In this document: positions 1 to 64,000 of the stretch, one piece after another | Layout of the letters: each line of letters begins with the position of its first letter | Position numbering within the stretch: the stretch's first letter is position 1 | IMG/VR virus record: IMGVR_UViG_3300023176_007781 | Location: 1-64,000 of that record | Reading direction: 5' to 3' (one strand) | Length of the DNA stretch: 64,000 nt | Source: a virus | Translations under genes and position numbers: made by a program | Notes under the pieces: model-generated | What the model saw: the letters and a program-made list of their open reading frames with translations, nothing else | What the model was told of the DNA's origin: nothing | Database searches by the model: none

Positions 1-801
1 AGTTAGTCCGCCACCAGTTAAACCTGCACCTGCAACAACGCTACTAATATCGCCACCTGCAGTAAACGATACACCATCGCCATTGTACACAGTGCCAGAA
101 ACAACAAGGTCGCCAGAAATTAACGTGGTACCACGATTTTCACTATCCTTTGAGCCAGCGGAACCAGACAACATTATATTTACATCAGCACCATAACCGG
201 TGACTGCAGCTGCATTTGCTGTTAATTCATCAGTAAACTCCTTATGGCCAAGTATTATAGAATTATCATTCGCATCTATGAAAAAAAATCCTATTTCATC
301 GTCAGTATTTACTAAAAAATCAAAATCCATATCTCCGGGATTGTGCACAAATCTACCCTGCGTACTAACACGTACGTCACCATGTAAATTTAAATAGTCA
401 TTACCATCGACATTCAAGAAGGTACTTGCGCCAGAATATATAAAAGGATAAGCAACATCTTCCTGTCCGCGGAAATGTATATACTCCTGAGCAATTATTT
501 TTTGCGCAAACTGTACATCACCATCTTGAAATATTTTTAAAGCATTTATTTGGCCATCAGAATCTTGATTATCAGCCTCAATTACAAATGTGTTGTTATT
601 TCCACTACCGCTTCCTGAATATACTAAATTAAAACCAAAACCATTACCTTGGCCACATCTATACAATATTGTATCATAGTTGTTAGTGTCCATTTCAAAA
701 TTTAATAAAGTAGTATTACTTTCTGCAGCTATTAAATGTATTGACCCCGTTACACTAGCATCTCCGCTAACGTTTAATCCACTTGCCTTAAAATTACTCA
801 T
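1..801 (-). CDS. tail-fibre-like structural protein, C-terminal part outside window
   Basis: The minus frame is open from an ATG at 801 to the window edge (267 codons), so only the N-terminal part is visible. A GGAG precedes the ATG at suitable spacing. The product opens with KASGLNVSGDASVTGSI and later has LISGDLVVSGTVYNGDG and VVAGAGLTGGGLT. These short Gly/Ser/Val beta repeats are typical of trimeric phage tail fibres and spikes. No enzymatic motif is seen. It is followed by two small beta-rich genes and is probably part of a virion/adsorption gene group continuing to the left. The general fibre class is well supported; the exact virion position is unknown. Confidence 0.75.
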   Translation of the reverse strand, partial: MSNFKASGLNVSGDASVTGSIHLIAAESNTTLLNFEMDTNNYDTILYRCGQGNGFGFNLVYSGSGSGNNNTFVIEADNQDSDGQINALKIFQDGDVQFAQKIIAQEYIHFRGQEDVAYPFIYSGASTFLNVDGNDYLNLHGDVRVSTQGRFVHNPGDMDFDFLVNTDDEIGFFFIDANDNSIILGHKEFTDELTANAAAVTGYGADVNIMLSGSAGSKDSENRGTTLISGDLVVSGTVYNGDGVSFTAGGDISSVVAGAGLTGGGLT

Positions 802-811
802 CTTTGTTCTC

Positions 812-1009
812 CTAAACTACTCTGTAGTATACTTCGCCAGTAAATAGCTCTGATGTTCTTACATTCCCGGATTCATACCACACATTTACATTATCACCGT
901 ACACTGTTAAAATTAAAGTATTACTGCCTAAGCTTACCGGTAAAGCTTCACTGTTTGAATTAGTAAAGGTAATTTTACCTTCTGATGTTATTGATGATTT
1001 TGTTGCCAT
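812..1009 (-). CDS. small beta-rich virion-like protein
   Basis: A 65-residue protein without signal peptide, rich in Ser, Thr, Asn and Val. Its end (ELFTGEVYYRVV) resembles the end of the upstream neighbour (ESFTGNVYLQITAS), so the two probably share a small beta-sandwich fold. It lies 10 bp before the fibre-like gene, 4 bp after the neighbour, and is likely co-transcribed. Inference: a fibre-associated or decoration protein. I do not recognise a named family. Confidence 0.55.
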   Translation of the reverse strand: MATKSSITSEGKITFTNSNSEALPVSLGSNTLILTVYGDNVNVWYESGNVRTSELFTGEVYYRVV

Positions 1010-1013
1010 ATTA

Positions 1014-1316
1014 CTAACTCGCGGTTATTTGCAAATAAACATTGCCAGTAAAAGATTCAGAAACTGATATTGTGACAGTACTAGTATCTATAGCTGAAAT
1101 ATATACATTAATGTTGTTATCAGCTGTTGCAGTTACTATTGGTACCGCGCTGTAACTCTCAGTAAAAGTATATGTTTCACTGCTGCTGCTAGAAAAAGAC
1201 ACTGTTGCAGTTTCTATTTGAACACCAGCGACCGTCGAAGTTGCAACATATACGGGTGTTTTTCTATTAATTGGATATATTTTTCTGTGTCTGTTTTTGT
1301 CATATCTTATTGGCAT
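1014..1316 (-). CDS. small beta-sandwich virion-like protein
   Basis: A 100-residue protein. A basic N-terminus (about residues 1-22) is followed by a Ser/Thr-rich beta domain with PIVTATADNNINVYISA and a closing FTGNVYLQITA. This pattern, a conserved P-V-V-T-A strand then a final V-x-x-x-A strand, is seen in receptor-proximal domains of phage fibres. The paired downstream gene has a similar C-terminus. It is placed between phoH and the fibre genes. Function is inferred from composition and context only. Confidence 0.55.
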   Translation of the reverse strand: MPIRYDKNRHRKIYPINRKTPVYVATSTVAGVQIETATVSFSSSSSETYTFTESYSAVPIVTATADNNINVYISAIDTSTVTISVSESFTGNVYLQITAS

Positions 1317-1325
1317 TTACTATCT

Positions 1326-2624
1326 CTACAATATTGTTGAAGCTACACTGGCCAAATCAGACCTTTGCCCTTTTGACAAATTAACGTGCGCGGCAAGTGT
1401 GCTATCTTGAAATTTATCTATAACTATGCTCAAACCAGAACTTTGTCGATCAATATATGGTGTGTCGATTTGGTCGATGTCACCCAGTAATACTATTTTA
1501 GAACCTGTACCCATCCGTGTGATGATAGTCTTTAATTCATGTATTGTAGCGTTCTGTGCTTCATCTACTATCATGAAACTATTATTAAATGTTCTACCAC
1601 GTATGTAAGGAATAGGAGCAACCTCAATAACACCAGAAGCCATCTGCATTTTAAAAAAACTAGTGTCTTTAAAAGCAACTCGTACGTTATCTAAGATAGG
1701 CATCATCCATGGGGCCATTTTTTCATCCATAGAACCAGGCAAATAACCTAAATCTTTTCCTACTGGTTGTAATGTTCTCGTAACTAACAATCTTTCATAA
1801 TCACCCGATTTTCCATCTTTTACGCCTAACATACCAGCCATCAATGCTAAAAATGTTTTACCAGAACCAGCTAACCCAGTTAATGTCACTAGTGGTATTT
1901 GAGGATCAAGCAGGGCTTCTATAGCAAATCTTTGTTCAGAATTTCTTGGTTCAACTTGTATTAAAGAATCCATTTTGTATTTTAATCTATTTACTTGGCC
2001 TTTTTTATATATGCCTAACATTGAGTTTTGAGATGATGTGCCAACGACAAAATGGTTTTCGTTTAGCTTGTGTTCTGTTTCAATATGACCTTGTTTATAA
2101 AACTGATCTATTTGCTCACATGTCAAGTCTATGCTATTAAAGCCTTTAAATGTATCGACGTCAGTTGAAATTCTATCTTTTACGTAATCAGCAACATCAA
2201 CACCTACGGCATCGCATTTTACACGAAGATTAATATCTTTAGTGATAACTCTTATAACATCATTGGTTGCACTATGCAGTTTTAGAAACAAAGCACAACC
2301 AATTATAACATTGTCATTATAACCATAGTCAAAACCTTCAGGTACTTGATCATGTATTTTTGGGTCTGTTTCAAACTTAAACCAAATATCATGCACTTCA
2401 TCTATCTTCCATCCTGTGCCATTTTTGGGTGCATGTCTCATTTGATCTAAAAATCTATTTACATATCTAGCATTATCACCAACTAGGCCTCTTCTGTCTT
2501 TAAACTTATCTAACTCTTCTAAAACAACTAATGGCAAAACAATATTGTTCCCAATAAAAGCGTGGATTGATTGCTTGTCATACAACATTACTGATGTATC
2601 TAATATAAAAGTTTTTCTTGTCAT
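1326..2624 (-). CDS. phoH: PhoH-family ATPase with N-terminal PIN domain
   Basis: A 432-residue protein. Residues 1-150 form a PIN-like nuclease domain (start TFILDTSVMLYD, with conserved acidic residues). Residues 210-430 form the PhoH P-loop domain, with Walker A GLAGSGKT near residue 250 and Walker B MIVDEAQNAT. PIN-PhoH (PhoH2-type) proteins are RNA helicase/nuclease-like ATPases. PhoH genes are very common in marine phages, where their role is unresolved. The start follows an AAAGG ribosome site. The gene is divergent from the sigma-like gene across a short A+T-rich promoter region. The family call is secure; the physiological role is not. Confidence 0.93.
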   Translation of the reverse strand: MTRKTFILDTSVMLYDKQSIHAFIGNNIVLPLVVLEELDKFKDRRGLVGDNARYVNRFLDQMRHAPKNGTGWKIDEVHDIWFKFETDPKIHDQVPEGFDYGYNDNVIIGCALFLKLHSATNDVIRVITKDINLRVKCDAVGVDVADYVKDRISTDVDTFKGFNSIDLTCEQIDQFYKQGHIETEHKLNENHFVVGTSSQNSMLGIYKKGQVNRLKYKMDSLIQVEPRNSEQRFAIEALLDPQIPLVTLTGLAGSGKTFLALMAGMLGVKDGKSGDYERLLVTRTLQPVGKDLGYLPGSMDEKMAPWMMPILDNVRVAFKDTSFFKMQMASGVIEVAPIPYIRGRTFNNSFMIVDEAQNATIHELKTIITRMGTGSKIVLLGDIDQIDTPYIDRQSSGLSIVIDKFQDSTLAAHVNLSKGQRSDLASVASTIL

Positions 2625-2651
2625 TTTTTTACCTTTAGAAATATGTTAGGT

Positions 2652-2670
2652 TTATTGTATAATATAATAT
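2652..2670. promoter_or_regulatory. divergent A+T promoter region with TTATATTA element
   Basis: The 66 bp between phoH (minus) and the sigma-like gene (plus) contain TATAAT at 2658-2663 on plus. On minus there is TTATATTA (2660-2667), about 36 bp from the phoH start. The minus octamer recurs upstream of other operons in this window (19023, 20446, 20966, 59095). No clear -35 element is seen. Confidence 0.5.
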
Positions 2671-2690
2671 ATTATTTTTATGGAGTTGTA

Positions 2691-2945
2691 ATGAGTCACA
2701 ATAGAGAACAAAAAACATGTTTTTCTTCATGCGAAACATTAAACAAGGCCTGCGAAAACAAAAAGTGCAGGAACTGGTTAAATTGTAGTAGTAAATTAAA
2801 TTGCGCAATAGTTGCGGCCAAAGATGGGCCTCGTACTTTACAGGAAATAGGGGATTTACATGGACTTACTAGAATGCGCATCTGTCAAATTGAAAAAAGT
2901 GCAATTAAAAAACTAACTCAAATATTTAAAAAATTTATTAGGTAA
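2691..2945 (+). CDS. sigma-70 region 4-like small regulator, Cys-rich N-terminus
   Basis: An 84-residue protein when started at the ATG at 2691, which has GGAG 6 bp upstream; a longer frame from 2643 lacks a good ribosome site. Residues 45-75 form a helix-turn-helix of sigma region 4.2 type, with GPRTLQEIGDLHGLTRMRIC then QIEKSAIKKL. The N-terminal half has six or more cysteines (CFSSC, C-x4-C, C-x5-C), possibly metal-binding. Small Cys-plus-sigma-4 proteins recur in marine phages. It could redirect host RNA polymerase or act as an anti-sigma or co-activator. It is one of few plus-strand genes and ends at a strong terminator. Confidence 0.75.
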   Translation: MSHNREQKTCFSSCETLNKACENKKCRNWLNCSSKLNCAIVAAKDGPRTLQEIGDLHGLTRMRICQIEKSAIKKLTQIFKKFIR

Positions 2946-2977
2946 ATTATCATACAATAATTATATCCAAAATAAAC

Positions 2978-3003
2978 AAAAGGCGGTAAAACCGCCTTTT
3001 TTT
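2978..3003. terminator. bidirectional intrinsic terminator
   Basis: A perfect 10-bp stem (2978-2987 with 2991-3000) around a 3-nt loop, followed by T residues on plus and preceded by A residues that give T residues on minus. It separates the convergent sigma-like gene (plus) and the histone-like gene (minus), so it can end both transcripts. Confidence 0.9.
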
Positions 3004-3028
3004 ATTATGTAAGCAAATAAAATGATGT

Positions 3029-3229
3029 TTATTTTTTGTCTTTTGAAGCTTTTTCTGCTTCAATAGTAATTTTTACTAGCTCAGCAGCTTCTTTTTTCAA
3101 AAGACGTAGACCTTTACGTGCACGAACACCAGCAGACGCGTTGCCATTAGCATTCTTTTGTACGTCAAGTTCAAGCGACTCTACGATAACTTTAATTGCT
3201 TCCCATTTTTCTTTAATATCCATGGACAT
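3029..3229 (-). CDS. histone H1-like (Hc1-type) DNA-binding protein
   Basis: A 66-residue, Lys-rich protein. The segment NASAGVRARKGLRLLKKEAA with the preceding ELDVQKNANG closely resembles the conserved core of the bacterial histone H1-like Hc1 family (N-K-A-A-G-T-R-x-R-K-x-L-x-x-L-K). Those proteins bind DNA non-specifically and compact nucleoids. There is an AGGAG ribosome site before the start. It is the last gene of a minus operon ending at the 2978-3003 terminator. In a phage it might condense viral DNA or modulate host DNA. Family assignment is by motif only. Confidence 0.7.
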   Translation of the reverse strand: MSMDIKEKWEAIKVIVESLELDVQKNANGNASAGVRARKGLRLLKKEAAELVKITIEAEKASKDKK

Positions 3230-3230
3230 A

Positions 3231-3458
3231 TTACTCTCCTAATAAAATGCTAGATTTTTGACTAGCAACGTTTTTGTTTGATTTTATATCGTTTATTATT
3301 TTTGTTATTGTTTTTACATGCTGTTGGTCTTCTAACTCCAAAGCAAACAGATATATTATCTGTAATATTTGATTATTGTTAACACCATAATCTAAAACTG
3401 TTTGTACTATTTCTCTAGCTTTTATATTATCTTCTATTGCTTTTACATCATCACTCAT
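3231..3458 (-). CDS. hypothetical small helical protein
   Basis: A 75-residue predicted all-helical protein, beginning with an acidic stretch (SDDVKAIEDN) and containing LQIIYLFALELEDQQHVKTI. No family recognised. The start overlaps the previous gene's stop by ATGA, and the stop is 1 bp from the histone-like gene, so it is translationally coupled in the same operon. Confidence 0.6.
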   Translation of the reverse strand: MSDDVKAIEDNIKAREIVQTVLDYGVNNNQILQIIYLFALELEDQQHVKTITKIINDIKSNKNVASQKSSILLGE

Positions 3459-3943
3459 TTTTTCACCATTGTATTATACATGTAAGGCTCAATTCTGAAA
3501 GCACTGGACCCAGTTATTCTTAATAGTTTTCCACTAACAGAATCTTCATCGCTTTCACGCGACAAAACTATAAAACAATCTTCTACTATCCACAAATTGT
3601 TTTGAAAAATATGTAATACGTGTTCCCAGTCGTGTAACTCACAGTTGTAATTTTGCAGAACATTACTTATTTCTTTTGGTATCATTAGCATAATATCTTC
3701 TTTTGATATTGTTGCTCCTACTTCTTTGCCACCATAAATTTCACTCTTGCAAATGTCAATAACGTTATGTATTACACCACAGTTGTTACATGCCGCATGT
3801 TTTGGTATAACAACATTTGAATCTAGATCAATCGTAGAGAAAACAATAAATTTATGATATATTATTTCTTTACGCTGACGCATTTGTGGTAAAACACAAT
3901 GACATTCAACTAAATGTTTACACCATGATTTTTGACTAGTCAT
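3455..3943 (-). CDS. hypothetical protein with putative zinc site
   Basis: A 162-residue protein I do not recognise. The N-terminal third holds CKH and ECHC, then HAACNNCGVIH and a further Cys, a spacing that could bind zinc. The rest is mixed alpha/beta with an acidic patch (SRESDEDS). No signal peptide. The stop overlaps the next gene (ATGA) and the start abuts the preceding gene, so it is co-translated. Confidence 0.6.
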   Translation of the reverse strand: MTSQKSWCKHLVECHCVLPQMRQRKEIIYHKFIVFSTIDLDSNVVIPKHAACNNCGVIHNVIDICKSEIYGGKEVGATISKEDIMLMIPKEISNVLQNYNCELHDWEHVLHIFQNNLWIVEDCFIVLSRESDEDSVSGKLLRITGSSAFRIEPYMYNTMVKK

Positions 3944-4200
3944 TACTTTTTACTTTTTCCAGATCTGCCACCACTTTTTTTTGGTACACTAGTCTCTTTG
4001 GGTACCGCAGATTGCATTACGTTATACATTTCATAACTTTTAGCATCAAAGCTTGCTTCTAATACTCTGATTAACTTGTCTCTTTCTTCAATGTTGATGT
4101 TAAAAGTGCCAGTGTTTGTACCATCGATAATAGTTTGTATTACGTCTTGTTTCAAAATAGACATTACTGATTTGTATGTTGACAAATATTTATCACTCAT
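3943..4200 (-). CDS. hypothetical protein with basic C-terminal tail
   Basis: An 85-residue protein: a helical body, then a Lys/Ser/Gly-rich tail (KKSGGRSGKSKK) that could contact nucleic acid. Not recognised. The start has an upstream ribosome site (GGGGAACAAAG). The 70 bp upstream are A+T rich with a candidate promoter, and probably separate this gene from the chaperonin-like gene. Confidence 0.55.
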   Translation of the reverse strand: MSDKYLSTYKSVMSILKQDVIQTIIDGTNTGTFNINIEERDKLIRVLEASFDAKSYEMYNVMQSAVPKETSVPKKSGGRSGKSKK

Positions 4201-4270
4201 CTTTGTTCCCCGTGTATATAAATATGCTATAATGAATAATTACAATATTTTTTTTAATTGTAAAACTATA

Positions 4271-5494
4271 TCAAGCAAAATTAACAACACCACCAATAGT
4301 TTTTAATGTTTCAGTTAAGTTTTTAGCTACCTGTGCGCACACGTCATGCCATTTTTTAGGTATTACAATATTTTCACACTTAATAAAGCCTCCGCATGCT
4401 CCACTAACATAATATTTTACGGCCCAGTCGACTTCTTCTTTTATTAATGTGTCACTATTCCTTAATCTTATTTCACAAAGCTCATTAGCTAAATTCGATA
4501 CTCTCTCCGCATATACTTGTTGTAATGTTTCTTCTGCGCTTAACATTTTATTTATAAGTGATTTTTTATGCGCAGATATATCTTTATCAGTGTTTAGGAC
4601 TATGTTTTTATTATATATTTGTACTTTGTTAACAAAACCATACCGTTCTTCTTCATTACATGCAATAGCTATCACGTCGCCAAACTGACAGTTAATACTC
4701 ATTCCTCCAGTAATTTTAATTAAGTCTACTAACGCATTGATATTTTTGTATGATGTACCGTATTGCAATGGTACAACATTTAACTTTCTTTTAAGCCAGT
4801 TAGTACCCAGCGTAGCAATTAATTCTTCTGGGAAGCTTCTGCATATTAACAACCAATTTTGCTGAGTTTCATTTGCCTTAGTTAGAAATGTATTTATTTC
4901 GCTTACACTTGCTATGGCACCTTCAATTAAAAGTATACTAACATCATTTAAAACAATGTTGTTTGTACCTATCATTTTCGAAAAATTCTTGTCTATTACT
5001 AAATCTGACCTGTATCCATTTTTTAATTCAATTACGTTTTCACTAGAATTGCTATCTATAACAGATATATGAGTTGTCGGACTTATATTGTCAAAAACAT
5101 TTTCAACTATAGTAGCTGCTTCTGCAGACACGTGTCTTTTAATATTTTTTATTATTTCTTTTGTTCCTAATCTAAAATCAGATTCTCTTTTTATTTTATT
5201 TGCTAAATAATAAAAAAGTAAAGATGAGCTGCCAGGTTCATATTTTTCAATAGCTTGACACGCATCTAATATTATCTTGGATATTTCATTATCAACTTCA
5301 TTCTTCTCTAAAGATAAAAACCATCTAGATGCACTTGATACACCCAGATGGTAAATATTTGACTTAATCAAACCTTTTTTATTATGCCACATGTCCGCAG
5401 TAGAAACCACGTGTGATATAACACTTTGTGACAGATTTTCAACCTTTAAGAACTTTGTCTTCTGATACTTTTTTGCTTTGTTTTTCATTTTCAA
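4271..5494 (-). CDS. divergent, shortened GroEL-like chaperonin
   Basis: A 407-residue protein that matches the GroEL order of segments. Residues 60-100 resemble the equatorial nucleotide loop, where GroEL DGTTT (from D87) reads PGSSS here. Residues 157-230 resemble the apical start (LKNGYRSDLVIDKNFS, like GroEL RGYLSPYFIN). Residues 235-300 carry an ITGGMSI segment like GroEL LTGGTVI. Residues 328-372 resemble GroEL ERVAKLAGG through GVVAGGG, with an Asp at about 356 in the place of D398. It is about 140 residues shorter than GroEL and lacks the C-terminal equatorial part. Some large phages encode GroEL. With D87 lost, ATPase activity is doubtful. It overlaps the membrane gene upstream by 56 bp. 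Confidence 0.75.
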   Translation of the reverse strand: MKMKNKAKKYQKTKFLKVENLSQSVISHVVSTADMWHNKKGLIKSNIYHLGVSSASRWFLSLEKNEVDNEISKIILDACQAIEKYEPGSSSLLFYYLANKIKRESDFRLGTKEIIKNIKRHVSAEAATIVENVFDNISPTTHISVIDSNSSENVIELKNGYRSDLVIDKNFSKMIGTNNIVLNDVSILLIEGAIASVSEINTFLTKANETQQNWLLICRSFPEELIATLGTNWLKRKLNVVPLQYGTSYKNINALVDLIKITGGMSINCQFGDVIAIACNEEERYGFVNKVQIYNKNIVLNTDKDISAHKKSLINKMLSAEETLQQVYAERVSNLANELCEIRLRNSDTLIKEEVDWAVKYYVSGACGGFIKCENIVIPKKWHDVCAQVAKNLTETLKTIGGVVNFA

Positions 5495-5690
5495 AATACT
5501 GCGTTAATTTTTCTATAGAATTAAATACTAATTTTTGTATTTCAGCAACCTTACTGTACTCTAGAGCATAATCAATAATCTTTGCTGCAATAGCAATTAT
5601 GAAACAAAGGACAGAATATGTAAAAGAAACTTTGTAAAAAAGATAACTCAATACTAGCAAAATTTCTGGGAAGCCTAAATTAATTTTCAT
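5439..5690 (-). CDS. small membrane protein
   Basis: An 83-residue protein with two closely spaced hydrophobic segments (about residues 8-22 and 25-42) followed by a charged helical tail ending in KKVSEDKVLKG. Unrecognised. Its 3' end overlaps the chaperonin-like start by 56 bp in another frame and its 5' end overlaps the next membrane gene by 11 bp. The pair could be a two-component lysis or membrane factor, but no spanin or holin signature is visible. Confidence 0.55.
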   Translation of the reverse strand: MKINLGFPEILLVLSYLFYKVSFTYSVLCFIIAIAAKIIDYALEYSKVAEIQKLVFNSIEKLTQYFENEKQSKKVSEDKVLKG

Positions 5691-5865
5691 AACACACCTC
5701 TTCGTGACATATATCTAAAATAGTTTCTATTCTCTTAAATCTTTTCTCAATAGCTTTTCTTTCTTTAACTTCTACATATCCGCTATACACAATCAACAAT
5801 ATTGCAAATGCTAATAAAAATCTATAGATGTTGTCCTCGCTAAATAATTCATTTATAATTTTCAT
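5680..5865 (-). CDS. small single-pass membrane protein
   Basis: A 61-residue protein with one transmembrane helix (about residues 13-30, FLLAFAILLIVYSGYV) and a basic, then acidic cytosolic tail containing two cysteines (DICHEEVCYEN). It lies 9 bp downstream of the ligase-like gene and overlaps the next membrane gene. Not recognised; a holin-like or membrane-anchoring role is speculation. Confidence 0.5.
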   Translation of the reverse strand: MKIINELFSEDNIYRFLLAFAILLIVYSGYVEVKERKAIEKRFKRIETILDICHEEVCYEN

Positions 5866-5874
5866 ATTGACCTC

Positions 5875-7146
5875 TTAAAAATGATTTTTTAAAGTTTGTA
5901 GTAATATTTTTGCGTTAGCAGCAACTTCTAAAGTCACTTTTTTTTCTGCCATTTTAGCTGCTAATCTCCCATATTGTCCATCCACAATAAAGTCGCCGGT
6001 AATTTTAAAAGGAAAATCACTGTAAGATTTATCACGAATAACTACGCCTTCATGTTGTCCATCATCACTGTAAACAATGTGTCCAAAGTCTTTTGTAGTC
6101 AAACCATTTAAAAAATCTTGCCCTAGTTCCTTTGTTGCATGAATTAAAACCATTCCATCAATAAAACTTCTTATATCATGATCTATAACAATTTCATCTA
6201 AAAACCTGGTTTTGTCGATAACAGTTTCAGTATAAGTTTTCTTATGATAAGGGTTAATTTTCTTTCTGTCAGATGTCTCAAAAAATACATCATAATTTCC
6301 ACTATGATATTGAGCTGGTTTATTTTTCACGTGAAGCAACCAAGTTTTAAGTGATGAACCTTGTAAATGCCTAATTTCTTCATTTTTTCTTAAAAATCTT
6401 TCTGAGAAATTAATAGAAAATGGTTTTTTTAACGAAGTGTATTGTATCTCTCTTTCATCAAGATGCATAACATCAACTGGTCCTACTACTTCGAAATTGC
6501 CTAAATCTCCAAAGCTTAAGTCTTTCGCTACGTTGTTTAACTTATTAATTAAACTGAATAAAGCATTTTTATCATATGGCAATTCAACGCTTTTGTCCTT
6601 AGTAGGTACATGTTTTTGCTTTTTTGGATCATAAACCAACGGTCTTTCCAAACCCGGTCTTTCTACGCCTCTATAAGATTTTTCATAATAAGCATTGACG
6701 CCATGCACAAATAAATAATTTTTCTCATAATCAGTAGCATTCATTTTACCAGCAGGAACATATTCAACATTAATACAATAAAAATTATTGTCAAGCAGCC
6801 CTAATGACTTAAGCTCATTTTGTATTTTTGGAAATGCTTTATTTAAAATACTAGTGCAAATTAAAGTTGCATCTCGCAAACCATGCCCTTCAGGGTATCT
6901 TTCAGCAGCATCCGTTAACGTCATACCATTAACATCTTCAGGTTTCATTGAACCTCTATCTACGACTAACTGATTGCCGCTTACTTTTAAAAGCACGTTC
7001 GTGCCATCAGATTTTAAGTTATAACTTTTTTGTCTATCAGACTGTATATCATTTTTTATGTTATAAAAGAAATTTAAAAGATCAGATCCGTTTTTGATTT
7101 TAAATAAATCAAAAGGATGTCTCATGTGACCAGCACCACCACCCAT
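5875..7146 (-). CDS. ligase-like nucleotidyltransferase
   Basis: A 423-residue protein carrying motifs of the covalent nucleotidyltransferase superfamily (DNA/RNA ligases, capping enzymes). Motif I is K45-S-D-G-T-N, where Lys would take the AMP. Motif IV is EGVVIRD near residue 366. A motif V-like FKITGDF lies about 15 residues later. The N-terminal GGGAGHMRHPFD is shared with phage proteins I remember as 'AGHM-HPF' nucleotidyltransferase-like, found in large marine phages. Substrate is unknown; nucleic-acid end repair is the likely class. It has its own ribosome site and follows a strong hairpin, so it may start a transcription unit. Confidence 0.65.
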   Translation of the reverse strand: MGGGAGHMRHPFDLFKIKNGSDLLNFFYNIKNDIQSDRQKSYNLKSDGTNVLLKVSGNQLVVDRGSMKPEDVNGMTLTDAAERYPEGHGLRDATLICTSILNKAFPKIQNELKSLGLLDNNFYCINVEYVPAGKMNATDYEKNYLFVHGVNAYYEKSYRGVERPGLERPLVYDPKKQKHVPTKDKSVELPYDKNALFSLINKLNNVAKDLSFGDLGNFEVVGPVDVMHLDEREIQYTSLKKPFSINFSERFLRKNEEIRHLQGSSLKTWLLHVKNKPAQYHSGNYDVFFETSDRKKINPYHKKTYTETVIDKTRFLDEIVIDHDIRSFIDGMVLIHATKELGQDFLNGLTTKDFGHIVYSDDGQHEGVVIRDKSYSDFPFKITGDFIVDGQYGRLAAKMAEKKVTLEVAANAKILLQTLKNHF

Positions 7147-7164
7147 AGTTTACTCCTAAAAAAG

Positions 7165-7203
7165 ATAATGAATTATACCGCTATTAACAGTATAATTCAT
7201 TAT
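7165..7203 (-). terminator. 14-bp A+T inverted repeat, likely minus-strand terminator
   Basis: A perfect 14-bp inverted repeat (7165-7178 with 7190-7203) around an 11-nt loop, followed on the minus strand by ATCTTTTTT. It lies between the prkA operon end and the ligase-like gene. The stem is A+T rich, and it also contains TATAAT-like sequence, so an operator or promoter role is possible. Confidence 0.55.
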
Positions 7204-7231
7204 ACAATGCACACATAATTTTTATAAAAAT

Positions 7232-7339
7232 TTATTTGTATTCATTAAACATTTCATAAAATATATAACCAAATATTAAGGCTATAGGAAATGTATATAT
7301 TAATAAACACAAATAATATACTAGATTAGCTAGTATCAT
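7232..7339 (-). CDS. 35-aa single-pass membrane peptide
   Basis: Start ATG at 7339 shares an ATGA with the prkA stop, and the frame runs 35 codons to TAA at 7232. The peptide is almost entirely hydrophobic (ILANLVYYLCLLIYTFPIAL, then IFGYIFYEMF) with a short polar end, so one membrane helix is expected. Translational coupling to prkA supports it as a real gene. Function unknown; it could anchor the kinase system to the membrane. Confidence 0.5.
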   Translation of the reverse strand: MILANLVYYLCLLIYTFPIALIFGYIFYEMFNEYK

Positions 7340-9258
7340 GAATCTCTCCAAAGGTTATTAGATGCATAAGTTAAAATTTCTTCAGCTGAAGTTTCATTGT
7401 AACCATATTCATCTATTAGTGTTTTTACCATATCAGAATATTTTGCTTTTTGTTCATCATCTCTGGTTTTAGACTTTGTAACAATTCTAGCCATATCTTT
7501 TACTGAATTAATTAGGTAACTCTCAATTGCTTCTTTCAAAGGTTCATAGCTTTTATAATCTACTTTTTCGCCACGTCTCATTCTCGAGAACATATAAGCT
7601 GTCACATCAGATCTAAAGCCCTGTCTAGAACTACCACTAATACCGATAACTTCTTCTATAGACTTCATAAATTGCTCATCAGCTGATCTTTCTTCTTTAG
7701 TTACTTTGTCTTTAAGTTTTGTTTTAGTAGTATAAGCTTCAGCATTATCTAAATACGTATCAAATAATGACTGTGCTTGTTCTTCATATGCTGTAATAAA
7801 TGCTTTAGCAATCTCAGTCTCAAGTATTTTAAGATATTCTTCGCGTACAGTTTTTTGTATAATCTCCAAACACTTTTCTCTAAAATCAGCATTAACTATT
7901 TGTTCTTTCACCATCTTGGTCACGGAATTAATAACACCCACCGGAGTAATACATTCATTTTCACTGTCACACAAAGCATTGTCAATAGCTTTCATGATAA
8001 ACCTTGTACTAATACCAGTCATGCCTTCATCACGTGATTCTTCTCGCAAATCTTTTATGTCTATTTTTTTAACTCGACCTTTTTCAATTACGTCTTCCCC
8101 ATTATAAATTTTCATCTTTGTAAGCAAATCACACTTAGCAGATTCTTTAAGTCTACTCATAACAGAGAACATACTTGCAACCTTGATTGTATGTGGTGCA
8201 ATATGAGCATCAAAATCTGATTTTGCTAAAATCTTTTCATAAATTCTGGATTCTTGATCTAATTCTAAAACATATGGGACATTAATCTTAACTACTCTGT
8301 CGAGGATTGCTTCGTTTGTGTGTTCTGATTTAAATCTATTCCATTCAGACTCGTTACAATGTGCCAAAATAACACCATCGAAAAACACCATATCATGCTT
8401 ACCAGGAGCAGGTACTCGTTTTTCTTGAGTTGCTGTAATAATCGTGTGAAGAAATTCAATTTCATTTTTAAACACCTCTATCAACTCAACGATACCCCTG
8501 TTACCAACATTAAATGCGCCAGTAAGATTTAAAACACGGGGATCATCTTCACTAAATTTATCTAACTTACTTATATCTTCTGAACCAATAAGCACAGAAA
8601 CATCTTGACTATTAGCATCCATAGGTGGCACAGAAGCAATTCCACGACGTCCCCTTTGCGAAAAAGTACTTTTGACTACAGGGAAATTTTCATATTTACC
8701 ATCATGCTCTTCTAACAATTTATACCGAGCTATTGGCGATAAATCACCTTCAATCTTAACATCTAACATTTTTTCAAAGTCTTCTCTCAAAGATCTAGGC
8801 AACAGTTGCAATGGTTCTCCACGTTGAGGATCATCTTTTAAGTGATAATAAGGTTTGTCTTCTAATGCTGCTTTAATATGTTCCGTCAATGCTGATTTAC
8901 CAGCACCAACTGGTCCCATTAAAAGCAACACTTGTCTAGATTCTTCACCTCTAAGTGCAGCTCCTTTTAAAAACCTCATAAGCTTTTCTATTACTCTTTC
9001 ATTGCCATAGAAATGATCTTTGAAATAATCATAAATTTTAATGTTATCACCATTAAATATTTTATGCTTTCTGTCGTCATCAGCTGATATTGTGTTAATA
9101 CCTTTTTCACATATCGCATTATACAATCTCTTGTGCGCATGTTGTGCTATGGACGGATCGCTTTCTAGTTCTTTCAGATAATCTAAAAAAGTACCTTCAA
9201 ACTTATCAGACTTTTTGTCTTTTCTTTGTTTCTCAATAATTTCTAAATATTTTGACAT
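7336..9258 (-). CDS. prkA: PrkA-type serine protein kinase (YeaG family)
   Basis: A 640-residue protein, the normal length of PrkA/YeaG. The AAA-like N-terminal domain carries Walker A GPVGAGKS (115-122) with the family's LLLMGPVGAGKS context, the DPR..LTGAFN region and AHCNESEWNRFK. The C-terminal third is the PrkA kinase-like domain (GISTRFIMKAIDNAL, QGFRSDVTAYMFSRM). In bacteria prkA/yeaG, yeaH/yhbH and spoVR/ycgB act together in sporulation or starvation responses. All three partners lie in this operon (gene order yeaH, small gene, spoVR, prkA). The ribosome site is GGAGAATAACAAT-ATG. Family identification is very secure; role in infection is unknown. Confidence 0.95.
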   Translation of the reverse strand: MSKYLEIIEKQRKDKKSDKFEGTFLDYLKELESDPSIAQHAHKRLYNAICEKGINTISADDDRKHKIFNGDNIKIYDYFKDHFYGNERVIEKLMRFLKGAALRGEESRQVLLLMGPVGAGKSALTEHIKAALEDKPYYHLKDDPQRGEPLQLLPRSLREDFEKMLDVKIEGDLSPIARYKLLEEHDGKYENFPVVKSTFSQRGRRGIASVPPMDANSQDVSVLIGSEDISKLDKFSEDDPRVLNLTGAFNVGNRGIVELIEVFKNEIEFLHTIITATQEKRVPAPGKHDMVFFDGVILAHCNESEWNRFKSEHTNEAILDRVVKINVPYVLELDQESRIYEKILAKSDFDAHIAPHTIKVASMFSVMSRLKESAKCDLLTKMKIYNGEDVIEKGRVKKIDIKDLREESRDEGMTGISTRFIMKAIDNALCDSENECITPVGVINSVTKMVKEQIVNADFREKCLEIIQKTVREEYLKILETEIAKAFITAYEEQAQSLFDTYLDNAEAYTTKTKLKDKVTKEERSADEQFMKSIEEVIGISGSSRQGFRSDVTAYMFSRMRRGEKVDYKSYEPLKEAIESYLINSVKDMARIVTKSKTRDDEQKAKYSDMVKTLIDEYGYNETSAEEILTYASNNLWRDS

Positions 9259-9274
9259 ATTGTTATTCTCCTAA

Positions 9275-10564
9275 CTAAACTTCATAAGGTGCATTGTCTA
9301 TCATTGTAATTAGTGAAACATCATTTCCCCACAATTCTTGTATATGTCCAACAACTGCAGAAGCATGATTTAGATCCAATTCTCTATGATCATGCTCATG
9401 ATGTAAAATTAAATTTTTGTTTTTTTCTACTTCCTGAATGTATATGACGGGAATTTGATTGCCAGCTATTTGTTGCAACAGGCTGTTTTTGATTGTTTTC
9501 CAACCTTCTTCATCAGATACATCGCCAACATATAAGTCATCGCCTTGTTTCTTTATAGAAAATAGATTGAGTTCTTCGCAATCTTCTTGCGTTAAATATT
9601 GCCTAACAAATGATTCATCGTTATGCGCTTCTCTTGCTATAAAACACTCTTCTAAACCATGTCTTTCATGTATTTTATTAAATAAATGAAACCCTAAATT
9701 GTAAGGATTTATTCCGCCTATGTGCGGCCTTACAACTTGGTTGTGAGATTTAAGAAAAGGTAAGTGATATTCTTGTGGCAAATCTAAATCATGTAGTATT
9801 TTGTAGTGCCAAAAACATGCCCATCCTTCATTCATAATCTTTGTTCTAATTTGTGGCATAAAATAATAAGCTTCATCTCTTACTATTTCTATAATATCTT
9901 TTTTCCAATCTTCTTTTATTTCACCGAAACTAGAAATAAAACCCATTATGTCATATATTTTTTCATGTGGTAGTTGCTCTATATCAACATTTTTATTGTT
10001 TTTATTTTCTATCTGCCAAGCATTATAATCTTCACTAATAACTGATATTTTGCTAGGATGTCTCGGGATTTGATATGAAATAGCATGACATGCATCAATT
10101 ACTCTTTCTACTTTTTCAATTCCTATACTCGGATCTTCAATGTATGACTGTATTCTCTTTTTTGCATTACGCATTCTAGGTACAACTGTATCAGCCCTTG
10201 TATATTTGAACATTCTGTTATTTTTAAAAAAATCAGAGTGACCTACACAATGTGCCATTATTAATATTTGCAAATAAAGTGGATTTTCTAACATTAAGTA
10301 TGATATACATGGGTCACTATTAATGATTAACTCATAGGGAAGACCAGTCATCCCATGCTGATATTGACTATGTTGTAACTCAAATGATTTACCATAAGAC
10401 CAATGACCATAATGTGTAGGCATACCATGATATGACATATTTCCTAACATTTCATAGTAATCACATGTTTCATATGTTATAGGATACCAATCTAAATTAT
10501 GCTTCTTTGCAATATCACATATTTTTTCATCCCACTCTTCTAAATCTTGTAATGTCCAACTCAT
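9275..10564 (-). CDS. spoVR: SpoVR family protein
   Basis: A 429-residue protein from the ATG at 10564, which overlaps the upstream stop by ATGA; a longer reading to 10594 is unlikely. SpoVR hallmarks are present in order: HYGHWSYGKSFE, LPYELIINSDPCISYLMLEN, AHCVGHSDFFKNN, GWACFWHYKILHDL and NPYNLGFHLF. The family is named for spore cortex formation in Bacillus and is also found as YcgB in E. coli. Molecular activity is unknown. It lies between the small GDLV gene and prkA in one operon. Complete and apparently intact. Confidence 0.95.
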   Translation of the reverse strand: MSWTLQDLEEWDEKICDIAKKHNLDWYPITYETCDYYEMLGNMSYHGMPTHYGHWSYGKSFELQHSQYQHGMTGLPYELIINSDPCISYLMLENPLYLQILIMAHCVGHSDFFKNNRMFKYTRADTVVPRMRNAKKRIQSYIEDPSIGIEKVERVIDACHAISYQIPRHPSKISVISEDYNAWQIENKNNKNVDIEQLPHEKIYDIMGFISSFGEIKEDWKKDIIEIVRDEAYYFMPQIRTKIMNEGWACFWHYKILHDLDLPQEYHLPFLKSHNQVVRPHIGGINPYNLGFHLFNKIHERHGLEECFIAREAHNDESFVRQYLTQEDCEELNLFSIKKQGDDLYVGDVSDEEGWKTIKNSLLQQIAGNQIPVIYIQEVEKNKNLILHHEHDHRELDLNHASAVVGHIQELWGNDVSLITMIDNAPYEV

Positions 10565-10884
10565 AACACTTTCCTTAAATTGTTGAAAGAACAAACATGC
10601 AACTCTTTGCCAAATAACACATTTGCAAAATCTTCACAATCATTAATATAATCAATTAAATAATCACCTGGTTTTTCTAACTCCACCAATATCTCTGTAG
10701 AAATAATGTGTGATTGAAAACATTCGACAATTATACCGCCAAGTTTCTCAGTATCGTCTATCAAAACTGATGTTTCCGCGAGGTCATAATCGTTATTACC
10801 TGGATTGTAATTGCCATCTTTGTCTGGTATGGATTTAAATATTTCCCATGTGTAATTAACTAAATCTCCAGGTTTAAATGACAT
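10561..10884 (-). CDS. small GDLV-type (SH3/KOW-like) protein
   Basis: A 107-residue protein from the ATG at 10884, which has GGAGG 5 bp upstream and lies within the yeaH end (11-nt overlap). It opens SFKPGDLVNYTWEIF, then has GGIIVECF and a second strand-rich part. The P-G-D-L-V opening followed by G-I-I-V is typical of small SH3/KOW-like beta barrels, and recurs in at least five other small genes of this window. It is coupled to spoVR by ATGA. Function unknown. Confidence 0.65.
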   Translation of the reverse strand: MSFKPGDLVNYTWEIFKSIPDKDGNYNPGNNDYDLAETSVLIDDTEKLGGIIVECFQSHIISTEILVELEKPGDYLIDYINDCEDFANVLFGKELHVCSFNNLRKVL

Positions 10885-12058
10885 CAATACCTCCAAAAAA
10901 TCCTGTAAAAGCTGGCCAAACATCATTTTTTGATTCTATATGCGATATTTTCATTTTCTCATCTTGCAAATGAGCTAAAGTATTTGAAAGAGACGCAGAA
11001 TCTAACCATAACGATTTTTCATTGTCAGGCACTATTTCACAGTATCCTACAAATTGGCACTTTTCTTTTAATTTTTGCATGCATGTTAATACTTTTTCAT
11101 TATCATTACCCCAATTGTCACCATCACTGCAATGAAATGTATACAAATTCCAACTATCAGAATTGTATCTAGATTCTATTGCATCGCAAACGTATTCGTA
11201 AGCTGGACTTACAATTGTTCCGCCACCGGAGCCTCTCTTAAAAAATTTGTCTTCATCAACTTCATATGGTTTAGTATCATGAGCAATAAATATTATCTCT
11301 GTTTGTTCATATTTTGATCTGATAAAGTGATAAAGTAAGAAAAAGAATGATCTAGCTAAATACTTTTTATTAGTACTCATAGATCCACTAACATCCATTA
11401 CGAAAAATATACAAGCATTACTAGCGTATTTATTTTTCTTACTAATATGTTTATATCTTAAATCAGCATCGTGGTATGAAAACGACTCATCACTTTCAGG
11501 GTCATATGTACCTGATCTAATTGCTGCGTTCTTTCTTTTTATGCGTCTTTTCGCTGTTTCTTTTTTACTTAATCTGGGTCTTATACCAGAATTCCTGTAA
11601 CCTTTTCTTTTAAACCCAGATGAAATAATTTTTTTAAGATTTTTCTTTTGCAAGTCAGGCAAATTTAAATCAGCAAATAAGTAATCAGCCAACTCTTCTA
11701 AAGTTATTTCAACGTCATAATATTCTTCGCCAGCTTTATCTCCTGCCTTATTATCTTTGCCTTTTTTACCTTTTTTTTGACCTTGTGAAATTTTTTGTCC
11801 ACGCTTTACGTCTAAATCACCGCCTTCACCGACTTTTTGTGAGTTTTTTTGATTTGCTCCATAAACAAATTTGTATTCTTTTATACCCCTTACTGGTATA
11901 CGAATTTTTTTCTTTCCATCCTGACCTATTATACTTTCTTCTGCTACAATATTGTGTATGCCATCTTTTATTGCTTTTTCTATTTTTTGCTTATGTCGTC
12001 TTTTGTCGGAAGCAGATCTATCTGCTGTTGTTCTGTGATGACTAAAAACTGAGCTCAT
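10874..12058 (-). CDS. yeaH: YeaH/YhbH family VWA protein
   Basis: A 394-residue protein of the usual length of YeaH/YhbH (UPF0229). The diagnostic N-terminus TADRSASDKRRHKQKIEKAI and AEESIIG are present. A basic linker follows, then a VWA domain with MIDAS-type DVSGSM near residue 223 and FIAHDTKPYEVDEDKFF followed by SGGGTIVSPAYE. YhbH functions with PrkA in Bacillus, and YeaG/YeaH in E. coli nitrogen starvation. It is the first gene of the operon (ribosome site GGAG before 12058) with the small GDLV gene, spoVR and prkA behind it. Confidence 0.94.
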   Translation of the reverse strand: MSSVFSHHRTTADRSASDKRRHKQKIEKAIKDGIHNIVAEESIIGQDGKKKIRIPVRGIKEYKFVYGANQKNSQKVGEGGDLDVKRGQKISQGQKKGKKGKDNKAGDKAGEEYYDVEITLEELADYLFADLNLPDLQKKNLKKIISSGFKRKGYRNSGIRPRLSKKETAKRRIKRKNAAIRSGTYDPESDESFSYHDADLRYKHISKKNKYASNACIFFVMDVSGSMSTNKKYLARSFFFLLYHFIRSKYEQTEIIFIAHDTKPYEVDEDKFFKRGSGGGTIVSPAYEYVCDAIESRYNSDSWNLYTFHCSDGDNWGNDNEKVLTCMQKLKEKCQFVGYCEIVPDNEKSLWLDSASLSNTLAHLQDEKMKISHIESKNDVWPAFTGFFGGIDVI

Positions 12059-12119
12059 AATATCTCCATGTTAAATAACTATACATGGCTTATCAAAAAT
12101 GTTCAAGTCTTTAATAATA

Positions 12120-12386
12120 TCAAATTATTGTTTCATAATCTGGGTATTTTTTTAATAACTTACGTCTTTTTGACCTTAAATTGCTCAATAAGCCATTGTA
12201 GTGCACTCTGTTAGCTGTACCTCTGTCATACCCATCTCTATGGTACAACATATCTTTTAATCTTTTTTCTACATCTATTAGACATTCTATAGAATCATGA
12301 TCAACTAAACTACCATCTAAGCATCGATGTTGTGCATATTTTGTTTCATTTAATATTTGACGAATAAAATTTCTTAAATTTTCCAA
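12120..12386 (-). CDS. leader-type small protein
   Basis: An 88-residue basic protein. Its N-terminus, ENLRNFIRQILNE-T, fits the leader pattern shared by the 45-63 kb island (basic amphipathic helix ending in [LI]-x-E). The body is helical with many Lys/Arg (LRSKRRKLLKKYP). It lies away from the island, next to the Nudix gene (3-bp spacing). If the leader is a capsid-targeting sequence, cleavage after E14 would release a 74-residue protein. No known domain. Confidence 0.55.
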   Translation of the reverse strand: MENLRNFIRQILNETKYAQHRCLDGSLVDHDSIECLIDVEKRLKDMLYHRDGYDRGTANRVHYNGLLSNLRSKRRKLLKKYPDYETII

Positions 12387-12389
12387 TGT

Positions 12390-12809
12390 TTATCTCAAGT
12401 TTGATAATTTTTTATTACATATCCTAATTATGGGTTTGAGATAATTATAACAATCTTTTTCTAATTCTTCTGGTGTTAACCACTTATAACCTTGATGTTC
12501 TATTTCTTTAGTAACAGGGTTTCTTTTTATTTTACATGTCACAAAAGGCTCTGCAAAGCAAATAAATAACGTAAGATTTTTATGTATAATTGGGCCATAT
12601 TGTATATCACTTTGGTCGAACCAAATGCCAGCTTCTTCTAAGCATTCTCTTTTAGCACATTCCCAAACAGACTCGCCACCATCCACATGACCTTTTGGCA
12701 GATCATATATACCTTTTTTGTCTTTGATAATATTATCAGGTCCTATCAGACCTAAAACTAATGGTTTATCATTTTTAAACTTAACAACATATATGCCTGC
12801 ACCAGTCAT
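12390..12809 (-). CDS. Nudix hydrolase
   Basis: A 139-residue protein with a full Nudix box (residues 40-62: GHVDGGESVWECAKRE followed by CLEEAGI), matching G-x5-E-x7-R-E-U-x-E-E-x-G-U. Family members hydrolyse nucleoside diphosphate derivatives such as sugar nucleotides, Ap4A, oxidised nucleotides or mRNA caps. The DLPKGHVDGGES context is common in Ap4A and sugar-nucleotide hydrolases. Its place upstream of a leader gene and downstream of sugar-related genes fits sugar-nucleotide metabolism, but the substrate cannot be read from sequence. The ribosome site is AGAGGAATA-ATG. Confidence 0.9.
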   Translation of the reverse strand: MTGAGIYVVKFKNDKPLVLGLIGPDNIIKDKKGIYDLPKGHVDGGESVWECAKRECLEEAGIWFDQSDIQYGPIIHKNLTLFICFAEPFVTCKIKRNPVTKEIEHQGYKWLTPEELEKDCYNYLKPIIRICNKKLSNLR

Positions 12810-12823
12810 TATTCCTCTCTTGT

Positions 12824-13183
12824 TTATCTTTTGTAATCATCTTTTAATCTGACAACGTCATCCGGGTAATATGTAGAAATTTCGCAAAGCATTACGTCAC
12901 CGCCATTTGAACAAAATCTATGTATTAAACCAGGCTTAATATGATACGTAAAACCTGGGCCTCCAGTCATAACTTGTTCCGGATTTCCGTCCGCATCTTC
13001 GCCTATTTCTAATCTTAACACACCTCTTACAACGTAGATTGCCTCTTCTTTTTTTTCATGATACTGTCTAGAAAGTCTTTCGCCCATGTTGATAAATATA
13101 CACTTGCCTATGCAAACACCATCAATATCACCCCAAATTTCTTCTCTACCCCAAGGTTTTTTTACTCTTTTAATATTACTCAT
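12824..13183 (-). CDS. cupin, mannose-6-phosphate isomerase C-terminal type
   Basis: A 119-residue single cupin. It begins VKKPWGREEIWG, like type II phosphomannose isomerase/GDP-mannose pyrophosphorylase C-terminal domains. The metal-site residues H42 and E46 (YHEKKEEAIYVVRG) and the later HIKPGLIHRF are visible. Stand-alone members are annotated as sugar-phosphate isomerase-like or regulatory cupins. The start overlaps the HldE-like gene stop by 8 nt. With the phosphomannomutase at 15.9 kb this suggests mannose-phosphate chemistry; isomerase activity is inferred. Confidence 0.8.
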   Translation of the reverse strand: MSNIKRVKKPWGREEIWGDIDGVCIGKCIFINMGERLSRQYHEKKEEAIYVVRGVLRLEIGEDADGNPEQVMTGGPGFTYHIKPGLIHRFCSNGGDVMLCEISTYYPDDVVRLKDDYKR

Positions 13184-13715
13184 TTTTTTGATCCTTCTTA
13201 AATATTTGTTTTAATAGATTTTTTACCAAATCAGAAGATGATTGAATTTTTCCACCAGCCCCGACACCAGTCATTATTTCACAACCTATTTTTTGACATG
13301 TTTCCCATTCCGGAATAGTACTAGCATCAAATCTATCTCCACCTTTTGTGAAATATTTTGGTTTTAGTATTTCAATTGGCTTGCAAACTGTAGTGTCATC
13401 TTTTGTGTTATCCCATGAAGTTACAAAATCTACGCCAGAAATAGCATCAATTATTTCCATTCTTTCATCTAGTGACATGAATGCAAAACCTTTTTTATTA
13501 ATTAAAAAATTGTCAGAATTAACAACTACAACAACTATACCAGTATCATAATATGGATGCCTATGAGGGTTATTTGCTAAAGTGCCGGTGTGTTTAATGC
13601 ACCTTACATGCCCCGGATGAATTGGGTCAAAACCACCTGACGTTAAATATATGGGTCTAAGATGGTTTGCGCTTTCTAGTTTCTTTTTTAACTCGTATAT
13701 ATCTTTTATAATCAT
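13176..13715 (-). CDS. HldE/RfaE C-terminal-type nucleotidyltransferase
   Basis: A 179-residue cytidylyltransferase-fold enzyme with the (H/T)-x-G-H signature at residues 33-36 (GGFDPIHPGHVRCI) and TKGGDRF near residue 130. Both match the adenylyltransferase half of HldE, which makes ADP-heptose, and relatives such as GmhD. The kinase half is absent, as in stand-alone phage or organellar homologues. It is coupled to the cupin gene downstream. Likely role: activation of a sugar-1-phosphate for a nucleotide sugar. Exact substrate uncertain. Confidence 0.82.
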   Translation of the reverse strand: MIIKDIYELKKKLESANHLRPIYLTSGGFDPIHPGHVRCIKHTGTLANNPHRHPYYDTGIVVVVVNSDNFLINKKGFAFMSLDERMEIIDAISGVDFVTSWDNTKDDTTVCKPIEILKPKYFTKGGDRFDASTIPEWETCQKIGCEIMTGVGAGGKIQSSSDLVKNLLKQIFKKDQKNE

Positions 13716-13723
13716 TTTTTACC

Positions 13724-15349
13724 TCACTTTAAAATTGCTTTTCGAAAATCAACTGGGAATATATCTTTATTCCTACCATAAAATTTGTTCCAATCACTGT
13801 CTAAAATATATGTTACTGCTTTGTCATCAGATGATCTAATACTTCTACCTACAGATTGTATGATTACTTTTACCGTTTGTAAAGGATACCACCATGACCA
13901 TTTATGCATGCGTTTCTTTACTAGTTTATCACCTAAATAAGGGTAAGGCACTTTACACAATATTTGAAATTCACTAGCTTTTCCTTTTAAATCAACACCT
14001 TCTTGCATCGATGGAGACAATAAAACAGTTGGTGCTTTCTCAAAAATATGTCTGTTTAAAACCTTTTCTCTATCCTCAGCAGTATGTGTTAATAGTCTTT
14101 TTGTTTTTAACTTTTCCTTGAGATACTTAGCTATCTTATAATTGTGACAGTGAATTATGCCTTTTTGATTTTTATGATTTTGTAATATTGTTTGAATTGC
14201 TACTGCCATTCTAGGTAGAGACGCATCAATATTATTTAAACTCATTGAACCAACACCACTAAACAATATTGGTCTATTTTCTACTGGGAAAGGACTAGGC
14301 ACAGAAATAAATGCACATTCTTCTTTTTTAATTCCTAAAACTTCACAAAAAGCATCTTTGTTTATAATAGTTGCAGACATCATTAGTATTTTATCAGCTT
14401 TTGAAAATAAAACTTCGTTAGTGTAAGGACTTACATCAATAGGTTTAAATTCCCACTTAGTATAATTTTTCCTATCAGTTTTTACAATATTCATAATCCA
14501 GTTGTCTTTATTGTATATAGTAAAAAACTTCTGTATTTTTTGCAAATGGCCATCAACCATTTTCCACTTTTTTTCTAACATGACAAATTCCGTTATACGA
14601 TCTTTTATACCAGTCGACTCAATCATTTTTTCCATTTTGTTCCGAGTTTTTACTAGTGCTGGAAGATAATTTTCTTTAATCCATTTCAAAACTTGGAACT
14701 GGGTTTTTAATTCAGGCACTTTTAACTTTAATATTTTTTCAGCAAAATATTGCGTAAAAGTCATTTCTACAAACTTGCTTAACTCAGTTTCAACGTTATG
14801 ACATTCATCAATAACCATTATTTGTTTATTAGAAAGCTTGCCACTATAATTCTTTTCAGTTAAAAAATAAGAAAAATTTGTGACACCATTATTACTTTCA
14901 TCAAACTCTTTCTTAGCATTAGAATAATTACAGTTAATGGCACAGCACATTTTAAAACTATCGTCTTTAGATACCTTTAGTTCAGGCAAAGACTCTGCAC
15001 AAGTTTGATTTGTATAATATTTACAACGATAATTTGAAGCTGATTGTAAAGACTTCATTTTTACATAATCTACGGTAGCAAAATCTTTGATATACTGTTG
15101 TTGCAATACTTTTTGCGTAGTAAGATAGTAAGCGCCTTTTTTATTCATTGTCTCATCTGTTAAATGATCAATAAGATAATTGGCTACTGTAACGCCAATA
15201 GCAGATTTACCAATACCAGTACCAGCTTCTACTATGACAAACTTTTTATTATTTTGCAAAAAATTATGTAACGCAAAATTTATAATATTCCTTTGCTGTT
15301 CCCTGACAGTGTCATACGGGAAATATTTTTTAATATCGTAATTATTCAT
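13724..15349 (-). CDS. DinG/XPD-like superfamily 2 helicase
   Basis: A 541-residue helicase. Q-motif region REQQ, Walker A EAGTGIGKS (41-49), motif II DECH near residue 186 (VIDECHNVE), motif III MMSATI, and motif VI QSVGRSIRS near the C-terminus. Between motifs I and II four or more cysteines (YRCKYY, QTCAES, MCCAINC) fit the 4Fe-4S domain of the Rad3/XPD/DinG family, which unwinds 5'-3'. Shorter than E. coli DinG but similar to phage and archaeal XPD-like enzymes. Likely role in replication or repair. The start overlaps the preceding gene by 8 nt. Confidence 0.9.
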   Translation of the reverse strand: MNNYDIKKYFPYDTVREQQRNIINFALHNFLQNNKKFVIVEAGTGIGKSAIGVTVANYLIDHLTDETMNKKGAYYLTTQKVLQQQYIKDFATVDYVKMKSLQSASNYRCKYYTNQTCAESLPELKVSKDDSFKMCCAINCNYSNAKKEFDESNNGVTNFSYFLTEKNYSGKLSNKQIMVIDECHNVETELSKFVEMTFTQYFAEKILKLKVPELKTQFQVLKWIKENYLPALVKTRNKMEKMIESTGIKDRITEFVMLEKKWKMVDGHLQKIQKFFTIYNKDNWIMNIVKTDRKNYTKWEFKPIDVSPYTNEVLFSKADKILMMSATIINKDAFCEVLGIKKEECAFISVPSPFPVENRPILFSGVGSMSLNNIDASLPRMAVAIQTILQNHKNQKGIIHCHNYKIAKYLKEKLKTKRLLTHTAEDREKVLNRHIFEKAPTVLLSPSMQEGVDLKGKASEFQILCKVPYPYLGDKLVKKRMHKWSWWYPLQTVKVIIQSVGRSIRSSDDKAVTYILDSDWNKFYGRNKDIFPVDFRKAILK

Positions 15350-15632
15350 TATCGAATTCTCCTATAAGTGTGTAATTTATTATGTCTGCACGAAATATAA
15401 TGTGATAAAAACACGATTCATTAACGCAAAAAACTGTTGATTGAAAAACGTCTTCGTTCAATATATCTCCCATAAACTTAGTTTCTAAAAAAAGTATTAA
15501 TTTATGTTCACCAAACCCAAGTGATGTATCAAAAAAATAAGAATTGTCCATTACAAAAGTATTATCTAGTGTTGCGGTTGATTCTATTGTTGAAAAATCA
15601 ATACGACATAGGTCTCCTTCTTTAAACATCAA
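15342..15632 (-). CDS. small GDL-type protein
   Basis: A 96-residue protein opening MFKEGDLCRIDF, a variant of the G-D-L-V opening of small SH3/KOW-like proteins in this window, followed by strand-rich sequence. Not otherwise recognised. It overlaps both neighbours by a few nucleotides (ATGA-type coupling), so it belongs to the helicase operon. Confidence 0.55.
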   Translation of the reverse strand: MMFKEGDLCRIDFSTIESTATLDNTFVMDNSYFFDTSLGFGEHKLILFLETKFMGDILNEDVFQSTVFCVNESCFYHIIFRADIINYTLIGEFDNE

Positions 15633-15934
15633 TCATCTATCTGGGTGACAAAGTCATATAATACACTTGCGCAATCAACTATTTCTTTTGCATCTGGCAA
15701 TTTTTTATATTCTTTATTTATCTCCCAGTGCATCTGAATGTTACTATATAGTATTTCTTTTGCTTGAGTAATAAGCTGTATTTTTAAATCTCTATTGGAT
15801 GCAATTTTTTCTATATCCTCTCTTTTAATTAAACCCAAACTATCTAAAACATCATCTGTCAGCTCAAGTTGCATTTCACCTGCTTGTGTATTTTCAGATT
15901 CTGTTATTGTGCCTGTTTCATTTTCACTACTCAT
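15629..15934 (-). CDS. hypothetical acidic protein
   Basis: A 101-residue protein from the ATG at 15934 (GGAGG 6 bp upstream), preferred over an upstream in-frame ATG. It opens with a low-complexity acidic region (SSENETGTITESENTQAGE), followed by a helical part containing LKIQLITQAKEILYSNIQMH. No family recognised. It overlaps the phosphomannomutase end by 8 nt. Confidence 0.55.
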   Translation of the reverse strand: MSSENETGTITESENTQAGEMQLELTDDVLDSLGLIKREDIEKIASNRDLKIQLITQAKEILYSNIQMHWEINKEYKKLPDAKEIVDCASVLYDFVTQIDD

Positions 15935-16739
15935 CTTTACCTCCAATAATTTGTTCAATAATGTATGTTGTTTCAAAATAATTTCTTACTTTGTATGATT
16001 TTCCATTCTCTAATTTTTTACATGCGTCATAAATTTCTTTATCATTGCCATTGTCTTCACAACGGTCGCCCATAAAGATAATCTCTTCGTACTTAATATC
16101 ACTGTTTAATTGATCATTTAAAGCGTAAGTTTTATCCCATCCCGTAGGGAATATATCAAAACTAGTATCACCACCTAACTTTACTGTGACACCTTTAAAT
16201 AAATCTTTATAGTTTTTATCGATGTATTCTAAAATACTCATTCTTATGTTATACTTTTTATCAACTGCAACAAATCTCTCTCTATCATTACTATCAGCAT
16301 TTCTACCTATAGGTGACCAGTTTATCATAGATCCGCGCGAGACAATAAACGTAGAAGTCAACAATATTCCATCAGTACCTTCTAATCTTAATAAATAACT
16401 TTGACAGTCAAATATTGCTTTAATCATATCGCTGTATCTTCCTCTTCCAACATGATGACACAAACTATGAGTATACTCGCAAGAAAACCTACCATTTGAA
16501 AAATTATATTTTTTCGTGCCATTGCAAGGATAGTATAGAATAGCTGTTGGATCAACAGGACTACCTATATCAAAAATTGGATCACATTGTTGCTCTATGT
16601 AATTTAAGTCGGAACCAGTCACAATAGCTATTTTATAACCGCTTTTTTGTAAGTTACCTAGCGCTGTCATCATTGACAAAGATATTTGTTTTCTAGCATC
16701 AGTTAATGTGCCATCCATATCAAACATAACTAATTTCAT
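15927..16739 (-). CDS. eukaryotic-type phosphomannomutase (HAD family)
   Basis: A 270-residue HAD hydrolase-fold enzyme. The catalytic D7-M-D9-G-T leads into LTDARKQISLSM. The downstream signatures follow those of eukaryotic PMM1/PMM2: IVTGSDLNYIEQQ, MINWSPIGRNADSNDRERF, GGDTSFDIFPTGWDK and MGDRCEDNGND. Eukaryotic PMM interconverts mannose-6-phosphate and mannose-1-phosphate for GDP-mannose. Most bacteria use an unrelated enzyme (ManB/AlgC), so this type is notable. It fits the nearby cupin and the fucosyltransferase-like gene at 30 kb. It is the first gene of the run down to 12.1 kb. Confidence 0.88.
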   Translation of the reverse strand: MKLVMFDMDGTLTDARKQISLSMMTALGNLQKSGYKIAIVTGSDLNYIEQQCDPIFDIGSPVDPTAILYYPCNGTKKYNFSNGRFSCEYTHSLCHHVGRGRYSDMIKAIFDCQSYLLRLEGTDGILLTSTFIVSRGSMINWSPIGRNADSNDRERFVAVDKKYNIRMSILEYIDKNYKDLFKGVTVKLGGDTSFDIFPTGWDKTYALNDQLNSDIKYEEIIFMGDRCEDNGNDKEIYDACKKLENGKSYKVRNYFETTYIIEQIIGGKDE

Positions 16740-16794
16740 ATTATCGACTCCATATTTTATTTTAAATAATACTTAATTAATAAGAAGTGTATAA

Positions 16795-17504
16795 ATGATT
16801 AGCGTTAATAAAATATTAAATAACATACTATTGTTCATAATTTTTTTAGTTTGTGTTTCAAGTTGCATGTCATGTAACGTGAAAAAAATCAGTAATAAAA
16901 AAGAGATTAAATTCGGTAGAGTTAACGAAACTACTGTGTTAATACAAACTACATTAATGTCAGCTGACTTAAGTGAAGAAGAGTTTCTCGAGGTACAGGT
17001 GTCATTATAAGTGATAAATACATATTAACTGCTGCTCATGTTTGTGAACCATGGAAATATATGGTTGATATTGAAAAAAGATATGCTAGTATGACTATTG
17101 CAATTGATGTTTATGGCAACTATTGGACCGGTGAACCTATAAGTATAGATCACTTTTATGATATTTGTTTATTTGAAAGTGATTACAATCTAGGTATAAA
17201 ACCTTCAAAGCTTTCTAAAAAAGAACCAAATAGATCTGACTTATATTATTATATAGGATATCCTTTAGGCATAAAAGGCAAAAATCTATCTAACAAACTG
17301 TTCGGTTATTATGCTGGTGAGTTAGATAATACATATTCAATATTTAATATACCTGCTGTTGGAGGATCATCTGGTGGTCCTATATATGACAACAAAGGAG
17401 ATTTTGTAGGTCTTCTAATAGCTACATATCCAGAATTTAACAATATGTCAATATCTATACAACACAAATATATCAAAAGATTTATAAAAGAAAGCGTCCC
17501 TTAG
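16795..17504 (+). pseudogene. trypsin-like lipoprotein protease interrupted by a frameshift
   Basis: The first frame (16795-17010) encodes a signal peptide with lipobox-like VSSC and then about 45 residues. The protease continues in the -1 frame: SRGTGVIIS, YILTAAHVC (catalytic His), HFYDICLFE (catalytic Asp) and AVGGSSGGPIYD (catalytic Ser), ending at 17504. The two frames overlap only between about 16977 and 17007. Adding one T to the TTT at 16984-16986 would restore E-F-S-R-G-T-G. So this is a real frameshift, a -1 slippage site or an assembly indel. All three catalytic residues survive. As drawn it would be a periplasmic outer- or inner-membrane lipoprotein protease. Confidence 0.75.
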
Positions 17505-17518
17505 GGTAGAGGACGCTT
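17492..17518 (+). terminator. hairpin overlapping the protease stop
   Basis: An 8-bp stem (17492-17499 with 17511-17518) around an 11-nt loop that contains the stop codon. The downstream sequence is A+T rich but has no real T run, so termination may be weak. It faces the convergent VWA gene. Confidence 0.5.
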
Positions 17519-17583
17519 ACTTATTAATCGATGTTGTTGAACTTTATTTTATAAAACCCTAAACGCGTTCTACGTCTATATTT

Positions 17584-18990
17584 TTATTCTTTCATTTCTA
17601 TTAAGAAGTCTCTGTTCTTCTTTTTGAAAGCAAGTTTTCCGTCTGGTACAATAACCCAGCCTACCTTAAGGTTTGATTTAACTTGTGGTTTAGAAGCATA
17701 ACCATCTGTTAATATAAGTATACCATCATACTTAGATTTGTTTAAATTAGCATGCTTAATAACGCAAGTAAAACATGTGCCACCGCATCTGGTACGCTTA
17801 ATATCAATACGCTTACCTTTTTTGTATTCTTGTTCAGAGTCGACATCTACTTCAGTATCAAAGTTGTACATAGTAAATGTTACTCTTTTAGCAAGATTTT
17901 GAAGTTCGCCTGAAAGTAATTCTAAGTCACTATCTGAAACGGAACCAGACTGGTCTACGTATACAGCAATATTAGATTTGTAATCACGAAAAGCTCCTGG
18001 GTGTATTCCAGGATACTTGCGATGTATGCGTCTAATAGATGATGCTCTATCAGCACGTCTAGACATTCCACAAAATTGCTTAAGCACTGATTGCCAAGGG
18101 ATTTCACGTGAAACCAAGCTACGTAAAGTAGAGCGCATCGATGCACTAATGTTACCCCACTTATTTGTTCTATCACATTCCTTAATAGACTTTTCAAGTG
18201 CGACCTTAATCTTACCTTCCATTTTTTGACGTTCTTCATCAGACATACTATCCCAACCTTCATGGCTATCCATAGAACCTTCGCCACCTTCTCCGGGAAC
18301 AACTGTAACTGGATTACCATCTTGGTCAACGAGGTTGCCATCTTCGTCTATTTTGACAGTGCCATCTGCTAAAGCATCTTGCAAAGATTTTCCTTGCATT
18401 TTTTGCGCAGATTCTATAGCCTCTTTGACTTCAGGGTCTTCCATAAGTCTAGAGAAATACCATTCAGCATTTTTGTTTTTAGGAAAAGAAGCAATTTTGT
18501 TAGATATCATTTCATATCTATCAGCAGCTTGTTGACCCATTTGTTCAACTTGCTCTGCAGTAAGAGGTTTAAATTTTTTACTAGGTATTAAACCACCTTC
18601 CGGTAATTCATCTTCTGGTATCATACTATTAATAGCTAAATCAGTAGCATAATTCCAAACTATATGTGGGTCAAATCTACGTGTTGTAGTGTGACTGAAG
18701 ATTAAGTGCATTGCTTCATGCTTAAGCAAGCCAAAAACTTCTTTTTTGCTTAAACCAGCGAGAAACTTTCTATTCCACATCATGTGTATTTCACTGTCTT
18801 TGACATACACACCCGCAGTAGGAATTTTAGTAGTTTCAGACTTGTTAATTTGTCTGATAATGTGCGCATAAAAAGGCTCATTCCACATGAGAGAAATTAA
18901 ATAATAGTCTAGATTGAAGTTATCCATTTGTTCTTGAGTAACTTCTTTAGAAATAAGAGATTTGTTTGTTTCAACAGTGTTTGCAGACAT
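17584..18990 (-). CDS. metallopeptidase-VWA protein, MoxR partner
   Basis: A 468-residue protein. The N-terminal half is a predicted metallopeptidase domain with HEAMH (91-95) in LLKHEAMHLIFSH and a nearby NYATDLAINSMI. The middle is acidic/Gly-rich. The C-terminal VWA-like domain has a MIDAS-like DQSGSVSDSD near residue 345 and GGTCFTCV. Such proteins are encoded beside MoxR ATPases, and here the MoxR gene lies 310 bp upstream. The pair probably works as a RavA-ViaA-like chaperone. The promoter element TTATATTAC occurs twice just upstream. Confidence 0.9.
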   Translation of the reverse strand: MSANTVETNKSLISKEVTQEQMDNFNLDYYLISLMWNEPFYAHIIRQINKSETTKIPTAGVYVKDSEIHMMWNRKFLAGLSKKEVFGLLKHEAMHLIFSHTTTRRFDPHIVWNYATDLAINSMIPEDELPEGGLIPSKKFKPLTAEQVEQMGQQAADRYEMISNKIASFPKNKNAEWYFSRLMEDPEVKEAIESAQKMQGKSLQDALADGTVKIDEDGNLVDQDGNPVTVVPGEGGEGSMDSHEGWDSMSDEERQKMEGKIKVALEKSIKECDRTNKWGNISASMRSTLRSLVSREIPWQSVLKQFCGMSRRADRASSIRRIHRKYPGIHPGAFRDYKSNIAVYVDQSGSVSDSDLELLSGELQNLAKRVTFTMYNFDTEVDVDSEQEYKKGKRIDIKRTRCGGTCFTCVIKHANLNKSKYDGILILTDGYASKPQVKSNLKVGWVIVPDGKLAFKKKNRDFLIEMKE

Positions 18991-19020
18991 ATAAACTCCA
19001 TAATTGTTAGTTGTTGTATT

Positions 19021-19043
19021 AGTAATATAACTAAGTAATATAA
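19021..19043 (-). promoter_or_regulatory. tandem TTATATTAC elements before the VWA gene
   Basis: On minus, TTATATTACT occurs twice, at 19036-19043 and 19023-19030, 13 bp apart and 33-53 bp before the VWA gene start. The sequence after the second copy (AATACAACAACTAAC) resembles that after the copy upstream of the MoxR gene. Candidate phage promoter. Confidence 0.5.
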
Positions 19044-19065
19044 AAATTGCAAAAAACGCCGGAAA

Positions 19066-19245
19066 TTATTCTATAATTTCTATTTCTCTTCGAAAAAAAT
19101 GTCTAATTTCCCCATTAAACAAAACGTTGTACACGCTATATTCATCATTAGTATTATCAGTTAAGCCTCTAAGGAGACTTATTACTAATGCAAACTGTGA
19201 CTCATCACACTTATATTGTTTAATTTTAACTAATTTACCTACCAT
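19066..19245 (-). CDS. small GKLV-type protein
   Basis: A 59-residue protein from the ATG at 19245; an in-frame TTG 12 nt upstream is an alternative. It opens MVGKLVKIKQYK, then has QFALVISLL and a Tyr/Phe-rich part ending FFRREIEIIE. It resembles the small G-D-L-V barrel proteins in spacing and composition. It sits between the MoxR and VWA genes and may belong to that unit. Function unknown. Confidence 0.5.
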   Translation of the reverse strand: MVGKLVKIKQYKCDESQFALVISLLRGLTDNTNDEYSVYNVLFNGEIRHFFRREIEIIE

Positions 19246-19301
19246 AATATATTCCAAGCAGGAGAGGCCAAAGAAAGACCTCTCTGCACATGATACTAAT
19301 A

Positions 19302-20399
19302 TTATTTCAAGTTTCTAGAAGTTTGTACAATCTTAGTTACTTTTGCACCAATAAGCTTGTGAATAGCACTAATATTTTTTAGATTACCAGAAGATGAAAT
19401 ATTACCCCAAAGTGTAACAGTAAGCTCGTCTGAAATAACTTCAGAGAAGGCTGCTACATTAGCTGCTTCAGATGCATCCCAGTCGTTATCCATGCAATGT
19501 TCCTTAAGTTTGTCACATATACCAATAATAATGCCAGTTGAAACACCTTCTAGTTTAGTTAAATCATACCCAGCTAGAATGTCTTCAGCAGTAATATTTG
19601 CTTCAGCATTTTTGACAAAAGTGTTAAATGCAATACCAGCTTCTACACCTACCATACCAATTAATAAAGTGTATACATAATCAGGCATTTCCTTACCAGC
19701 ATAGCTGCTAGGATTGACACCCATATGCTTAAGACAGGTATCAACTCTGTGCCAAGAAGCAGGGTTTGGACAAACAGTTCCAGGTTCAACAGTTGATGGA
19801 TCGACTCTAAGATGAACAGGGTTTTGTTGAATAAATTCTACTAACAATTTATCTATAGAATTATTCTTAGCCCAAGAAACCCAATCTTGTGTACTAGGTT
19901 CAAGATTAACTGCCCAAAAACGACGAAGAAGTGCAGGGTCCATTTCGTTGACATCATACTCTGAACCAACATTTACCGCAGCAAATATTCTTGTATTTGG
20001 ATGCAATTTATATGGAGCACCGTTTTTGTCGTTACCAAGAGCTCTATCTAAAACTAATTGGAAGAATGATTGTTGAACGCCAGGAAGAGAACGATTAAGC
20101 TCATCTAGCATTACAACACATGGCTCAGAACAAGCACGAATAAACCAAGAAGGCATGCAGAAAGTCATGACACCGGTTTCCTTCATACTTTCAATATCTG
20201 GATAACCACCTACATCACCTTCAGACATAGTAGAACCAAAGACAGGGATAAATGGTAAATCTAAATCCTCAGCAACTTGTTTAGCTAAAAAAGATTTACC
20301 GATACCAGTAGGACCTTGCATTAAGACAGCAATTTCTGGTGGCAACTTAGATGCAACAGCAAGAAATGAAGAGATTGTTGTAGTTGTTTTTGTAGACAT
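19302..20399 (-). CDS. MoxR-family AAA+ ATPase
   Basis: A 365-residue AAA+ protein. Walker A is GPTGIGKS (29-36), Walker B VVMLDELNRS near residue 95, sensor-1 RIFAAVNVG near 140, followed by MDPALLRRFW with an arginine finger. MoxR ATPases act as chaperones with VWA proteins, assembling metal centres or remodelling complexes. The VWA partner is the next larger gene downstream. The ribosome site is CGGAG. A TTATATTA element lies 47-54 bp upstream of the start. Confidence 0.93.
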   Translation of the reverse strand: MSTKTTTTISSFLAVASKLPPEIAVLMQGPTGIGKSFLAKQVAEDLDLPFIPVFGSTMSEGDVGGYPDIESMKETGVMTFCMPSWFIRACSEPCVVMLDELNRSLPGVQQSFFQLVLDRALGNDKNGAPYKLHPNTRIFAAVNVGSEYDVNEMDPALLRRFWAVNLEPSTQDWVSWAKNNSIDKLLVEFIQQNPVHLRVDPSTVEPGTVCPNPASWHRVDTCLKHMGVNPSSYAGKEMPDYVYTLLIGMVGVEAGIAFNTFVKNAEANITAEDILAGYDLTKLEGVSTGIIIGICDKLKEHCMDNDWDASEAANVAAFSEVISDELTVTLWGNISSSGNLKNISAIHKLIGAKVTKIVQTSRNLK

Positions 20400-20435
20400 A
20401 AAGACTCCGAAAAAATAAGTTAGTTGATTGGTTAA

Positions 20436-20456
20436 GTTGTATATATAATATAATTG
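20436..20456 (-). promoter_or_regulatory. TTATATTATATATAC element before MoxR
   Basis: On minus the sequence reads AATTATATTATATATACAAC, with the octamer at 20446-20453. It shares TTATATTA and a following ATACAAC with the VWA upstream region. Upstream spacing to the start is about 47 bp. Candidate promoter; no -35 recognised. Confidence 0.5.
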
Positions 20457-20502
20457 ATTTTAGAAATATTTGCAGATTTTGCTTGAAAAAAAATAATTTT
20501 TT

Positions 20503-20946
20503 TTATATTTTTCTTAGCATTGAAACTTTTATCCAAACATTATGAACGCCACCAATGATGTTTGCAAACTCGGTCTTTTCATCAGAATGCATTCGGCCCC
20601 ACATGTTATCAACGCTTTCACAAAGACCCCAGTTAATAGGATTACGTTTTGATTTAGCTATTACTATAAACACAGTGTTTTCAATTTCTTCCAGTGGTGT
20701 GCCACCAAATTGCCATTCTGCGTTTTTTCCAGTTACTTTTATTTTTACTAAATCATTTTCCTTAATATCCCAATCGAATTCTGGTTTGCGTTTTTGACGG
20801 CGATCTTGTTTCCATTCAACACTGTGCTGAGCTTTTTGTTCTCTCATACTAGTATTAACACGCTTCTTTTTATAAGCAGCAAATTCCTCTGGGTTGTTTT
20901 GCATAATCTGTTGTTTGATTGAATTGTATAATTTTTTTCTAGACAT
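20503..20946 (-). CDS. hypothetical basic protein
   Basis: A 147-residue protein. The first 55 residues are very basic and helical (KQDRRQKRKPEFDWD). Next comes a strand-rich domain starting ENDLVKIKVTGKN, a variant of the small-barrel opening. The C-terminal part contains WGLCESVDNMWGRM. Possibly nucleic-acid binding, which is inference from charge. Strong ribosome site (GGAGG) and a TTATATTAC element immediately upstream. Not recognised. Confidence 0.6.
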   Translation of the reverse strand: MSRKKLYNSIKQQIMQNNPEEFAAYKKKRVNTSMREQKAQHSVEWKQDRRQKRKPEFDWDIKENDLVKIKVTGKNAEWQFGGTPLEEIENTVFIVIAKSKRNPINWGLCESVDNMWGRMHSDEKTEFANIIGGVHNVWIKVSMLRKI

Positions 20947-20959
20947 GTTGACCTCCTGA

Positions 20960-20980
20960 TATATGTAATATAACTAGCTC
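20960..20980 (-). promoter_or_regulatory. TTATATTACATATAT element
   Basis: On minus, CTAGTTATATTACATATAT precedes GGAGG and the 20946 start, leaving a leader of only about 15-20 nt. The octamer is at 20966-20973. This close placement supports a -10-like or single-block promoter rather than an upstream activator site. Confidence 0.5.
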
Positions 20981-21011
20981 AGAATGTTTTTGCAATATTT
21001 GCAGAAAATAA

Positions 21012-21476
21012 TTATAAAAAATCAAAATATTTTTTGTTTTTACTTTTGTTAACGTTTTTTATGTATTTGTCAGCTAATTTTTTTATTTCATTTGACTTAT
21101 TAGGTTTTTTTGTTTTTTTTGGCTTTGTATCAACTGGATTTGATACTGCACCATCAACATATGTACCTAAAGTAAATGATTCAAAATGTGAAGCCAAAAG
21201 ATGTTCTATATCTGATATATTATGATTAGTGATATCAAATCTGTAACTCGACACTAATACAAATCCTTTGTCTGTCCACTTTTCTAATTTTGCCCAGTAT
21301 ACAGACACATGTGTAGATCCATCAGCCTCCCATTCAGGCACTGTATCAATAGTAATTTGAAAACGGCCAGTAATTGCATCTCCTCCTGATCTTAAATAAA
21401 CTGAGTATGCATACATACTTAAGTAATTTTCTTCTCCACTAAAAGAATATAAATTCTTATGTTTATAATTATTCAT
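21012..21476 (-). CDS. hypothetical protein
   Basis: A 154-residue protein. The N-terminal 100 residues are beta-rich (RSGGDAITGRFQITIDTV, STHVSVYWAKLEKW), and the C-terminal tail is Lys/Pro-rich and helical (KPKKTKKPNKSNEIKK), ending NKKYFDFL. The ribosome site is TAGGAG. No family recognised. The long basic tail could bind nucleic acid. Confidence 0.6.
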   Translation of the reverse strand: MNNYKHKNLYSFSGEENYLSMYAYSVYLRSGGDAITGRFQITIDTVPEWEADGSTHVSVYWAKLEKWTDKGFVLVSSYRFDITNHNISDIEHLLASHFESFTLGTYVDGAVSNPVDTKPKKTKKPNKSNEIKKLADKYIKNVNKSKNKKYFDFL

Positions 21477-21564
21477 AATAGCTCCTATAAGTAAGTTAAT
21501 AATTATTAATTCAATTTAAGTCAGTAATTAATTGAATTAATTAAATTATAAAGGCAAATTTAAA

Positions 21565-21846
21565 ATGTATAAATTTAATTTAAAAAAATATATTAGATAT
21601 ATTATCTCAGAAGAAATTGGTCGTAATTATCATACAATAGAAACTGATCCATATAATTGGCAAGATCATCCGGATATTAACTCAGTTATATTTGCAAATG
21701 GTGATAAATACACATGCAAAATAGAATGTAAATCTAATCCTAGCTTAAGCACAGATTCATATTCATTTCCTACAGAGCAAGAAGCTCAGCACTGGATGAG
21801 AAAACAAGCAGAAGAAATTATTAACATATTACGAAACAAAAAATAA
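21565..21846 (+). CDS. leader-type small protein (plus strand)
   Basis: A 93-residue protein. Its N-terminus KFNLKKYIRYIISE-E fits the Y-I-x-x-I-I-x-E variant of the leader found in the 45-63 kb island. The body has alternating strands (VIFANGDKYTCKIECKS) and a C-terminal helix. It is the only leader-type gene on the plus strand, flanked by divergent and convergent minus genes and followed by a hairpin. Function unknown. Confidence 0.6.
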   Translation: MYKFNLKKYIRYIISEEIGRNYHTIETDPYNWQDHPDINSVIFANGDKYTCKIECKSNPSLSTDSYSFPTEQEAQHWMRKQAEEIINILRNKK

Positions 21847-21865
21847 GAGGACATACGCCCTCTTA
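21844..21865. terminator. hairpin between leader gene and hsp20
   Basis: A 7-bp stem (21844-21850 with 21859-21865) with an 8-nt loop, starting at the stop codon of the plus gene and followed by TAATTTTAAT. It separates two convergent genes and could work in both directions, weakly. Confidence 0.5.
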
Positions 21866-21883
21866 TAATTTTAATACTAACAG

Positions 21884-22333
21884 CTATTTCTTAATCAATA
21901 TCAATGTTGAAAGATTTTGTTTTATTTTCAACGTTAATGGCACATTTACTAGCAAAAGACCAGCTTCGTATTTTGCTGATATCATTTCTAAATTAACAGT
22001 TTCTGGCAAGGTCCATGATCTGCTAAAGTTATTATATGAAAACTCTCTATGGATATACCCGCTGTCTTTATTCGAATCAGTGGAATTTTCAACGCGTACA
22101 GTAAGAACATTGTTTTCAACATTTAAGCTAAAATCATCTCGAGAAAATCCAGGCGCTGATAACTCTAATGTGTATCTGTCATCCAACTTTTTGACGTTGG
22201 CTAAAATTCCAGATGATTTTTGTTTGCTACTTTTGTAATTAGTTGGAAAAAAAAGATCCATTGCATCGAAAACACTTGACATGTCACGTGAAAAAGGATC
22301 AAAAGAATTCATTAAAGGATATAGTTTTGACAT
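21884..22333 (-). CDS. Hsp20 small heat-shock protein
   Basis: A 149-residue protein from the ATG at 22333 (GGAG upstream); an upstream TTG would add 5 residues. The alpha-crystallin domain spans about residues 45-140: YTLELSAPGFSRDDFSLNVE, the strand NVLTVRVE, FSRSWTLPETVN, and the closing AKYEAGLLLVNVPL that carries the usual G-x-L. A C-terminal I-x-I-like KIKQNLSTLILI follows. Holdase chaperones of this type are frequent in T4-like marine phages. It is divergent from the fibre gene. Confidence 0.93.
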   Translation of the reverse strand: MSKLYPLMNSFDPFSRDMSSVFDAMDLFFPTNYKSSKQKSSGILANVKKLDDRYTLELSAPGFSRDDFSLNVENNVLTVRVENSTDSNKDSGYIHREFSYNNFSRSWTLPETVNLEMISAKYEAGLLLVNVPLTLKIKQNLSTLILIKK

Positions 22334-22386
22334 ATATTTATTCTCCAAAGTATAATTAATAATAAAATATAGATAAAAATGTAGAC

Positions 22387-22400
22387 GTCATTTGCATGAC
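22387..22400. promoter_or_regulatory. inverted repeat between hsp20 and fibre gene
   Basis: GTCAT (22387-22391) and ATGAC (22396-22400) form a 5-bp inverted repeat around TTGC, and TATAAT follows about 11 bp further on plus (22410-22415). It lies in the divergent space and could be an operator or part of the fibre promoter. Confidence 0.35.
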
Positions 22401-22451
22401 TAGATTATTATAATCACCAAATTATGTTTTTATAAAAAAAAAGGACAAATT

Positions 22452-25400
22452 ATGGCAAAAATAAAAAATATGGGAACTGCTACAATGCGTTTTAACGAGG
22501 GTATTGTTGTAAGCGGTTCTATAGATACAAGTTACGCATCACAAGATGGTGTTGCCATAGTTTGCACAGGATCTGTTGAGATATCGGGCAATGGCACAAA
22601 TGATGAAGTCTTGAGAGTTATCACCAACAGTCAGCAAAAAGACATTGTTTTTGTTACACAAGGAACAACTAGCACCCCTGCAGAAGCAGCATTTCTAAAT
22701 GGAAATAGTAGCGGTGGTTTAAGACTCCAAGACCCATATTCAGCACCAGGAGATGGATCAACTTTCATACTTAACGACGGAACAAGCTTTACATATTTTA
22801 TCAAGGACGATATATCATCCCAAGGTCCTAATCTTGCAAATAAAGTTTTTATCAAAAGAGATGCATCAAGTTTCTCAACAATGAGAGATAGAATTATAGG
22901 TGCCATCAACGCATCGGGAGTTACCATATATGATGGGACTAATGGAGGGTCTGCTGAAGTACGTTATTACAACAATAGTATTGCCAATAGAGCAGATATA
23001 ACTGCGATAGAAAACGGTTCTTTTAATGGGGGTATCAACCTTACAGCGACAACAGCAGGATCATCTGGAAACAGCTTTTATTTCAAAGCAAATTTTTCCA
23101 CACTAACAAATGACAGCCCGCTAAATCAAGATCAAACATTTAGTGGAGGAACTGATGCTGTGACAGGTACAGCACAGTCGGTCAAAGGAACCCTTTATTT
23201 GGATTCTAGCGAAGATTTAAATTTAAGTGGGTCAAACAACACAGTTCTGGTAGGGGGTGAAAACGGGTATGTTCTGGTACCAAGTAATAGTGTAGGTATT
23301 GGTACCACTTCTCCTGAAACAGACTTACACGTGTCAGGTGCACTTTATACCACCATAACTGTTGGTGATGGTCTTAATAAAAGCACGTATTTTAGTTCAA
23401 TCAGCACAAAAGCATTCTATGGAGATGAATCTGTCACTGGTTCATTCGGATCAGTAAGTACACAAGGTGGTGCTGGTTATGTACAACTAGGATCTCTTTC
23501 AGATCATGATGTAAAATTTGTTGTTAACAACAGTGCAAAAATGATAGTATCAGCTTCCGGAGATATAGGAATTGGTACTTCTACACCTGATTCTAGGCTT
23601 CACGTAAATGATACCTCTGGAACAACACAAATTATAATTGGCGATAATGCTACTCAAAACGAATTATCGGAAATAATTTTAAAATCAAGTAATCAAAGCA
23701 ATAATGTACAATCCTTTATAGCAAGCAGTGATACTTCCGGTGGCGGCAGCGTTGGAAGTGTTGGCACTATAGGCTCTCATGATTTTCAAATCAAAACAAA
23801 CTCAGCTATTAGGGCTGTAGTTGATGCAGGTGGAAACACAAGGGTTGAAAATGATGCTTATGTTTTAGGTGACTTATATGTGACAGGTACATTTAGGCCA
23901 AATAAATTAGGGATTAATACAACCAAAAACATGTTTGATGGCCAAATGATTATTGAAAGAGTAGGAAGTGTACCAACTTTCAGTTATATAAGATCATCTT
24001 CTGCAGTAGCTTCATCTGACTTACCTGATGACAACAATACAATTTTTGGATCATTAGTTTGGAATAGCTCTGATGATAGTTATGCCGGCACAGTGGCAGT
24101 AGCATCTATACAAGCAAAGGCAGATCGCGATACATGGAATTATGCATCTGATAAACCAACATCAATAGTTTTTAACACCGGGCAAGAAGATAGCTCCCTT
24201 GTTTCAGAAAGAATGAGAATAACATCGAGAGGGCGTTTAGGGATTGGCAACCCTGGTCCCGCATTTACTTTACACGTAGAACGAACAGGATCAGCTAGCA
24301 CTTTTCCAGAGTTAGGCATCGTAAGACGAGGAAAAAATATCGACGCTGATAAAACATTAGGGATGATAAATTTTTCAATAAGGGGCGGCACAGATGACGA
24401 ACTGCCTTATTTTACGCCGGCACAAATATTGGCTAGAAACATACAAATTGTACACATATCAGATGATGAAAATGAAGCATTTGTCAATCATGGTGTTGGT
24501 TCTGAATTAGTGTTTAGAACAACAGTTTCTGGTAGTACCACTGCAGCAAATGCAGCTATTCTTACTAGTGACAAAGAATGGGAATGTGATACACTTCGTG
24601 GTCTAAGTACGGAAGTATCAAATCAAAGAATAAAATTTGACTTTGATAATATTGATGTGCCTATTGGACCAAACATTGATGTTCGAAAAAGAATTGACTT
24701 TTTTGGAGAAGGCGATACAAGTGGTGTTGTAAGATATGCAACATTTATGGCTAATTTTAACACATTTACAGAAGATCTTGTGGATGGTGATATAGTATAT
24801 CCCAGACAACCTAATAGAGCATATTTTAATCCGGATAGTAATGCAGATTTTCAATTTAGGTTTGACAGTGCGAATGGTGGTGCACTATTGACTATGACAT
24901 CATCTGCTACTACTACTGGTAATGATGGACAAATTAACATGGGGTCAAGTACTAATGCTGGCAATGGTTACGTTAACATATGGAAACCAGTAGCTTCAAG
25001 TTTAAGTGCTGATTTAGCATTTAACAATGTTTCTGACACATCAGCTGATAGAGACATGTTCATATCTTTTTACAACCAAACTATTGAAAATGCACGTATT
25101 ATAACTAAAAGAAATAGTGGTGATAGTTTTGATGCAGATTTCACTATTCGAACGAGGACATTTAACGGAGCAACGGCAACATCAAATTTTGCGGATAGGT
25201 TTATGATAACTAAATCTGGATCTATTTTATTGCATGAAAATGATCTTTCAAACACTGATGCCTCATCTATAGATACTTCGCTTTTCGTTTCTGGTACAAT
25301 AGGGTTATCAGGAAACGCTGCTAAAAACTCTGTTTTTGGTGGAGACGTCATTGTAAGTGGTAGTTTAGATATTAAACAACAAGCAAGTTTTGAAGATTAT

Positions 25401-25760
25401 ATGATTATTTCCGTAACTGCAGACAATACAGATATTCAAGTTGGTGCAGCTCAAGCTGTTTTTAGAGCACCTTTTGCAATGGAATTATACCAGCCGCCGA
25501 GAGCTAGTTTGACGACTGCAGCTACAACATTAACAACAGTTGATATACATGTTGATGGTACCACTATTATGGATGAAACAGCTTCAGGATCACGTTTACG
25601 TATTGACGGTACCGAATCAACATCTAGAACAGCTTCAACTGCTTGTGTACTTACAAATACATCTATAAATGATGATGCGCAAATTAGAATTGATGTCGAC
25701 ACAGCCGGCACCGGTGGCAGAGGTTTAAAAGTTACACTTTATTATCGGAGAGCATTGTGA
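22452..25760 (+). CDS. large tail-fibre/adhesin protein
   Basis: A 1102-residue Gly/Ser/Thr/Asn-rich protein. It opens with RFNEGIVVSGSIDTSYASQD and repeats short beta units. GIGT-type units occur three times: GIGTTSPETDLHVSG (near 280), GIGTSTPDSRLHV (near 373) and LGIGNPGPAFTLHV (near 597). Such units are typical of long trimeric tail fibres. The C-terminus (RGLKVTLYYRRAL) resembles fibre tips, and no self-cleaving chaperone (S74) motif is seen. AAGGACA precedes the start. The stop overlaps the next gene (GTGATAA). Likely a host-recognition fibre. Confidence 0.85.
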   Translation: MAKIKNMGTATMRFNEGIVVSGSIDTSYASQDGVAIVCTGSVEISGNGTNDEVLRVITNSQQKDIVFVTQGTTSTPAEAAFLNGNSSGGLRLQDPYSAPGDGSTFILNDGTSFTYFIKDDISSQGPNLANKVFIKRDASSFSTMRDRIIGAINASGVTIYDGTNGGSAEVRYYNNSIANRADITAIENGSFNGGINLTATTAGSSGNSFYFKANFSTLTNDSPLNQDQTFSGGTDAVTGTAQSVKGTLYLDSSEDLNLSGSNNTVLVGGENGYVLVPSNSVGIGTTSPETDLHVSGALYTTITVGDGLNKSTYFSSISTKAFYGDESVTGSFGSVSTQGGAGYVQLGSLSDHDVKFVVNNSAKMIVSASGDIGIGTSTPDSRLHVNDTSGTTQIIIGDNATQNELSEIILKSSNQSNNVQSFIASSDTSGGGSVGSVGTIGSHDFQIKTNSAIRAVVDAGGNTRVENDAYVLGDLYVTGTFRPNKLGINTTKNMFDGQMIIERVGSVPTFSYIRSSSAVASSDLPDDNNTIFGSLVWNSSDDSYAGTVAVASIQAKADRDTWNYASDKPTSIVFNTGQEDSSLVSERMRITSRGRLGIGNPGPAFTLHVERTGSASTFPELGIVRRGKNIDADKTLGMINFSIRGGTDDELPYFTPAQILARNIQIVHISDDENEAFVNHGVGSELVFRTTVSGSTTAANAAILTSDKEWECDTLRGLSTEVSNQRIKFDFDNIDVPIGPNIDVRKRIDFFGEGDTSGVVRYATFMANFNTFTEDLVDGDIVYPRQPNRAYFNPDSNADFQFRFDSANGGALLTMTSSATTTGNDGQINMGSSTNAGNGYVNIWKPVASSLSADLAFNNVSDTSADRDMFISFYNQTIENARIITKRNSGDSFDADFTIRTRTFNGATATSNFADRFMITKSGSILLHENDLSNTDASSIDTSLFVSGTIGLSGNAAKNSVFGGDVIVSGSLDIKQQASFEDYMIISVTADNTDIQVGAAQAVFRAPFAMELYQPPRASLTTAATTLTTVDIHVDGTTIMDETASGSRLRIDGTESTSRTASTACVLTNTSINDDAQIRIDVDTAGTGGRGLKVTLYYRRAL

Positions 25761-26320
25761 TAATTAATGATATACAAAACCCAGGGCAATTAAAAGTTTA
25801 CACTTCGGGCTTATACAGGCAAGGCTGGGACGATGCTTATTATGCAGACCCTGCTGCAGTTGCAACTTCCGGTGGGGACCCTGTTTTCGAAACAACAAAC
25901 ACAAATATTTTCCAACTTTCAATAGGGACGACGGATGCCTTAATATGGCGTGGCTATTTTTTACCTGATGCATCATCGTCTACATGGCAATTCCGTACTG
26001 TTTCAGATGATGCTTCATTTCTCTGGATTAATAGACAAGATACAAACGAACCTCGAAATGCTGCGCAGCAAACAAATGCAAATATGGTTAATGCTGATGC
26101 AACTGTCAACAATGGTGGTCTTCACTCTGTGGTAACCGCGTCAAGTGGTAACATCACATTGAACGCCGGCGTGTACTACCCTATCTGTATTTTTGCTGCA
26201 AATAACACAGGTCCAGGAACAATAACTGTACAGTTTAGACGTGATAGTGGCACATGGCAATCGGATGGTGCCGGGTTTTATTTTTATGATGCGGGTGCTG
26301 ATGATGGATACCATTTATAA
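25757..26320 (+). CDS. PA14/GLEYA-like carbohydrate-binding virion protein
   Basis: A 187-residue protein that looks like a single PA14/GLEYA domain: LIWRGYFLPD, TWQFRTVSDDASFLWI, an Asn/Ala-rich loop, then NITLNAGVYYPICIFAANN and a C-terminal GAGFYFYDAG. These domains bind glycans in yeast adhesins and bacterial toxins. Start by coupling with the fibre stop. It probably decorates or tips the fibre and binds host surface sugars. The call is by pattern only. The 3' end overlaps the convergent redoxin gene by 6 nt. Confidence 0.72.
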   Translation: MIINDIQNPGQLKVYTSGLYRQGWDDAYYADPAAVATSGGDPVFETTNTNIFQLSIGTTDALIWRGYFLPDASSSTWQFRTVSDDASFLWINRQDTNEPRNAAQQTNANMVNADATVNNGGLHSVVTASSGNITLNAGVYYPICIFAANNTGPGTITVQFRRDSGTWQSDGAGFYFYDAGADDGYHL

Positions 26321-26848
26321 ATTACTAGCGTATTCACTTAAAATTTGTTTGTTGTATCCTCTTACGTAATCTATGACTGTTTTATTTTCATCGAATACAT
26401 AAAAAGTTGGCCATGCATCTAAGTATAATTTGTTTTCTACTTCTGTAGGGTTTGACGTCAAAATTTCTCTACTACTTGCCCAAACTGGTGTATCAACTCC
26501 TAATGAGTTTTTCCACCCATCAATATCATTTGCATCTGGCGGATTACCTACGCCATCTTCAATAAGTAGTGTTAAAAAAGTAACATCAGGATATTGATCG
26601 TGCAAATCTGACAAGTCCTGTGCAGCAGTTTGGCACGGTGCACACCACATTGCACTAAGGTCCATGACTACTGGTCCATCTATGTCATGAAACCACACCG
26701 GCTGATCATATTCGTTTGTAGCCATAAAGTCGCAAATTTGCTTCCCTTTCAATGTTGCGCATTCTTCTGTGTAAACATACTGAATTTCTTTTTCAACGCT
26801 TTCTGGTGCCATATCTGCGCATGCAAAAAACATAAACATATTTAACAT
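26315..26848 (-). CDS. thioredoxin-fold lipoprotein (TlpA/ResA-like)
   Basis: A 177-residue protein. The N-terminus is short and hydrophobic with a lipobox-like FFAC (MLNMFMFFACADM), implying a lipoprotein. The thioredoxin-like domain has LSAMWCAPCQTAAQDL near residue 90 (CxxC) and the cis-Pro-type WPTFYVFDEN near 155. TlpA/ResA proteins reduce periplasmic disulfides. The ribosome site is AAGGAG. It is last in a secreted set with the matrixin and VWA lipoprotein genes upstream. Confidence 0.82.
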   Translation of the reverse strand: MLNMFMFFACADMAPESVEKEIQYVYTEECATLKGKQICDFMATNEYDQPVWFHDIDGPVVMDLSAMWCAPCQTAAQDLSDLHDQYPDVTFLTLLIEDGVGNPPDANDIDGWKNSLGVDTPVWASSREILTSNPTEVENKLYLDAWPTFYVFDENKTVIDYVRGYNKQILSEYASNL

Positions 26849-26858
26849 AAACTTCTCC

Positions 26859-27401
26859 TTAAGGAACGTAAAAATTTGGACCCATTAAAGAAAATGAAGG
26901 GTGCATTATGTGTCCGGCTTTTTTTACGTGCGCATAACCTAATGCATGTCCTAACTCATGTTCATTTAATAGATGTAATTTGTAATTTTCTTCTTTGTAA
27001 TATATTATTGATGAAATAATATTTAAAAAACTAGTTTGCCTTATTGTAGCAGCTAACGCTGTTTCATTTATATGAACATCTCTCTTTTTAACTTTTTTTA
27101 AAATTATAAAACCCGGGATATATTTTTTATCACACAAGTTTTTAGGAGGTCTGTGTTCATAAAAACCAAACTTTTCACCTTTTCTAGTCCAATACGTCAT
27201 TGCTCTTTTAATTGATTGCTCAGAAAATTCTTTGCCGTAACAGTTGACTATATTAGGTGGATTTTCCCAGCTGTACTGTTTAAAAGTATTTAATTCATAT
27301 ACTAATTTCATATTAAAACCAACAATCATACCCAAAACTAAAGACAAAAACAAAGCTGAAAAAATAACCACCATGTCTGTTTTTTCACTTTTTTCAATCA
27401 T
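26859..27401 (-). CDS. membrane-anchored matrixin-like metalloprotease
   Basis: A 180-residue protein from the ATG at 27401, which shares ATGA with the upstream stop. There is one N-terminal membrane segment (about residues 13-30) and then an extracytoplasmic domain. The metzincin zinc motif is NEHELGHALGYAH (HExxHxxGxxH) with a Met-turn-like HIMHP shortly after, as in matrixins. The last residues end FYVP with no further domain. Enzyme class is well supported by the motif. Target unknown; possibly host envelope proteins or other phage surface products. Confidence 0.82.
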   Translation of the reverse strand: MIEKSEKTDMVVIFSALFLSLVLGMIVGFNMKLVYELNTFKQYSWENPPNIVNCYGKEFSEQSIKRAMTYWTRKGEKFGFYEHRPPKNLCDKKYIPGFIILKKVKKRDVHINETALAATIRQTSFLNIISSIIYYKEENYKLHLLNEHELGHALGYAHVKKAGHIMHPSFSLMGPNFYVP

Positions 27402-28951
27402 TCTCCACACCCTCTGACAGCATATTTTACATTAATTGTTTGCCCTGGTTCCGGCACACTGTCTTCAAAAAATGAAACTTTGTTATCATCTTCAATGTAT
27501 TCCCAATCAGCACTTATCTGACCGTTGACTGTAACTTCTATTGTTTCAATTAAAACATCATTTTCACTAAGCGGAAAAAATCTAGAAGTACTTACTTCTT
27601 CAGCTAAATCTTGCAATTGCATCCCCCAATCTTCCGCACAAATAGAGTACCATTTTCCTCCGTAATGATTGATTAATTCATGGTAACCATAACCTGGTTG
27701 AGCAACGTTATAACCCCAACTACTAAGTTGGCACCCGTTAGGTATATCACCTATTACACCGTACGGTATAAAATCACCAGCTGGTTTCAAACTATCAAAA
27801 AATGTAGTATATGTTTGCCAACCATTGTACGACCAATCTTGCTCATCAGAAACATATATTACAACTAGTTTAGAATCTGTTCTAAAAAATGGGCTCCCGG
27901 GACCACTGTATAAACCATTAGACAATGACTGAAAAGACATTTCTATACCCTGTTCTATACCACTTCCGCCTATTCCTGGCATTAAAAGCTGTGCCAATAC
28001 ATTTGAAGCATTTGGAGTACTATTACTTACGATCGTAGTAAATGAAGGATCATCAGTTGTGATAACTGCTATGTGAAAATCAGCACCAACATTAAAAAAT
28101 GCATTTACGAAAACGCCAGTATTGTTAGCCAAATTAGTTTGAAAACGGTTCATTGAGCCTGAGTTATCAATTACCCACAATATATCTAAAACTGGTACCT
28201 CATCTTGGACCCAAGTTTCATCATACCATTGTTCAACTTCTCCATAACCCTTTTGAGTAATTTGGTATTCCGCTTTCTGTGGATCATTACTGGTAATTTT
28301 TATAATACTTTCATCATTACCAATATCGTTTGGTATATAAGAAACTAAAAAGTCTAACTGGTGCGTAGGTTGTATTACCCACGGCGTAGATGGCAATGTG
28401 CCATTTTCTAAAATTATATCCACTGGTGAATTTACTAATTGATCTAGATCTTCAATTATCAAATCTAGATTGCCACTATTTTCTATCGTTATACGTTCTT
28501 CAATATCACAGCCGATTGTGATGTCTCCCCAATCAATAGTTTCTGGCTCTATATTTAGCACTGGGGCGTCGCCGTAACCTTCAAGTGTAACTTCTACAGT
28601 GGTCGTTTCCTCATCGCTGCTGATTATTCTTACTATTCCTCCATTTGCTTCATAAGTTTCAGGCGTATAGTCAACTTTTAATTCCACTATTTCATCGATG
28701 CCTATAACAAGTGGTATATTTGTATCAATAGAGAATCTACTATTACCAGAAATTAACTCGGGGGACAAGATTTCTAAATCAGAGTCCCCCGAATTTATAA
28801 TATATATGTTTTCACTTGCGTTTTCATGCCCCGACAGCAAATGGCCAAAATCAATGTGCTGTGGATGAACTAATAATGTCGGTTGTTTTGGATCAGTTTT
28901 TATGACACCATAATCAACACAGCCTAACGCAAGAAATAACATACATAACAC
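27398..28951 (-). CDS. lipoprotein with ASH-like repeats and VWA domain
   Basis: A 517-residue protein. The signal peptide ends in lipobox LALGC (Cys11). Residues 30-240 hold two Ig-like repeats of ASH type (HIDFGHLLSGHENASENIYI and IDWGDITIGCDIEERITIEN). Residues 250-480 form a VWA domain with MIDAS VIDNSGSM and TTDDPSF. The C-terminal part is beta-rich. Similar ASH-VWA lipoproteins are typical of myxobacteria-like genomes, so host origin is plausible. The ribosome site is GGGAGG. It is the first gene of the secreted set. Probable role: surface binding or adhesion. Confidence 0.8.
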   Translation of the reverse strand: MLCMLFLALGCVDYGVIKTDPKQPTLLVHPQHIDFGHLLSGHENASENIYIINSGDSDLEILSPELISGNSRFSIDTNIPLVIGIDEIVELKVDYTPETYEANGGIVRIISSDEETTTVEVTLEGYGDAPVLNIEPETIDWGDITIGCDIEERITIENSGNLDLIIEDLDQLVNSPVDIILENGTLPSTPWVIQPTHQLDFLVSYIPNDIGNDESIIKITSNDPQKAEYQITQKGYGEVEQWYDETWVQDEVPVLDILWVIDNSGSMNRFQTNLANNTGVFVNAFFNVGADFHIAVITTDDPSFTTIVSNSTPNASNVLAQLLMPGIGGSGIEQGIEMSFQSLSNGLYSGPGSPFFRTDSKLVVIYVSDEQDWSYNGWQTYTTFFDSLKPAGDFIPYGVIGDIPNGCQLSSWGYNVAQPGYGYHELINHYGGKWYSICAEDWGMQLQDLAEEVSTSRFFPLSENDVLIETIEVTVNGQISADWEYIEDDNKVSFFEDSVPEPGQTINVKYAVRGCGE

Positions 28952-28993
28952 CTCCCTTAAAAATAAGTCACTAATTATAAGTATTGTGAAATA

Positions 28994-29215
28994 TTATTTA
29001 ATTTGTAAAATGCAAGTCCGGTCAAAATGAAAATGGTTTTTTATGCTATTGACAAATTTTACCCACGTGTTTGTGTCATACTCAGGATACTCTAAATGTT
29101 TTTTATTTGCCCGTATACAACTTATAATATATTCTATTTCATCATAAAATATATTAATCTCAGTATCATAAATAGCAATTAGAAAATTAAAATAGTTTTT
29201 AATGTTTTTATTCAT
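28994..29215 (-). CDS. hypothetical small protein
   Basis: A 73-residue protein with aromatic-rich helices (INIFYDEIEYIISCIRANKK). Not recognised. The start overlaps the next gene's stop by ATGA, so it is coupled. Confidence 0.5.
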   Translation of the reverse strand: MNKNIKNYFNFLIAIYDTEINIFYDEIEYIISCIRANKKHLEYPEYDTNTWVKFVNSIKNHFHFDRTCILQIK

Positions 29216-29478
29216 TTATCACCCCATGTTTGCCATAGTAAATCTTCATTAGCGTTTCTATCAAACTTTCTTTCTATATCAGTTTCCCAATAACATAACT
29301 TTTGACGTTCACCGTTAATTTCTATAACGTAACATGGGCCTAAGCTGACAGTAGGTTTTACTTCTACTATCTTTGCTAAGTATGGCTGTGTTTTCTTTCT
29401 TTTGATATGAGTTAAGTCGACTACAAATTTTTGTGTCAAAATAACCCAGTCATTTACTTTGTATGCTGGAGTTTGCAT
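29212..29478 (-). CDS. small barrel-type protein
   Basis: An 88-residue protein opening with AYKVNDWVILTQK, like the small SH3/KOW-type proteins, with a central strand region (LGPCYVIEINGERQKLC) and a C-terminal helix. It overlaps the 29450-30034 gene by 29 nt. Unrecognised; placed with the GDLV group by opening pattern only. Confidence 0.5.
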   Translation of the reverse strand: MQTPAYKVNDWVILTQKFVVDLTHIKRKKTQPYLAKIVEVKPTVSLGPCYVIEINGERQKLCYWETDIERKFDRNANEDLLWQTWGDK

Positions 29479-30034
29479 GTTTAACCTCGTTGTGTAAGTA
29501 AGTTTTTTGATTGTTAGGATTTGAACCTAAAACAAAATCTTTTATAGATCCTATGTTACCATTTACACCACAATCAATTTTTATTTTATTTCTAAAATTT
29601 AATATTATGTTCTTATTATAGCAGTAAAAATCTTTACCATGCACATTAACTTGTTTGTTAATTTTACGTGCATAACTATTCCATGATTTAGAATGCATTA
29701 GATACACATCATCATTTGACAACAGTTTAATTACATAGTATTTGTTATCACCAATAAAATTCTTAGTTTTTGAAACAGGGAACAGCCCATCATCATTTAA
29801 CAAAGTAAATAATTCAAAATGTGCAATAATATATTTTCGTTCATCAAATAAAAGTATATCACCATTTCTTAATTCTAATTTTGCTAAATCTACCTTTGTG
29901 TAATTTTTATTTTTTTGTTTAAAATAATCCCAAGTAGGAATAACATTTAACTTGTTTTCTAACATTAAATTATAAAATTCCGTTTGAAATTTTTTACCTC
30001 TTTTAGCACGATCAGTATTTTCATTATATAACAT
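29450..30034 (-). CDS. hypothetical protein
   Basis: A 194-residue protein, basic and Asn/Lys-rich. The central part LELRNGDILLFDERKYIIAH resembles the GDxL strand openings of small barrels. No catalytic motif found. Good ribosome site (TATATGGAG). It follows one copy of a 32-nt repeat element that also precedes the fucosyltransferase-like gene. Confidence 0.5.
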   Translation of the reverse strand: MLYNENTDRAKRGKKFQTEFYNLMLENKLNVIPTWDYFKQKNKNYTKVDLAKLELRNGDILLFDERKYIIAHFELFTLLNDDGLFPVSKTKNFIGDNKYYVIKLLSNDDVYLMHSKSWNSYARKINKQVNVHGKDFYCYNKNIILNFRNKIKIDCGVNGNIGSIKDFVLGSNPNNQKTYLHNEVKHANSSIQSK

Positions 30035-30046
30035 ATATTCTCCATA

Positions 30047-30078
30047 TATGATTATATAATATAGTACAACATTTTATA
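30047..30078 (-). repeat. 32-nt junction repeat, copy 1
   Basis: The 32 nt match 30976-31007 at 30 of 32 positions. Each copy starts at the stop codon of the upstream minus gene and reaches into the region before the next start, and contains TATATAAT on minus. Possible promoter or processing signal for each following gene. Confidence 0.6.
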
Positions 30079-30958
30079 GAATATTTTTTAAAATATTGTT
30101 TATAAAATAATAATAAAAAGGATTTATTTTATCTTTACCCTTATCTAGGTTTTTTTCACAAATAATCATGTTATTAATTATTGATTCAATATTACTCTTG
30201 TAAAAAGCATCAGTTGCAATATTATTAACGATATTTTCAAATTGACTTTCACTATCAAAAAACAAAACAGTTTTTGTATCAAAATATTCTTGTATAACAT
30301 CATTTGCACCCCAGTAAATTGGGATTGAGCCTCTTAATAAGCAGTCAACTATTTTTTCTGACATGTAACCTGGGGTATGTATGTTTTCTATTATTATTGA
30401 ATATTGATTATTTTCAAATATGCTTTTTTTATCTTCCACCCACGTGCTAGATGGGTATAAAACAAAATTATTATTAATAACATTTCTTCTGTTTTTTATT
30501 TTATCATATATGTGATGCCTTAACCTATGACCAATTAAAAAATTTTTTTTACCTGGCATGAAACTTATTTTATTTTGCTTTGTTAACAAATAATTTTCTT
30601 TTTTCTTTTCAATGGGTAATGGTTCACACCAATTTATAAAAACTGGTATATTGTATTTTTTTGTTGGTGGCACATTGGAAAAGGCTTCGTGCGCAAACAT
30701 TCTTTTTTGAGTGCTGACAAAAAAATCAAAATCTTTTGATATTTGCTCATAAAATAAATTAATTTTACTTATTTCATGTACTTCTTTAGAAATATATATT
30801 TTGCAGTTACTTTCAATATATTTTAAATTATTTCTATATTGTTCCGGATATTCATCAATACATACAAATACAGCTGTTTGTTTTCCTAAATTTTCAATTA
30901 CATTGGTTTCCCACGTATTTTGTTCGCTAAAACATATATTTGTATACGACGTAATCAT
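30074..30958 (-). CDS. GT10-type fucosyltransferase-like enzyme
   Basis: A 294-residue protein from the ATG at 30958 (GGGGG ribosome site), preferred over an ATG in the repeat at 30991. The C-terminal GT10 motif is clear (about residues 190-235): YSIIIENIHTPGYMSEKI, then LRGSIPIYWGA and QEYF. This matches alpha-1,3/4-fucosyltransferases, which use GDP-fucose, with E-N and the conserved S-E-K-I. The N-terminal half is divergent. Phage glycosyltransferases may modify host surface glycans or phage proteins. The phosphomannomutase at 15.9 kb could help supply GDP-sugars (inference). Confidence 0.8.
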   Translation of the reverse strand: MITSYTNICFSEQNTWETNVIENLGKQTAVFVCIDEYPEQYRNNLKYIESNCKIYISKEVHEISKINLFYEQISKDFDFFVSTQKRMFAHEAFSNVPPTKKYNIPVFINWCEPLPIEKKKENYLLTKQNKISFMPGKKNFLIGHRLRHHIYDKIKNRRNVINNNFVLYPSSTWVEDKKSIFENNQYSIIIENIHTPGYMSEKIVDCLLRGSIPIYWGANDVIQEYFDTKTVLFFDSESQFENIVNNIATDAFYKSNIESIINNMIICEKNLDKGKDKINPFYYYFINNILKNIL

Positions 30959-30975
30959 AGCACCCCCTAACTTTT

Positions 30976-31007
30976 TATGATTATATAACATAGTATAACA
31001 TTTTATA
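30976..31007 (-). repeat. 32-nt junction repeat, copy 2
   Basis: Copy 2 of the element at 30047-30078, with two differences. On minus it reads through the stop codon of the 31003 gene, then a TATAC..TTATATAAT block, before the fucosyltransferase-like start. Same position relative to stop and start as copy 1. Confidence 0.6.
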
Positions 31008-31815
31008 AAATTCTTTTCATTTGCAGTGCTGCAGGGTTTGCTATATCGCCTATTAATTCATATATTTCAGTTGGCGTTTCTGTCATATCTATTTCAAAAC
31101 TACCACCAAATGCTGGGTGAAAAGTTTGAGGATGAATATCAAATGTTATTTTCCCTTTAGATTTAAGTGTTTTATCAGCTTTTTTAGTCAGCCCACCAGC
31201 TGCGTCATAAGGAATATTAAATGGTTTCATTTTCTTGTAAAATTTTCCTTTACGCCCGCCAAAAGAATCCCCCATGTCACTAGTTGCGCACAAACAACCT
31301 TGACAATTTGGTACTCTAACAATATATAATGGTGCTTTAAATCTTTTAGCATGCTGTTTACCAAACTCTAAAGCTGCTGCCAGTTCACCAGCAAATGATG
31401 CACCAAATTCTGACTCTGAATCTGGCGTCACAGCTCCTTTTGGCAACTTAGCTAATCCTTTTGTGCCTATTATTTTTTTAGTTTTCTTTATAGCTGCGTA
31501 TTCAATTGAATCTATTATTCTATATAACTCAGCTTCACTCTCAACTACAGCTGCGTCCATTGGTAAAAAAGTATCTAGACCCATTCTTTTACTTACTTCG
31601 CCACCAGGCAACATTCTTTTATCAATACTACATGTAATTTTAGTTGTATTAAATGGAAAATTTGCTGGAGTGTAAGTTTGACCAACAACTGTTCCAGTAT
31701 TTTGAGGTACTGTTTTTGTTTTTCTCTTTCTTTTTGCTTCTGCTAATTGTTTTTTAAAAGCTTTGTAGTTTTTATTTCCAAATATTTGAATAATTCTACT
31801 TTTCGTTATTAACAT
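31003..31815 (-). CDS. hypothetical protein, basic N-terminus
   Basis: A 270-residue protein. The N-terminal LITKSRIIQIF is weakly like the leader pattern but lacks the acidic end. A Lys-rich linker follows, then a mixed fold with Cys-x2-Cys-x-Cys (NCQGCLCATSD) and DSFGGRKGKFYKKMK. It resembles small capsid-internal or assembly proteins only in composition. The ribosome site is AAGGTGAT. Not recognised. Confidence 0.5.
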   Translation of the reverse strand: MLITKSRIIQIFGNKNYKAFKKQLAEAKRKRKTKTVPQNTGTVVGQTYTPANFPFNTTKITCSIDKRMLPGGEVSKRMGLDTFLPMDAAVVESEAELYRIIDSIEYAAIKKTKKIIGTKGLAKLPKGAVTPDSESEFGASFAGELAAALEFGKQHAKRFKAPLYIVRVPNCQGCLCATSDMGDSFGGRKGKFYKKMKPFNIPYDAAGGLTKKADKTLKSKGKITFDIHPQTFHPAFGGSFEIDMTETPTEIYELIGDIANPAALQMKRIL

Positions 31816-31819
31816 AATA

Positions 31820-32035
31820 TCACCTTAACATGTTTAAATTGTGCATCCATTCTTCATAAAATTTATTTTCTGCAAAAAATACAACTAGCATAGCATTACA
31901 ATTCATACTCAAACACCATCTTTCTTCGCATCCAATAACTATACCAATTAAATTCTTTTTCCTAGTATAATCAGTAGCTACTAACATTCCTTCAAAATAA
32001 TGATCAACATGTATTTTGGTACTCTTTTCTTTCAT
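31820..32035 (-). CDS. small protein, barrel-type
   Basis: A 71-residue protein with FEGMLVATDYTRKKNLIGIV, resembling the small G-x-L-V...G-I-V-I proteins of this window, and a Cys-rich centre (GCEERWCLSMNC). It starts 1 bp after the stop of the 1574-aa gene. Function unknown. Confidence 0.5.
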   Translation of the reverse strand: MKEKSTKIHVDHYFEGMLVATDYTRKKNLIGIVIGCEERWCLSMNCNAMLVVFFAENKFYEEWMHNLNMLR

Positions 32036-32036
32036 A

Positions 32037-35000
32037 TCAATTTTTTATTTTTATTTTAGGTATCAAAATATCAGTGTATGTAGAATTTGAAACTAAATTT
32101 GCCAAATCTTTTGCACTAACAGTTTCCTTTATATCAAAACTTACTGTGTTTAAAAATAATGAACGATACTGTGTATTTTTATAGGCAAAAGCATATAAAA
32201 TAATAAAAGCATCTGAAAATAAATAAAATGGTAAATTCATAATATTTATGGTTTCATTAGGCTTAATTAACTCTATTGTTTTGTCTGTCGTAGGTTTTCT
32301 TCCGACAACTGACATTGGCGCAGCAGTATCAGATTCTTCAGTGCTCTCTGCATTATTAAAATTTTCTAAAGCAGCTCCATACATTTTTTTGTATCTACTC
32401 GCAAATGAACCAGCAAAAACATCTGATGGGTGTCTTTTGTTTTGCCAGTGACCATCAATACCAGCATGTTTCCAATATTCTATTTGCTTTTTAAAACTTT
32501 CAACTTCTACAGGATTGTTAAAAATACTTGAATATATTTTTTCTACGTGATTTGATATTCTATATGGCAATGGATTCTCAATATCTTTTTGTAGACTGGC
32601 AGAATATTGAAAGTATTTATCCAATATATAACCATATCCTGTTATGTGATAACAGTAATTAATAAATATATTAATGCTTTCCTTCGCAAGTTTTGAGTTA
32701 TCTACTATGTCCTGCACAAAATGCTTCCATTTAGCCGGCTGTTTTTTCGCCATTTCTTGATGAGCACCAGCGCCGACAAATTTAAAATATGCCCAGAAAA
32801 AATCCTCTGGTACTGCTTCCGTAAACATGTTTTTGTTGCTTAAATAAAAGTTTTTATAATCGTACATATAGTCAATAAAATTAACCTTATCTACAAATTC
32901 ATCGGAACCGTATACAGTAGACCAACTTTCAAATGCTCTTATTTTAGTTTCTGTGCCCGTAATAGTAGCTTTACCGCAAAGATATTCCCACATAGAAAAC
33001 CCGTCATTCAAATAAGTATTACTATCAAACAATGGCATACGACTTGCTCCACTTGATTTAAAACCATACAAACCGTAATCTTTTAAATTATTATAAAATA
33101 TTTTTCCATCATATGATATTAAATTAGCATATAGTTTTGCTCCGTGTTGATAATGCACCATAAAATCTTGAACTGCCTTTGGTTTTATTGCTAATGCATT
33201 AACAAGACCTAAAACTAAGAATCTAGATTCAAACGTAGTGTGATTTAATTTTACAAACTGATTATATATTTTTTCAGTAAAAAGAAAGACTTGCGTTAAT
33301 ATATCGTACAAAACTCTATCTTTGCTTTTTACATGATTTAAAAAATTAGAAATTGCTTCTATAATGCGACTTGTCTTTTCTATTTCACTTGGATCGTCTG
33401 TTCTTCTTTGATAAAAATAACCTAACGCATTGATAAATCTAATACCAATTATCCCTTCTAACATGTAGTCATTAAAGTCATTGTATTCTGCATTTTGGCC
33501 ATCATTAACTAGTCTAACAACCTTTTCTATCCCAAGCATAGATTTTGTTTTTTCATAAAACTGAATAAGGTTTTTAAATGAGCTTTCAGAATAAAAGCCT
33601 CCAGTAGTCCCAGTGTGGAATATAGACGACATTATTTTACTTATAAACACATTGTATGTTCTATCTTTATTTGTGTCTCCAATCAGTGCTCGAGATGCAT
33701 ACATTTTTATTTCGCTATAGTCACCAAAAGCACTCAGTGTATCTAACATTTCAAATATTTCTTCCATCTCTTGTACATTAAAGTTTGGTTTTTTATACAA
33801 GTTTATTTTTTTATCTATGTTTAAATCCTTAACAGCGTCAGCTCCAAGTATACCTACGTATTTATTTAAAAAAGATTTATTTTCATTAAAATACCAACCA
33901 GAGTTATTTAAACCTCCGTCATTCGCTCGAGGATAAAATGATCTACTTGCATTAATGTGATTATACATATTCTCAAAGTACAATATCCTGAAAGCACTGT
34001 TGTTTAAATTTTTGCTAAATGTTTTCTTAAAACTTTTCTCCGCTCCTTCCTCTTTCATTCTGTGCTTGTAAAATTTAACCATTAGTTCTTTTAATTCACC
34101 CCAGTAAACAGTGTTCCAATTAGCCATGTGTTCTTTATCTACTGAAGCTTTGAATAAGTTTCGTAATTTTTCTAAACTTTTGTCTCTTTCCTCGAAAAAC
34201 TCTGCATTTTCCTCTGTTTCTTCTATTTCCACATTCTGGAGTCGTAAATCATGTAGAATATTCCCTTTTAAGGAATGTTTTCTTCCAGCACTTAAGTTAT
34301 AAACATTAAACAATTCTATTTTTGGATGATCACTTATAAAATTATGTACTGATGCATCTTCATTTTCAGCAAAATATTTTTTAATATAGTCACCAGTTAC
34401 TTGTTTTGAAGATTGAGCTATGGAATTTGACATGTCAAATTTACGTTTGAAAGACTTCATAACTTGAGTATGAGCATATTGTACCAAACTGGTATTGTCT
34501 GCACTAAATAATTGCGTATCATCTAATATACGTTCATCTATGAATGATCTATGTTTATTATCTTCTGCATATTTGTTGTTTATTATTATATCAATGTTTT
34601 TATTTTTAAAAATATTTTCTAACATGTGTTCATATTTTTTTACAAACTTTCTAGAAAAACTAAGAATTTCGGCTGGCGCAAAAACTGGTTTGTTATCGAG
34701 TTTCTTACACATAAAATACATCAAACTACCTAAAGACACAGACAAATTAATATCTTTACAATATGCTTTCGGCTGATCAGTTAAGACATAAATCTTATTC
34801 TTCGAAGCTTTTTTTGCTTGTTCCCAAGAACTAAAAGGGTCGATGCCTAAATGAATATTAATTAAATAATTTCCCTCTGTTGGCGCATTACCACCATCGA
34901 AGATAGCTGCCGGACCAATGTCTTTAGGATCCCATAGTTTTGTACTTTTGTCATATTTCAAAGTTAATTTCTTGACAGTTTCTTTGTTTTTGTCTAGTGA

Positions 35001-36761
35001 GCTTTCGCTTTCTATATTTTCTAATTTTTCATCGCTACTTTCTGGTACGAAAAAATCATTTATAAAATCAGTTACAGTATAATCTGACTTTATGCCGTAC
35101 GCCATTTTGTATTTGTTACATATTTTTTTAAGATGTGCAATTATCTTTTCTTTATCTTCTTTGCTAACTTGTTCGTTAAGAAAAACAAGGTTAAGAAAGG
35201 TAATACATCTATCAATATCTTCTGTTCTTAGTGCACTATTTAATTTAAACTTATTGCCAATAATATCTTGTTGAGCATTCCATGGCAAAAATTCTCTAGT
35301 TCCAGCAGCATCATTTTCTATCCTTGTGCCTACACTATTTTTTAACAATGTTGATCTAGAAAAAACGTTTTCATTGATATTAAAACCAGTATTCAATATA
35401 TCAAGAATAATAGCTCTTATTTTTTCACGTGCTATTTCCACACATTTATCATAACTCTCTGGTTTGCAATATGCTAAAAGGGTGCACACATACTCATTAT
35501 AAAAATGCATAAAATCATCATTATTATAACTACCCATATCAAATTCATTATCATTGCTAGCATCAATTTCATGAAAAAAACTAGTTTTTTTAATATTTCT
35601 ATCATTTAACAAGTCAGAAAATATTTTTTCGTCAATTGTCAAATAGTGACCCCTGTTGTTGGTTAACAAATTTAAATTTCTATCTAGCTTAAAACCTTTG
35701 TGTGATTTTAACTTTTCATTACTTTGTAGTTTTGAAAAAGCTTCCTTGATATATTTTCCGTATACACCGCTTTGAATAGGATGTATTGGCCCCTTCATGT
35801 GAATAAATTTGTCATAATAACTAGCGTTTAACAGAAGTTTAAGTGAGTCAATTGATTCTGTGCCACTTTGATTTGAATAAAATTTCATAAATACATCTGA
35901 ATTAGTTCTTGCTTTCTCTATTTCTTTTTTTACTGGGTGTATCAATCGCCCTCGACTATCAGTCAAAGTGTCAACTTTATCAGTAAGTTTTCTTTGTATT
36001 GCATTCCACTTCGATGACCCAAGAATATCTAATAACCTACTTTCAGTTAAACCAACATTGTCACCATCAACACTAAGACTTCCATTCGTGCCATCTAATA
36101 AAGCCTTCCCATTTCTATAACCAATAGATAAATAATCTTCTGGTCCACTAGCATTATCTTTAATTAAATAAAACAATACTATATCTGCATCTTCTCGAGC
36201 TACATAATTGTAAAACAAGTTAGACCCATGAATTCTAGCAGTGCACCAAGTTGTTTTTGGGACATATGTCTTCTCATCATACCCCGCTATTACACAACTT
36301 GATGCTCGTGTTATAGGCATGTATACTTGCCAATCATCCACACGCCCAATTATTTCTTCTCTCTGGATTCTAGTATTGTCTACGTCGATTAGTGGTTTTC
36401 TATAATCTAAAAGCTGGATTAAAATTAACATTTCATCAACTGATAATTTCATAAAATCATTTGGGTTTTCCCATGACTTGTTTGGCAAAGAATTATCGAC
36501 GGCATCTTTGTATTCACCACCCGATTTGTATTTTGACTTTACACGAGATTCTTTGCGCAAATAATCGTCCAGGACAGAAAAACAATCTTGTATAGGATGC
36601 ACTTCTGTATAAGTGTCTTTAATAAATCTACTATTCAACCAATTAGATGCCTTATTAGGCAATGCATTAATTTCATTAGCGTATTCAGGAAATGCACTAA
36701 TTAACTTTTTCTTGTTTTCTAATAATAAAATTATTTTGTATGTTTCGTTTATTAAATTCAT
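32037..36761 (-). CDS. giant protein with TWCTA domain, copy 2
   Basis: A 1574-residue protein from the ATG at 36761, 1 nt after the upstream stop; further upstream TTG/ATG starts overlap that gene. Residues 10-250 match the upstream gene: ENKKKLISAFPEYANEINAL, then VHPIQDCFSVLDDY and KTTWCTARIHGSNLFYNYVA, followed by LDGTNGSLSVDGDNVGL. This opening domain (KYLMW... then T-x-W-C-T-A) recurs in very large marine phage proteins of unknown function. The remaining 1300 residues show no recognised domain and are Asn/Lys rich. It may be an internal virion protein. Confidence 0.6.
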   Translation of the reverse strand: MNLINETYKIILLLENKKKLISAFPEYANEINALPNKASNWLNSRFIKDTYTEVHPIQDCFSVLDDYLRKESRVKSKYKSGGEYKDAVDNSLPNKSWENPNDFMKLSVDEMLILIQLLDYRKPLIDVDNTRIQREEIIGRVDDWQVYMPITRASSCVIAGYDEKTYVPKTTWCTARIHGSNLFYNYVAREDADIVLFYLIKDNASGPEDYLSIGYRNGKALLDGTNGSLSVDGDNVGLTESRLLDILGSSKWNAIQRKLTDKVDTLTDSRGRLIHPVKKEIEKARTNSDVFMKFYSNQSGTESIDSLKLLLNASYYDKFIHMKGPIHPIQSGVYGKYIKEAFSKLQSNEKLKSHKGFKLDRNLNLLTNNRGHYLTIDEKIFSDLLNDRNIKKTSFFHEIDASNDNEFDMGSYNNDDFMHFYNEYVCTLLAYCKPESYDKCVEIAREKIRAIILDILNTGFNINENVFSRSTLLKNSVGTRIENDAAGTREFLPWNAQQDIIGNKFKLNSALRTEDIDRCITFLNLVFLNEQVSKEDKEKIIAHLKKICNKYKMAYGIKSDYTVTDFINDFFVPESSDEKLENIESESSLDKNKETVKKLTLKYDKSTKLWDPKDIGPAAIFDGGNAPTEGNYLINIHLGIDPFSSWEQAKKASKNKIYVLTDQPKAYCKDINLSVSLGSLMYFMCKKLDNKPVFAPAEILSFSRKFVKKYEHMLENIFKNKNIDIIINNKYAEDNKHRSFIDERILDDTQLFSADNTSLVQYAHTQVMKSFKRKFDMSNSIAQSSKQVTGDYIKKYFAENEDASVHNFISDHPKIELFNVYNLSAGRKHSLKGNILHDLRLQNVEIEETEENAEFFEERDKSLEKLRNLFKASVDKEHMANWNTVYWGELKELMVKFYKHRMKEEGAEKSFKKTFSKNLNNSAFRILYFENMYNHINASRSFYPRANDGGLNNSGWYFNENKSFLNKYVGILGADAVKDLNIDKKINLYKKPNFNVQEMEEIFEMLDTLSAFGDYSEIKMYASRALIGDTNKDRTYNVFISKIMSSIFHTGTTGGFYSESSFKNLIQFYEKTKSMLGIEKVVRLVNDGQNAEYNDFNDYMLEGIIGIRFINALGYFYQRRTDDPSEIEKTSRIIEAISNFLNHVKSKDRVLYDILTQVFLFTEKIYNQFVKLNHTTFESRFLVLGLVNALAIKPKAVQDFMVHYQHGAKLYANLISYDGKIFYNNLKDYGLYGFKSSGASRMPLFDSNTYLNDGFSMWEYLCGKATITGTETKIRAFESWSTVYGSDEFVDKVNFIDYMYDYKNFYLSNKNMFTEAVPEDFFWAYFKFVGAGAHQEMAKKQPAKWKHFVQDIVDNSKLAKESINIFINYCYHITGYGYILDKYFQYSASLQKDIENPLPYRISNHVEKIYSSIFNNPVEVESFKKQIEYWKHAGIDGHWQNKRHPSDVFAGSFASRYKKMYGAALENFNNAESTEESDTAAPMSVVGRKPTTDKTIELIKPNETINIMNLPFYLFSDAFIILYAFAYKNTQYRSLFLNTVSFDIKETVSAKDLANLVSNSTYTDILIPKIKIKN

Positions 36762-36762
36762 T

Positions 36763-39700
36763 TTAATTTCCACCATCGTGCAAGTCAAATATTTGTTTGA
36801 TTAATATAACCTGGTCATTATGCGTATCGTTAATTTCTGAGCTAGTTTTACTCATGGCAGGTACACCCTTGCTGTTATCTGCATAGTCAAAACCATATTT
36901 TTTAACTTGTTCTAAAAAAGCCTTACCATTGCTAGGCGTAATATTTTTTGTTATCCCCGGGCTACCAGTATTTGATTTATCAAAATATTTCTTTAACAGA
37001 CAAAGAAGAAAGTATTCAAAAGGCATATCCAATATGTGCACATCATACATGCTGGTAGTTTTTCCCGGGTAAACTGCTGATAGAAGAGCTTTATAAAGCC
37101 TTTCTTTACCAATATCGCCCATGTTGTAACCGCGATGCATTTTAACAGCTTTAAACACAAAGTCAATAAAAAACATAGTGTGACTGTCAGAAATTTTAAA
37201 ATTGCTAGCAACAACAGGAATATCAGTGTTTTCTTTATTCAACCCAAAATGCCAACATATATAAAGTACTGTGTTTAGAGTTTGATAAAATTTATCATCA
37301 AGTCCGCTTAACATGTGGCCCTTAATTATATCACCACTGTTGTTGAATGTAACATTAGCTCTTTCATTATACATACTAGCAACTTTCGTATAAAATTCTT
37401 GTTCATCTGCAGCAGACATTTCAAGAGGAGGGTATTCATCACCAATATCCTGCACATGTTTATGTATTTTTCCTCTTACTATATGACTGGCAATATCTTG
37501 TAAAGTATCCGACTTTATTATTTTGAGACCGCCTGAATGATAAACTTTATTATTTATAGTTTTGTACAATTCTTTCCAAGCGTTATAAGCATGTATAACA
37601 TAAGCAGCTGGTAATATTTGTGTAAGTAATGTGCTCAGCTTATGAAACGTTACAGACTGAATATCCTTTATAAAATTGTTTTTAGAAACTAGTTCAAGTA
37701 ATTGTTTTATTGCAATTTCAGAAATATTGTGGTTTTCGACATGTATATCTTTATAGCCTATAGTTGATGCTGCGAATATAGCTGTGTTTATAAAACATGT
37801 TTTCTTAAGACCATCTGGCAGGTTTTTTGCGTGCAAGAGTAATGAAAATAAAATCTCAAATTTTTCTTTGCTTTCTTTCATGAAACTGCCGGCTTCAGCT
37901 GCATATTTTAACCGGTGAGAATTTTGGTTTAAACCAGCAGCTTCGTTTCTATCTTCTCCGCTTTCATACATTTTGTGCGTTAATACAAACCCTAATGATT
38001 TAGGAAATTCTGCGTGGTCTTTAGCTTCCAGTAAAAAATCTAAGTATTTATCAAACACTTCCATAGATTGGTTGATTTCTGATAATGATGTTGCATTATC
38101 AAACAAAGCAAGAATCATATCATTAGTGTATGTTTCATGCCTTGCTCTTGTGTGCACGTCAAAATATGCTTCTACATCAGGATTTTCTTTAATATATTTT
38201 ATATAAAAAGTTACTAATTTGTCAATATCAGAAACAGAATAATTTTTATAAATATTATTGACTTTCCCAACCCGGGTTTGATTCATTGCTTCTCTACCAT
38301 ACATAAAGTGCAATTCACCAATCATGCCTAAAAAATGATGTTCTATACATTTTTTATAAAACTGTTTTGACTTTTCATTCTTTAATTTTGAATAAAAGTT
38401 TCTAGATTTTTCGACCATATTAAAAAAATCATTAGGGTTTGTAATATATTCACCTTCACCGAAAATGTCTGCCAAACAACTTTTAATAATATTAGTGACA
38501 TGTATTTGCAAAGGTATATTAAAATGTGACAATATTTCTATTACATTGTAATGCAACATGTTTAAAAAATCAACAGCATCTTCCTGTGCCCAATCCTGAG
38601 TGTTTTCGCCATTGTCAATGGCTTTATAATCTTTTTCAAATTTATCAGTATCTATTCTACCATTTTTAACATAGCATTGCACCATTACCACTTGAGCTGT
38701 TTCTGTCTGTTTTTTCTCTTCGTATTTTTTAATTGATAAATAACTCAATGGTTTTTCATAAAGGCTATCAAAAGCATCTGAACCATCTTTGTGTTTTAAA
38801 AACCTTAAATTGCTTGTTCTTAAAAATCTTTGGTTGTAAGCACGTGAAATGCATGGGAAATTATGGCTAATTTTAAAACCAAGCAAATCACACATTTCAT
38901 TTAAATATTTCATATGACTTATTAACTTTTCTAAAATTTCATAACGCTTATTTAAATCTAATTCTAATGGCCATCCGCCCTCGTGATAACCTACTTCCTG
39001 ATTTTCGCCTCTAGTAAATGGACTAGTAAAATTGTTTCTAGATATAAAGACTGATGATAAATAATTTTCACTGTAGGATCTATTTACTCTTGCAAGAAAA
39101 TCTCCTTCTGAGTACGTATCATTAGCTCGATCATGTCTTCCAATATGATTTATTTGTCCTATCTCAAAACTGTAACTTGTTTTAAAACCAGCAGCAACTT
39201 CTTTCTTAAATGTACTTATTTTTTCCGATGCTGTGTTATAATAATTGCCCTGCATTTCATGAATTGGTTTATCATTTGTAACATTCTTGCTAGCAAATTT
39301 TTCGAAAAACTTATCAAAAATTTTTACTTTTCTGTCCAAATCTAAAGAAACAATTTGCAAATCAATGTTACCTATATTGCTAGAATCAGTATAGTCTGCA
39401 GAAACTGGATTATAACCCAAACTTTTTTGGAAAGCTTCATGTACATTTTCTGACGTCAGAAAAGATTCTTTTATGTCTTTTCCGCGGGCCACTTCCAACC
39501 TTGGACTATTTAAATTAATAGGCGGTGCATAATGATTTCTTTCACTATTTATTTGCCAACTTTTAGAATTACCACTAATCGGATTATTCGCAATTAATGG
39601 CATTGCACTAACGGGAATTGATACAACTTCGACATTAGGGTTTCTAATCAGTGAAAATATTCTAGAATTTATATTACTTATTAATTCATTTATTTTTTTT

Positions 39701-41721
39701 ATGTATTCATTATATAAGTTGTTTTCCTTAACAGCGTGAAGAAACCTAGTCCCGCGACTGCCATGAGCTGCAGGGTCATCATTTAACAAATGGTATATTA
39801 AATCGTCAAAATACACAGAAGTATTTAAAATTGGTACATGGATTAATAATTTTCCGTGTAAAAATAAAACTTTTTTCTTTTTAGAACGAGTATCATTCGA
39901 CCAGTTGAAATTGTCAGAAAAATTCATTTGCAACAACGTTGCTGGCATCGAACCTTCTGGCGTAGGCAAAATTTTGCTATTATTTATTTTTTTATATTGA
40001 TTAATCAAATCTAAGTCAGCTTTTCGAATGTTTGGCGCCAAACTCGTAGTCCCTCTACCTTTCGGACTAAATATGCTCTCATCAGCCTTGTAAGAAAACC
40101 ATTTTATTTCATCATCTCTACGCTCATCATAATTCTTGCCGAATGTTAACATTCTATCCAACCCATACACTTTCGCAAATGTAGTATTTACCATAGTTTG
40201 ATTTAAGGGTTTTTGATTTCCACCGACATGTTTGTTCAGGCTGGTTTGATCTTTAATCGCGGCTGCAAAGTTAATTGGTTTATTAATTTCTTCTAATTTA
40301 TCTCCCCCTTCTAAAGCATCATCAACTGCTGCCAATATATGAGCGCGTTTTATGTTTTCTAAATATTCAGCTGCATATAAGTTGTGCACAGCTCTGTTAA
40401 GCTTGCCATAAGCTACACTGTCACTGCCTACATCACCATTCTTTGAATTAAAGATGTCTGACATTTTATATAAATCAAAAACTGCATCATCACGTGATTT
40501 AATAATATTATCAATCAGATTAAAAATAAACTGACTTGTAACAATGCTAACAAAAGCATCTTCTTCTGCCTGCTTATCTGTGGGTAAATTAACGCCATAA
40601 TTTCTTTGTTTTCTTAAAACTTTTCTAGCAATATCAGAATACATGTTAACAAAAGTGTTATGACTTTTATCCACCGGTGTAGATATTGTATTACGCTGTG
40701 TCGGTGGGTTTTTTGTAACTGCATTAAAATATTTCTTATTGTTAAAAATATCTAGCCTAATTTCATTGGTACAGTCTCCATCTAAAACCATGTTAATAGC
40801 ATCTTCAGTTTCACTAGCACTTAAGCCTCGAATAAAATTTTGAAGTTCTTTTCTGTCTGTTCTTGCTAATTTAACTTTTTGTTTAGCAGGGTGCACCAAG
40901 TTGCCGTCTTTGTCTTTCCATCTTTTAGCATCTTCTAATATTTTTGCTTCCACTTTAGACCACGTAGATGCACCAAATATTTTTTTAACTCTTTCAACTG
41001 TAAGTCCAATGTTGTCTCTATCAACGCTCAGTCCACCATTTTGGCCGTTAAGTCTTACTTTGCCATTATATAATCCAATTGAAAGAAAATCTTCAACGTC
41101 TTTTGCATCATCTTTTATTACATAATATAAAATAATATCGGCTTCTTCTCTTCCGACGTAATTATAAAAAAGATTTGAGCCATGAATTCTAGCAGTACAC
41201 CATGTAGTTTTTGGCATCATTGTCATTTCGTCATATTGAGCTATAACGCAGCTAGATTCGCGCGATAAAGGCACGTATATGTTCCAACCATCGATGTTAC
41301 CTACTATTTCATCATTTTGTATTTCTACCGCTTCAATATCAAATGGTGGTTTCTTTCTTTCTCTTAAAACAATCAACATTTCCATTTCGTCAATTGTCAA
41401 CTTCATTATATCCCTAGGGTCGTTCCATTCTTTGTCAGGTAACATGCGATTTACTACATTAACAAATTGTTTATCTCTGAATTTTGCATTAACACTATTT
41501 TCTACTTTACTATATTTTTGTAGTGTTTCAAAACAATCTTCTATTGGATGTACTTCTTGCACTTTTTTAGAAACAAAGCGCGAGCTTAACCACATTAAAT
41601 ATTTATTTGGAAGTGTATTAATATCATCTGCATGTTGTGGATACAGCTTTATTAAATTTTTCTTATTTTCAACTAAAAGAAGTCTTTCTATTAATAGTTT
41701 TTGCACATTCTGATCTAACAT
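36763..41721 (-). CDS. giant protein with TWCTA domain, copy 1
   Basis: A 1652-residue protein with ribosome site AGGAG. Residues 1-20 are hydrophobic-basic, ending LLVE-N, then KYLMWL (40-45). The TWCTAR motif is at 173-178, and a G-Q-N-G-G-L-S-V-D-R-D-N segment follows near 225. It is 1-to-1 alignable with the next gene in the first ~250 residues, then diverges. The two genes together occupy 9.7 kb, over a seventh of the window, so they are costly and probably virion-associated. No enzyme motif is recognised. Candidate ejected or capsid-internal protein (inference). Confidence 0.6.
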   Translation of the reverse strand: MLDQNVQKLLIERLLLVENKKNLIKLYPQHADDINTLPNKYLMWLSSRFVSKKVQEVHPIEDCFETLQKYSKVENSVNAKFRDKQFVNVVNRMLPDKEWNDPRDIMKLTIDEMEMLIVLRERKKPPFDIEAVEIQNDEIVGNIDGWNIYVPLSRESSCVIAQYDEMTMMPKTTWCTARIHGSNLFYNYVGREEADIILYYVIKDDAKDVEDFLSIGLYNGKVRLNGQNGGLSVDRDNIGLTVERVKKIFGASTWSKVEAKILEDAKRWKDKDGNLVHPAKQKVKLARTDRKELQNFIRGLSASETEDAINMVLDGDCTNEIRLDIFNNKKYFNAVTKNPPTQRNTISTPVDKSHNTFVNMYSDIARKVLRKQRNYGVNLPTDKQAEEDAFVSIVTSQFIFNLIDNIIKSRDDAVFDLYKMSDIFNSKNGDVGSDSVAYGKLNRAVHNLYAAEYLENIKRAHILAAVDDALEGGDKLEEINKPINFAAAIKDQTSLNKHVGGNQKPLNQTMVNTTFAKVYGLDRMLTFGKNYDERRDDEIKWFSYKADESIFSPKGRGTTSLAPNIRKADLDLINQYKKINNSKILPTPEGSMPATLLQMNFSDNFNWSNDTRSKKKKVLFLHGKLLIHVPILNTSVYFDDLIYHLLNDDPAAHGSRGTRFLHAVKENNLYNEYIKKINELISNINSRIFSLIRNPNVEVVSIPVSAMPLIANNPISGNSKSWQINSERNHYAPPINLNSPRLEVARGKDIKESFLTSENVHEAFQKSLGYNPVSADYTDSSNIGNIDLQIVSLDLDRKVKIFDKFFEKFASKNVTNDKPIHEMQGNYYNTASEKISTFKKEVAAGFKTSYSFEIGQINHIGRHDRANDTYSEGDFLARVNRSYSENYLSSVFISRNNFTSPFTRGENQEVGYHEGGWPLELDLNKRYEILEKLISHMKYLNEMCDLLGFKISHNFPCISRAYNQRFLRTSNLRFLKHKDGSDAFDSLYEKPLSYLSIKKYEEKKQTETAQVVMVQCYVKNGRIDTDKFEKDYKAIDNGENTQDWAQEDAVDFLNMLHYNVIEILSHFNIPLQIHVTNIIKSCLADIFGEGEYITNPNDFFNMVEKSRNFYSKLKNEKSKQFYKKCIEHHFLGMIGELHFMYGREAMNQTRVGKVNNIYKNYSVSDIDKLVTFYIKYIKENPDVEAYFDVHTRARHETYTNDMILALFDNATSLSEINQSMEVFDKYLDFLLEAKDHAEFPKSLGFVLTHKMYESGEDRNEAAGLNQNSHRLKYAAEAGSFMKESKEKFEILFSLLLHAKNLPDGLKKTCFINTAIFAASTIGYKDIHVENHNISEIAIKQLLELVSKNNFIKDIQSVTFHKLSTLLTQILPAAYVIHAYNAWKELYKTINNKVYHSGGLKIIKSDTLQDIASHIVRGKIHKHVQDIGDEYPPLEMSAADEQEFYTKVASMYNERANVTFNNSGDIIKGHMLSGLDDKFYQTLNTVLYICWHFGLNKENTDIPVVASNFKISDSHTMFFIDFVFKAVKMHRGYNMGDIGKERLYKALLSAVYPGKTTSMYDVHILDMPFEYFLLCLLKKYFDKSNTGSPGITKNITPSNGKAFLEQVKKYGFDYADNSKGVPAMSKTSSEINDTHNDQVILIKQIFDLHDGGN

Positions 41722-41771
41722 TAACTAGCTCCTAAACTATATTAATTATGACAAAAATTTATTTAATTTGA

Positions 41772-42446
41772 TCATTCTTCATATTTACGAAGTCTAACTT
41801 GACCATCTTTTATAATAACGTACGTGCAGTTGCCAACCCAATCCCCACTGTTTATATACGTTTTTATTTTCTCATTTTTGTCTACCCATATCAACACTTC
41901 AGGTACATGTGTATGCCCCATAATTAATACATCAATATCTTTATTCCAAGATATTATATCCCAAATCCTAATTAGTTTCCTTTTTTTTAACTTCCAATTA
42001 GCATACAAAGTAGTCAAATCAATTTTAAACAATCTTTCAAATGCGTTTTGCGCAAATGAAACTAGTTGCATTAAATACTCTTTCTTAACTAAACCGGTGT
42101 CATACTCATCACCATGTACGACTCTATAAACTCTGCCGCAATATTTAAACACGTGTTCTTTCTTAAATTCAACATTCATTAAAGTCGTATTAACAAACGC
42201 ATGAAAAGCAACGTCGTGATTACCAACAATATATATAATTTTCTTATCTTGAAGGTTGTGAATATACTCAAACAACTCTCGAGAAAAAGGTGTGAAGCTG
42301 GGGTTTCTTAAAAACTCTACTATATCACCAGCTAATATTAACTCATCAAAATACGTACTTTTTAAAAAGTTAATTAGTTTTTCTTCTTGTGAATACATCG
42401 AGCCAACATGCGTGTCAGAAACTATCAGCCTGATGTAATCATTCAT
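41772..42446 (-). CDS. metallophosphoesterase (LpxH-like)
   Basis: A 224-residue calcineurin-like phosphoesterase. The start at 42446 overlaps the previous stop as TGATG. The metal motifs are in order: VSDTHVGSM (residues 10-17), LAGDIVEF, VGNHDVAF, HGDEYD and MGHTHVPEV. The order and HGDEYD resemble UDP-2,3-diacylglucosamine hydrolase (LpxH) and related phosphodiesterases. Substrate unknown; lipid A or nucleotide substrates are possible. No membrane segment. Confidence 0.9.
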   Translation of the reverse strand: MNDYIRLIVSDTHVGSMYSQEEKLINFLKSTYFDELILAGDIVEFLRNPSFTPFSRELFEYIHNLQDKKIIYIVGNHDVAFHAFVNTTLMNVEFKKEHVFKYCGRVYRVVHGDEYDTGLVKKEYLMQLVSFAQNAFERLFKIDLTTLYANWKLKKRKLIRIWDIISWNKDIDVLIMGHTHVPEVLIWVDKNEKIKTYINSGDWVGNCTYVIIKDGQVRLRKYEE

Positions 42447-42700
42447 CAACTCAATCCACTATTAGGAAAAAATGCTGCTAAATAACCAGTGGGACAAGTT
42501 TTCTTAAGTAAACGCCATCCTTTAAAAGGACTAGACAACAATTCCTTTGCTTTAACTGGCACTTTCTCTTCAAACCAAACTTCCAAATGAGTACCACCAT
42601 CATCAGAACGTACAAATACACGATACTCTTCCCCAATAGTGTCTATACAAATATCATGTATTATTTCCTTAACTGTGTCTTCGTTTTTCTTAATCCACAT
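42446..42700 (-). CDS. hypothetical small protein
   Basis: An 84-residue protein with Asp/Glu/Lys-rich N-terminus and GGTHLEVWFEEKVPVKAKEL. Overlaps both neighbours (TGATG and TAATG), so it is tightly coupled to the phosphoesterase gene. Unrecognised. Confidence 0.5.
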   Translation of the reverse strand: MWIKKNEDTVKEIIHDICIDTIGEEYRVFVRSDDGGTHLEVWFEEKVPVKAKELLSSPFKGWRLLKKTCPTGYLAAFFPNSGLS

Positions 42701-42993
42701 TATAACTCCATTTCTATAATTTTATCTAACAATACGTGTGTAAAATTGCTTAAATCATTTAAACCAGCTTCATTTATCAGATCACGAATACCTGAAATAA
42801 GACTTAATTCATATCTTACGTGTTCAAATAACTTATCAAACTCGGAAGTGCCTATAATTTCAGGTCTTATATGGTGTATAGCATAATCAATTATTTTTTT
42901 CCCACCCTGCACATTCTTAACATTTTCTATCATGTTAATTTCATTATGTACTTCCTTTAAAAGTTTTCTAACTAGTTTTTTATTAACTAACAT
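42700..42993 (-). CDS. hypothetical helical protein
   Basis: A 97-residue helical protein starting MLVNKKLVRKLLKEVHNE, which partly resembles the leader (basic helix, then L-L-K-E), but the end is not a clear match. The ribosome site is GGAGG, and it overlaps the next gene. Function unknown. Confidence 0.5.
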   Translation of the reverse strand: MLVNKKLVRKLLKEVHNEINMIENVKNVQGGKKIIDYAIHHIRPEIIGTSEFDKLFEHVRYELSLISGIRDLINEAGLNDLSNFTHVLLDKIIEMEL

Positions 42994-43201
42994 CTTTACC
43001 TCCCAAGCTGAATATTCTACTTACAGCCAAATCACTTATCCAAAATAATGGCATACCAGGTACGTATATTAAATATGTTACGTAATTCCAATTTGTATCT
43101 GCACTAATAGTTTTTGTCCTCTGGTCAAGCACTAAACCAATTTTTCTATCTATGTTTTGATTTTTCCACGTGCCACGTAATAATATTATATCCCCAACCA
43201 T
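42983..43201 (-). CDS. small GDI-type barrel protein
   Basis: A 72-residue protein from the ATG at 43201; a TTG at 43225 would add 8 residues, and no clear ribosome site is seen, so the start is uncertain. It opens VGDIILLRGTW and has KIGLVLDQRTK, the same strand pattern as the GDLV group. Its end overlaps the 42993 gene by 11 nt. Confidence 0.5.
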   Translation of the reverse strand: MVGDIILLRGTWKNQNIDRKIGLVLDQRTKTISADTNWNYVTYLIYVPGMPLFWISDLAVSRIFSLGGKDVS

Positions 43202-43228
43202 GTTAATAAATATTAACACAGTCAAACA

Positions 43229-43429
43229 TTAATTTAATATTTCAAAAAAACTTCTTGACATAGTTGTGACAGTGTTTTGTATATATACGTAATATACTAT
43301 GTCATAATTTAAAAAATAATCCTTTCTACGACTTATTACAATACCTACACTCCCAGCTGGGATTTTATCTGTTGCTTTGCACGACAAATCTCTATTTGTT
43401 ACAAATAAATCACCTGGTTTTACCATCAT
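43229..43429 (-). CDS. small GDL-type barrel protein
   Basis: A 66-residue protein with KPGDLFVTNRDL and a later VGIVISRRKDY, the typical G-D-L...G-I-V-I layout of a small SH3/KOW-like barrel. Ribosome site CGGAG. It is in a run of four such genes between 42983 and 43808. No enzyme motif. Confidence 0.6.
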   Translation of the reverse strand: MMVKPGDLFVTNRDLSCKATDKIPAGSVGIVISRRKDYFLNYDIVYYVYIQNTVTTMSRSFFEILN

Positions 43430-43635
43430 TTTACTCCGTACGTAAGCATTGATATTCTAGTTATATCACAATAATAGAATTGCCTAGTTTTACCCAACTG
43501 GGGGAAAAATATTTCGTATTTTCCGTACGGCATTATTTCAGTTATTAGGCCATAGCCGTGTAACTTGTGAGCTGTAAAATCTTTTTTGCCGTCAGGGGTT
43601 ATTTTAACTAAATCACCAATATAAAAATTATGCAT
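43426..43635 (-). CDS. small GDLV barrel protein
   Basis: A 69-residue protein: FYIGDLVKITPDGKKDF, then GYGLITEIMPYGKYEIFFPQ. SH3/KOW-like strand order. Start 3 nt after the next upstream gene's stop, and its stop overlaps the next start (TAAATG). Function unknown. Confidence 0.6.
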   Translation of the reverse strand: MHNFYIGDLVKITPDGKKDFTAHKLHGYGLITEIMPYGKYEIFFPQLGKTRQFYYCDITRISMLTYGVK

Positions 43636-43637
43636 AT

Positions 43638-43808
43638 TTAATCCGGCAGTTTGTACATGAGTTGTAGGTTAAGATAAAATTCTATTGATATATCATGATC
43701 ATAATAAACGTAGTAACCATATTTATAATGCTTCAAAGGTGGTCGACCAACTACTATTCCTATTCTGTCTTTAGGTAATATTCTAACTAAATCTCCGCTT
43801 TCAAACAT
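43638..43808 (-). CDS. small GDLV barrel protein, 56 aa
   Basis: A 56-residue frame from ATG 43808 to TAA 43638: FESGDLVRILPKDRIGIVVG, then a Tyr-rich HYKYGYYVYYDHD. It matches its two downstream neighbours in the opening and spacing. It starts 15 bp from the tmRNA 3' end. There is a weak ribosome site (AAGGATTAAT). Likely real by family resemblance. Confidence 0.65.
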   Translation of the reverse strand: MFESGDLVRILPKDRIGIVVGRPPLKHYKYGYYVYYDHDISIEFYLNLQLMYKLPD

Positions 43809-43822
43809 ATTAATCCTTAAAA

Positions 43823-44170
43823 TGGTGGACCCGGCGAGAGTCGAACTCGCGTCCGCAATAGTCTTAGTTTAAGTCATTCACAACTATAGTTAATTATATC
43901 GTCAACTAACAAACTATCCACAACATTTTAAATCTTTTATGTGGCCTCCAGATTTAGACTTATTTTATTCTTCTGTCGTTGCTAAAGTCATCACGCAATA
44001 TATCCGTTATTGGACTGATGGTAAACGGAAACCACCCGATTAGGCTGCGATTGCTGCTGCTTCGAAATGCTTATTATTATTTGCAATTATTGTTTTTGAA
44101 CTGTTAAGGCCGAATCTCACCTAGTTGCACTCTCCCCTTGATTCTACCCCGTCGATACCATTACGGGCCC
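43823..44170 (-). ncRNA. ssrA: tmRNA
   Basis: A one-piece tmRNA of 348 nt on minus. The 5' end GGGCCCG can pair with CGGGTCC at the 3' end (7 bp, one G-U), giving a tRNA acceptor with encoded discriminator A and CCA. The T arm is GAGTTCGACTC, typical of tmRNA. The tag frame resumes at GCA (44082-44084) and reads ANNNKHFEAAAIAA followed by TAA (44040-44042). tmRNA frees stalled ribosomes with SmpB and tags products for proteolysis; no smpB gene is in this window. Phage tmRNAs are known but uncommon. The tag end AIAA differs from the usual ALAA. Confidence 0.93.
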
Positions 44171-44213
44171 ATTATTTTAAAGAACATTATATACTTATAT
44201 ATATACTTATATA
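44171..44213 (-). promoter_or_regulatory. A+T repeat upstream of tmRNA
   Basis: On minus, TATATAAGTATA repeats twice in tandem and is followed by TATAATG and then the tmRNA 5' end about 20 bp later. A TATAAT -10-like hexamer is present. It is the likely tmRNA promoter. Confidence 0.5.
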
Positions 44214-44810
44214 TTACTCCATGTCACGATAATGTATAAAATAATTATACAGCTGTAACATTAATGCAAAAATCATTAAAAAAATAAACAAAGCTATTGA
44301 CTGATTTTCATTAAGAAAATAAAAAATAACAATAACAATTAAGTTGCCACCAATTCCAGCCACGCCATCTCTAAATGTGGCACAATATTTATATTGCTCG
44401 AACACTTCTTTTTTGTACTTGTCAACAACATATACGTCCCAACCTATATGCAATACAATCGAGTTAACACAAAAGAAGATAGACAAAAATGATTCTGTCC
44501 ATAAAAAAAAGAGCTGATCATAAAAATATAACAACGTTGCAAAAACATAAGTAAAGTTTAAACAAATAATAGTACTATATGATTTCTTAACATGGGTGCC
44601 CTTAAAGTAAGGTGATATTAAACCACCTAACCTCACCATAATTAAATAAATAGAGATATAAGTAGTTGTCCACAACATACCCTGTAGTTTCATTATTATT
44701 GGTGATATCAATGCCCATGTACACTGTATATATAACCCAATCATCAGCTGATCTTTTAAAAATCTATCAAAACTTTTAAAATCATTATATAATTCTTTTA
44801 TCTTACTCAT
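44214..44810 (-). CDS. multi-pass membrane protein
   Basis: A 198-residue protein with about five or six hydrophobic helices (for example VRLGGLISPYF, STIICLNFTYVFATLLYF, NLIVIVIFYFL, ALFIFLMIFALMLQLY). No transporter signature recognised. It is alone between the tmRNA promoter and a terminator-flanked ART-like gene. Possibly a superinfection or membrane-modifying protein (speculative). Confidence 0.55.
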   Translation of the reverse strand: MSKIKELYNDFKSFDRFLKDQLMIGLYIQCTWALISPIIMKLQGMLWTTTYISIYLIMVRLGGLISPYFKGTHVKKSYSTIICLNFTYVFATLLYFYDQLFFLWTESFLSIFFCVNSIVLHIGWDVYVVDKYKKEVFEQYKYCATFRDGVAGIGGNLIVIVIFYFLNENQSIALFIFLMIFALMLQLYNYFIHYRDME

Positions 44811-44854
44811 AGTAACAAACTATACTATATAACAACAGCTTTTATAAAAAACAG

Positions 44855-44886
44855 GCCGGGTCGCGTAAATAAAGTTACCACCCGGC
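44855..44886 (-). terminator. intrinsic terminator (minus)
   Basis: GCCGGGT (44855-44861 on plus) pairs with ACCCGGC (44880-44886), and the minus strand continues CTGTTTTTT. It ends the transcript of the ART-like gene upstream (44975-45997). Confidence 0.82.
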
Positions 44887-44974
44887 GTCTAACTCATACC
44901 TAAAATAAGTCAGCTGTTTTATTATTTGTTTTTTGTAATGATACAATATATATATATCACGTAAAACAGTTTTT

Positions 44975-45997
44975 CTATCTTTTAAAGTTGAACTGCAGCT
45001 TCGGCGGAGATGACTCAGCTTTTATTTTGCCCATAACATCTACATAAATAGTTTCTTTATAATATTTTGCAGGAATATGTGTTGGCGTATAAACATAATA
45101 AACATGCCAACCTAAAGGAGCACTGCGAGAATCATATACTTCCATCTTTGCATTTTTGCTAAATTCAGTATCAATATAAAAATTCATTCCAAAATTATCT
45201 GCATCAATCTTAGCCGGATCAAAAACAATAAAACATTTATGCTGATTAGCCTTTTTGCCAGAAGCACTCAATCCCGACATTTGACTGATAAAATATGCAA
45301 ATTCCTGCAACTTCTGAGGATCATTATAATCTTTCTTGTCAATAAGCATTAAATATAATCTGCCTTTACCAAAATCATGACCATATCTTGCTTTTCCACC
45401 AGTAGGCTTAAGACCTTTTGATTTAATAGAGGCTTCATTAGCTTCAGCAGTATAATGAACAATTAATTTATCTTGAATGCCCTCAATGCCGGCAAAGTAA
45501 CTAGGATTTTTTTTGTGTGGTAATGGTTGCAACAACATAGTAAACTTCATTATCAAATGACTTGGTTCTAACCTAGTCTGACCAGTGTTAACAACATGCC
45601 ACCCTCTAGCATTACACCACTTTCTAAAATCATTAACAAATGAATCATAAACTTTACTAAATTCTTTATATCCTTCATCTTCAAAATACCTAATTGTATT
45701 CCTAGTGTAACCAGGCGGAAGTGGAGACAATAGCATTGAATCCTCAATTGCCCCAATAATCATTGGTTCTATAATAAATTCTAGCTTGATAACACCAGTA
45801 TAGTTAATATGAGTGTCACCACGGTACTTCATCTTAAAAGTTTCAGTTTTTTTATCATACTCATTATAATATGAGAATTGCAAACCGGTTGTGACTAAAA
45901 TATCTTTAAAATATTCCCTAATCCTGTTAATCATGTCCTGATGATTGACACTAGTTATATTCTCTGTTATAACATTTCTGATAAATTCTCTAATCAT
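44975..45997 (-). CDS. leader protein with H-type ADP-ribosyltransferase-like domain
   Basis: A 340-residue protein. Leader: IREFIRNVITE-N. The C-terminal half has LIVHYTAEANEASIKSKGLK (His181), GRLYLMLID (Tyr215) and a later FIVFDPAKIDADNFGMNFY then HIPAKYY. This H...Y pattern, with an A-x-x-I-x-x-x-G-L-K-P helix after the His, recalls RNA 2'-phosphotransferase and other members of the ADP-ribosyltransferase superfamily. The third catalytic residue is not clear. If the leader is a capsid signal, this is an injected effector like T4 Alt. The activity call is tentative. Confidence 0.55.
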   Translation of the reverse strand: MIREFIRNVITENITSVNHQDMINRIREYFKDILVTTGLQFSYYNEYDKKTETFKMKYRGDTHINYTGVIKLEFIIEPMIIGAIEDSMLLSPLPPGYTRNTIRYFEDEGYKEFSKVYDSFVNDFRKWCNARGWHVVNTGQTRLEPSHLIMKFTMLLQPLPHKKNPSYFAGIEGIQDKLIVHYTAEANEASIKSKGLKPTGGKARYGHDFGKGRLYLMLIDKKDYNDPQKLQEFAYFISQMSGLSASGKKANQHKCFIVFDPAKIDADNFGMNFYIDTEFSKNAKMEVYDSRSAPLGWHVYYVYTPTHIPAKYYKETIYVDVMGKIKAESSPPKLQFNFKR

Positions 45998-46028
45998 ACA
46001 ATAACTCCGATAAAATATAATTATCTAG

Positions 46029-46886
46029 TTATTTATAAAATCCCCAGTGCATCGTTAAATCATATATATTCATGTCAAATTTAAGTAACACAATGTGTTC
46101 CTCATTACCATGTATATCAGTATTAGATCTCCCAATTATTTTATATTGTTCGAAACCTAAATTAGCTAACAAATCCCTGTGCTTTCTGTAAAAATCTTTA
46201 TCATTAGGAGCTGAAACACCGAAAATAAGTGAATACTTGTGACCACGATTAGGAACAAATACGTCTAACTCTGACAATTCAGATATATTGTATAATATGG
46301 TTGCTGTTTCATCTACTATTTGATATCCCCAATCTTTAACTCCAAATCTTTCACTACAGTTTAAAAGTATAGATAAAAATCCTCTTTTTTCTTCGCCGCC
46401 ACGAAAAAAACCATCTTTGTCAATCAAACTAATTCTAACAGCAGAAATTACCTCATAATTTGAATCATCATCCTCTTTCCCAACAATATACAAATTATTA
46501 TGCAACCAAACATATCTATCACGATTACCGGGTATCTTTAACCCATATGACAATGCATTACATATATCTTCATTATCAATATTTCTAACAAACATCTGAT
46601 GCTTTGCATGTGTCTCATATTCTATATTGTTTACTGCCCGGCCACCACGCTTAGGGCCTTTCATTACATTAAGTATCATATTTGTGTCATTACTAGCAAC
46701 CTTTACCAATACATTGTTCAAGTAATAACCAAGCTTTCCATTTTCCTTCCTGTCCGCAACACGATACAATTTAAACTTCTTACCCCAGCTTAAAACATCC
46801 AACACATTCTGCTGTACAGCTTCACTCTCTAAACTAGGACCATTATAATTATCTAAATTGTATCCAGCATCCGTTAACTTACACAT
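46029..46886 (-). CDS. hypothetical protein
   Basis: A 285-residue mixed alpha/beta protein with KLGYYLNNVLVKVASNDTN, WLHNNLYIVGKEDDDSN, AVRISLIDKDGFFRGGEEK and YSLIFGVSAPNDKDFYRK. No leader, no signal peptide, no catalytic motif I recognise. Good ribosome site (GGAGG). It is between the ART-like gene and the leader island. Confidence 0.55.
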   Translation of the reverse strand: MCKLTDAGYNLDNYNGPSLESEAVQQNVLDVLSWGKKFKLYRVADRKENGKLGYYLNNVLVKVASNDTNMILNVMKGPKRGGRAVNNIEYETHAKHQMFVRNIDNEDICNALSYGLKIPGNRDRYVWLHNNLYIVGKEDDDSNYEVISAVRISLIDKDGFFRGGEEKRGFLSILLNCSERFGVKDWGYQIVDETATILYNISELSELDVFVPNRGHKYSLIFGVSAPNDKDFYRKHRDLLANLGFEQYKIIGRSNTDIHGNEEHIVLLKFDMNIYDLTMHWGFYK

Positions 46887-46956
46887 AAAAAACCTCCTTA
46901 AATATAGTGTATTAATACTATACCCAAAGAGGTCACATTTTATAAAAATATTCTAA

Positions 46957-47901
46957 TTAGCTTTTTCCATATTTTTCAACGCGGTTAAAAATGTCAAAAT
47001 TCAACCGAAAGTCATGAGCATATCGATCGCCACCCTTGCCGTCTTCGCCTAGCAGAGGTCTAATCTTATTTTTCTTTTGATCACCATGCTCGTAGTAATT
47101 CAAAAAATTCAATATGCCTTCTACACATTCTTTTATTGCTTCATCGCTAAAGTTTAAAATTGGTCCATCATCCCTTTTGTTTTCAGGCACGAAATATATA
47201 GGGTTTGAACCTCTATCTTCTGTTTCAGGACGGCTAGTGCCGAAGAATAACTTTTGTACTTCTCCGGTCTTGTCGGATAAATATTTTTTTCCATATTTTT
47301 TACCAACAGCATCAACACCGGCCGGTATACCAACATGTTGACGTGCTTTGGAGGGTTTATCGAAGCCTAAAGCTATATCACGCGGAGAAAATGTAGCACT
47401 AATTTCTTGATCCTTATGTGCAGCATTTTTTTCCTTTTCTTTGTGGATAACATAATCATGTTTAGGTATTGACCCACCAAGCTTGTCTTCCAATAAAACT
47501 AATTTTCGTTTGGTCAATTTAATTACTGGTACTTTGCCGCTAACTTCCAGGAGTGCTGAAATACTAACATTTGCATATTTTTTCTGTGTTTCAGTACTAT
47601 ATTCACCGACTGAAGTTTTGGCTAATATTGGTAAATCTCTTATGTCAATGTTTAATTCGAGCCTTGGGTGTGCTGCATTTCGATCTGCTTGTAAATCATA
47701 ATACCTCAGATCAACCTTCACTGGCGTTTGCATAGTAAGAAAATTATAAATGTTAGATGCACCTCGCCCTAATGAACCCATAAACTCACCAGTGTGTATT
47801 TTCACCCGGTCCATAAATGTCTCTTGCAACAAGTCTCTTACACGCTTCCTAGCATATTCCTCAGCAATAATCTTTTTCAAAGTTGTCTTTTTAATTTTCA
47901 T
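46957..47901 (-). CDS. leader-island protein A1
   Basis: A 314-residue protein. Leader KIKKTTLKKIIAEEYARKRV then RDLLQE-T. The first 25 residues are nearly identical to those of the next gene (47923-48606), and their bodies share a weak pattern (a beta-rich middle, ALL...E, and a final R-x-L-L-G-x-D). No known domain. It is the first of the contiguous leader genes on the left side, all on minus. Confidence 0.6.
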   Translation of the reverse strand: MKIKKTTLKKIIAEEYARKRVRDLLQETFMDRVKIHTGEFMGSLGRGASNIYNFLTMQTPVKVDLRYYDLQADRNAAHPRLELNIDIRDLPILAKTSVGEYSTETQKKYANVSISALLEVSGKVPVIKLTKRKLVLLEDKLGGSIPKHDYVIHKEKEKNAAHKDQEISATFSPRDIALGFDKPSKARQHVGIPAGVDAVGKKYGKKYLSDKTGEVQKLFFGTSRPETEDRGSNPIYFVPENKRDDGPILNFSDEAIKECVEGILNFLNYYEHGDQKKNKIRPLLGEDGKGGDRYAHDFRLNFDIFNRVEKYGKS

Positions 47902-47922
47902 AATACTACCCCATATTTTAAT

Positions 47923-48606
47923 TTATGATAAATCGCCAGTTATATTCCAAGACCAAGTAGGGGTGTCATCACCTAGTAGTCTTCGGTTCTTACCACCATA
48001 AAAATAATATAATTTTTTTAATATTTGATCAGTTATTGATTTTACTGATTCTTTGGTTACAGGCCTGTCCCCATAAACACGTTTGTTCCTGCCATCTTCA
48101 TTTGGCACCATTTCACTGTAGAAAAAAGCTGGGCTTTGAAATTGGATGTCCTCACTTTTTTTGAGACCTTTTGTACCAAACGGACCTCCAAATCCATATT
48201 CACCCGTTCTTCTTGCAAAGTTCACCTGTGCATCAGGTCCCTTGAGACCCATTACAATAGGAACATCTCCGACATGTGTTACACGTGTGTCTCCATTTTT
48301 TAGCTGTTTTAAATTTAACTCTGCTCTGTACAAGAAGTGAGGAAAACTTGAGCTGTGACGTGCAGAAATTCCGGAATTTTTTATTGTAAACTCAATTTTA
48401 AGATTATAATCTTTTCCACGTGTATTTTCTTTAACTTCTACTTTTATTGCATCACGCATTCTTAACCAGTTATAAGCACCTTTCGCCATATTCAACACCG
48501 GTGATTGATCAAAATCAAACATTCCCTCTTGCAACATGTCTCTTACACGCTTTCTCGCATATTCCTCAGCAATAATCTTTTTTAAAGCTGTCTTTTTAAT
48601 TTTCAT
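47923..48606 (-). CDS. leader-island protein A2
   Basis: A 227-residue paralogue of the previous gene. Leader KIKKTALKKIIAEEYARKRV then RDMLQE-G, a perfect L-x-E-G cleavage consensus. The body has beta-rich segments (KVEVKENTRGKDYNLKIEFT), GLKGPDAQVNFA and a C-terminal RRLLGDDTPTWSWN. Unrecognised. Confidence 0.6.
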   Translation of the reverse strand: MKIKKTALKKIIAEEYARKRVRDMLQEGMFDFDQSPVLNMAKGAYNWLRMRDAIKVEVKENTRGKDYNLKIEFTIKNSGISARHSSSFPHFLYRAELNLKQLKNGDTRVTHVGDVPIVMGLKGPDAQVNFARRTGEYGFGGPFGTKGLKKSEDIQFQSPAFFYSEMVPNEDGRNKRVYGDRPVTKESVKSITDQILKKLYYFYGGKNRRLLGDDTPTWSWNITGDLS

Positions 48607-48619
48607 GATATTACCCCCC

Positions 48620-49516
48620 CTATTGATATTTTTTATTTTTATTTTTGCTTAAGTCATAATAATCTTCAGCTTTTTTCTGCACTGCTTCCCTATCCGGATT
48701 GCCCTTTTCCCCATACATGAAATGACCAAAAGTTTCCAAATCTGACATGTCTGGAGCAGTACCAGTTCTTAAATCTATTTTACTACCAGGATTTAATTTG
48801 GATATATCTTTATTCACCAACTGTTGATGAAAATCTCGTCTTACATTCTCCGCATCACCAAAAGTTTGCGGCATGTTAAATATATTCTCATCAGCTTCAC
48901 GCCAACCCTTAGAATAATTACGACGACTTTCAAAATCCCAACTGTCACCTTCAAAATCAAACATGTACTTGAAATAACCATTATCGCCAGATACCTTCCG
49001 GAAATTATGTACAGGTCCCTTCAATGCTTTAGTCCCTAACCATGATGGTATATATTTATCCCATATCTGCATTGGGCTTTGTCTGTCTACCCTGCTTCCC
49101 CACCATCTGCCATCTAGATTTAAACCCAAAGTTTCATAATCATCACCAGACAACCTAGTTTTTCTAGGGTCACCATAATACCACAACAACAAATCTTCCA
49201 AACTATCAGGCACTTCTGACGTCAGAAAACTTTGCGTAGAAGACAAGTCAGACAATAACTCAACAGCCTTATCATAATCTCGTTTAGGCATTCTAGGATA
49301 GTATCTTGTAAGATTTTTGAGGTGCTCCAACGCCTGATCATACCTTAATTCCTTGTCAGATATCATACGCTTTATTTCCGCCACAATATCTTCAACAGGT
49401 ACCTTCTCAGCAGCCATGCCCTGAAGTTTGTAGTATTCCTTCGTAGATTCATTAAGTCTAGACTTTCGACTCAGCTCCTCACGAATAATACGCTTTAACG
49501 CACCCTTTTTTATCAT
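48620..49516 (-). CDS. leader-island protein
   Basis: A 298-residue protein. Leader IKKGALKRIIREELSRKSRLNE-S, with L-N-E-S at the cleavage-like site. Body: helical part (residues 30-110) and a Trp/Tyr/Asp-rich part (DGRWWGSRVDRQSPMQIWDK, MFDFEGDSWDFESRRNY). No match known to me. Ends 13 bp before the next gene. Confidence 0.6.
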   Translation of the reverse strand: MIKKGALKRIIREELSRKSRLNESTKEYYKLQGMAAEKVPVEDIVAEIKRMISDKELRYDQALEHLKNLTRYYPRMPKRDYDKAVELLSDLSSTQSFLTSEVPDSLEDLLLWYYGDPRKTRLSGDDYETLGLNLDGRWWGSRVDRQSPMQIWDKYIPSWLGTKALKGPVHNFRKVSGDNGYFKYMFDFEGDSWDFESRRNYSKGWREADENIFNMPQTFGDAENVRRDFHQQLVNKDISKLNPGSKIDLRTGTAPDMSDLETFGHFMYGEKGNPDREAVQKKAEDYYDLSKNKNKKYQ

Positions 49517-49555
49517 TTAATTACCTTTTATTTAATTTTAGTATTAAATGTAATA

Positions 49556-50173
49556 TTATTTAAGCATGAGCCTAATTTTTCTTCTTATATTTTCTTCTAA
49601 ATTATCTTCACTTGGATCATAAAGATTATCTTCTTTTTCGTCATAAAAGGTGTTAGGCAAGCTAGCTCTATGTTTTGCATAAGCTTCTGTATCACCGCCA
49701 GGGCCACTAACACTCAATTGACCACTTCTGTGTAATTTCATTAAATCAGATGAGCTTACATCAATACCAAGTTCCCTAGACAAATGACCAGCCCAGACAT
49801 TACAGAAATTTTCCACAACATCACCGCCTCTTCTTCTTACCGAACCCATATCCAATGATATTCTAGAACGATTGCCATATTTTTCTCGTTTCTCTCTGCT
49901 TGTTTTACCTCTTAAACTTGTTTCATGTTTCATATTTTCCGCTGCTATGTTATGCGCCTGATGTCCAATAGATCTTTCTTGAGATCCCATATGCGAGCCA
50001 TCTTTAAATACGGCAAAAAATGTTGATGATAGCTCTCCATCAGGGCCTTTAGCTATATCTACATTTAACTGTTGTAGTTTTTTACCCGCACTCTCATTGA
50101 GCATACGTCTGAATTTTAGTCTTGTGTATTCTTCACGTATAATTTGTCTTAGTTGTTTTTTTGATATTTTCAT
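49556..50173 (-). CDS. leader-island protein
   Basis: A 205-residue protein. Leader KISKKQLRQIIREEYTRLKF then RRMLNE-S, the best example of the consensus. The body contains FAVFKDGSHMGSQERSIGH, Arg-rich segments and a C-terminal NIRRKIRLMLK that again resembles a basic leader helix. No catalytic motif found. Confidence 0.6.
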   Translation of the reverse strand: MKISKKQLRQIIREEYTRLKFRRMLNESAGKKLQQLNVDIAKGPDGELSSTFFAVFKDGSHMGSQERSIGHQAHNIAAENMKHETSLRGKTSREKREKYGNRSRISLDMGSVRRRGGDVVENFCNVWAGHLSRELGIDVSSSDLMKLHRSGQLSVSGPGGDTEAYAKHRASLPNTFYDEKEDNLYDPSEDNLEENIRRKIRLMLK

Positions 50174-50184
50174 GGTTGTCCCCC

Positions 50185-50424
50185 TTAATATGAGCTAATA
50201 GCTTCTTCAATTGTTTCTATATTTGCATGTGGAAATTTTGATTGTATATATTCTATTAAACTTTCTTTGGTCATGACATCTAATAAATGATCTATTTCAT
50301 CCATAGCTAATCTAATTGAATCTACTAAATCTTCATTAATCTCTTCATTAAGTATCCTGCGATTTTGCAAACGCACATACTCTTTTCTGATAATTTGCTT
50401 TAATTGCTTTTTTGATATCTTCAT
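50185..50424 (-). CDS. leader-island small protein
   Basis: A 79-residue protein. Leader KISKKQLKQIIRKEYVRLQN then RRILNE-E. After cleavage about 50 acidic helical residues remain (DSIRLAMDEIDHLLDVMTKE). Unrecognised. The upstream 100 bp are A+T rich and hold a hairpin. Confidence 0.6.
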   Translation of the reverse strand: MKISKKQLKQIIRKEYVRLQNRRILNEEINEDLVDSIRLAMDEIDHLLDVMTKESLIEYIQSKFPHANIETIEEAISSY

Positions 50425-50523
50425 TTGCTTCCTTAAAATCTATACCAATAAATATAAACAACAAAATAAAAAACACGAAAAACTTTTGGCGCGCGATACA
50501 CCCATAGATCACCACGTACAACA

Positions 50524-50546
50524 ATGTCTAGGCTCCCCCTAGACAT
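50524..50546 (-). terminator. hairpin between leader genes
   Basis: A perfect 9-bp stem (50524-50532 with 50538-50546), 5-nt loop, 1 bp downstream of the 50548 stop on minus. No T run follows (ATTGTTG), so it may be a weak terminator or an RNA stabiliser. Confidence 0.5.
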
Positions 50547-50547
50547 C

Positions 50548-50943
50548 TTATGCAACAGATCTCCGCGGCAAATTATCAATCACAACCTGCTTCAATTCCT
50601 GCCTAAACTGCGGATCATTTTTATTTTCCAACAACCAAGCTGTTACCTTTGCAGCTGCACCAGGCAAACCAAAAAACCCAGGCATCGTTGGTGGTATTAC
50701 AGTTTTCACACCAGAATTATACAATGTCTGATACTGTTGCCAGTTTATAACACGGCACCTTTTATAAACATACTCACGAGCCTCAGTAGCATATTTTCCT
50801 TTTACTAAACCAAATACCGCGCCTTTTAAATTACCAGTCTGCGCCTTGTCAGCCAAACCATTAAGGTAATCTTCTAACCCCGGGTCAATAGACTCACGAA
50901 GAATCATTTCATATATTAATTTTCTTATGTACCTTCTTAACAT
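50548..50943 (-). CDS. leader-island protein
   Basis: A 131-residue protein. Leader LRRYIRKLIYEMILRE-S, the Y-I-x-K variant with L-R-E-S. The body has GNLKGAVFGLVKGKYATEAR, CRVINWQQYQTLYNSG and a helical end with PRRSVA. No domain recognised. 6 bp from the next gene. Confidence 0.55.
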   Translation of the reverse strand: MLRRYIRKLIYEMILRESIDPGLEDYLNGLADKAQTGNLKGAVFGLVKGKYATEAREYVYKRCRVINWQQYQTLYNSGVKTVIPPTMPGFFGLPGAAAKVTAWLLENKNDPQFRQELKQVVIDNLPRRSVA

Positions 50944-50949
50944 GTAATA

Positions 50950-51471
50950 TTACTCCGGGAGAAATAATTCTAATAATTTAATTACTTGGTCTTCTCGACC
51001 ATATCTAGCTATTAAATCGGGCCAAGTTTCAGATTCATCTGTACTCCCGGGAGGCCGGCCCATTTGAGTTAAATAATTGATATCGACATGTTCTTCTAGA
51101 ATATTGTTCCTAATCCAGTCGCAGTAACCAGCACATCTTCTCAACATTTCTATTAATGCATCAATTTGTTTGTGTCTGATATTATCATCAATGTCCCACC
51201 AATTATATGCCTCTATTTCTAGAAATTTAGCATTTCTAATTACAACCCAGTTTTGTGGTCTTTCGTAACTATATTCATCACCATATAATTCATGCAAATA
51301 TGAATCATGATCGATTACATGACTTTTATCCGGATTAGCCATTCGATATTCTTCTATATCATGCAAATTGCCTTGATCATCGATGAAACCAAATGATATA
51401 TAATTACAGGCTGTGTTAGAAGTTTCTAACAGTATGTTTCTAATATATTTTCTTAGTGCGAAGCCTAGCAT
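50950..51471 (-). CDS. leader-island protein
   Basis: A 173-residue acidic protein. Leader GFALRKYIRNILLE-T. The body has NWVVIRNAKFLEIEAYNWWD followed by HKQIDALIEMLRRC, a sequence type I have met in marine phages without a known function. Its start overlaps the end of the next upstream gene by 32 nt. Confidence 0.55.
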   Translation of the reverse strand: MLGFALRKYIRNILLETSNTACNYISFGFIDDQGNLHDIEEYRMANPDKSHVIDHDSYLHELYGDEYSYERPQNWVVIRNAKFLEIEAYNWWDIDDNIRHKQIDALIEMLRRCAGYCDWIRNNILEEHVDINYLTQMGRPPGSTDESETWPDLIARYGREDQVIKLLELFLPE

Positions 51472-52441
51472 TGTTTAATCTCATTTTTCTTCTATATTCT
51501 TCTCGTATTATTTTCTTAAGAGCAGACTTAGGTATTTTGTAAGATTCAAGCTTGTGAATACCTTTCTTCCCCTGTGATAAAGCAGGCGAAATAGTATCAG
51601 TAACAAACTTAGCCGTACCAAATAATTCTATGGCTTGTTTAACCCATGCAATCGGACCAGCAAACTGTTCAATCGCTTTACCTGCTAATTTTTCCACAAG
51701 CTCCTGAATTTTGTTCTTGAACTCTTCGACAAAACCAAATTTTTCTTTAATAACATCAAACACTTTTTCCTTGACAGCATCTAAAACATCTTCCTTTGCA
51801 TCTTCTATTTTACCAGTAAGATAGTCTAATACTTCCCCTTTAAAATGTTTAACTGGTTCTTTTAATATTTCAATAGCATTACCTAGCTTGTCACTGATTT
51901 CAAAATTATCATCTAAATATTTTACACCTAGTATATACGCTAAGTTTGACAACAAGCCTTTCCAACCAGAGATTTTTGCTACACTAACTCTGAAACTATC
52001 TATAGTCTTAGCAATCTTATACAAGCCTTTTGCAAATGTTGGCATGTTGTATTTTTTTAAATAATCGCCTATTTTATTAATTTTGTTAGCAATATTTTTA
52101 CCTGCAGCCCTCCCGGAGTATTGCACGAAAACATTAATCTGCTTAAGCATTTTTCCATTTTGCACAGCTGCTGTAAGAGCAGCAACAATACCCTTGACGT
52201 CTGAACCAAATTCGTTTATTGCTTCGATTGGCTCCATGGCCTTTTTTTTAATTTTATTAAAACCCTTACCTAGAAATTTTTTAGCAGGATCCCACCAACT
52301 TTCAAAAAGCAAATGTTCTCTAAGAATTGCCTCTTGTAGCTGGATATTATAACGACCCTCAACTAGTAATCCGCGTTCGAAACCTAGTACCTCTACGATA
52401 TAATTTTCACTTAACTCATGCGGTGTTATTAAACTTGACAT
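51440..52441 (-). CDS. leader-motif protein with C-terminal leader-like segment
   Basis: A 333-residue protein. The usual motif is not at the N-terminus, but a near-perfect one is at the C-terminus: ESYKIPKSALKKIIREEYRR followed by a basic tail. The N-terminal region has several L-x-E sites (LLVE-G, LQE-A, LFE-S). The middle is rich in amphipathic helices with repeated KxKEKFD-like segments and hydrophobic faces (LTAAVQNGK, EFKNKIQELVEKLAGKA). The body could be membrane-active (inference). Confidence 0.6.
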   Translation of the reverse strand: MSSLITPHELSENYIVEVLGFERGLLVEGRYNIQLQEAILREHLLFESWWDPAKKFLGKGFNKIKKKAMEPIEAINEFGSDVKGIVAALTAAVQNGKMLKQINVFVQYSGRAAGKNIANKINKIGDYLKKYNMPTFAKGLYKIAKTIDSFRVSVAKISGWKGLLSNLAYILGVKYLDDNFEISDKLGNAIEILKEPVKHFKGEVLDYLTGKIEDAKEDVLDAVKEKVFDVIKEKFGFVEEFKNKIQELVEKLAGKAIEQFAGPIAWVKQAIELFGTAKFVTDTISPALSQGKKGIHKLESYKIPKSALKKIIREEYRRKMRLNNARLRTKKIY

Positions 52442-52452
52442 TGATTTACTCC

Positions 52453-52773
52453 TTATTGTATATTCATTTGACTTTCAAAATGTAGTTGAACAGCTGCTAA
52501 TACTCCCGCTTCAGCATCTTCACAGCCCATCTCAATACAGCACTCTCTTACACATTTATGCATAGTGATACTAAAACGTCGACCCTGCATTAATTCAAGT
52601 TCGACTTTCGTACGATGTAGATTTAGTTTTTCTATACATTTCTTGATGCATTCTTCAACAATATCAGCTGACGACTCGTTCAGAGTGCTGAATGCGTACG
52701 CGTTCCACAATCTTCTGTGTCTTGCATACTCTTCCTTAATAATACGTTTTAGTGTCTTTCTAGATATTTTCAT
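52453..52773 (-). CDS. leader-island small Cys-rich protein
   Basis: A 106-residue protein. Leader KISRKTLKRIIKEEYARHRR, then a longer spacer to STLNE-S. The body has a Cys-rich helical region (VEECIKKCIEKLNLH, then HKCVRECCIEMGCEDAEAG). Cys pairs could be disulfides or metal ligands. Not recognised. Confidence 0.6.
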   Translation of the reverse strand: MKISRKTLKRIIKEEYARHRRLWNAYAFSTLNESSADIVEECIKKCIEKLNLHRTKVELELMQGRRFSITMHKCVRECCIEMGCEDAEAGVLAAVQLHFESQMNIQ

Positions 52774-52789
52774 ATTTATCTCCTAACTA

Positions 52790-53425
52790 TTATATATCTT
52801 CCATATATGCCCACTCGAACATGCTATATTCGTCTGCGTCTTTTAACCAAGCATCACAAAACTGTTTATAAGTTTCATAATCCAACCCAAAGACACCTTT
52901 ATCATTATTAATTTCAGCCTGATTTACCATCCATTGAAAAGATCGAGTATCATCACCACACCCCTCAATTGTAGGTAAATTATAACCCATCATAAAACTG
53001 TCCTCCCAGAGTTGAATTAATTTGCTTCGCTTTTGCATAAAATATGACGCAACTGTGTCTTCAAATCTTGAAAGTATACTTTTAACATCTTTAAAAGATG
53101 GACAGTCGCCTTTTTCAGGGTGAGTTATACGTGTGCGTTTATCATATTCGCCCATAGGGTCCTTATGTATTTCGTCATCATCCGAAAATTCATGATATGG
53201 TCCATATTGTGGTTTATAACCTGCACCTTTAGCTAGATGATCTGCATATTTTCTATCACTGGTTTTTAAGTCCCTTAATTTCCCAACATGGTCTGGCTTA
53301 AGTTGATCAGCTGGGTCTTCGTCTGGCACAGCCATAGTACCTGCAGGTCCGGATATAAAAGACTCGTTTATTCTTCTATATTCTTCTCGTATTATTTGTC
53401 TTAACCTTTTCTTAGATATTCTCAT
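52790..53425 (-). CDS. leader-island protein
   Basis: A 211-residue acidic protein. Leader RISKKRLRQIIREEYRRINE-S. The body begins FISGPAGTMAVPDEDPADQL, then KYADHLAKGAGYKPQYGPYH and a helical part (FKDVKSILSRFEDTVASYF). The C-terminus is acidic (WLKDADEYSMFEWAYMEDI). Function unknown. Confidence 0.6.
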   Translation of the reverse strand: MRISKKRLRQIIREEYRRINESFISGPAGTMAVPDEDPADQLKPDHVGKLRDLKTSDRKYADHLAKGAGYKPQYGPYHEFSDDDEIHKDPMGEYDKRTRITHPEKGDCPSFKDVKSILSRFEDTVASYFMQKRSKLIQLWEDSFMMGYNLPTIEGCGDDTRSFQWMVNQAEINNDKGVFGLDYETYKQFCDAWLKDADEYSMFEWAYMEDI

Positions 53426-53426
53426 G

Positions 53427-54230
53427 CTATTTCCTTGAAGGCAATGTGCCGTAATGATAATACTTCATAGTATCTTTATATTGCTTTCGTAAACTTTTAA
53501 TAGCTTCTCGAATCATTTTTAATGCTTGTCGACCATCCGAAAAAGAAGCAAGATCCTGACGATCTTTTTCATACTTAGCATCACTCAAATACTTTTCCAA
53601 ATTGTTAGCTGCCCTAATGATATCCTTTTCTAAAACAAAATTATTAATGTATTTATGAAGCCTGGTTCTGTCCGCCAAGTCTTGACCAAAAAACCCGATG
53701 TCGGATCCTTTAAAACCAAACTCATTCCCAGTATCACTTTCCATTCTTTCATTAATTGTTTTTATCCATATATCTTCAGCTACACGGGACAAATTATAAA
53801 CTTGATTATTTGTATAACCACGCAAATTCAACATAAAAGGAGGTATACGATCGTCAAAGTTTCTATCAACTGTACCCGGACCATCAGGGTTAGGTACCTC
53901 TTCATCATGTATTCTTGATATCATTTCCATTTCTTCTGTATAGCCTTTACTTTTATCATAAAACCCGTACGGCTCATTAATTAATGGTGCAACTAATGCA
54001 TCCGTTTGCTTGCCATCATCAGCCCGCAAAGTGGCTAACTTATCACCATACTTTTCTTTCTGTTCATCAGACAAATACTCTTCCGGAGGCTTACGACGAT
54101 TTGGAGCATTTTTTGTAAACCAATGTTGATACGTGTGCGGCAATGACCGTTGAACCAAATTAGGCTGAGTTATAACGTTTTCAATCGCTTCTCTAATAAA
54201 ATATCGAAGTTGCCTTTTTGTAAGCCTCAT
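53427..54230 (-). CDS. leader-island protein B1
   Basis: A 267-residue protein. Leader RLTKRQLRYFIRE-A. Body is homologous to the gene at 54817-55623: YGDKLATLRADDGKQTDALV and NEPYGFYDKSKGYTEE are shared, and both end in a QYK-x-x-MK-Y-Y helix. 1 bp from the next gene. No function known. Confidence 0.6.
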   Translation of the reverse strand: MRLTKRQLRYFIREAIENVITQPNLVQRSLPHTYQHWFTKNAPNRRKPPEEYLSDEQKEKYGDKLATLRADDGKQTDALVAPLINEPYGFYDKSKGYTEEMEMISRIHDEEVPNPDGPGTVDRNFDDRIPPFMLNLRGYTNNQVYNLSRVAEDIWIKTINERMESDTGNEFGFKGSDIGFFGQDLADRTRLHKYINNFVLEKDIIRAANNLEKYLSDAKYEKDRQDLASFSDGRQALKMIREAIKSLRKQYKDTMKYYHYGTLPSRK

Positions 54231-54250
54231 AGAAGCCTCCTTTGTTATGA

Positions 54251-54697
54251 TTAGGTGTTTTCTTCATCAGTACCGGGCATGACACCATACTTTTCGTATT
54301 CCCAACCATCTTCTTGCCAATCGACAACATCCGGTGATACAGATCTCAATTGATTTTTTCTCCTTCTGTCTGAAGGCAATTCTCCACCTTCAGGTACATC
54401 ATGATATTCTTTCCAGATGGTCAGAGCACGAAACAAAATATTGTAACACTCTTGGTCCTTTCCTTCTCGAGCAGACTTAAGTCCGTTAGCAGGATTCTCA
54501 CCTAAAAGAAACGCAAAAGCTAGTTGTTCCTCTGTCGCTTCAGGAAACAATTCTTTTAATTGCAAACACATCTCATGAACAGGGTGGTGGTTTTTCATGC
54601 CTAGGTGATACCCAACAGTGCCGGCAATGCCTTCTTTTATAACTTCCTGATATTCTTCTCGAATAATTCTTTTGAGTTGTCTTTTTGTAATTTTCAT
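54251..54697 (-). CDS. leader-island protein
   Basis: A 148-residue protein. Leader KITKRQLKRIIREEYQEVIKE-G (I-K-E-G site). Helical body with MCLQLKELFPEATEEQLAFA then FLLGENPANGLKSA and FRALTIWKEYHDVPEGGE. Unknown. Confidence 0.6.
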   Translation of the reverse strand: MKITKRQLKRIIREEYQEVIKEGIAGTVGYHLGMKNHHPVHEMCLQLKELFPEATEEQLAFAFLLGENPANGLKSAREGKDQECYNILFRALTIWKEYHDVPEGGELPSDRRRKNQLRSVSPDVVDWQEDGWEYEKYGVMPGTDEENT

Positions 54698-54724
54698 TTT
54701 ATACCCCTTTTTGATAATTTCATT

Positions 54725-54811
54725 TTATAACCCTTTAGCATCCATCTGACCATCTTTGTATGCTTCCATCGCTTGTTCATAGTCATTCGGATAATCGTAT
54801 TTTTGTGTCCT
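54725..54811 (-). pseudogene. decayed C-terminal fragment of a B-type leader protein
   Basis: A 28-codon stretch between a TAG and a TAA, without its own good start. It reads YPNDYEQAMEAYKDGQMDAK and resembles the end of the next gene (QYKTAMKWYYTGQIADGW): Y-x-x-A-M-x-x-Y-x-x-G-Q is common to both. It is in another frame directly downstream of that gene, so a partial duplication or frameshifted tail is likely. Confidence 0.45.
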
Positions 54812-54816
54812 CTATT

Positions 54817-55623
54817 TCAGTTCTCTAACAATGGCATATACCAACCATCAGCAATTTGACCAGTGTAGTACCATTTCATTGCTGTCTTATATTGTTTTTC
54901 TAAACTTGAAACGAGGGTTTCCATGTCTGCCAATAATGTTTCGCCTCTGTAAGAATAATTAGAAACTATTTCTTCGCGATCATCCGCATATTTAGCATCT
55001 GTCAAGTATTCCTCTATCTTGGCTTTCGCTGTAAGAATATCTTTGAGGGCAAGCTCGCTATAATAATCAAAAAGTCTAGATATGGCGTTTGTGCCAGTGT
55101 CTCTACCCCAAGGATTAGCTACACCGCTGGTCGAGTATATCTTGTATGCAGCTTTGTACACTATATTATAGTCATGATTTTCAGTTGCTAGCAATTTCTC
55201 AACTGTTGGAGGAACAGACTGTCGCCTTCTATGTAATAAATTCGCTGGATCCTCTGGGTCTGGGATATAATCTTCTGAGTGCATGCGATATAAAATATCT
55301 TGCTCTTCAGTGAAACCCTTACTTGAATCGTACCAACCAAACGGTTCGTTAACAACAGGACCAACTAATGCATCAGCTTGATGCGGATCAGTATTACGCA
55401 AATTTGCTACCTTATCACTATATTTCTTTTTTTGCTCCGGAGAAAAATATGTCTCTGGAAACTTCCGCGACCACTTGCCCTGTTGCATCAGAGACTTCCA
55501 GTGCACGGGTTGGTATGTATGCGGCAAAGAAGCCACAACACGATTAGGCTCCATCATTTGAGATGATATAGCCTCTCGTATGACCAATCGCAGCTGCTTT
55601 AATTGTTTTTGTCTTCTATTCAT
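54817..55623 (-). CDS. leader-island protein B2
   Basis: A 268-residue protein from the ATG at 55623 (GAGGG 8-10 bp upstream). Leader NRRQKQLKQLRLVIRE-A. Paralogue of 53427-54230 with YSDKVANLRNTDPHQADALV, NEPFGWYDSSKGFTEEQDIL and a C-terminal QYKTAMKWYYTG. The start overlaps the end of the 55616 gene by 8 nt. Confidence 0.6.
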   Translation of the reverse strand: MNRRQKQLKQLRLVIREAISSQMMEPNRVVASLPHTYQPVHWKSLMQQGKWSRKFPETYFSPEQKKKYSDKVANLRNTDPHQADALVGPVVNEPFGWYDSSKGFTEEQDILYRMHSEDYIPDPEDPANLLHRRRQSVPPTVEKLLATENHDYNIVYKAAYKIYSTSGVANPWGRDTGTNAISRLFDYYSELALKDILTAKAKIEEYLTDAKYADDREEIVSNYSYRGETLLADMETLVSSLEKQYKTAMKWYYTGQIADGWYMPLLEN

Positions 55624-55960
55624 ATATAGTCCCTCGAGGCGGTGTTGGTCCATAAACAGTTATATCTCTCATCTTTGGATCCGGATGACGCCTAGGCATT
55701 AAAATACCAGCTGATATACAATCCTGAATTAATGAAACACAAGTTTCCATATCAGCCTCCTCACCAAAAAGCTGTTTGTAAACCTGCCCGGCACAATGAC
55801 AACAAACATAACCATTCTTACTTGCCATAGCTTCCAACTGTTCTACACAATCCAACCAAACATCATCGAAAGCACTCTCATTAATACTATGTACCCGCGC
55901 TGCGCGGCGCGCATACTCTTCTCGGATAATTTTTTTCAACTGTCTTTTTGTAATTTTCAT
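55616..55960 (-). CDS. leader-island protein
   Basis: A 114-residue protein. Leader KITKRQLKKIIREEYARRAA then RVHSINE-S. The body has NGYVCCHCAGQVYKQLF and several Cys and His (CCHC, ETCVSLIQDC), which could be a metal site, and a Pro-rich tail (GPTPPRGTIYE). Function unknown. Confidence 0.6.
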   Translation of the reverse strand: MKITKRQLKKIIREEYARRAARVHSINESAFDDVWLDCVEQLEAMASKNGYVCCHCAGQVYKQLFGEEADMETCVSLIQDCISAGILMPRRHPDPKMRDITVYGPTPPRGTIYE

Positions 55961-55977
55961 ACATTCCCCCCGCTTAT

Positions 55978-56292
55978 CTATCTATTACCGCCGGGTTGCT
56001 TTTCCAACCACCGATGTAACCGTTTTTCTGATATACCCCGGGATTCACATGTCCAATTAACCATATCCTGGATAGACTTGTCAAACCCGGTCTCCAGTTC
56101 CATTAACATGAAATTAATAGCTATATTCGCAATATCCTCTCTGCTTAATAACTTGCCAACATCAGAAGCCATTTTAGCATCACTCTTGCTTATAGCCTTT
56201 CTCCGTCTCTCATATTTTTCTTCGCCTATAGATTCCGCGCCAGCTATATGCTCTCTTATTATTCGTCTCAACCGCTTTTTAGATATTTTCAT
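55978..56292 (-). CDS. leader-island protein
   Basis: A 104-residue protein from the ATG at 56292, skipping an in-frame upstream start so that the leader is at the N-terminus: KISKKRLRRIIRE-H. Helical, basic body (YERRRKAISKSDAKMASDVG). Candidate cleavage after IRE or after a later SIGE. Unknown. Confidence 0.55.
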   Translation of the reverse strand: MKISKKRLRRIIREHIAGAESIGEEKYERRRKAISKSDAKMASDVGKLLSREDIANIAINFMLMELETGFDKSIQDMVNWTCESRGISEKRLHRWLEKQPGGNR

Positions 56293-56318
56293 AATATAAC
56301 CTTTGTACATGCATGTAG

Positions 56319-56738
56319 TTATCTACGTGGACCTTCTAACAAAGCTTTGTACATACGGGCCATCCGTAACAAACTTTCCGCCTGTTTTACTTCACCTACT
56401 TCACCATCTAGTCCACCCAGCTGTGATAGATATTCTTTCATTCCACTTAAATTTTCAATAGCTTTGGAAACACTTCCACTTAACATGTCCTTTTCGTACG
56501 GTGAGAGATTCTTAGGTGGTCTCCCATCTTGCAAAACCTGAAGATAACCGGAATATACGTGATACATTCGCGGAGCACCGCCATGAGCTGCATGCAGTTT
56601 AGCCAAGCTATCAAATCGCTTTCTTGCTTCTTCGTATGGCGTCATGTTACGCATATCTTCATTTAGCATTTTACGTATACGCAAACGTGTATACTCCTCT
56701 TTTATAATTCGTCTCAATTGCCTTTTGGATATTCTCAT
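56319..56738 (-). CDS. leader-island protein
   Basis: A 139-residue protein. Leader RISKRQLRRIIKEEYTRLRI then RKMLNE-D. Body has FDSLAKLHAAHGGAPRMYHV, YSGYLQVLQDGRPPKNLSPY and a helical end. The leader is nearly identical to the next gene's. Unknown. Confidence 0.6.
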   Translation of the reverse strand: MRISKRQLRRIIKEEYTRLRIRKMLNEDMRNMTPYEEARKRFDSLAKLHAAHGGAPRMYHVYSGYLQVLQDGRPPKNLSPYEKDMLSGSVSKAIENLSGMKEYLSQLGGLDGEVGEVKQAESLLRMARMYKALLEGPRR

Positions 56739-56740
56739 AA

Positions 56741-57196
56741 TTAAATCCCCCCAAATATCATATCTTCTAATTCATCATACATGTCCAATATGCTTTTATA
56801 TTCGCCTATCTCTTTACCGATCTGAGCTTCTTTGTCTTTATCAGACCAAGCGCGGTACTCCTCTCTTTCTAGGTTATTAAGTCTCTTCTTAATTTCCTTC
56901 TCAACTTCGCCACGTAATTTACTTTTATCAAGCCCATATTTTCTTGAATTTGCGATTTCTCGTGCCCACTCAGCAACTTCTTCTAGACTTTTGTAATCTC
57001 CGTACATATCATACCCGGGTTCATTTTCATGGTGTAAGAAATAATCCATCCATTGGATCAACGAATCAGCAATATCACTCACGTACATATCACTTTGCAT
57101 GTAACCGCCAGTGGCTTCGTTAAGCATTTTACGCACTTTTAACCGCGTATATTCTTCTCGTATAATTTGTCTCAATTGTCTTTTAGATATTCTCAT
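56741..57196 (-). CDS. leader-island protein
   Basis: A 151-residue protein. Leader RISKRQLRQIIREEYTRLKV then RKMLNE-A (L-N-E-A). The body is helical and acidic with SLEEVAEWAREIANSRKYGL and EEYRAWSDKDKEAQIGKEIG. It is the first gene of a long leader operon, behind a TATAAT-containing region. Confidence 0.6.
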   Translation of the reverse strand: MRISKRQLRQIIREEYTRLKVRKMLNEATGGYMQSDMYVSDIADSLIQWMDYFLHHENEPGYDMYGDYKSLEEVAEWAREIANSRKYGLDKSKLRGEVEKEIKKRLNNLEREEYRAWSDKDKEAQIGKEIGEYKSILDMYDELEDMIFGGI

Positions 57197-57487
57197 AATT
57201 TTCTCCCGGGAATTTTTGAAAGGTATGATATATCTTAATTATACGTTCGCTCAGGAAAAACAGTACCCATAGTCAAAAAATCTCCCCCCGGAAAATTTGA
57301 ACACTACCTTAACCCACCTCCACCCAGAAAGCGCCACACAGCGACACCACGGGGGCCATTAGGGCCAGGCCTTTTTAGCATATTTATGGGCCTTTTAGGG
57401 CTGGCCCATTTCGGGCATAAAAAAGGGCCCTTCTGGCGGGCCCTATAGACATATATGGGAGCCTAGGCTGGGCTGGCCCGTCCTGGC
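57197..57487. other. GC-rich non-coding segment with GGCC hairpins
   Basis: No convincing gene in this 291-bp stretch. It is clearly more G+C rich than its surroundings from 57280 on. Features: a TATAATTA-like site for the 56741 gene (about 57235-57245), 7-bp inverted repeat ATGGGCC/GGCCCAT (57386-57392 with 57403-57409), the terminator at 57418-57444, and repeated GGCC clusters. Confidence 0.6.
57418..57444 (-). terminator. strong intrinsic terminator (minus)
   Basis: The 7-bp all-G/C-rich stem agggccc (57424-57430) / gggccct (57438-57444), 7-nt loop, followed on minus by TTTTTT. It ends the unit of the RadA-like and 52-aa genes upstream. Confidence 0.85.
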
Positions 57488-57646
57488 TTATGAATCTAAT
57501 CGATTAACTTCCGTAATCCAGTGAGACTTTGGATGAGACCTTTGAAACATGAGGCATGCTAGTTGTGCATCCTTTGCTTGTAGGACTGTCTTACCAATAC
57601 GGTTGTAATCCTCATCGATGATATATGTTATTTCGTACGTACGCAT
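57488..57646 (-). CDS. 52-aa hypothetical protein
   Basis: A frame from ATG 57646 to TAA 57488, with GGAG about 8 bp upstream. Sequence starts RTYEITYIIDEDYNRIGKTV and contains SHPKSHWITEVNRLDS. The beta-then-helix layout and ribosome site support a real gene, 17 bp downstream of the RadA-like gene and before the strong terminator. Function unknown. Confidence 0.6.
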   Translation of the reverse strand: MRTYEITYIIDEDYNRIGKTVLQAKDAQLACLMFQRSHPKSHWITEVNRLDS

Positions 57647-57663
57647 AGTGTTAACTCCGTGAT

Positions 57664-58404
57664 TTATTTTTTAAATGTACCGACTAGTTTAAAACCTTCT
57701 TCCGCCATATCGAGGAATACTAAGTGGCCGCATCCGCCAAATCTATTTTTCTCAGCGGTAAGTACACGACAGCCTAGCAAATCAGGGTCACGTTGTTCTA
57801 TGCTGAGATGAAGATGACAGTCTACCATATGCTTGAGTTTATTGCTACCCGCCATTTTACCAGACTTATTGACTTGGTTAATGATGATAGCTATAGCATT
57901 GGTTTCCTTACAGAAGTTGGTTATCATCTCCAATGCGCCAGTTGCTGAATGATAGCGTCCAAACTTAGGGTGCATATAGTGCATACATTGTAGGGAGTCA
58001 ACGATAAAGAACAGCTGTTTCTTAGGATTGGCTGATTGGATTTCGCGGAGACCATCGATTAAATCGTCTAAGCAATCTGTATTACCGGTAAGGAAACCGT
58101 GCTTAAGACCTAATCGTTCTGTGGTGAGACTGATTTGATGCAAGCTTTCTTCCGCGGTATTGAATACTGCGATATGACCTTGGCCGGTAAGTCCGTTACA
58201 AAGGGATAATGCCATAGTAGTTTTACCAGCTCCGGGTTCTCCTGTGAAGATGGTAACTGTTGAAGGAGTAAAGCCGCGTCCACCCATGACACCGTCGACA
58301 TAATGCAAACCGGTTTGATGGCGTTGGCGTAAAGCGGGAGGTACTGTAATGTTAAGAATATCGGTACCGAATGGGATATCGTGACTGTTAATATTGAGTT
58401 TCAT
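57664..58404 (-). CDS. RadA-like RecA-fold ATPase
   Basis: A 246-residue protein. Walker A GEPGAGKT (55-62), the downstream NTAEES (as VSGEES in RadA), Walker B FFIVDSLQCMH, INQVNKSGKMAGSNKLKHMV and the RadA-specific K-N-R-F-G near residue 214. The zinc finger (N-terminal) and Lon-like domain (C-terminal) of RadA/Sms are missing. RadA helps branch migration in recombination; phage RecA-like proteins (UvsX/DnaB-like) play similar roles. The start is preceded by GGAG and a TATAATATATATA element. Confidence 0.85.
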   Translation of the reverse strand: MKLNINSHDIPFGTDILNITVPPALRQRHQTGLHYVDGVMGGRGFTPSTVTIFTGEPGAGKTTMALSLCNGLTGQGHIAVFNTAEESLHQISLTTERLGLKHGFLTGNTDCLDDLIDGLREIQSANPKKQLFFIVDSLQCMHYMHPKFGRYHSATGALEMITNFCKETNAIAIIINQVNKSGKMAGSNKLKHMVDCHLHLSIEQRDPDLLGCRVLTAEKNRFGGCGHLVFLDMAEEGFKLVGTFKK

Positions 58405-58439
58405 ATGTGCTCCAATAGGTAGGTTAATAAGTATGTTTA

Positions 58440-58465
58440 ATTGGTATATATATTATAATTCGTTA
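58440..58465 (-). promoter_or_regulatory. TATAATATATATACC element before the RadA-like gene
   Basis: On minus, CGAATTATAATATATATACC lies about 40-55 bp before the RadA-like start. It is a variant of the TTATATTATATATAC elements found before other operons. A TATAAT hexamer is included. Confidence 0.45.
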
Positions 58466-58492
58466 AGATTAAATTTACAAAATTTACTGGGA

Positions 58493-58897
58493 TTATTTTG
58501 CGTTAAATTCTTCCCGCAATTCCTTGTATCTTGGGTGGTCCGGATTATTGATGGCGTATTCCCATTCATTCTCTTCGGCTTCTTGAATATTACGCGCATT
58601 GTCTAGAATGACTTCTGCTTCTTCTAGAATGTATGAGTACTCGAATGCCAATGTCTCATACATATTTACTTGCGCAATAAGACCTTCAACGAATTCGACA
58701 TCTATATCCATAGGCTTGACATTATAGGTGCACTCGACTATTCTGGATATAAGACATTTTTCCGGACCAGCGGCTAAAAGCTTTTCAATATTGGCGACGG
58801 TTTCCGGTGTAAACATATCTGCATTTTCTAGAAGTCTTTGCAAATCGGTAACACTGTGATCGGCTAGATAATCGTATGGTATAGTTTTTTTAGTCAT
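58493..58897 (-). CDS. hypothetical acidic protein
   Basis: A 134-residue protein from the ATG at 58897 (GGAG 7 bp upstream); a longer reading with a non-ATG start adds 13 residues. Highly acidic and helical (FEYSYILEEAEVILDNARNI, QEAEENEWEY). No motif recognised. Upstream of the RadA-like gene but 88 bp away with its own promoter-like element between. Confidence 0.6.
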   Translation of the reverse strand: MTKKTIPYDYLADHSVTDLQRLLENADMFTPETVANIEKLLAAGPEKCLISRIVECTYNVKPMDIDVEFVEGLIAQVNMYETLAFEYSYILEEAEVILDNARNIQEAEENEWEYAINNPDHPRYKELREEFNAK

Positions 58898-58970
58898 AAG
58901 TTTCTCCTTGTAAGTATTCGGGGCCGGAGGGACCAAACCTCCGTGGTGATGGTGATGAATTCGTGTGCAA

Positions 58971-59066
58971 TTATTCTGGCGGGCGGGTTAACGTGAGCAT
59001 AAAAAGCATGAGGCCGAAAAGCGTGAACATCCCTAACCAAAGGCAAAGTAGTATAAAAAGCTGCAT
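58971..59066 (-). CDS. 31-aa hydrophobic peptide
   Basis: A frame from ATG 59066 to TAA 58971, with ribosome site AGGAG 6 bp upstream and a TTATATTA element at 59095. The peptide (QLFILLCLWLGMFTLFGLML, then FMLTLTRPPE) is one membrane helix with a short polar end. Too small for routine detection but well supported by its signals. Possibly an early membrane peptide. Confidence 0.55.
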   Translation of the reverse strand: MQLFILLCLWLGMFTLFGLMLFMLTLTRPPE

Positions 59067-59086
59067 AGTGTTCTCCTGTGTTTGAT

Positions 59087-59107
59087 TACATATATAATAT
59101 AACCGGT
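59087..59107 (-). promoter_or_regulatory. TTATATTATATATG element
   Basis: On minus, ACCGGTTATATTATATATGTAATC with the octamer at 59095-59102, about 30 bp before the 59066 start. Same octamer as before the MoxR, VWA and 20946 genes. Confidence 0.5.
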
Positions 59108-59383
59108 TACTGGAGATTTTGCAAAAAACACTGTAAAAAAATAATTCTTTTTTCCGCGGAGAGGGTAGACTCCAGACGGCGTGAGGATGGATTGACGATA
59201 GATTAGTCAGGATGTGCGAGAGGGCCTTAAAGGTACGGTACCCGTATAAGCACTCGTATTCAGTGTCAGCATTACCTGGTGTACAGTATACTGTGGTTTA
59301 TGGTATGAAATGGTGTCTATCCGGGTTGCTGGTATTTGGTAGTTTGGCCAGAGATGATGGTTTATGGTGATGGGTGTTGGTAA
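59103..59383. other. non-coding segment
   Basis: No gene supported over this stretch between the 59066 start and the next gene's stop. On either strand the frames are short and lack ribosome sites. It contains an 11-nt direct repeat (TGGTTTATGGT at 59294 and 59358) and is richer in G+C than neighbouring regions. It could hold a 3' UTR or an unknown RNA. Confidence 0.4.
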
Positions 59384-60847
59384 TTAGAATGGGACGACGT
59401 CGTCGACGTTGTAATATTTTACCATCTCAATGTTTTTGGCTGTTTTTTGGTGGTTTTTCCATGCTAGAGGGGTGCCATTACCTGACATGGCTATGGCGGC
59501 TATGATATCTTTGTCTATCGTATGACTTTCATAGATTACTTTTTTGGACATGTGGTTTATTATTTGCATGGTGCGTCTGAATTTTTGGATATTTTGTGTA
59601 ATGTTGTTGTTACTTTGGTCGAACACGTTGAATGGTTGCAAGTATTGGGTGAATGTTAATAGGTAGTCTATTTCTTTAAATGATTGTTTGAGCAGGCGAT
59701 ATCTTTCTTCTGCTTTGCTATTGTCTTGTGAGGTTTGGCTTAGTAGTGCATTGAAGTCAAATATTAATTTGTTTGCGATTCCTGTTCGTTTGTATTGGGT
59801 TTGTGGGCCGACGTGTTTATATTGGTTGAGTATAAAGTCATTAATGTTATTGGACATTTTGTTTACTTCGATTATGGCGTTCATAATTGAGAGTTCCCGT
59901 TTATCAAATTGGAATTTGTTGATGATGCTGGGTGGCAGGATGATGTAGTTATCTAGTTTCCAGTTGTCTACTACTATTTCATTATATGGGTCGGCACCGT
60001 GGAGGAGTTTATCGTCTGGTCCTGTTATAAGTCCTTTAATGCCGCCTTTCCGCATTAGGGTTGAGAAGTCGGCAAACTTTTGGAAGTCGGCGTCTTTTTC
60101 TTTTGCGAGTTGTGTCCATTGTGTTAGTATGTCATGACTTCCGGCGAATTTGATATCTCCTTTTATTTTAACGCATATTACTTGTTTTATTGGCGAGAGG
60201 TTGTTTGTTATTTGCATTATTCCGGGATTTACTTTTGTTTTGGATGTTTGGTTTTTAGTTCCGTCCCATCCATAGGTTGAGAAGTCGTCTGAGCTTGTTT
60301 TCCAGTATTGGCCGGTCATGATATCGATGAATGCTTTTATTAGTGCTTTAGGTTCTCTGGATTCTTTCCCTTCTTTAAATGCATTTATTCCGTGCCATGT
60401 TTCGAATGATTCCCAGAATTCAGGGTGTTTATTTGCCTCTTCTTTCCACGCGTTTTGTAATATTTGGTCGAATCTTTTAGCAAATTTGCTTCTCCCAGTG
60501 GTTTCTGCGCGTTCGAAGCCTGATCCGCTTTCTTTATCATATAACATTTGAAGGGCACTTAAGACGGTTTCTGTTGTTCCGCCTTTTGATTCGCCTACTG
60601 CTATGACGCTACGCATATCTTGTTCTGACATGTTGTATTGGTCAAGTATTTTATTTAGTTTTCTTTTGACTATCTTTTTATATTTGTCCGCTTTTTTCTC
60701 GAGCTCAGGTTTGTTTTTGACTAATTTATCTATTTTTTCTGGTGTGAATTTTAGCGTTGAAAAATAGTCGTTTATGTCATCAAATATTGATTTATAAACA
60801 TTTTCTGATCTTTCTAATATTATTTTTTGTATGTATTGTCTTATCAT
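59384..60847 (-). CDS. leader-type protein
   Basis: A 487-residue protein. Leader IRQYIQKIILE-R, Y-I-x-K variant. A helical region follows, then SKGGTTETVLSALQMLYDKE, WKTSSDDFSTYGWDGTKNQT, GGIKGLITGPDDKLLHGADP and YNEIVVDNWKLDNYIILPPS. The second part could be a folded enzyme, but no catalytic motif is recognised. It overlaps the next gene start by ATGA. It is the largest leader-bearing protein of the island. Confidence 0.55.
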   Translation of the reverse strand: MIRQYIQKIILERSENVYKSIFDDINDYFSTLKFTPEKIDKLVKNKPELEKKADKYKKIVKRKLNKILDQYNMSEQDMRSVIAVGESKGGTTETVLSALQMLYDKESGSGFERAETTGRSKFAKRFDQILQNAWKEEANKHPEFWESFETWHGINAFKEGKESREPKALIKAFIDIMTGQYWKTSSDDFSTYGWDGTKNQTSKTKVNPGIMQITNNLSPIKQVICVKIKGDIKFAGSHDILTQWTQLAKEKDADFQKFADFSTLMRKGGIKGLITGPDDKLLHGADPYNEIVVDNWKLDNYIILPPSIINKFQFDKRELSIMNAIIEVNKMSNNINDFILNQYKHVGPQTQYKRTGIANKLIFDFNALLSQTSQDNSKAEERYRLLKQSFKEIDYLLTFTQYLQPFNVFDQSNNNITQNIQKFRRTMQIINHMSKKVIYESHTIDKDIIAAIAMSGNGTPLAWKNHQKTAKNIEMVKYYNVDDVVPF

Positions 60848-61380
60848 GGTACATGTTCTCCGTATTGAGTTTTTAGTTGGTGAAGTTTATTGTTGATGGT
60901 ATCTTGTGCTTCGGGTATGAGTTGTTCAGATTCTGCTTGCCATTCATCCCAGTAGAGCATTCCGTAATGGCGTACGGTGCTTTCGGGCATATCGGAAGGT
61001 GCTGGCATACCGCGGCGTTGTTTTTGTATTTTCATTGCCATTTCTGCTGGTGATTTTTGTTGCCATGATTGGTAGTAATTTTTGGCGTGCCATTGGAGGA
61101 AGTCTGAGTGATCGAGGATATCTTGTGTAAGGTTTTCTTTTAGTGTTTCTTGTTCGATTAATTTTAGATGTGTATATATTTGCAATATTAGGTTTTCGGT
61201 ATCATATTTGAAGGATGTGAGTGTTTTTATTGCGAACAAGAATTTTTCTTGGTGTAATTTATTTTTAAGCAATTTTTCGCCTAGGCTTTGTTTGATCATA
61301 TTAACGAGTGTTGTTTCTCTTTTAGATTCAATGTCTTCTATAGATTCTGATATGATGTTTTGTATATATTTTCTAATCAT
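60844..61380 (-). CDS. leader protein C1
   Basis: A 178-residue protein. Leader IRKYIQNIISE-S (I-S-E-S). Body is paralogous to the next gene: EQETLKENLTQDILDHSDFL here versus EQETLKDNLTKEIVKHSEFF there. A C-terminal Tyr/Trp helix follows (TVRHYGMLYWDEWQAESEQL). Coupled on both sides (TAATG and ATGA). Unknown. Confidence 0.55.
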   Translation of the reverse strand: MIRKYIQNIISESIEDIESKRETTLVNMIKQSLGEKLLKNKLHQEKFLFAIKTLTSFKYDTENLILQIYTHLKLIEQETLKENLTQDILDHSDFLQWHAKNYYQSWQQKSPAEMAMKIQKQRRGMPAPSDMPESTVRHYGMLYWDEWQAESEQLIPEAQDTINNKLHQLKTQYGEHVP

Positions 61381-61904
61381 TATTCAAATAACCCATATTT
61401 TTTGGCGAATTTATCTGCTTCGTGTTGAATTCTATTCTGTGCTGCAGCTGTACGTTTTCTGACGTGTTCATCGAATACATGCTGAGGTATCATGCCATAT
61501 CCGCGTGCAGTGTGAGAATCCATGTCGTTGGACGCAGGTTGACCATATATTGCGCCGACTTCGTTTGCTGCTTCGAAGCCTGCATCTCTGTTTAGTATCT
61601 TGTTATATTCTTTTGTGAGAATTCTTTTAAAGAATTCTGAGTGTTTTACTATTTCTTTTGTTAAGTTATCTTTTAGTGTTTCTTGTTCGCTGTATTTTAA
61701 ATTATTGTAATAGAGGCTTGTTGATGCGCTGGCTTTTATGTTTTTTATTTTGGCGAGTTTAAGTGCATATAAAAATCTGGTTACACTAGTGTCTGTGCTG
61801 AGCAATTTTTGTATGCTTTTTCTTATCATTTCATCGATGAGAAACTTTTCTCTTTGTTTGATGTTTGATTCCTGTATAACTTTTCTTATATATTTTTTAA
61901 TCAT
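61380..61904 (-). CDS. leader protein C2
   Basis: A 174-residue protein. Leader IKKYIRKVIQE-S (I-Q-E-S). Paralogue of 60844-61380 with EQETLKDNLTKEIVKHSEFF and a C-terminal AYGQPASNDMDSHTARGYGM-type helix (ending HVFDEHVRKRTAAAQNRI). Both genes lie in the T+G-rich part of the window (plus strand). Unknown. Confidence 0.55.
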   Translation of the reverse strand: MIKKYIRKVIQESNIKQREKFLIDEMIRKSIQKLLSTDTSVTRFLYALKLAKIKNIKASASTSLYYNNLKYSEQETLKDNLTKEIVKHSEFFKRILTKEYNKILNRDAGFEAANEVGAIYGQPASNDMDSHTARGYGMIPQHVFDEHVRKRTAAAQNRIQHEADKFAKKYGLFE

Positions 61905-61956
61905 TGTTTCTTCCTGGCGTTTTTATATTTTTTAAAAACCATTTTGCAACTCTTTA

Positions 61957-62802
61957 TTATTTAAATTTTTCGATATTTTTCACAAACTGTTTGATTTCTC
62001 CGGGCCCGCGTCTACTTTGTCTCATCCCCACTAGTATTTGTTTTCGCACTTGTTTCCACTGTAGGTCATCAAAAAACACAGGTTTATATATCATTATACC
62101 AACACAAAGAACGCTATCTTTGCCGATCAATAATGACTCTTTTTCCGAACCCCAAGGGTTAAACAATGTATTGCCACTGTCGATGCCCATTTTGCCTCTT
62201 TCCCAAAGTTCTTGTGCTATTCTAGAAACTAAATCAACATTAAAAAACACTTTTGGATCGTTTTCCCTTTTGTGCCAAAAAATAACTGGCACCTCATTAG
62301 CCTCCCCAGTGATCTGGACATTGTATTGTTTTGAAAACTTTAGTACTGAAGACAAGTGTGCTGACCAGCTATCGACTTCTCCTTGCGGTTGATAGTCAAA
62401 ATTACCTGTAAATATTAACCAATTATCTGCTTGGTTGTCTGTGAAAATATTTCGACATGATGGCCGAAAATACTTTGTGTTTTTACTTAGGAATTCTCCT
62501 ACTGCTTTAGGGCTTAATGTTAATCCACGATAATAATGATCATAGTTTGTTAACAAATTTAACAATTTCGTACTAGTAAAAGTTTGCGGACCTTTGAAAT
62601 ATTTTTTTACCCAAGCATGCAGTGATTCTTCCTTGTGAAGCACTACATATTCATGAAGGCTAACAATAAATTCCTGTTCAGCTTCAGTATTTTTTTCATA
62701 TGGCATATTATCAAAAAGCTCATGGAATTCTTCAGCATTAAAATAATCACCAAAAACTGAGTTGCTTTCATTAATAATTTTTTCTATATATTGTCGTAAC
62801 AT
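61957..62802 (-). CDS. leader protein with R-S-E ADP-ribosyltransferase pattern
   Basis: A 281-residue protein from the ATG at 62802, since an earlier start in the upstream gene would bury the leader. Leader LRQYIEKIINE-S. The ART signature is R-S-E class: YYRGLTLSPKAVGEFL (Arg92), VDSWSAHLSSVLKFSK (S145-W-S) and SEKESLLIGKDS (E220-x-E222). This is the arrangement of T4 Alt/ModA-like enzymes that ADP-ribosylate Arg of host proteins such as RNA polymerase. Alt is packaged in the T4 head with a cleaved leader. Match is by motif; activity is predicted. Confidence 0.7.
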   Translation of the reverse strand: MLRQYIEKIINESNSVFGDYFNAEEFHELFDNMPYEKNTEAEQEFIVSLHEYVVLHKEESLHAWVKKYFKGPQTFTSTKLLNLLTNYDHYYRGLTLSPKAVGEFLSKNTKYFRPSCRNIFTDNQADNWLIFTGNFDYQPQGEVDSWSAHLSSVLKFSKQYNVQITGEANEVPVIFWHKRENDPKVFFNVDLVSRIAQELWERGKMGIDSGNTLFNPWGSEKESLLIGKDSVLCVGIMIYKPVFFDDLQWKQVRKQILVGMRQSRRGPGEIKQFVKNIEKFK

Positions 62803-62813
62803 TTTTATACTCT

Positions 62814-63554
62814 TTACTTTATGTGCTCTATTTGCGTAGCCATTTTTTTGGTTGCTTCTAAGAACTGCTGACACATCATAAATATATTATCTAAAGTTAA
62901 CTCATATTCTTCAAAAGGGTCAGATTGACCAATAGCTTTCATCATTGCAGATTCAATATCATACTCTTCTTTAGGTATGTTTTTCCACCATGATCTTAAA
63001 TTATTATTTTTATCATAATAATCTTTATAAAAAGTAACTATTTGCTGATGAATAATAGGTCTCATACGCCAATTGTCAGGATTACTGTACCCAACGCCGT
63101 GTGTTCCGCCAAGAGCTTTATTTTTAAAATTAATTAAATCAAAATTAAAATTAGCTTTCCAACCACGACAATGCATGACGACGGAAATGTTGGTAAAAAA
63201 ATCAGAATCAAAGTCTACATAAAATCTTATTTCGCCTTTTTTAAAACGCCTGGGGTTTTGAAACGTAGAGGTGTTGTTTTCATAATGTACAAGCCCTAAA
63301 TTTTTTAGACGATCGATTAAAATTTTCTCAATCTTTTCATTATCTAAAAAGAAAACTTTTTCATAATTCTGGTCTAACGTGTCACCTAATGCTAGTGCTT
63401 GTTCTATGTTGTCATCTGCCAAATTTGCAAGTTTTTGAAAGTTTTGTGATGATACGCCTGGTGCAATTTTTTTATAACGTGATGATTGTTTTGCCATGCT
63501 TCTAGTGACGCCTGGACCTTCGCTAATAATTTTTCTAATATATTTTCTTAACAT
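62814..63554 (-). CDS. leader protein
   Basis: A 246-residue protein. Leader LRKYIRKIISE-G (I-S-E-G). Body has RSMAKQSSRYKKIAPGVSSQ, FYVDFDSDFFTNISVVMHCR and WRMRPIIHQQIVTFYKDYYD, with a helical end. Not recognised. The next leader gene starts 12 bp downstream. Confidence 0.55.
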   Translation of the reverse strand: MLRKYIRKIISEGPGVTRSMAKQSSRYKKIAPGVSSQNFQKLANLADDNIEQALALGDTLDQNYEKVFFLDNEKIEKILIDRLKNLGLVHYENNTSTFQNPRRFKKGEIRFYVDFDSDFFTNISVVMHCRGWKANFNFDLINFKNKALGGTHGVGYSNPDNWRMRPIIHQQIVTFYKDYYDKNNNLRSWWKNIPKEEYDIESAMMKAIGQSDPFEEYELTLDNIFMMCQQFLEATKKMATQIEHIK

Positions 63555-63555
63555 T

Positions 63556-64000
63556 TTACTTCTCCTTTCTAAAATCTGGCCAACCTAATTTTTCTCTAAA
63601 TTCTTCTCTGTATTTTTCTGGATCCTGTCGATAAGTGCCTACCTTTATTCTTTTTAATCTAAATAAGTCTTTTATTATTGGTTGATGCGCTTTACCAATA
63701 TCATTGATTTTAAAGTATTTGTATTTTGACCAGCCATACTTTTTATCATGATAAATGTCTAAGTTAATATTTCTGTGGTGATCTCTGGGATTCATTTTAC
63801 ATGGAAGTGGTGCTGGTGTCACATCATATCTAGTTGTAACATATTTTTTCCAAACGTTTTCTGCTTCTGCGGAAACTGTATGTCTGTCGCACATAAGCCC
63901 AGTGTCACCAGCTATTTCAATTGCAATGTCATATAATAATGGACCAGCGCTTTCCGTTTTTGCGTACGCATTAACGACTTCGTATGTCTTACACGTATGA
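63556..64000 (-). CDS. conserved phage protein, N-terminus outside window
   Basis: The minus frame is open from the window edge to a stop at 63556, so the ATG at 63894 is probably internal. The visible part reads YEVVNAYAKTESAGPLLYDI, AIEIAGDTGLMCDRHTVSAE and AENVWKKYVTTRYDVTPAPL. This resembles marine phage proteins with a GNAT-like acetyltransferase layout (GPLLYDIA helix then L-M-x-D-R), which often carry a leader. Leader and catalysis are not visible here. Confidence 0.55.
   Translation of the reverse strand, partial: HTCKTYEVVNAYAKTESAGPLLYDIAIEIAGDTGLMCDRHTVSAEAENVWKKYVTTRYDVTPAPLPCKMNPRDHHRNINLDIYHDKKYGWSKYKYFKINDIGKAHQPIIKDLFRLKRIKVGTYRQDPEKYREEFREKLGWPDFRKEK

Follow-up and report, generated by a model that had tools for sequence, protein, structure and literature searches.

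This locus raises the question of what a large marine phage, along with dozens of related phages, gains from three genes known from bacterial starvation and sporulation. E. coli YeaG and YeaH jointly quiet metabolism in nitrogen starvation, acting as a "metabolic brake" (PMC10954441), and SpoVR and PrkA influence sporulation in Bacillus (PMC12456014, PMC13001217). The biochemistry of PrkA is contradictory, the protein being described as a kinase, a protease, or neither (PMC13001217), and B. subtilis SpoVR cross-links to RNA (PMC12456014). AAA+/VWA pairs remodel dedicated partners, such as NorQ/NorD for metal insertion (PMC13036017). On the viral side, a study of an oxygen-minimum-zone (OMZ) virome named spoVR as its most abundant sporulation AMG (PMC8940887), and no open-access paper was found that treats PrkA, YeaH, and SpoVR as one phage module. 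The presence of the trio as an all-or-none block in this phage and its relatives, whose designation as marine rests on relatives already known and on the published OMZ virome rather than on sample metadata, suggests one machine that is useful during infection.

The trio and its conserved residues

The window, i.e., the whole stretch of DNA analyzed, comprises positions 1–64000 of a virus record of 91,208 bases. A previous reading made from the sequence alone had described intact yeaH, spoVR, and prkA genes in one operon, and this description was borne out by Pfam matches, open frames, and operon-like spacing. All three genes lie on the minus strand, and their proteins match the respective Pfam families over almost the entire length. 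The yeaH gene (10874–12058) encodes a DUF444/YhbH-type VWA protein of 394 aa (Pfam DUF444/YeaH, 1e-107, 361 bits). Its best NCBIfam model is the Bacillus-type YhbH model TIGR02877 with 394 bits, below the cut-off of 468 bits, and YeaH is a member of the broader DUF444 family and no equivalog of Bacillus YhbH. The spoVR gene (9275–10564), located in an ORF that opens at 10594, most likely starts with the ATG at 10564, giving a protein of 429 aa (Pfam SpoVR, 5.2e-120, 401 bits; SpoVR_C, 37.5 bits). It is followed after an operon-like gap of 16 nt by prkA (7336–9258), whose 640-aa product contains the AAA_PrkA domain (1.2e-136, 455.9 bits) and the PrkA C-terminal domain (9e-81, 271.7 bits), for both of which the Pfam cut-off is 25 bits.

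Whether PrkA keeps its catalytic residues, a point left to be checked by the sequence-only reading, was answered in the affirmative by an alignment including the copies from E. coli, Thermomicrobium, Bacillus, Thermus phages, and huge phages. Gaps aside, the Walker A motif GPVGAGKS, the sensor-1 residue N302, and the arginines R321 and R419 of PrkA are invariant (82–84 aligned copies), as are the MIDAS residues D222/S224/S226/T281/D312 of YeaH (DxSxS...T...D) and H64, H115, H119, and E256 of SpoVR (~84 aligned copies each); the HW..G, HxxGH, and NEG signatures of SpoVR are also retained. K423 of PrkA is the counterpart of K426 in E. coli YeaG, where the K426A substitution was called catalytically deleterious by its authors (PMC10954441). 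A lysine occupies this position in 80 of the 82 aligned copies, while Bacillus, Thermomicrobium, and the Thermus phages have N or D there, and the position is therefore not family-defining. In addition, the homology of PrkA to the solved bacterial PrkA structures 9xip, 9xiq, and 9xir extends along its length (E 4e-91). For SpoVR, an AlphaFold2 model with a pLDDT of 82 and a pTM of 0.83 returned no match in the PDB at E<=0.001 and a single one in BFVD at the same threshold, an unnamed viral protein.

Synonymous sites of the trio genes were saturated (pS 0.76–0.94) while pN was 0.14–0.25, indicating purifying selection on each of the three proteins. A trio that interferes with the host's own trio as a dominant-negative or decoy version, or else with host defence, would have parallels in the altered host regulators that phages often carry. 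Such interference is improbable here: all three genes are retained with their tested residues, which is unexpected for a decoy, and the search for defence systems gave no convincing PADLOC match, the weak match of PrkA to DolB (3e-5) covering part of the ATPase region.

Small ORFs and neighboring genes

Two small minus-strand ORFs, both previously proposed as accessory genes of the module, did not hold up in that role. The 121-aa "GDLV" ORF (10561–10926) is located between yeaH and spoVR and overlaps both, and the hydrophobic ORF of 35–39 aa (7232–7351), described as a 35-aa membrane peptide, overlaps the end of prkA. Neither matched any Pfam or PHROG family. Both were found only in the near-identical contigs L002, L003, and L246 and were absent from the other relatives scanned, and they were rejected as module parts since they are restricted to near-identical copies of this phage.

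The neighboring genes lie on the minus strand as well. Downstream of the trio, a divergent chaperonin with the GroEL intermediate and apical regions (4271–5494) is a conserved neighbor that matched GroEL by profile search against the PDB (E 5e-35) and Hsp60 by Foldseek (E 3e-21). It was considered as a fourth member of the module and rejected, because phages lacking the trio retain it; it is a gene of the phage family. Further downstream, a PhoH-like gene (1326–2624; phrog_2765, 3.5e-95; Pfam PhoH, 3e-50) serves as a conserved marker. Upstream, a NUDIX hydrolase gene (12390–12809; Pfam NUDIX, 3e-12) is a frequent neighbor that marks the edge of the cassette, and a DNA helicase gene (13724–15349; phrog_2488, 7e-114) provides an independent anchor. 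A second AAA+/VWA pair occurs in the same genome. The late-promoter motif TATAAATA was matched 7 times, fewer than in shuffled sequence (mean 13.2), which makes it uninformative for timing.

Phage origin of the locus

A search of IMG/VR gave 133 stretches with a SpoVR relative and 147 with a PrkA relative, of which the best 80 each were retained. The trio was sought in other phages, and among 78 newly fetched PrkA-anchored loci, 75 had enough upstream DNA to be tested; the order yeaH-spoVR-prkA was present in 75/75 of them, in addition to the Thermus phages discussed below. Two other metagenome contigs with 100% identity share the arrangement. A terminase search of ten records gave matches in eight, all of them long relatives (134–361 kb) and the match of the 361-kb one below the family cut-off, and none in the window's own 91-kb record or in a 127-kb record. 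The TerL of one long relative is closest to those of T4-type phages of Flavobacterium, Microcystis, and Synechococcus.

A bacterial contamination or a chimaeric assembly, named by the sequence-only reading as what would undo its interpretation, could be suspected from related stretches in three bacterial MAGs. The MAG contigs with trio genes, however, show the phage gene order and neighborhood and their bins disagree on the host, and they are most likely misbinned phage DNA. With a synteny common to all 75 viral contigs, the contigs of 100% identity, and TerL encoded by the long relatives, contamination is refuted by the synteny data, its probability being close to nil, and the phage origin held.

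All-or-none inheritance of the cassette

An alignment-based scan anchored on the helicase gene was chosen to avoid conditioning on the trio, and covered the 71 loci that have 8 kb or more of downstream sequence. All three genes were found at the site in 42 of the 71 contigs, none in 29, and a partial set in 0. When these 29 contigs were searched over their whole length, spoVR and prkA occurred together in the same two and neither was found in the other 27, which include contigs of 309, 202, and 187 kb; absence of the trio is a statement of lower confidence, as virus records may be fragments, though these three are longer than 180 kb. The empty site was visible in five phages as helicase-(NUDIX)-chaperonin-g3455-PhoH, with the ~4.5-kb cassette missing between helicase/NUDIX and chaperonin through loss or through never having been gained, and NUDIX was kept in four of the five. 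Protein distances of PrkA, YeaH, and SpoVR correlate with each other (rho 0.58–0.65) and with those of PhoH (0.58–0.68).

Since the genes are present or absent together, they act as a unit, in agreement with the earlier claim that the three act together. Within the marine phage clade, gain and loss involve only the whole block, and this is a strong genetic argument for one machine.

Alternatively, the trio could be an AAA+/VWA chaperone for the maturation or assembly of phage proteins, remodeling a structural or replication protein of the phage. The location of the trio between portal/minor head and TerL in Thermus phage Lalka8, its closeness to TerL and tail sheath in phiYS40, and the divergent chaperonin adjoining the marine trio, in a genome with another AAA+/VWA pair, are consistent with this role. 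Nevertheless, about 27 of the 71 close relatives lack the trio, the chaperonin and the genes around it persist in those of them where the site can be compared, and the trio of the marine clade sits among helicase, NUDIX, and PhoH genes, so that an assembly machine is rather unlikely.

Gene order and origin

Wherever all three genes adjoin in the sampled cellular loci (Pseudomonadota, Thermomicrobium, Sphingobium, Pontibacillus, and the Halobacteriovorax phylum), their order is prkA-yeaH-spoVR, and they are sometimes unlinked, as ycgB is in E. coli. These loci were drawn from two phyla and plasmid records, one genome scan having returned only phage-like copies. The marine and Thermus phages share the permuted order yeaH-spoVR-prkA, and the order in the huge phage LR745206 is the cellular one. 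In quick maximum-likelihood trees with a single support measure and several long branches, PrkA, YeaH, and SpoVR each placed the marine phages in one clade, the Thermus phages in another, and the huge phages in two other places; the SpoVR row of LR756504, which carries an insert, was left out of the SpoVR tree. For PrkA, the AU test rejected the marine and Thermus phages as a single clade (p 0.0066, with a simpler model and a reduced set).

Several separate uptakes of the trio by phages are therefore probable, as the separate clades of marine and Thermus phages despite their common order suggest. Bacterial phyla beyond those sampled may include a cellular source in which the genes have the phage order. 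Among the matches listed, the plasmid-borne PrkA copies most similar to that of the phage were those of Bacillus licheniformis and Thermomicrobium.

Proposed role in infection

The tentatively preferred explanation, given a little less than an even chance, is that the trio is one machine which imposes a starvation or stress state on the infected host and which was captured whole by a marine clade of T4-type jumbo phages. Its single-machine part is well supported, and homology to cellular proteins points to one physical complex with probable ATP-driven remodeling. PrkA would be the AAA+ motor driven by ATP, YeaH the VWA (metal-dependent adhesion) subunit that couples it, and SpoVR a dedicated third component that may contact or act on the target; the strictly kept H-x3-H and E residues of SpoVR would suit a metal site. 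The clade would have captured the entire trio long ago and retained it as a single cassette. During infection, the trio may impose or prolong the stress-survival state that its cellular owners obtain from it, which would keep a slow-growing host alive and sparing of resources over a long cycle of infection. This effect on host physiology and the advantage for the phage are modeled on the E. coli and Bacillus phenotypes. The E. coli starvation phenotype stems from yeaGH, and no evidence was found as to what SpoVR contributes. Against the explanation as a whole, the ~27 of 71 relatives without the trio appear to manage without it.

The published reading of spoVR as a sporulation AMG would instead have the trio act as an effector of dormancy or sporulation, driving the host into a spore-like state. 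This draws on the sporulation effects of SpoVR and PrkA in Bacillus (PMC12456014, PMC13001217) and on the spoVR AMG of the OMZ virome (PMC8940887). It is very improbable, given that the trio is widespread in non-sporulating bacteria, namely E. coli and 38 of 39 genomes of the Halobacteriovorax phylum, and that the examined parts of the window yielded no other sporulation gene. The label "sporulation" is probably misleading in this case, and the findings speak against treating viral spoVR as a "sporulation" AMG.

A bolder version of the preferred machine, possible but doubtful, is that the trio is minimal and complete with no other cellular partner, in which an AAA+/VWA motor would load or remodel a metal-site SpoVR of unsolved fold, and that it was captured repeatedly for rewiring the metabolism of infected, starved, non-sporulating cells. 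The phage cassette offers a natural minimal system for purification, and since the same trio is present in cultured Thermus phages, its effect on infection is open to direct testing.

Comparison with known systems

The cellular operon (yeaG/yeaH plus ycgB in E. coli; prkA/yhbH and spoVR in Bacillus) comprises the same three families at full length with the same motifs. The marine phages differ from it in their permuted gene order and in forming a monophyletic branch of their own, with a PrkA only ~30–39% identical to cellular copies and a SpoVR shorter (429 aa) than in most sampled Pseudomonadota (~500 aa). The cultured Thermus phages phiYS40, TMA, phiLo, MN1, and Lalka have the order yeaH-spoVR-(x)-prkA, with products annotated as "serine kinase" and "SpoVR", yet they form a separate clade in all three trees and their genomic neighborhood is unlike that of the marine phages. 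The huge phages LR745206, LR756502, LR756504, and LR756511 carry PrkA/YeaH/SpoVR relatives; in three of them PrkA is 62–65% identical to E. coli YeaG, and where the genes are linked the order is cellular, so that these are probably separate captures. Ralstonia phage RsoM2USA encodes SpoVR (ORF28) and PrkA (ORF30) (PMC8504454) and was not among the matches in the phage collection searched.

The MoxR machines NorQ/NorD, RavA/ViaA, and CbbQ/CbbO likewise pair an AAA+ motor with a VWA protein and have a dedicated target (PMC13036017, PMC9976466), whereas PrkA forms an AAA+ family of its own with the PrkA C-terminal domain. PrkA scored 17.3 bits against the MoxR-type AAA_5 family, under the Pfam cut-off of 22, which places it outside MoxR by this measure; the MoxR/VWA analogy is therefore functional rather than a demonstrated kinship, meaning that the trio works like such a machine, not that it is one. 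As annotated phage copies exist in phiYS40, RsoM2USA, and the OMZ virome (spoVR), the trio belongs to a kind already known. What is new against these systems is an all-or-none trio cassette in a marine clade of T4-type jumbo phages, in which the gene order is permuted, together with the empty site and the separation of the phage clades.

Related copies in MAG contigs and other phages

Stretches related to the window also occur in contigs assigned to bacterial MAGs of Methylococcaceae (L091, NHDW01000006.1), Halobacteriovorax (L092, PBIO01000025.1) and Legionellales (L093, PBNF01000027.1); in all three contigs the genes are arranged as in the phage, and the DNA appears to be of phage origin, binned with the wrong genome. 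SpoVR itself is nearly core in the phylum to which the Halobacteriovorax MAG (G002) belongs, where it was found in 38 of 39 genomes, in contrast to the phylum that includes the Methylococcaceae MAG, where 34 of 150 genomes carry it.

In the record of Enterobacter phage LAU1 (L083, MN688132.1), whose stretch 1-3308 holds yeaG and yeaH, yeaG shares 97.7% identity with E. coli YeaG, and the first base of the record is the first base of this gene. Both genes are probably not those of the phage but host DNA from the border of a prophage. In two other contigs (L035, 8821-10011; L055, 8807-9994), yeaH is broken into two ORFs, reflecting a frameshift that may be either real or an assembly error.

Other genes of the window

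A divergent chaperonin comprising the GroEL intermediate and apical region is encoded at 4271-5494 (-) (profile E 5e-35, Foldseek E 3e-21). It shares only 15-31% identity with its relatives in other phages, and the gene is present in many phages of the group, both with and without the yeaH-spoVR-prkA cassette. Besides this cassette, the same phage encodes a second AAA+/VWA pair, consisting of an AAA_5 ATPase and a DUF2201 putative metallopeptidase/VWA protein (17584-18990 and 19302-20399, both (-)). Further phage-encoded elements include a one-piece tmRNA with the tag ANNNKHFEAAAIAA (43823-44170, (-)), a HYDIN/ASH Ig-like repeat protein (27398-28951, (-)) and a small trypsin-like peptidase (17061-17504, (+)).

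An insertion in a SpoVR core

In the huge phage LR756504.1 (L239), the SpoVR ORF (14468-16375) carries about 130 aa inserted exactly at the NEG|C core. The insertion is intein-like, with a weak Intein_splicing match of 16.2 bits, below the cut-off. Since active sites are favoured insertion places of inteins, its position hints at where SpoVR acts.
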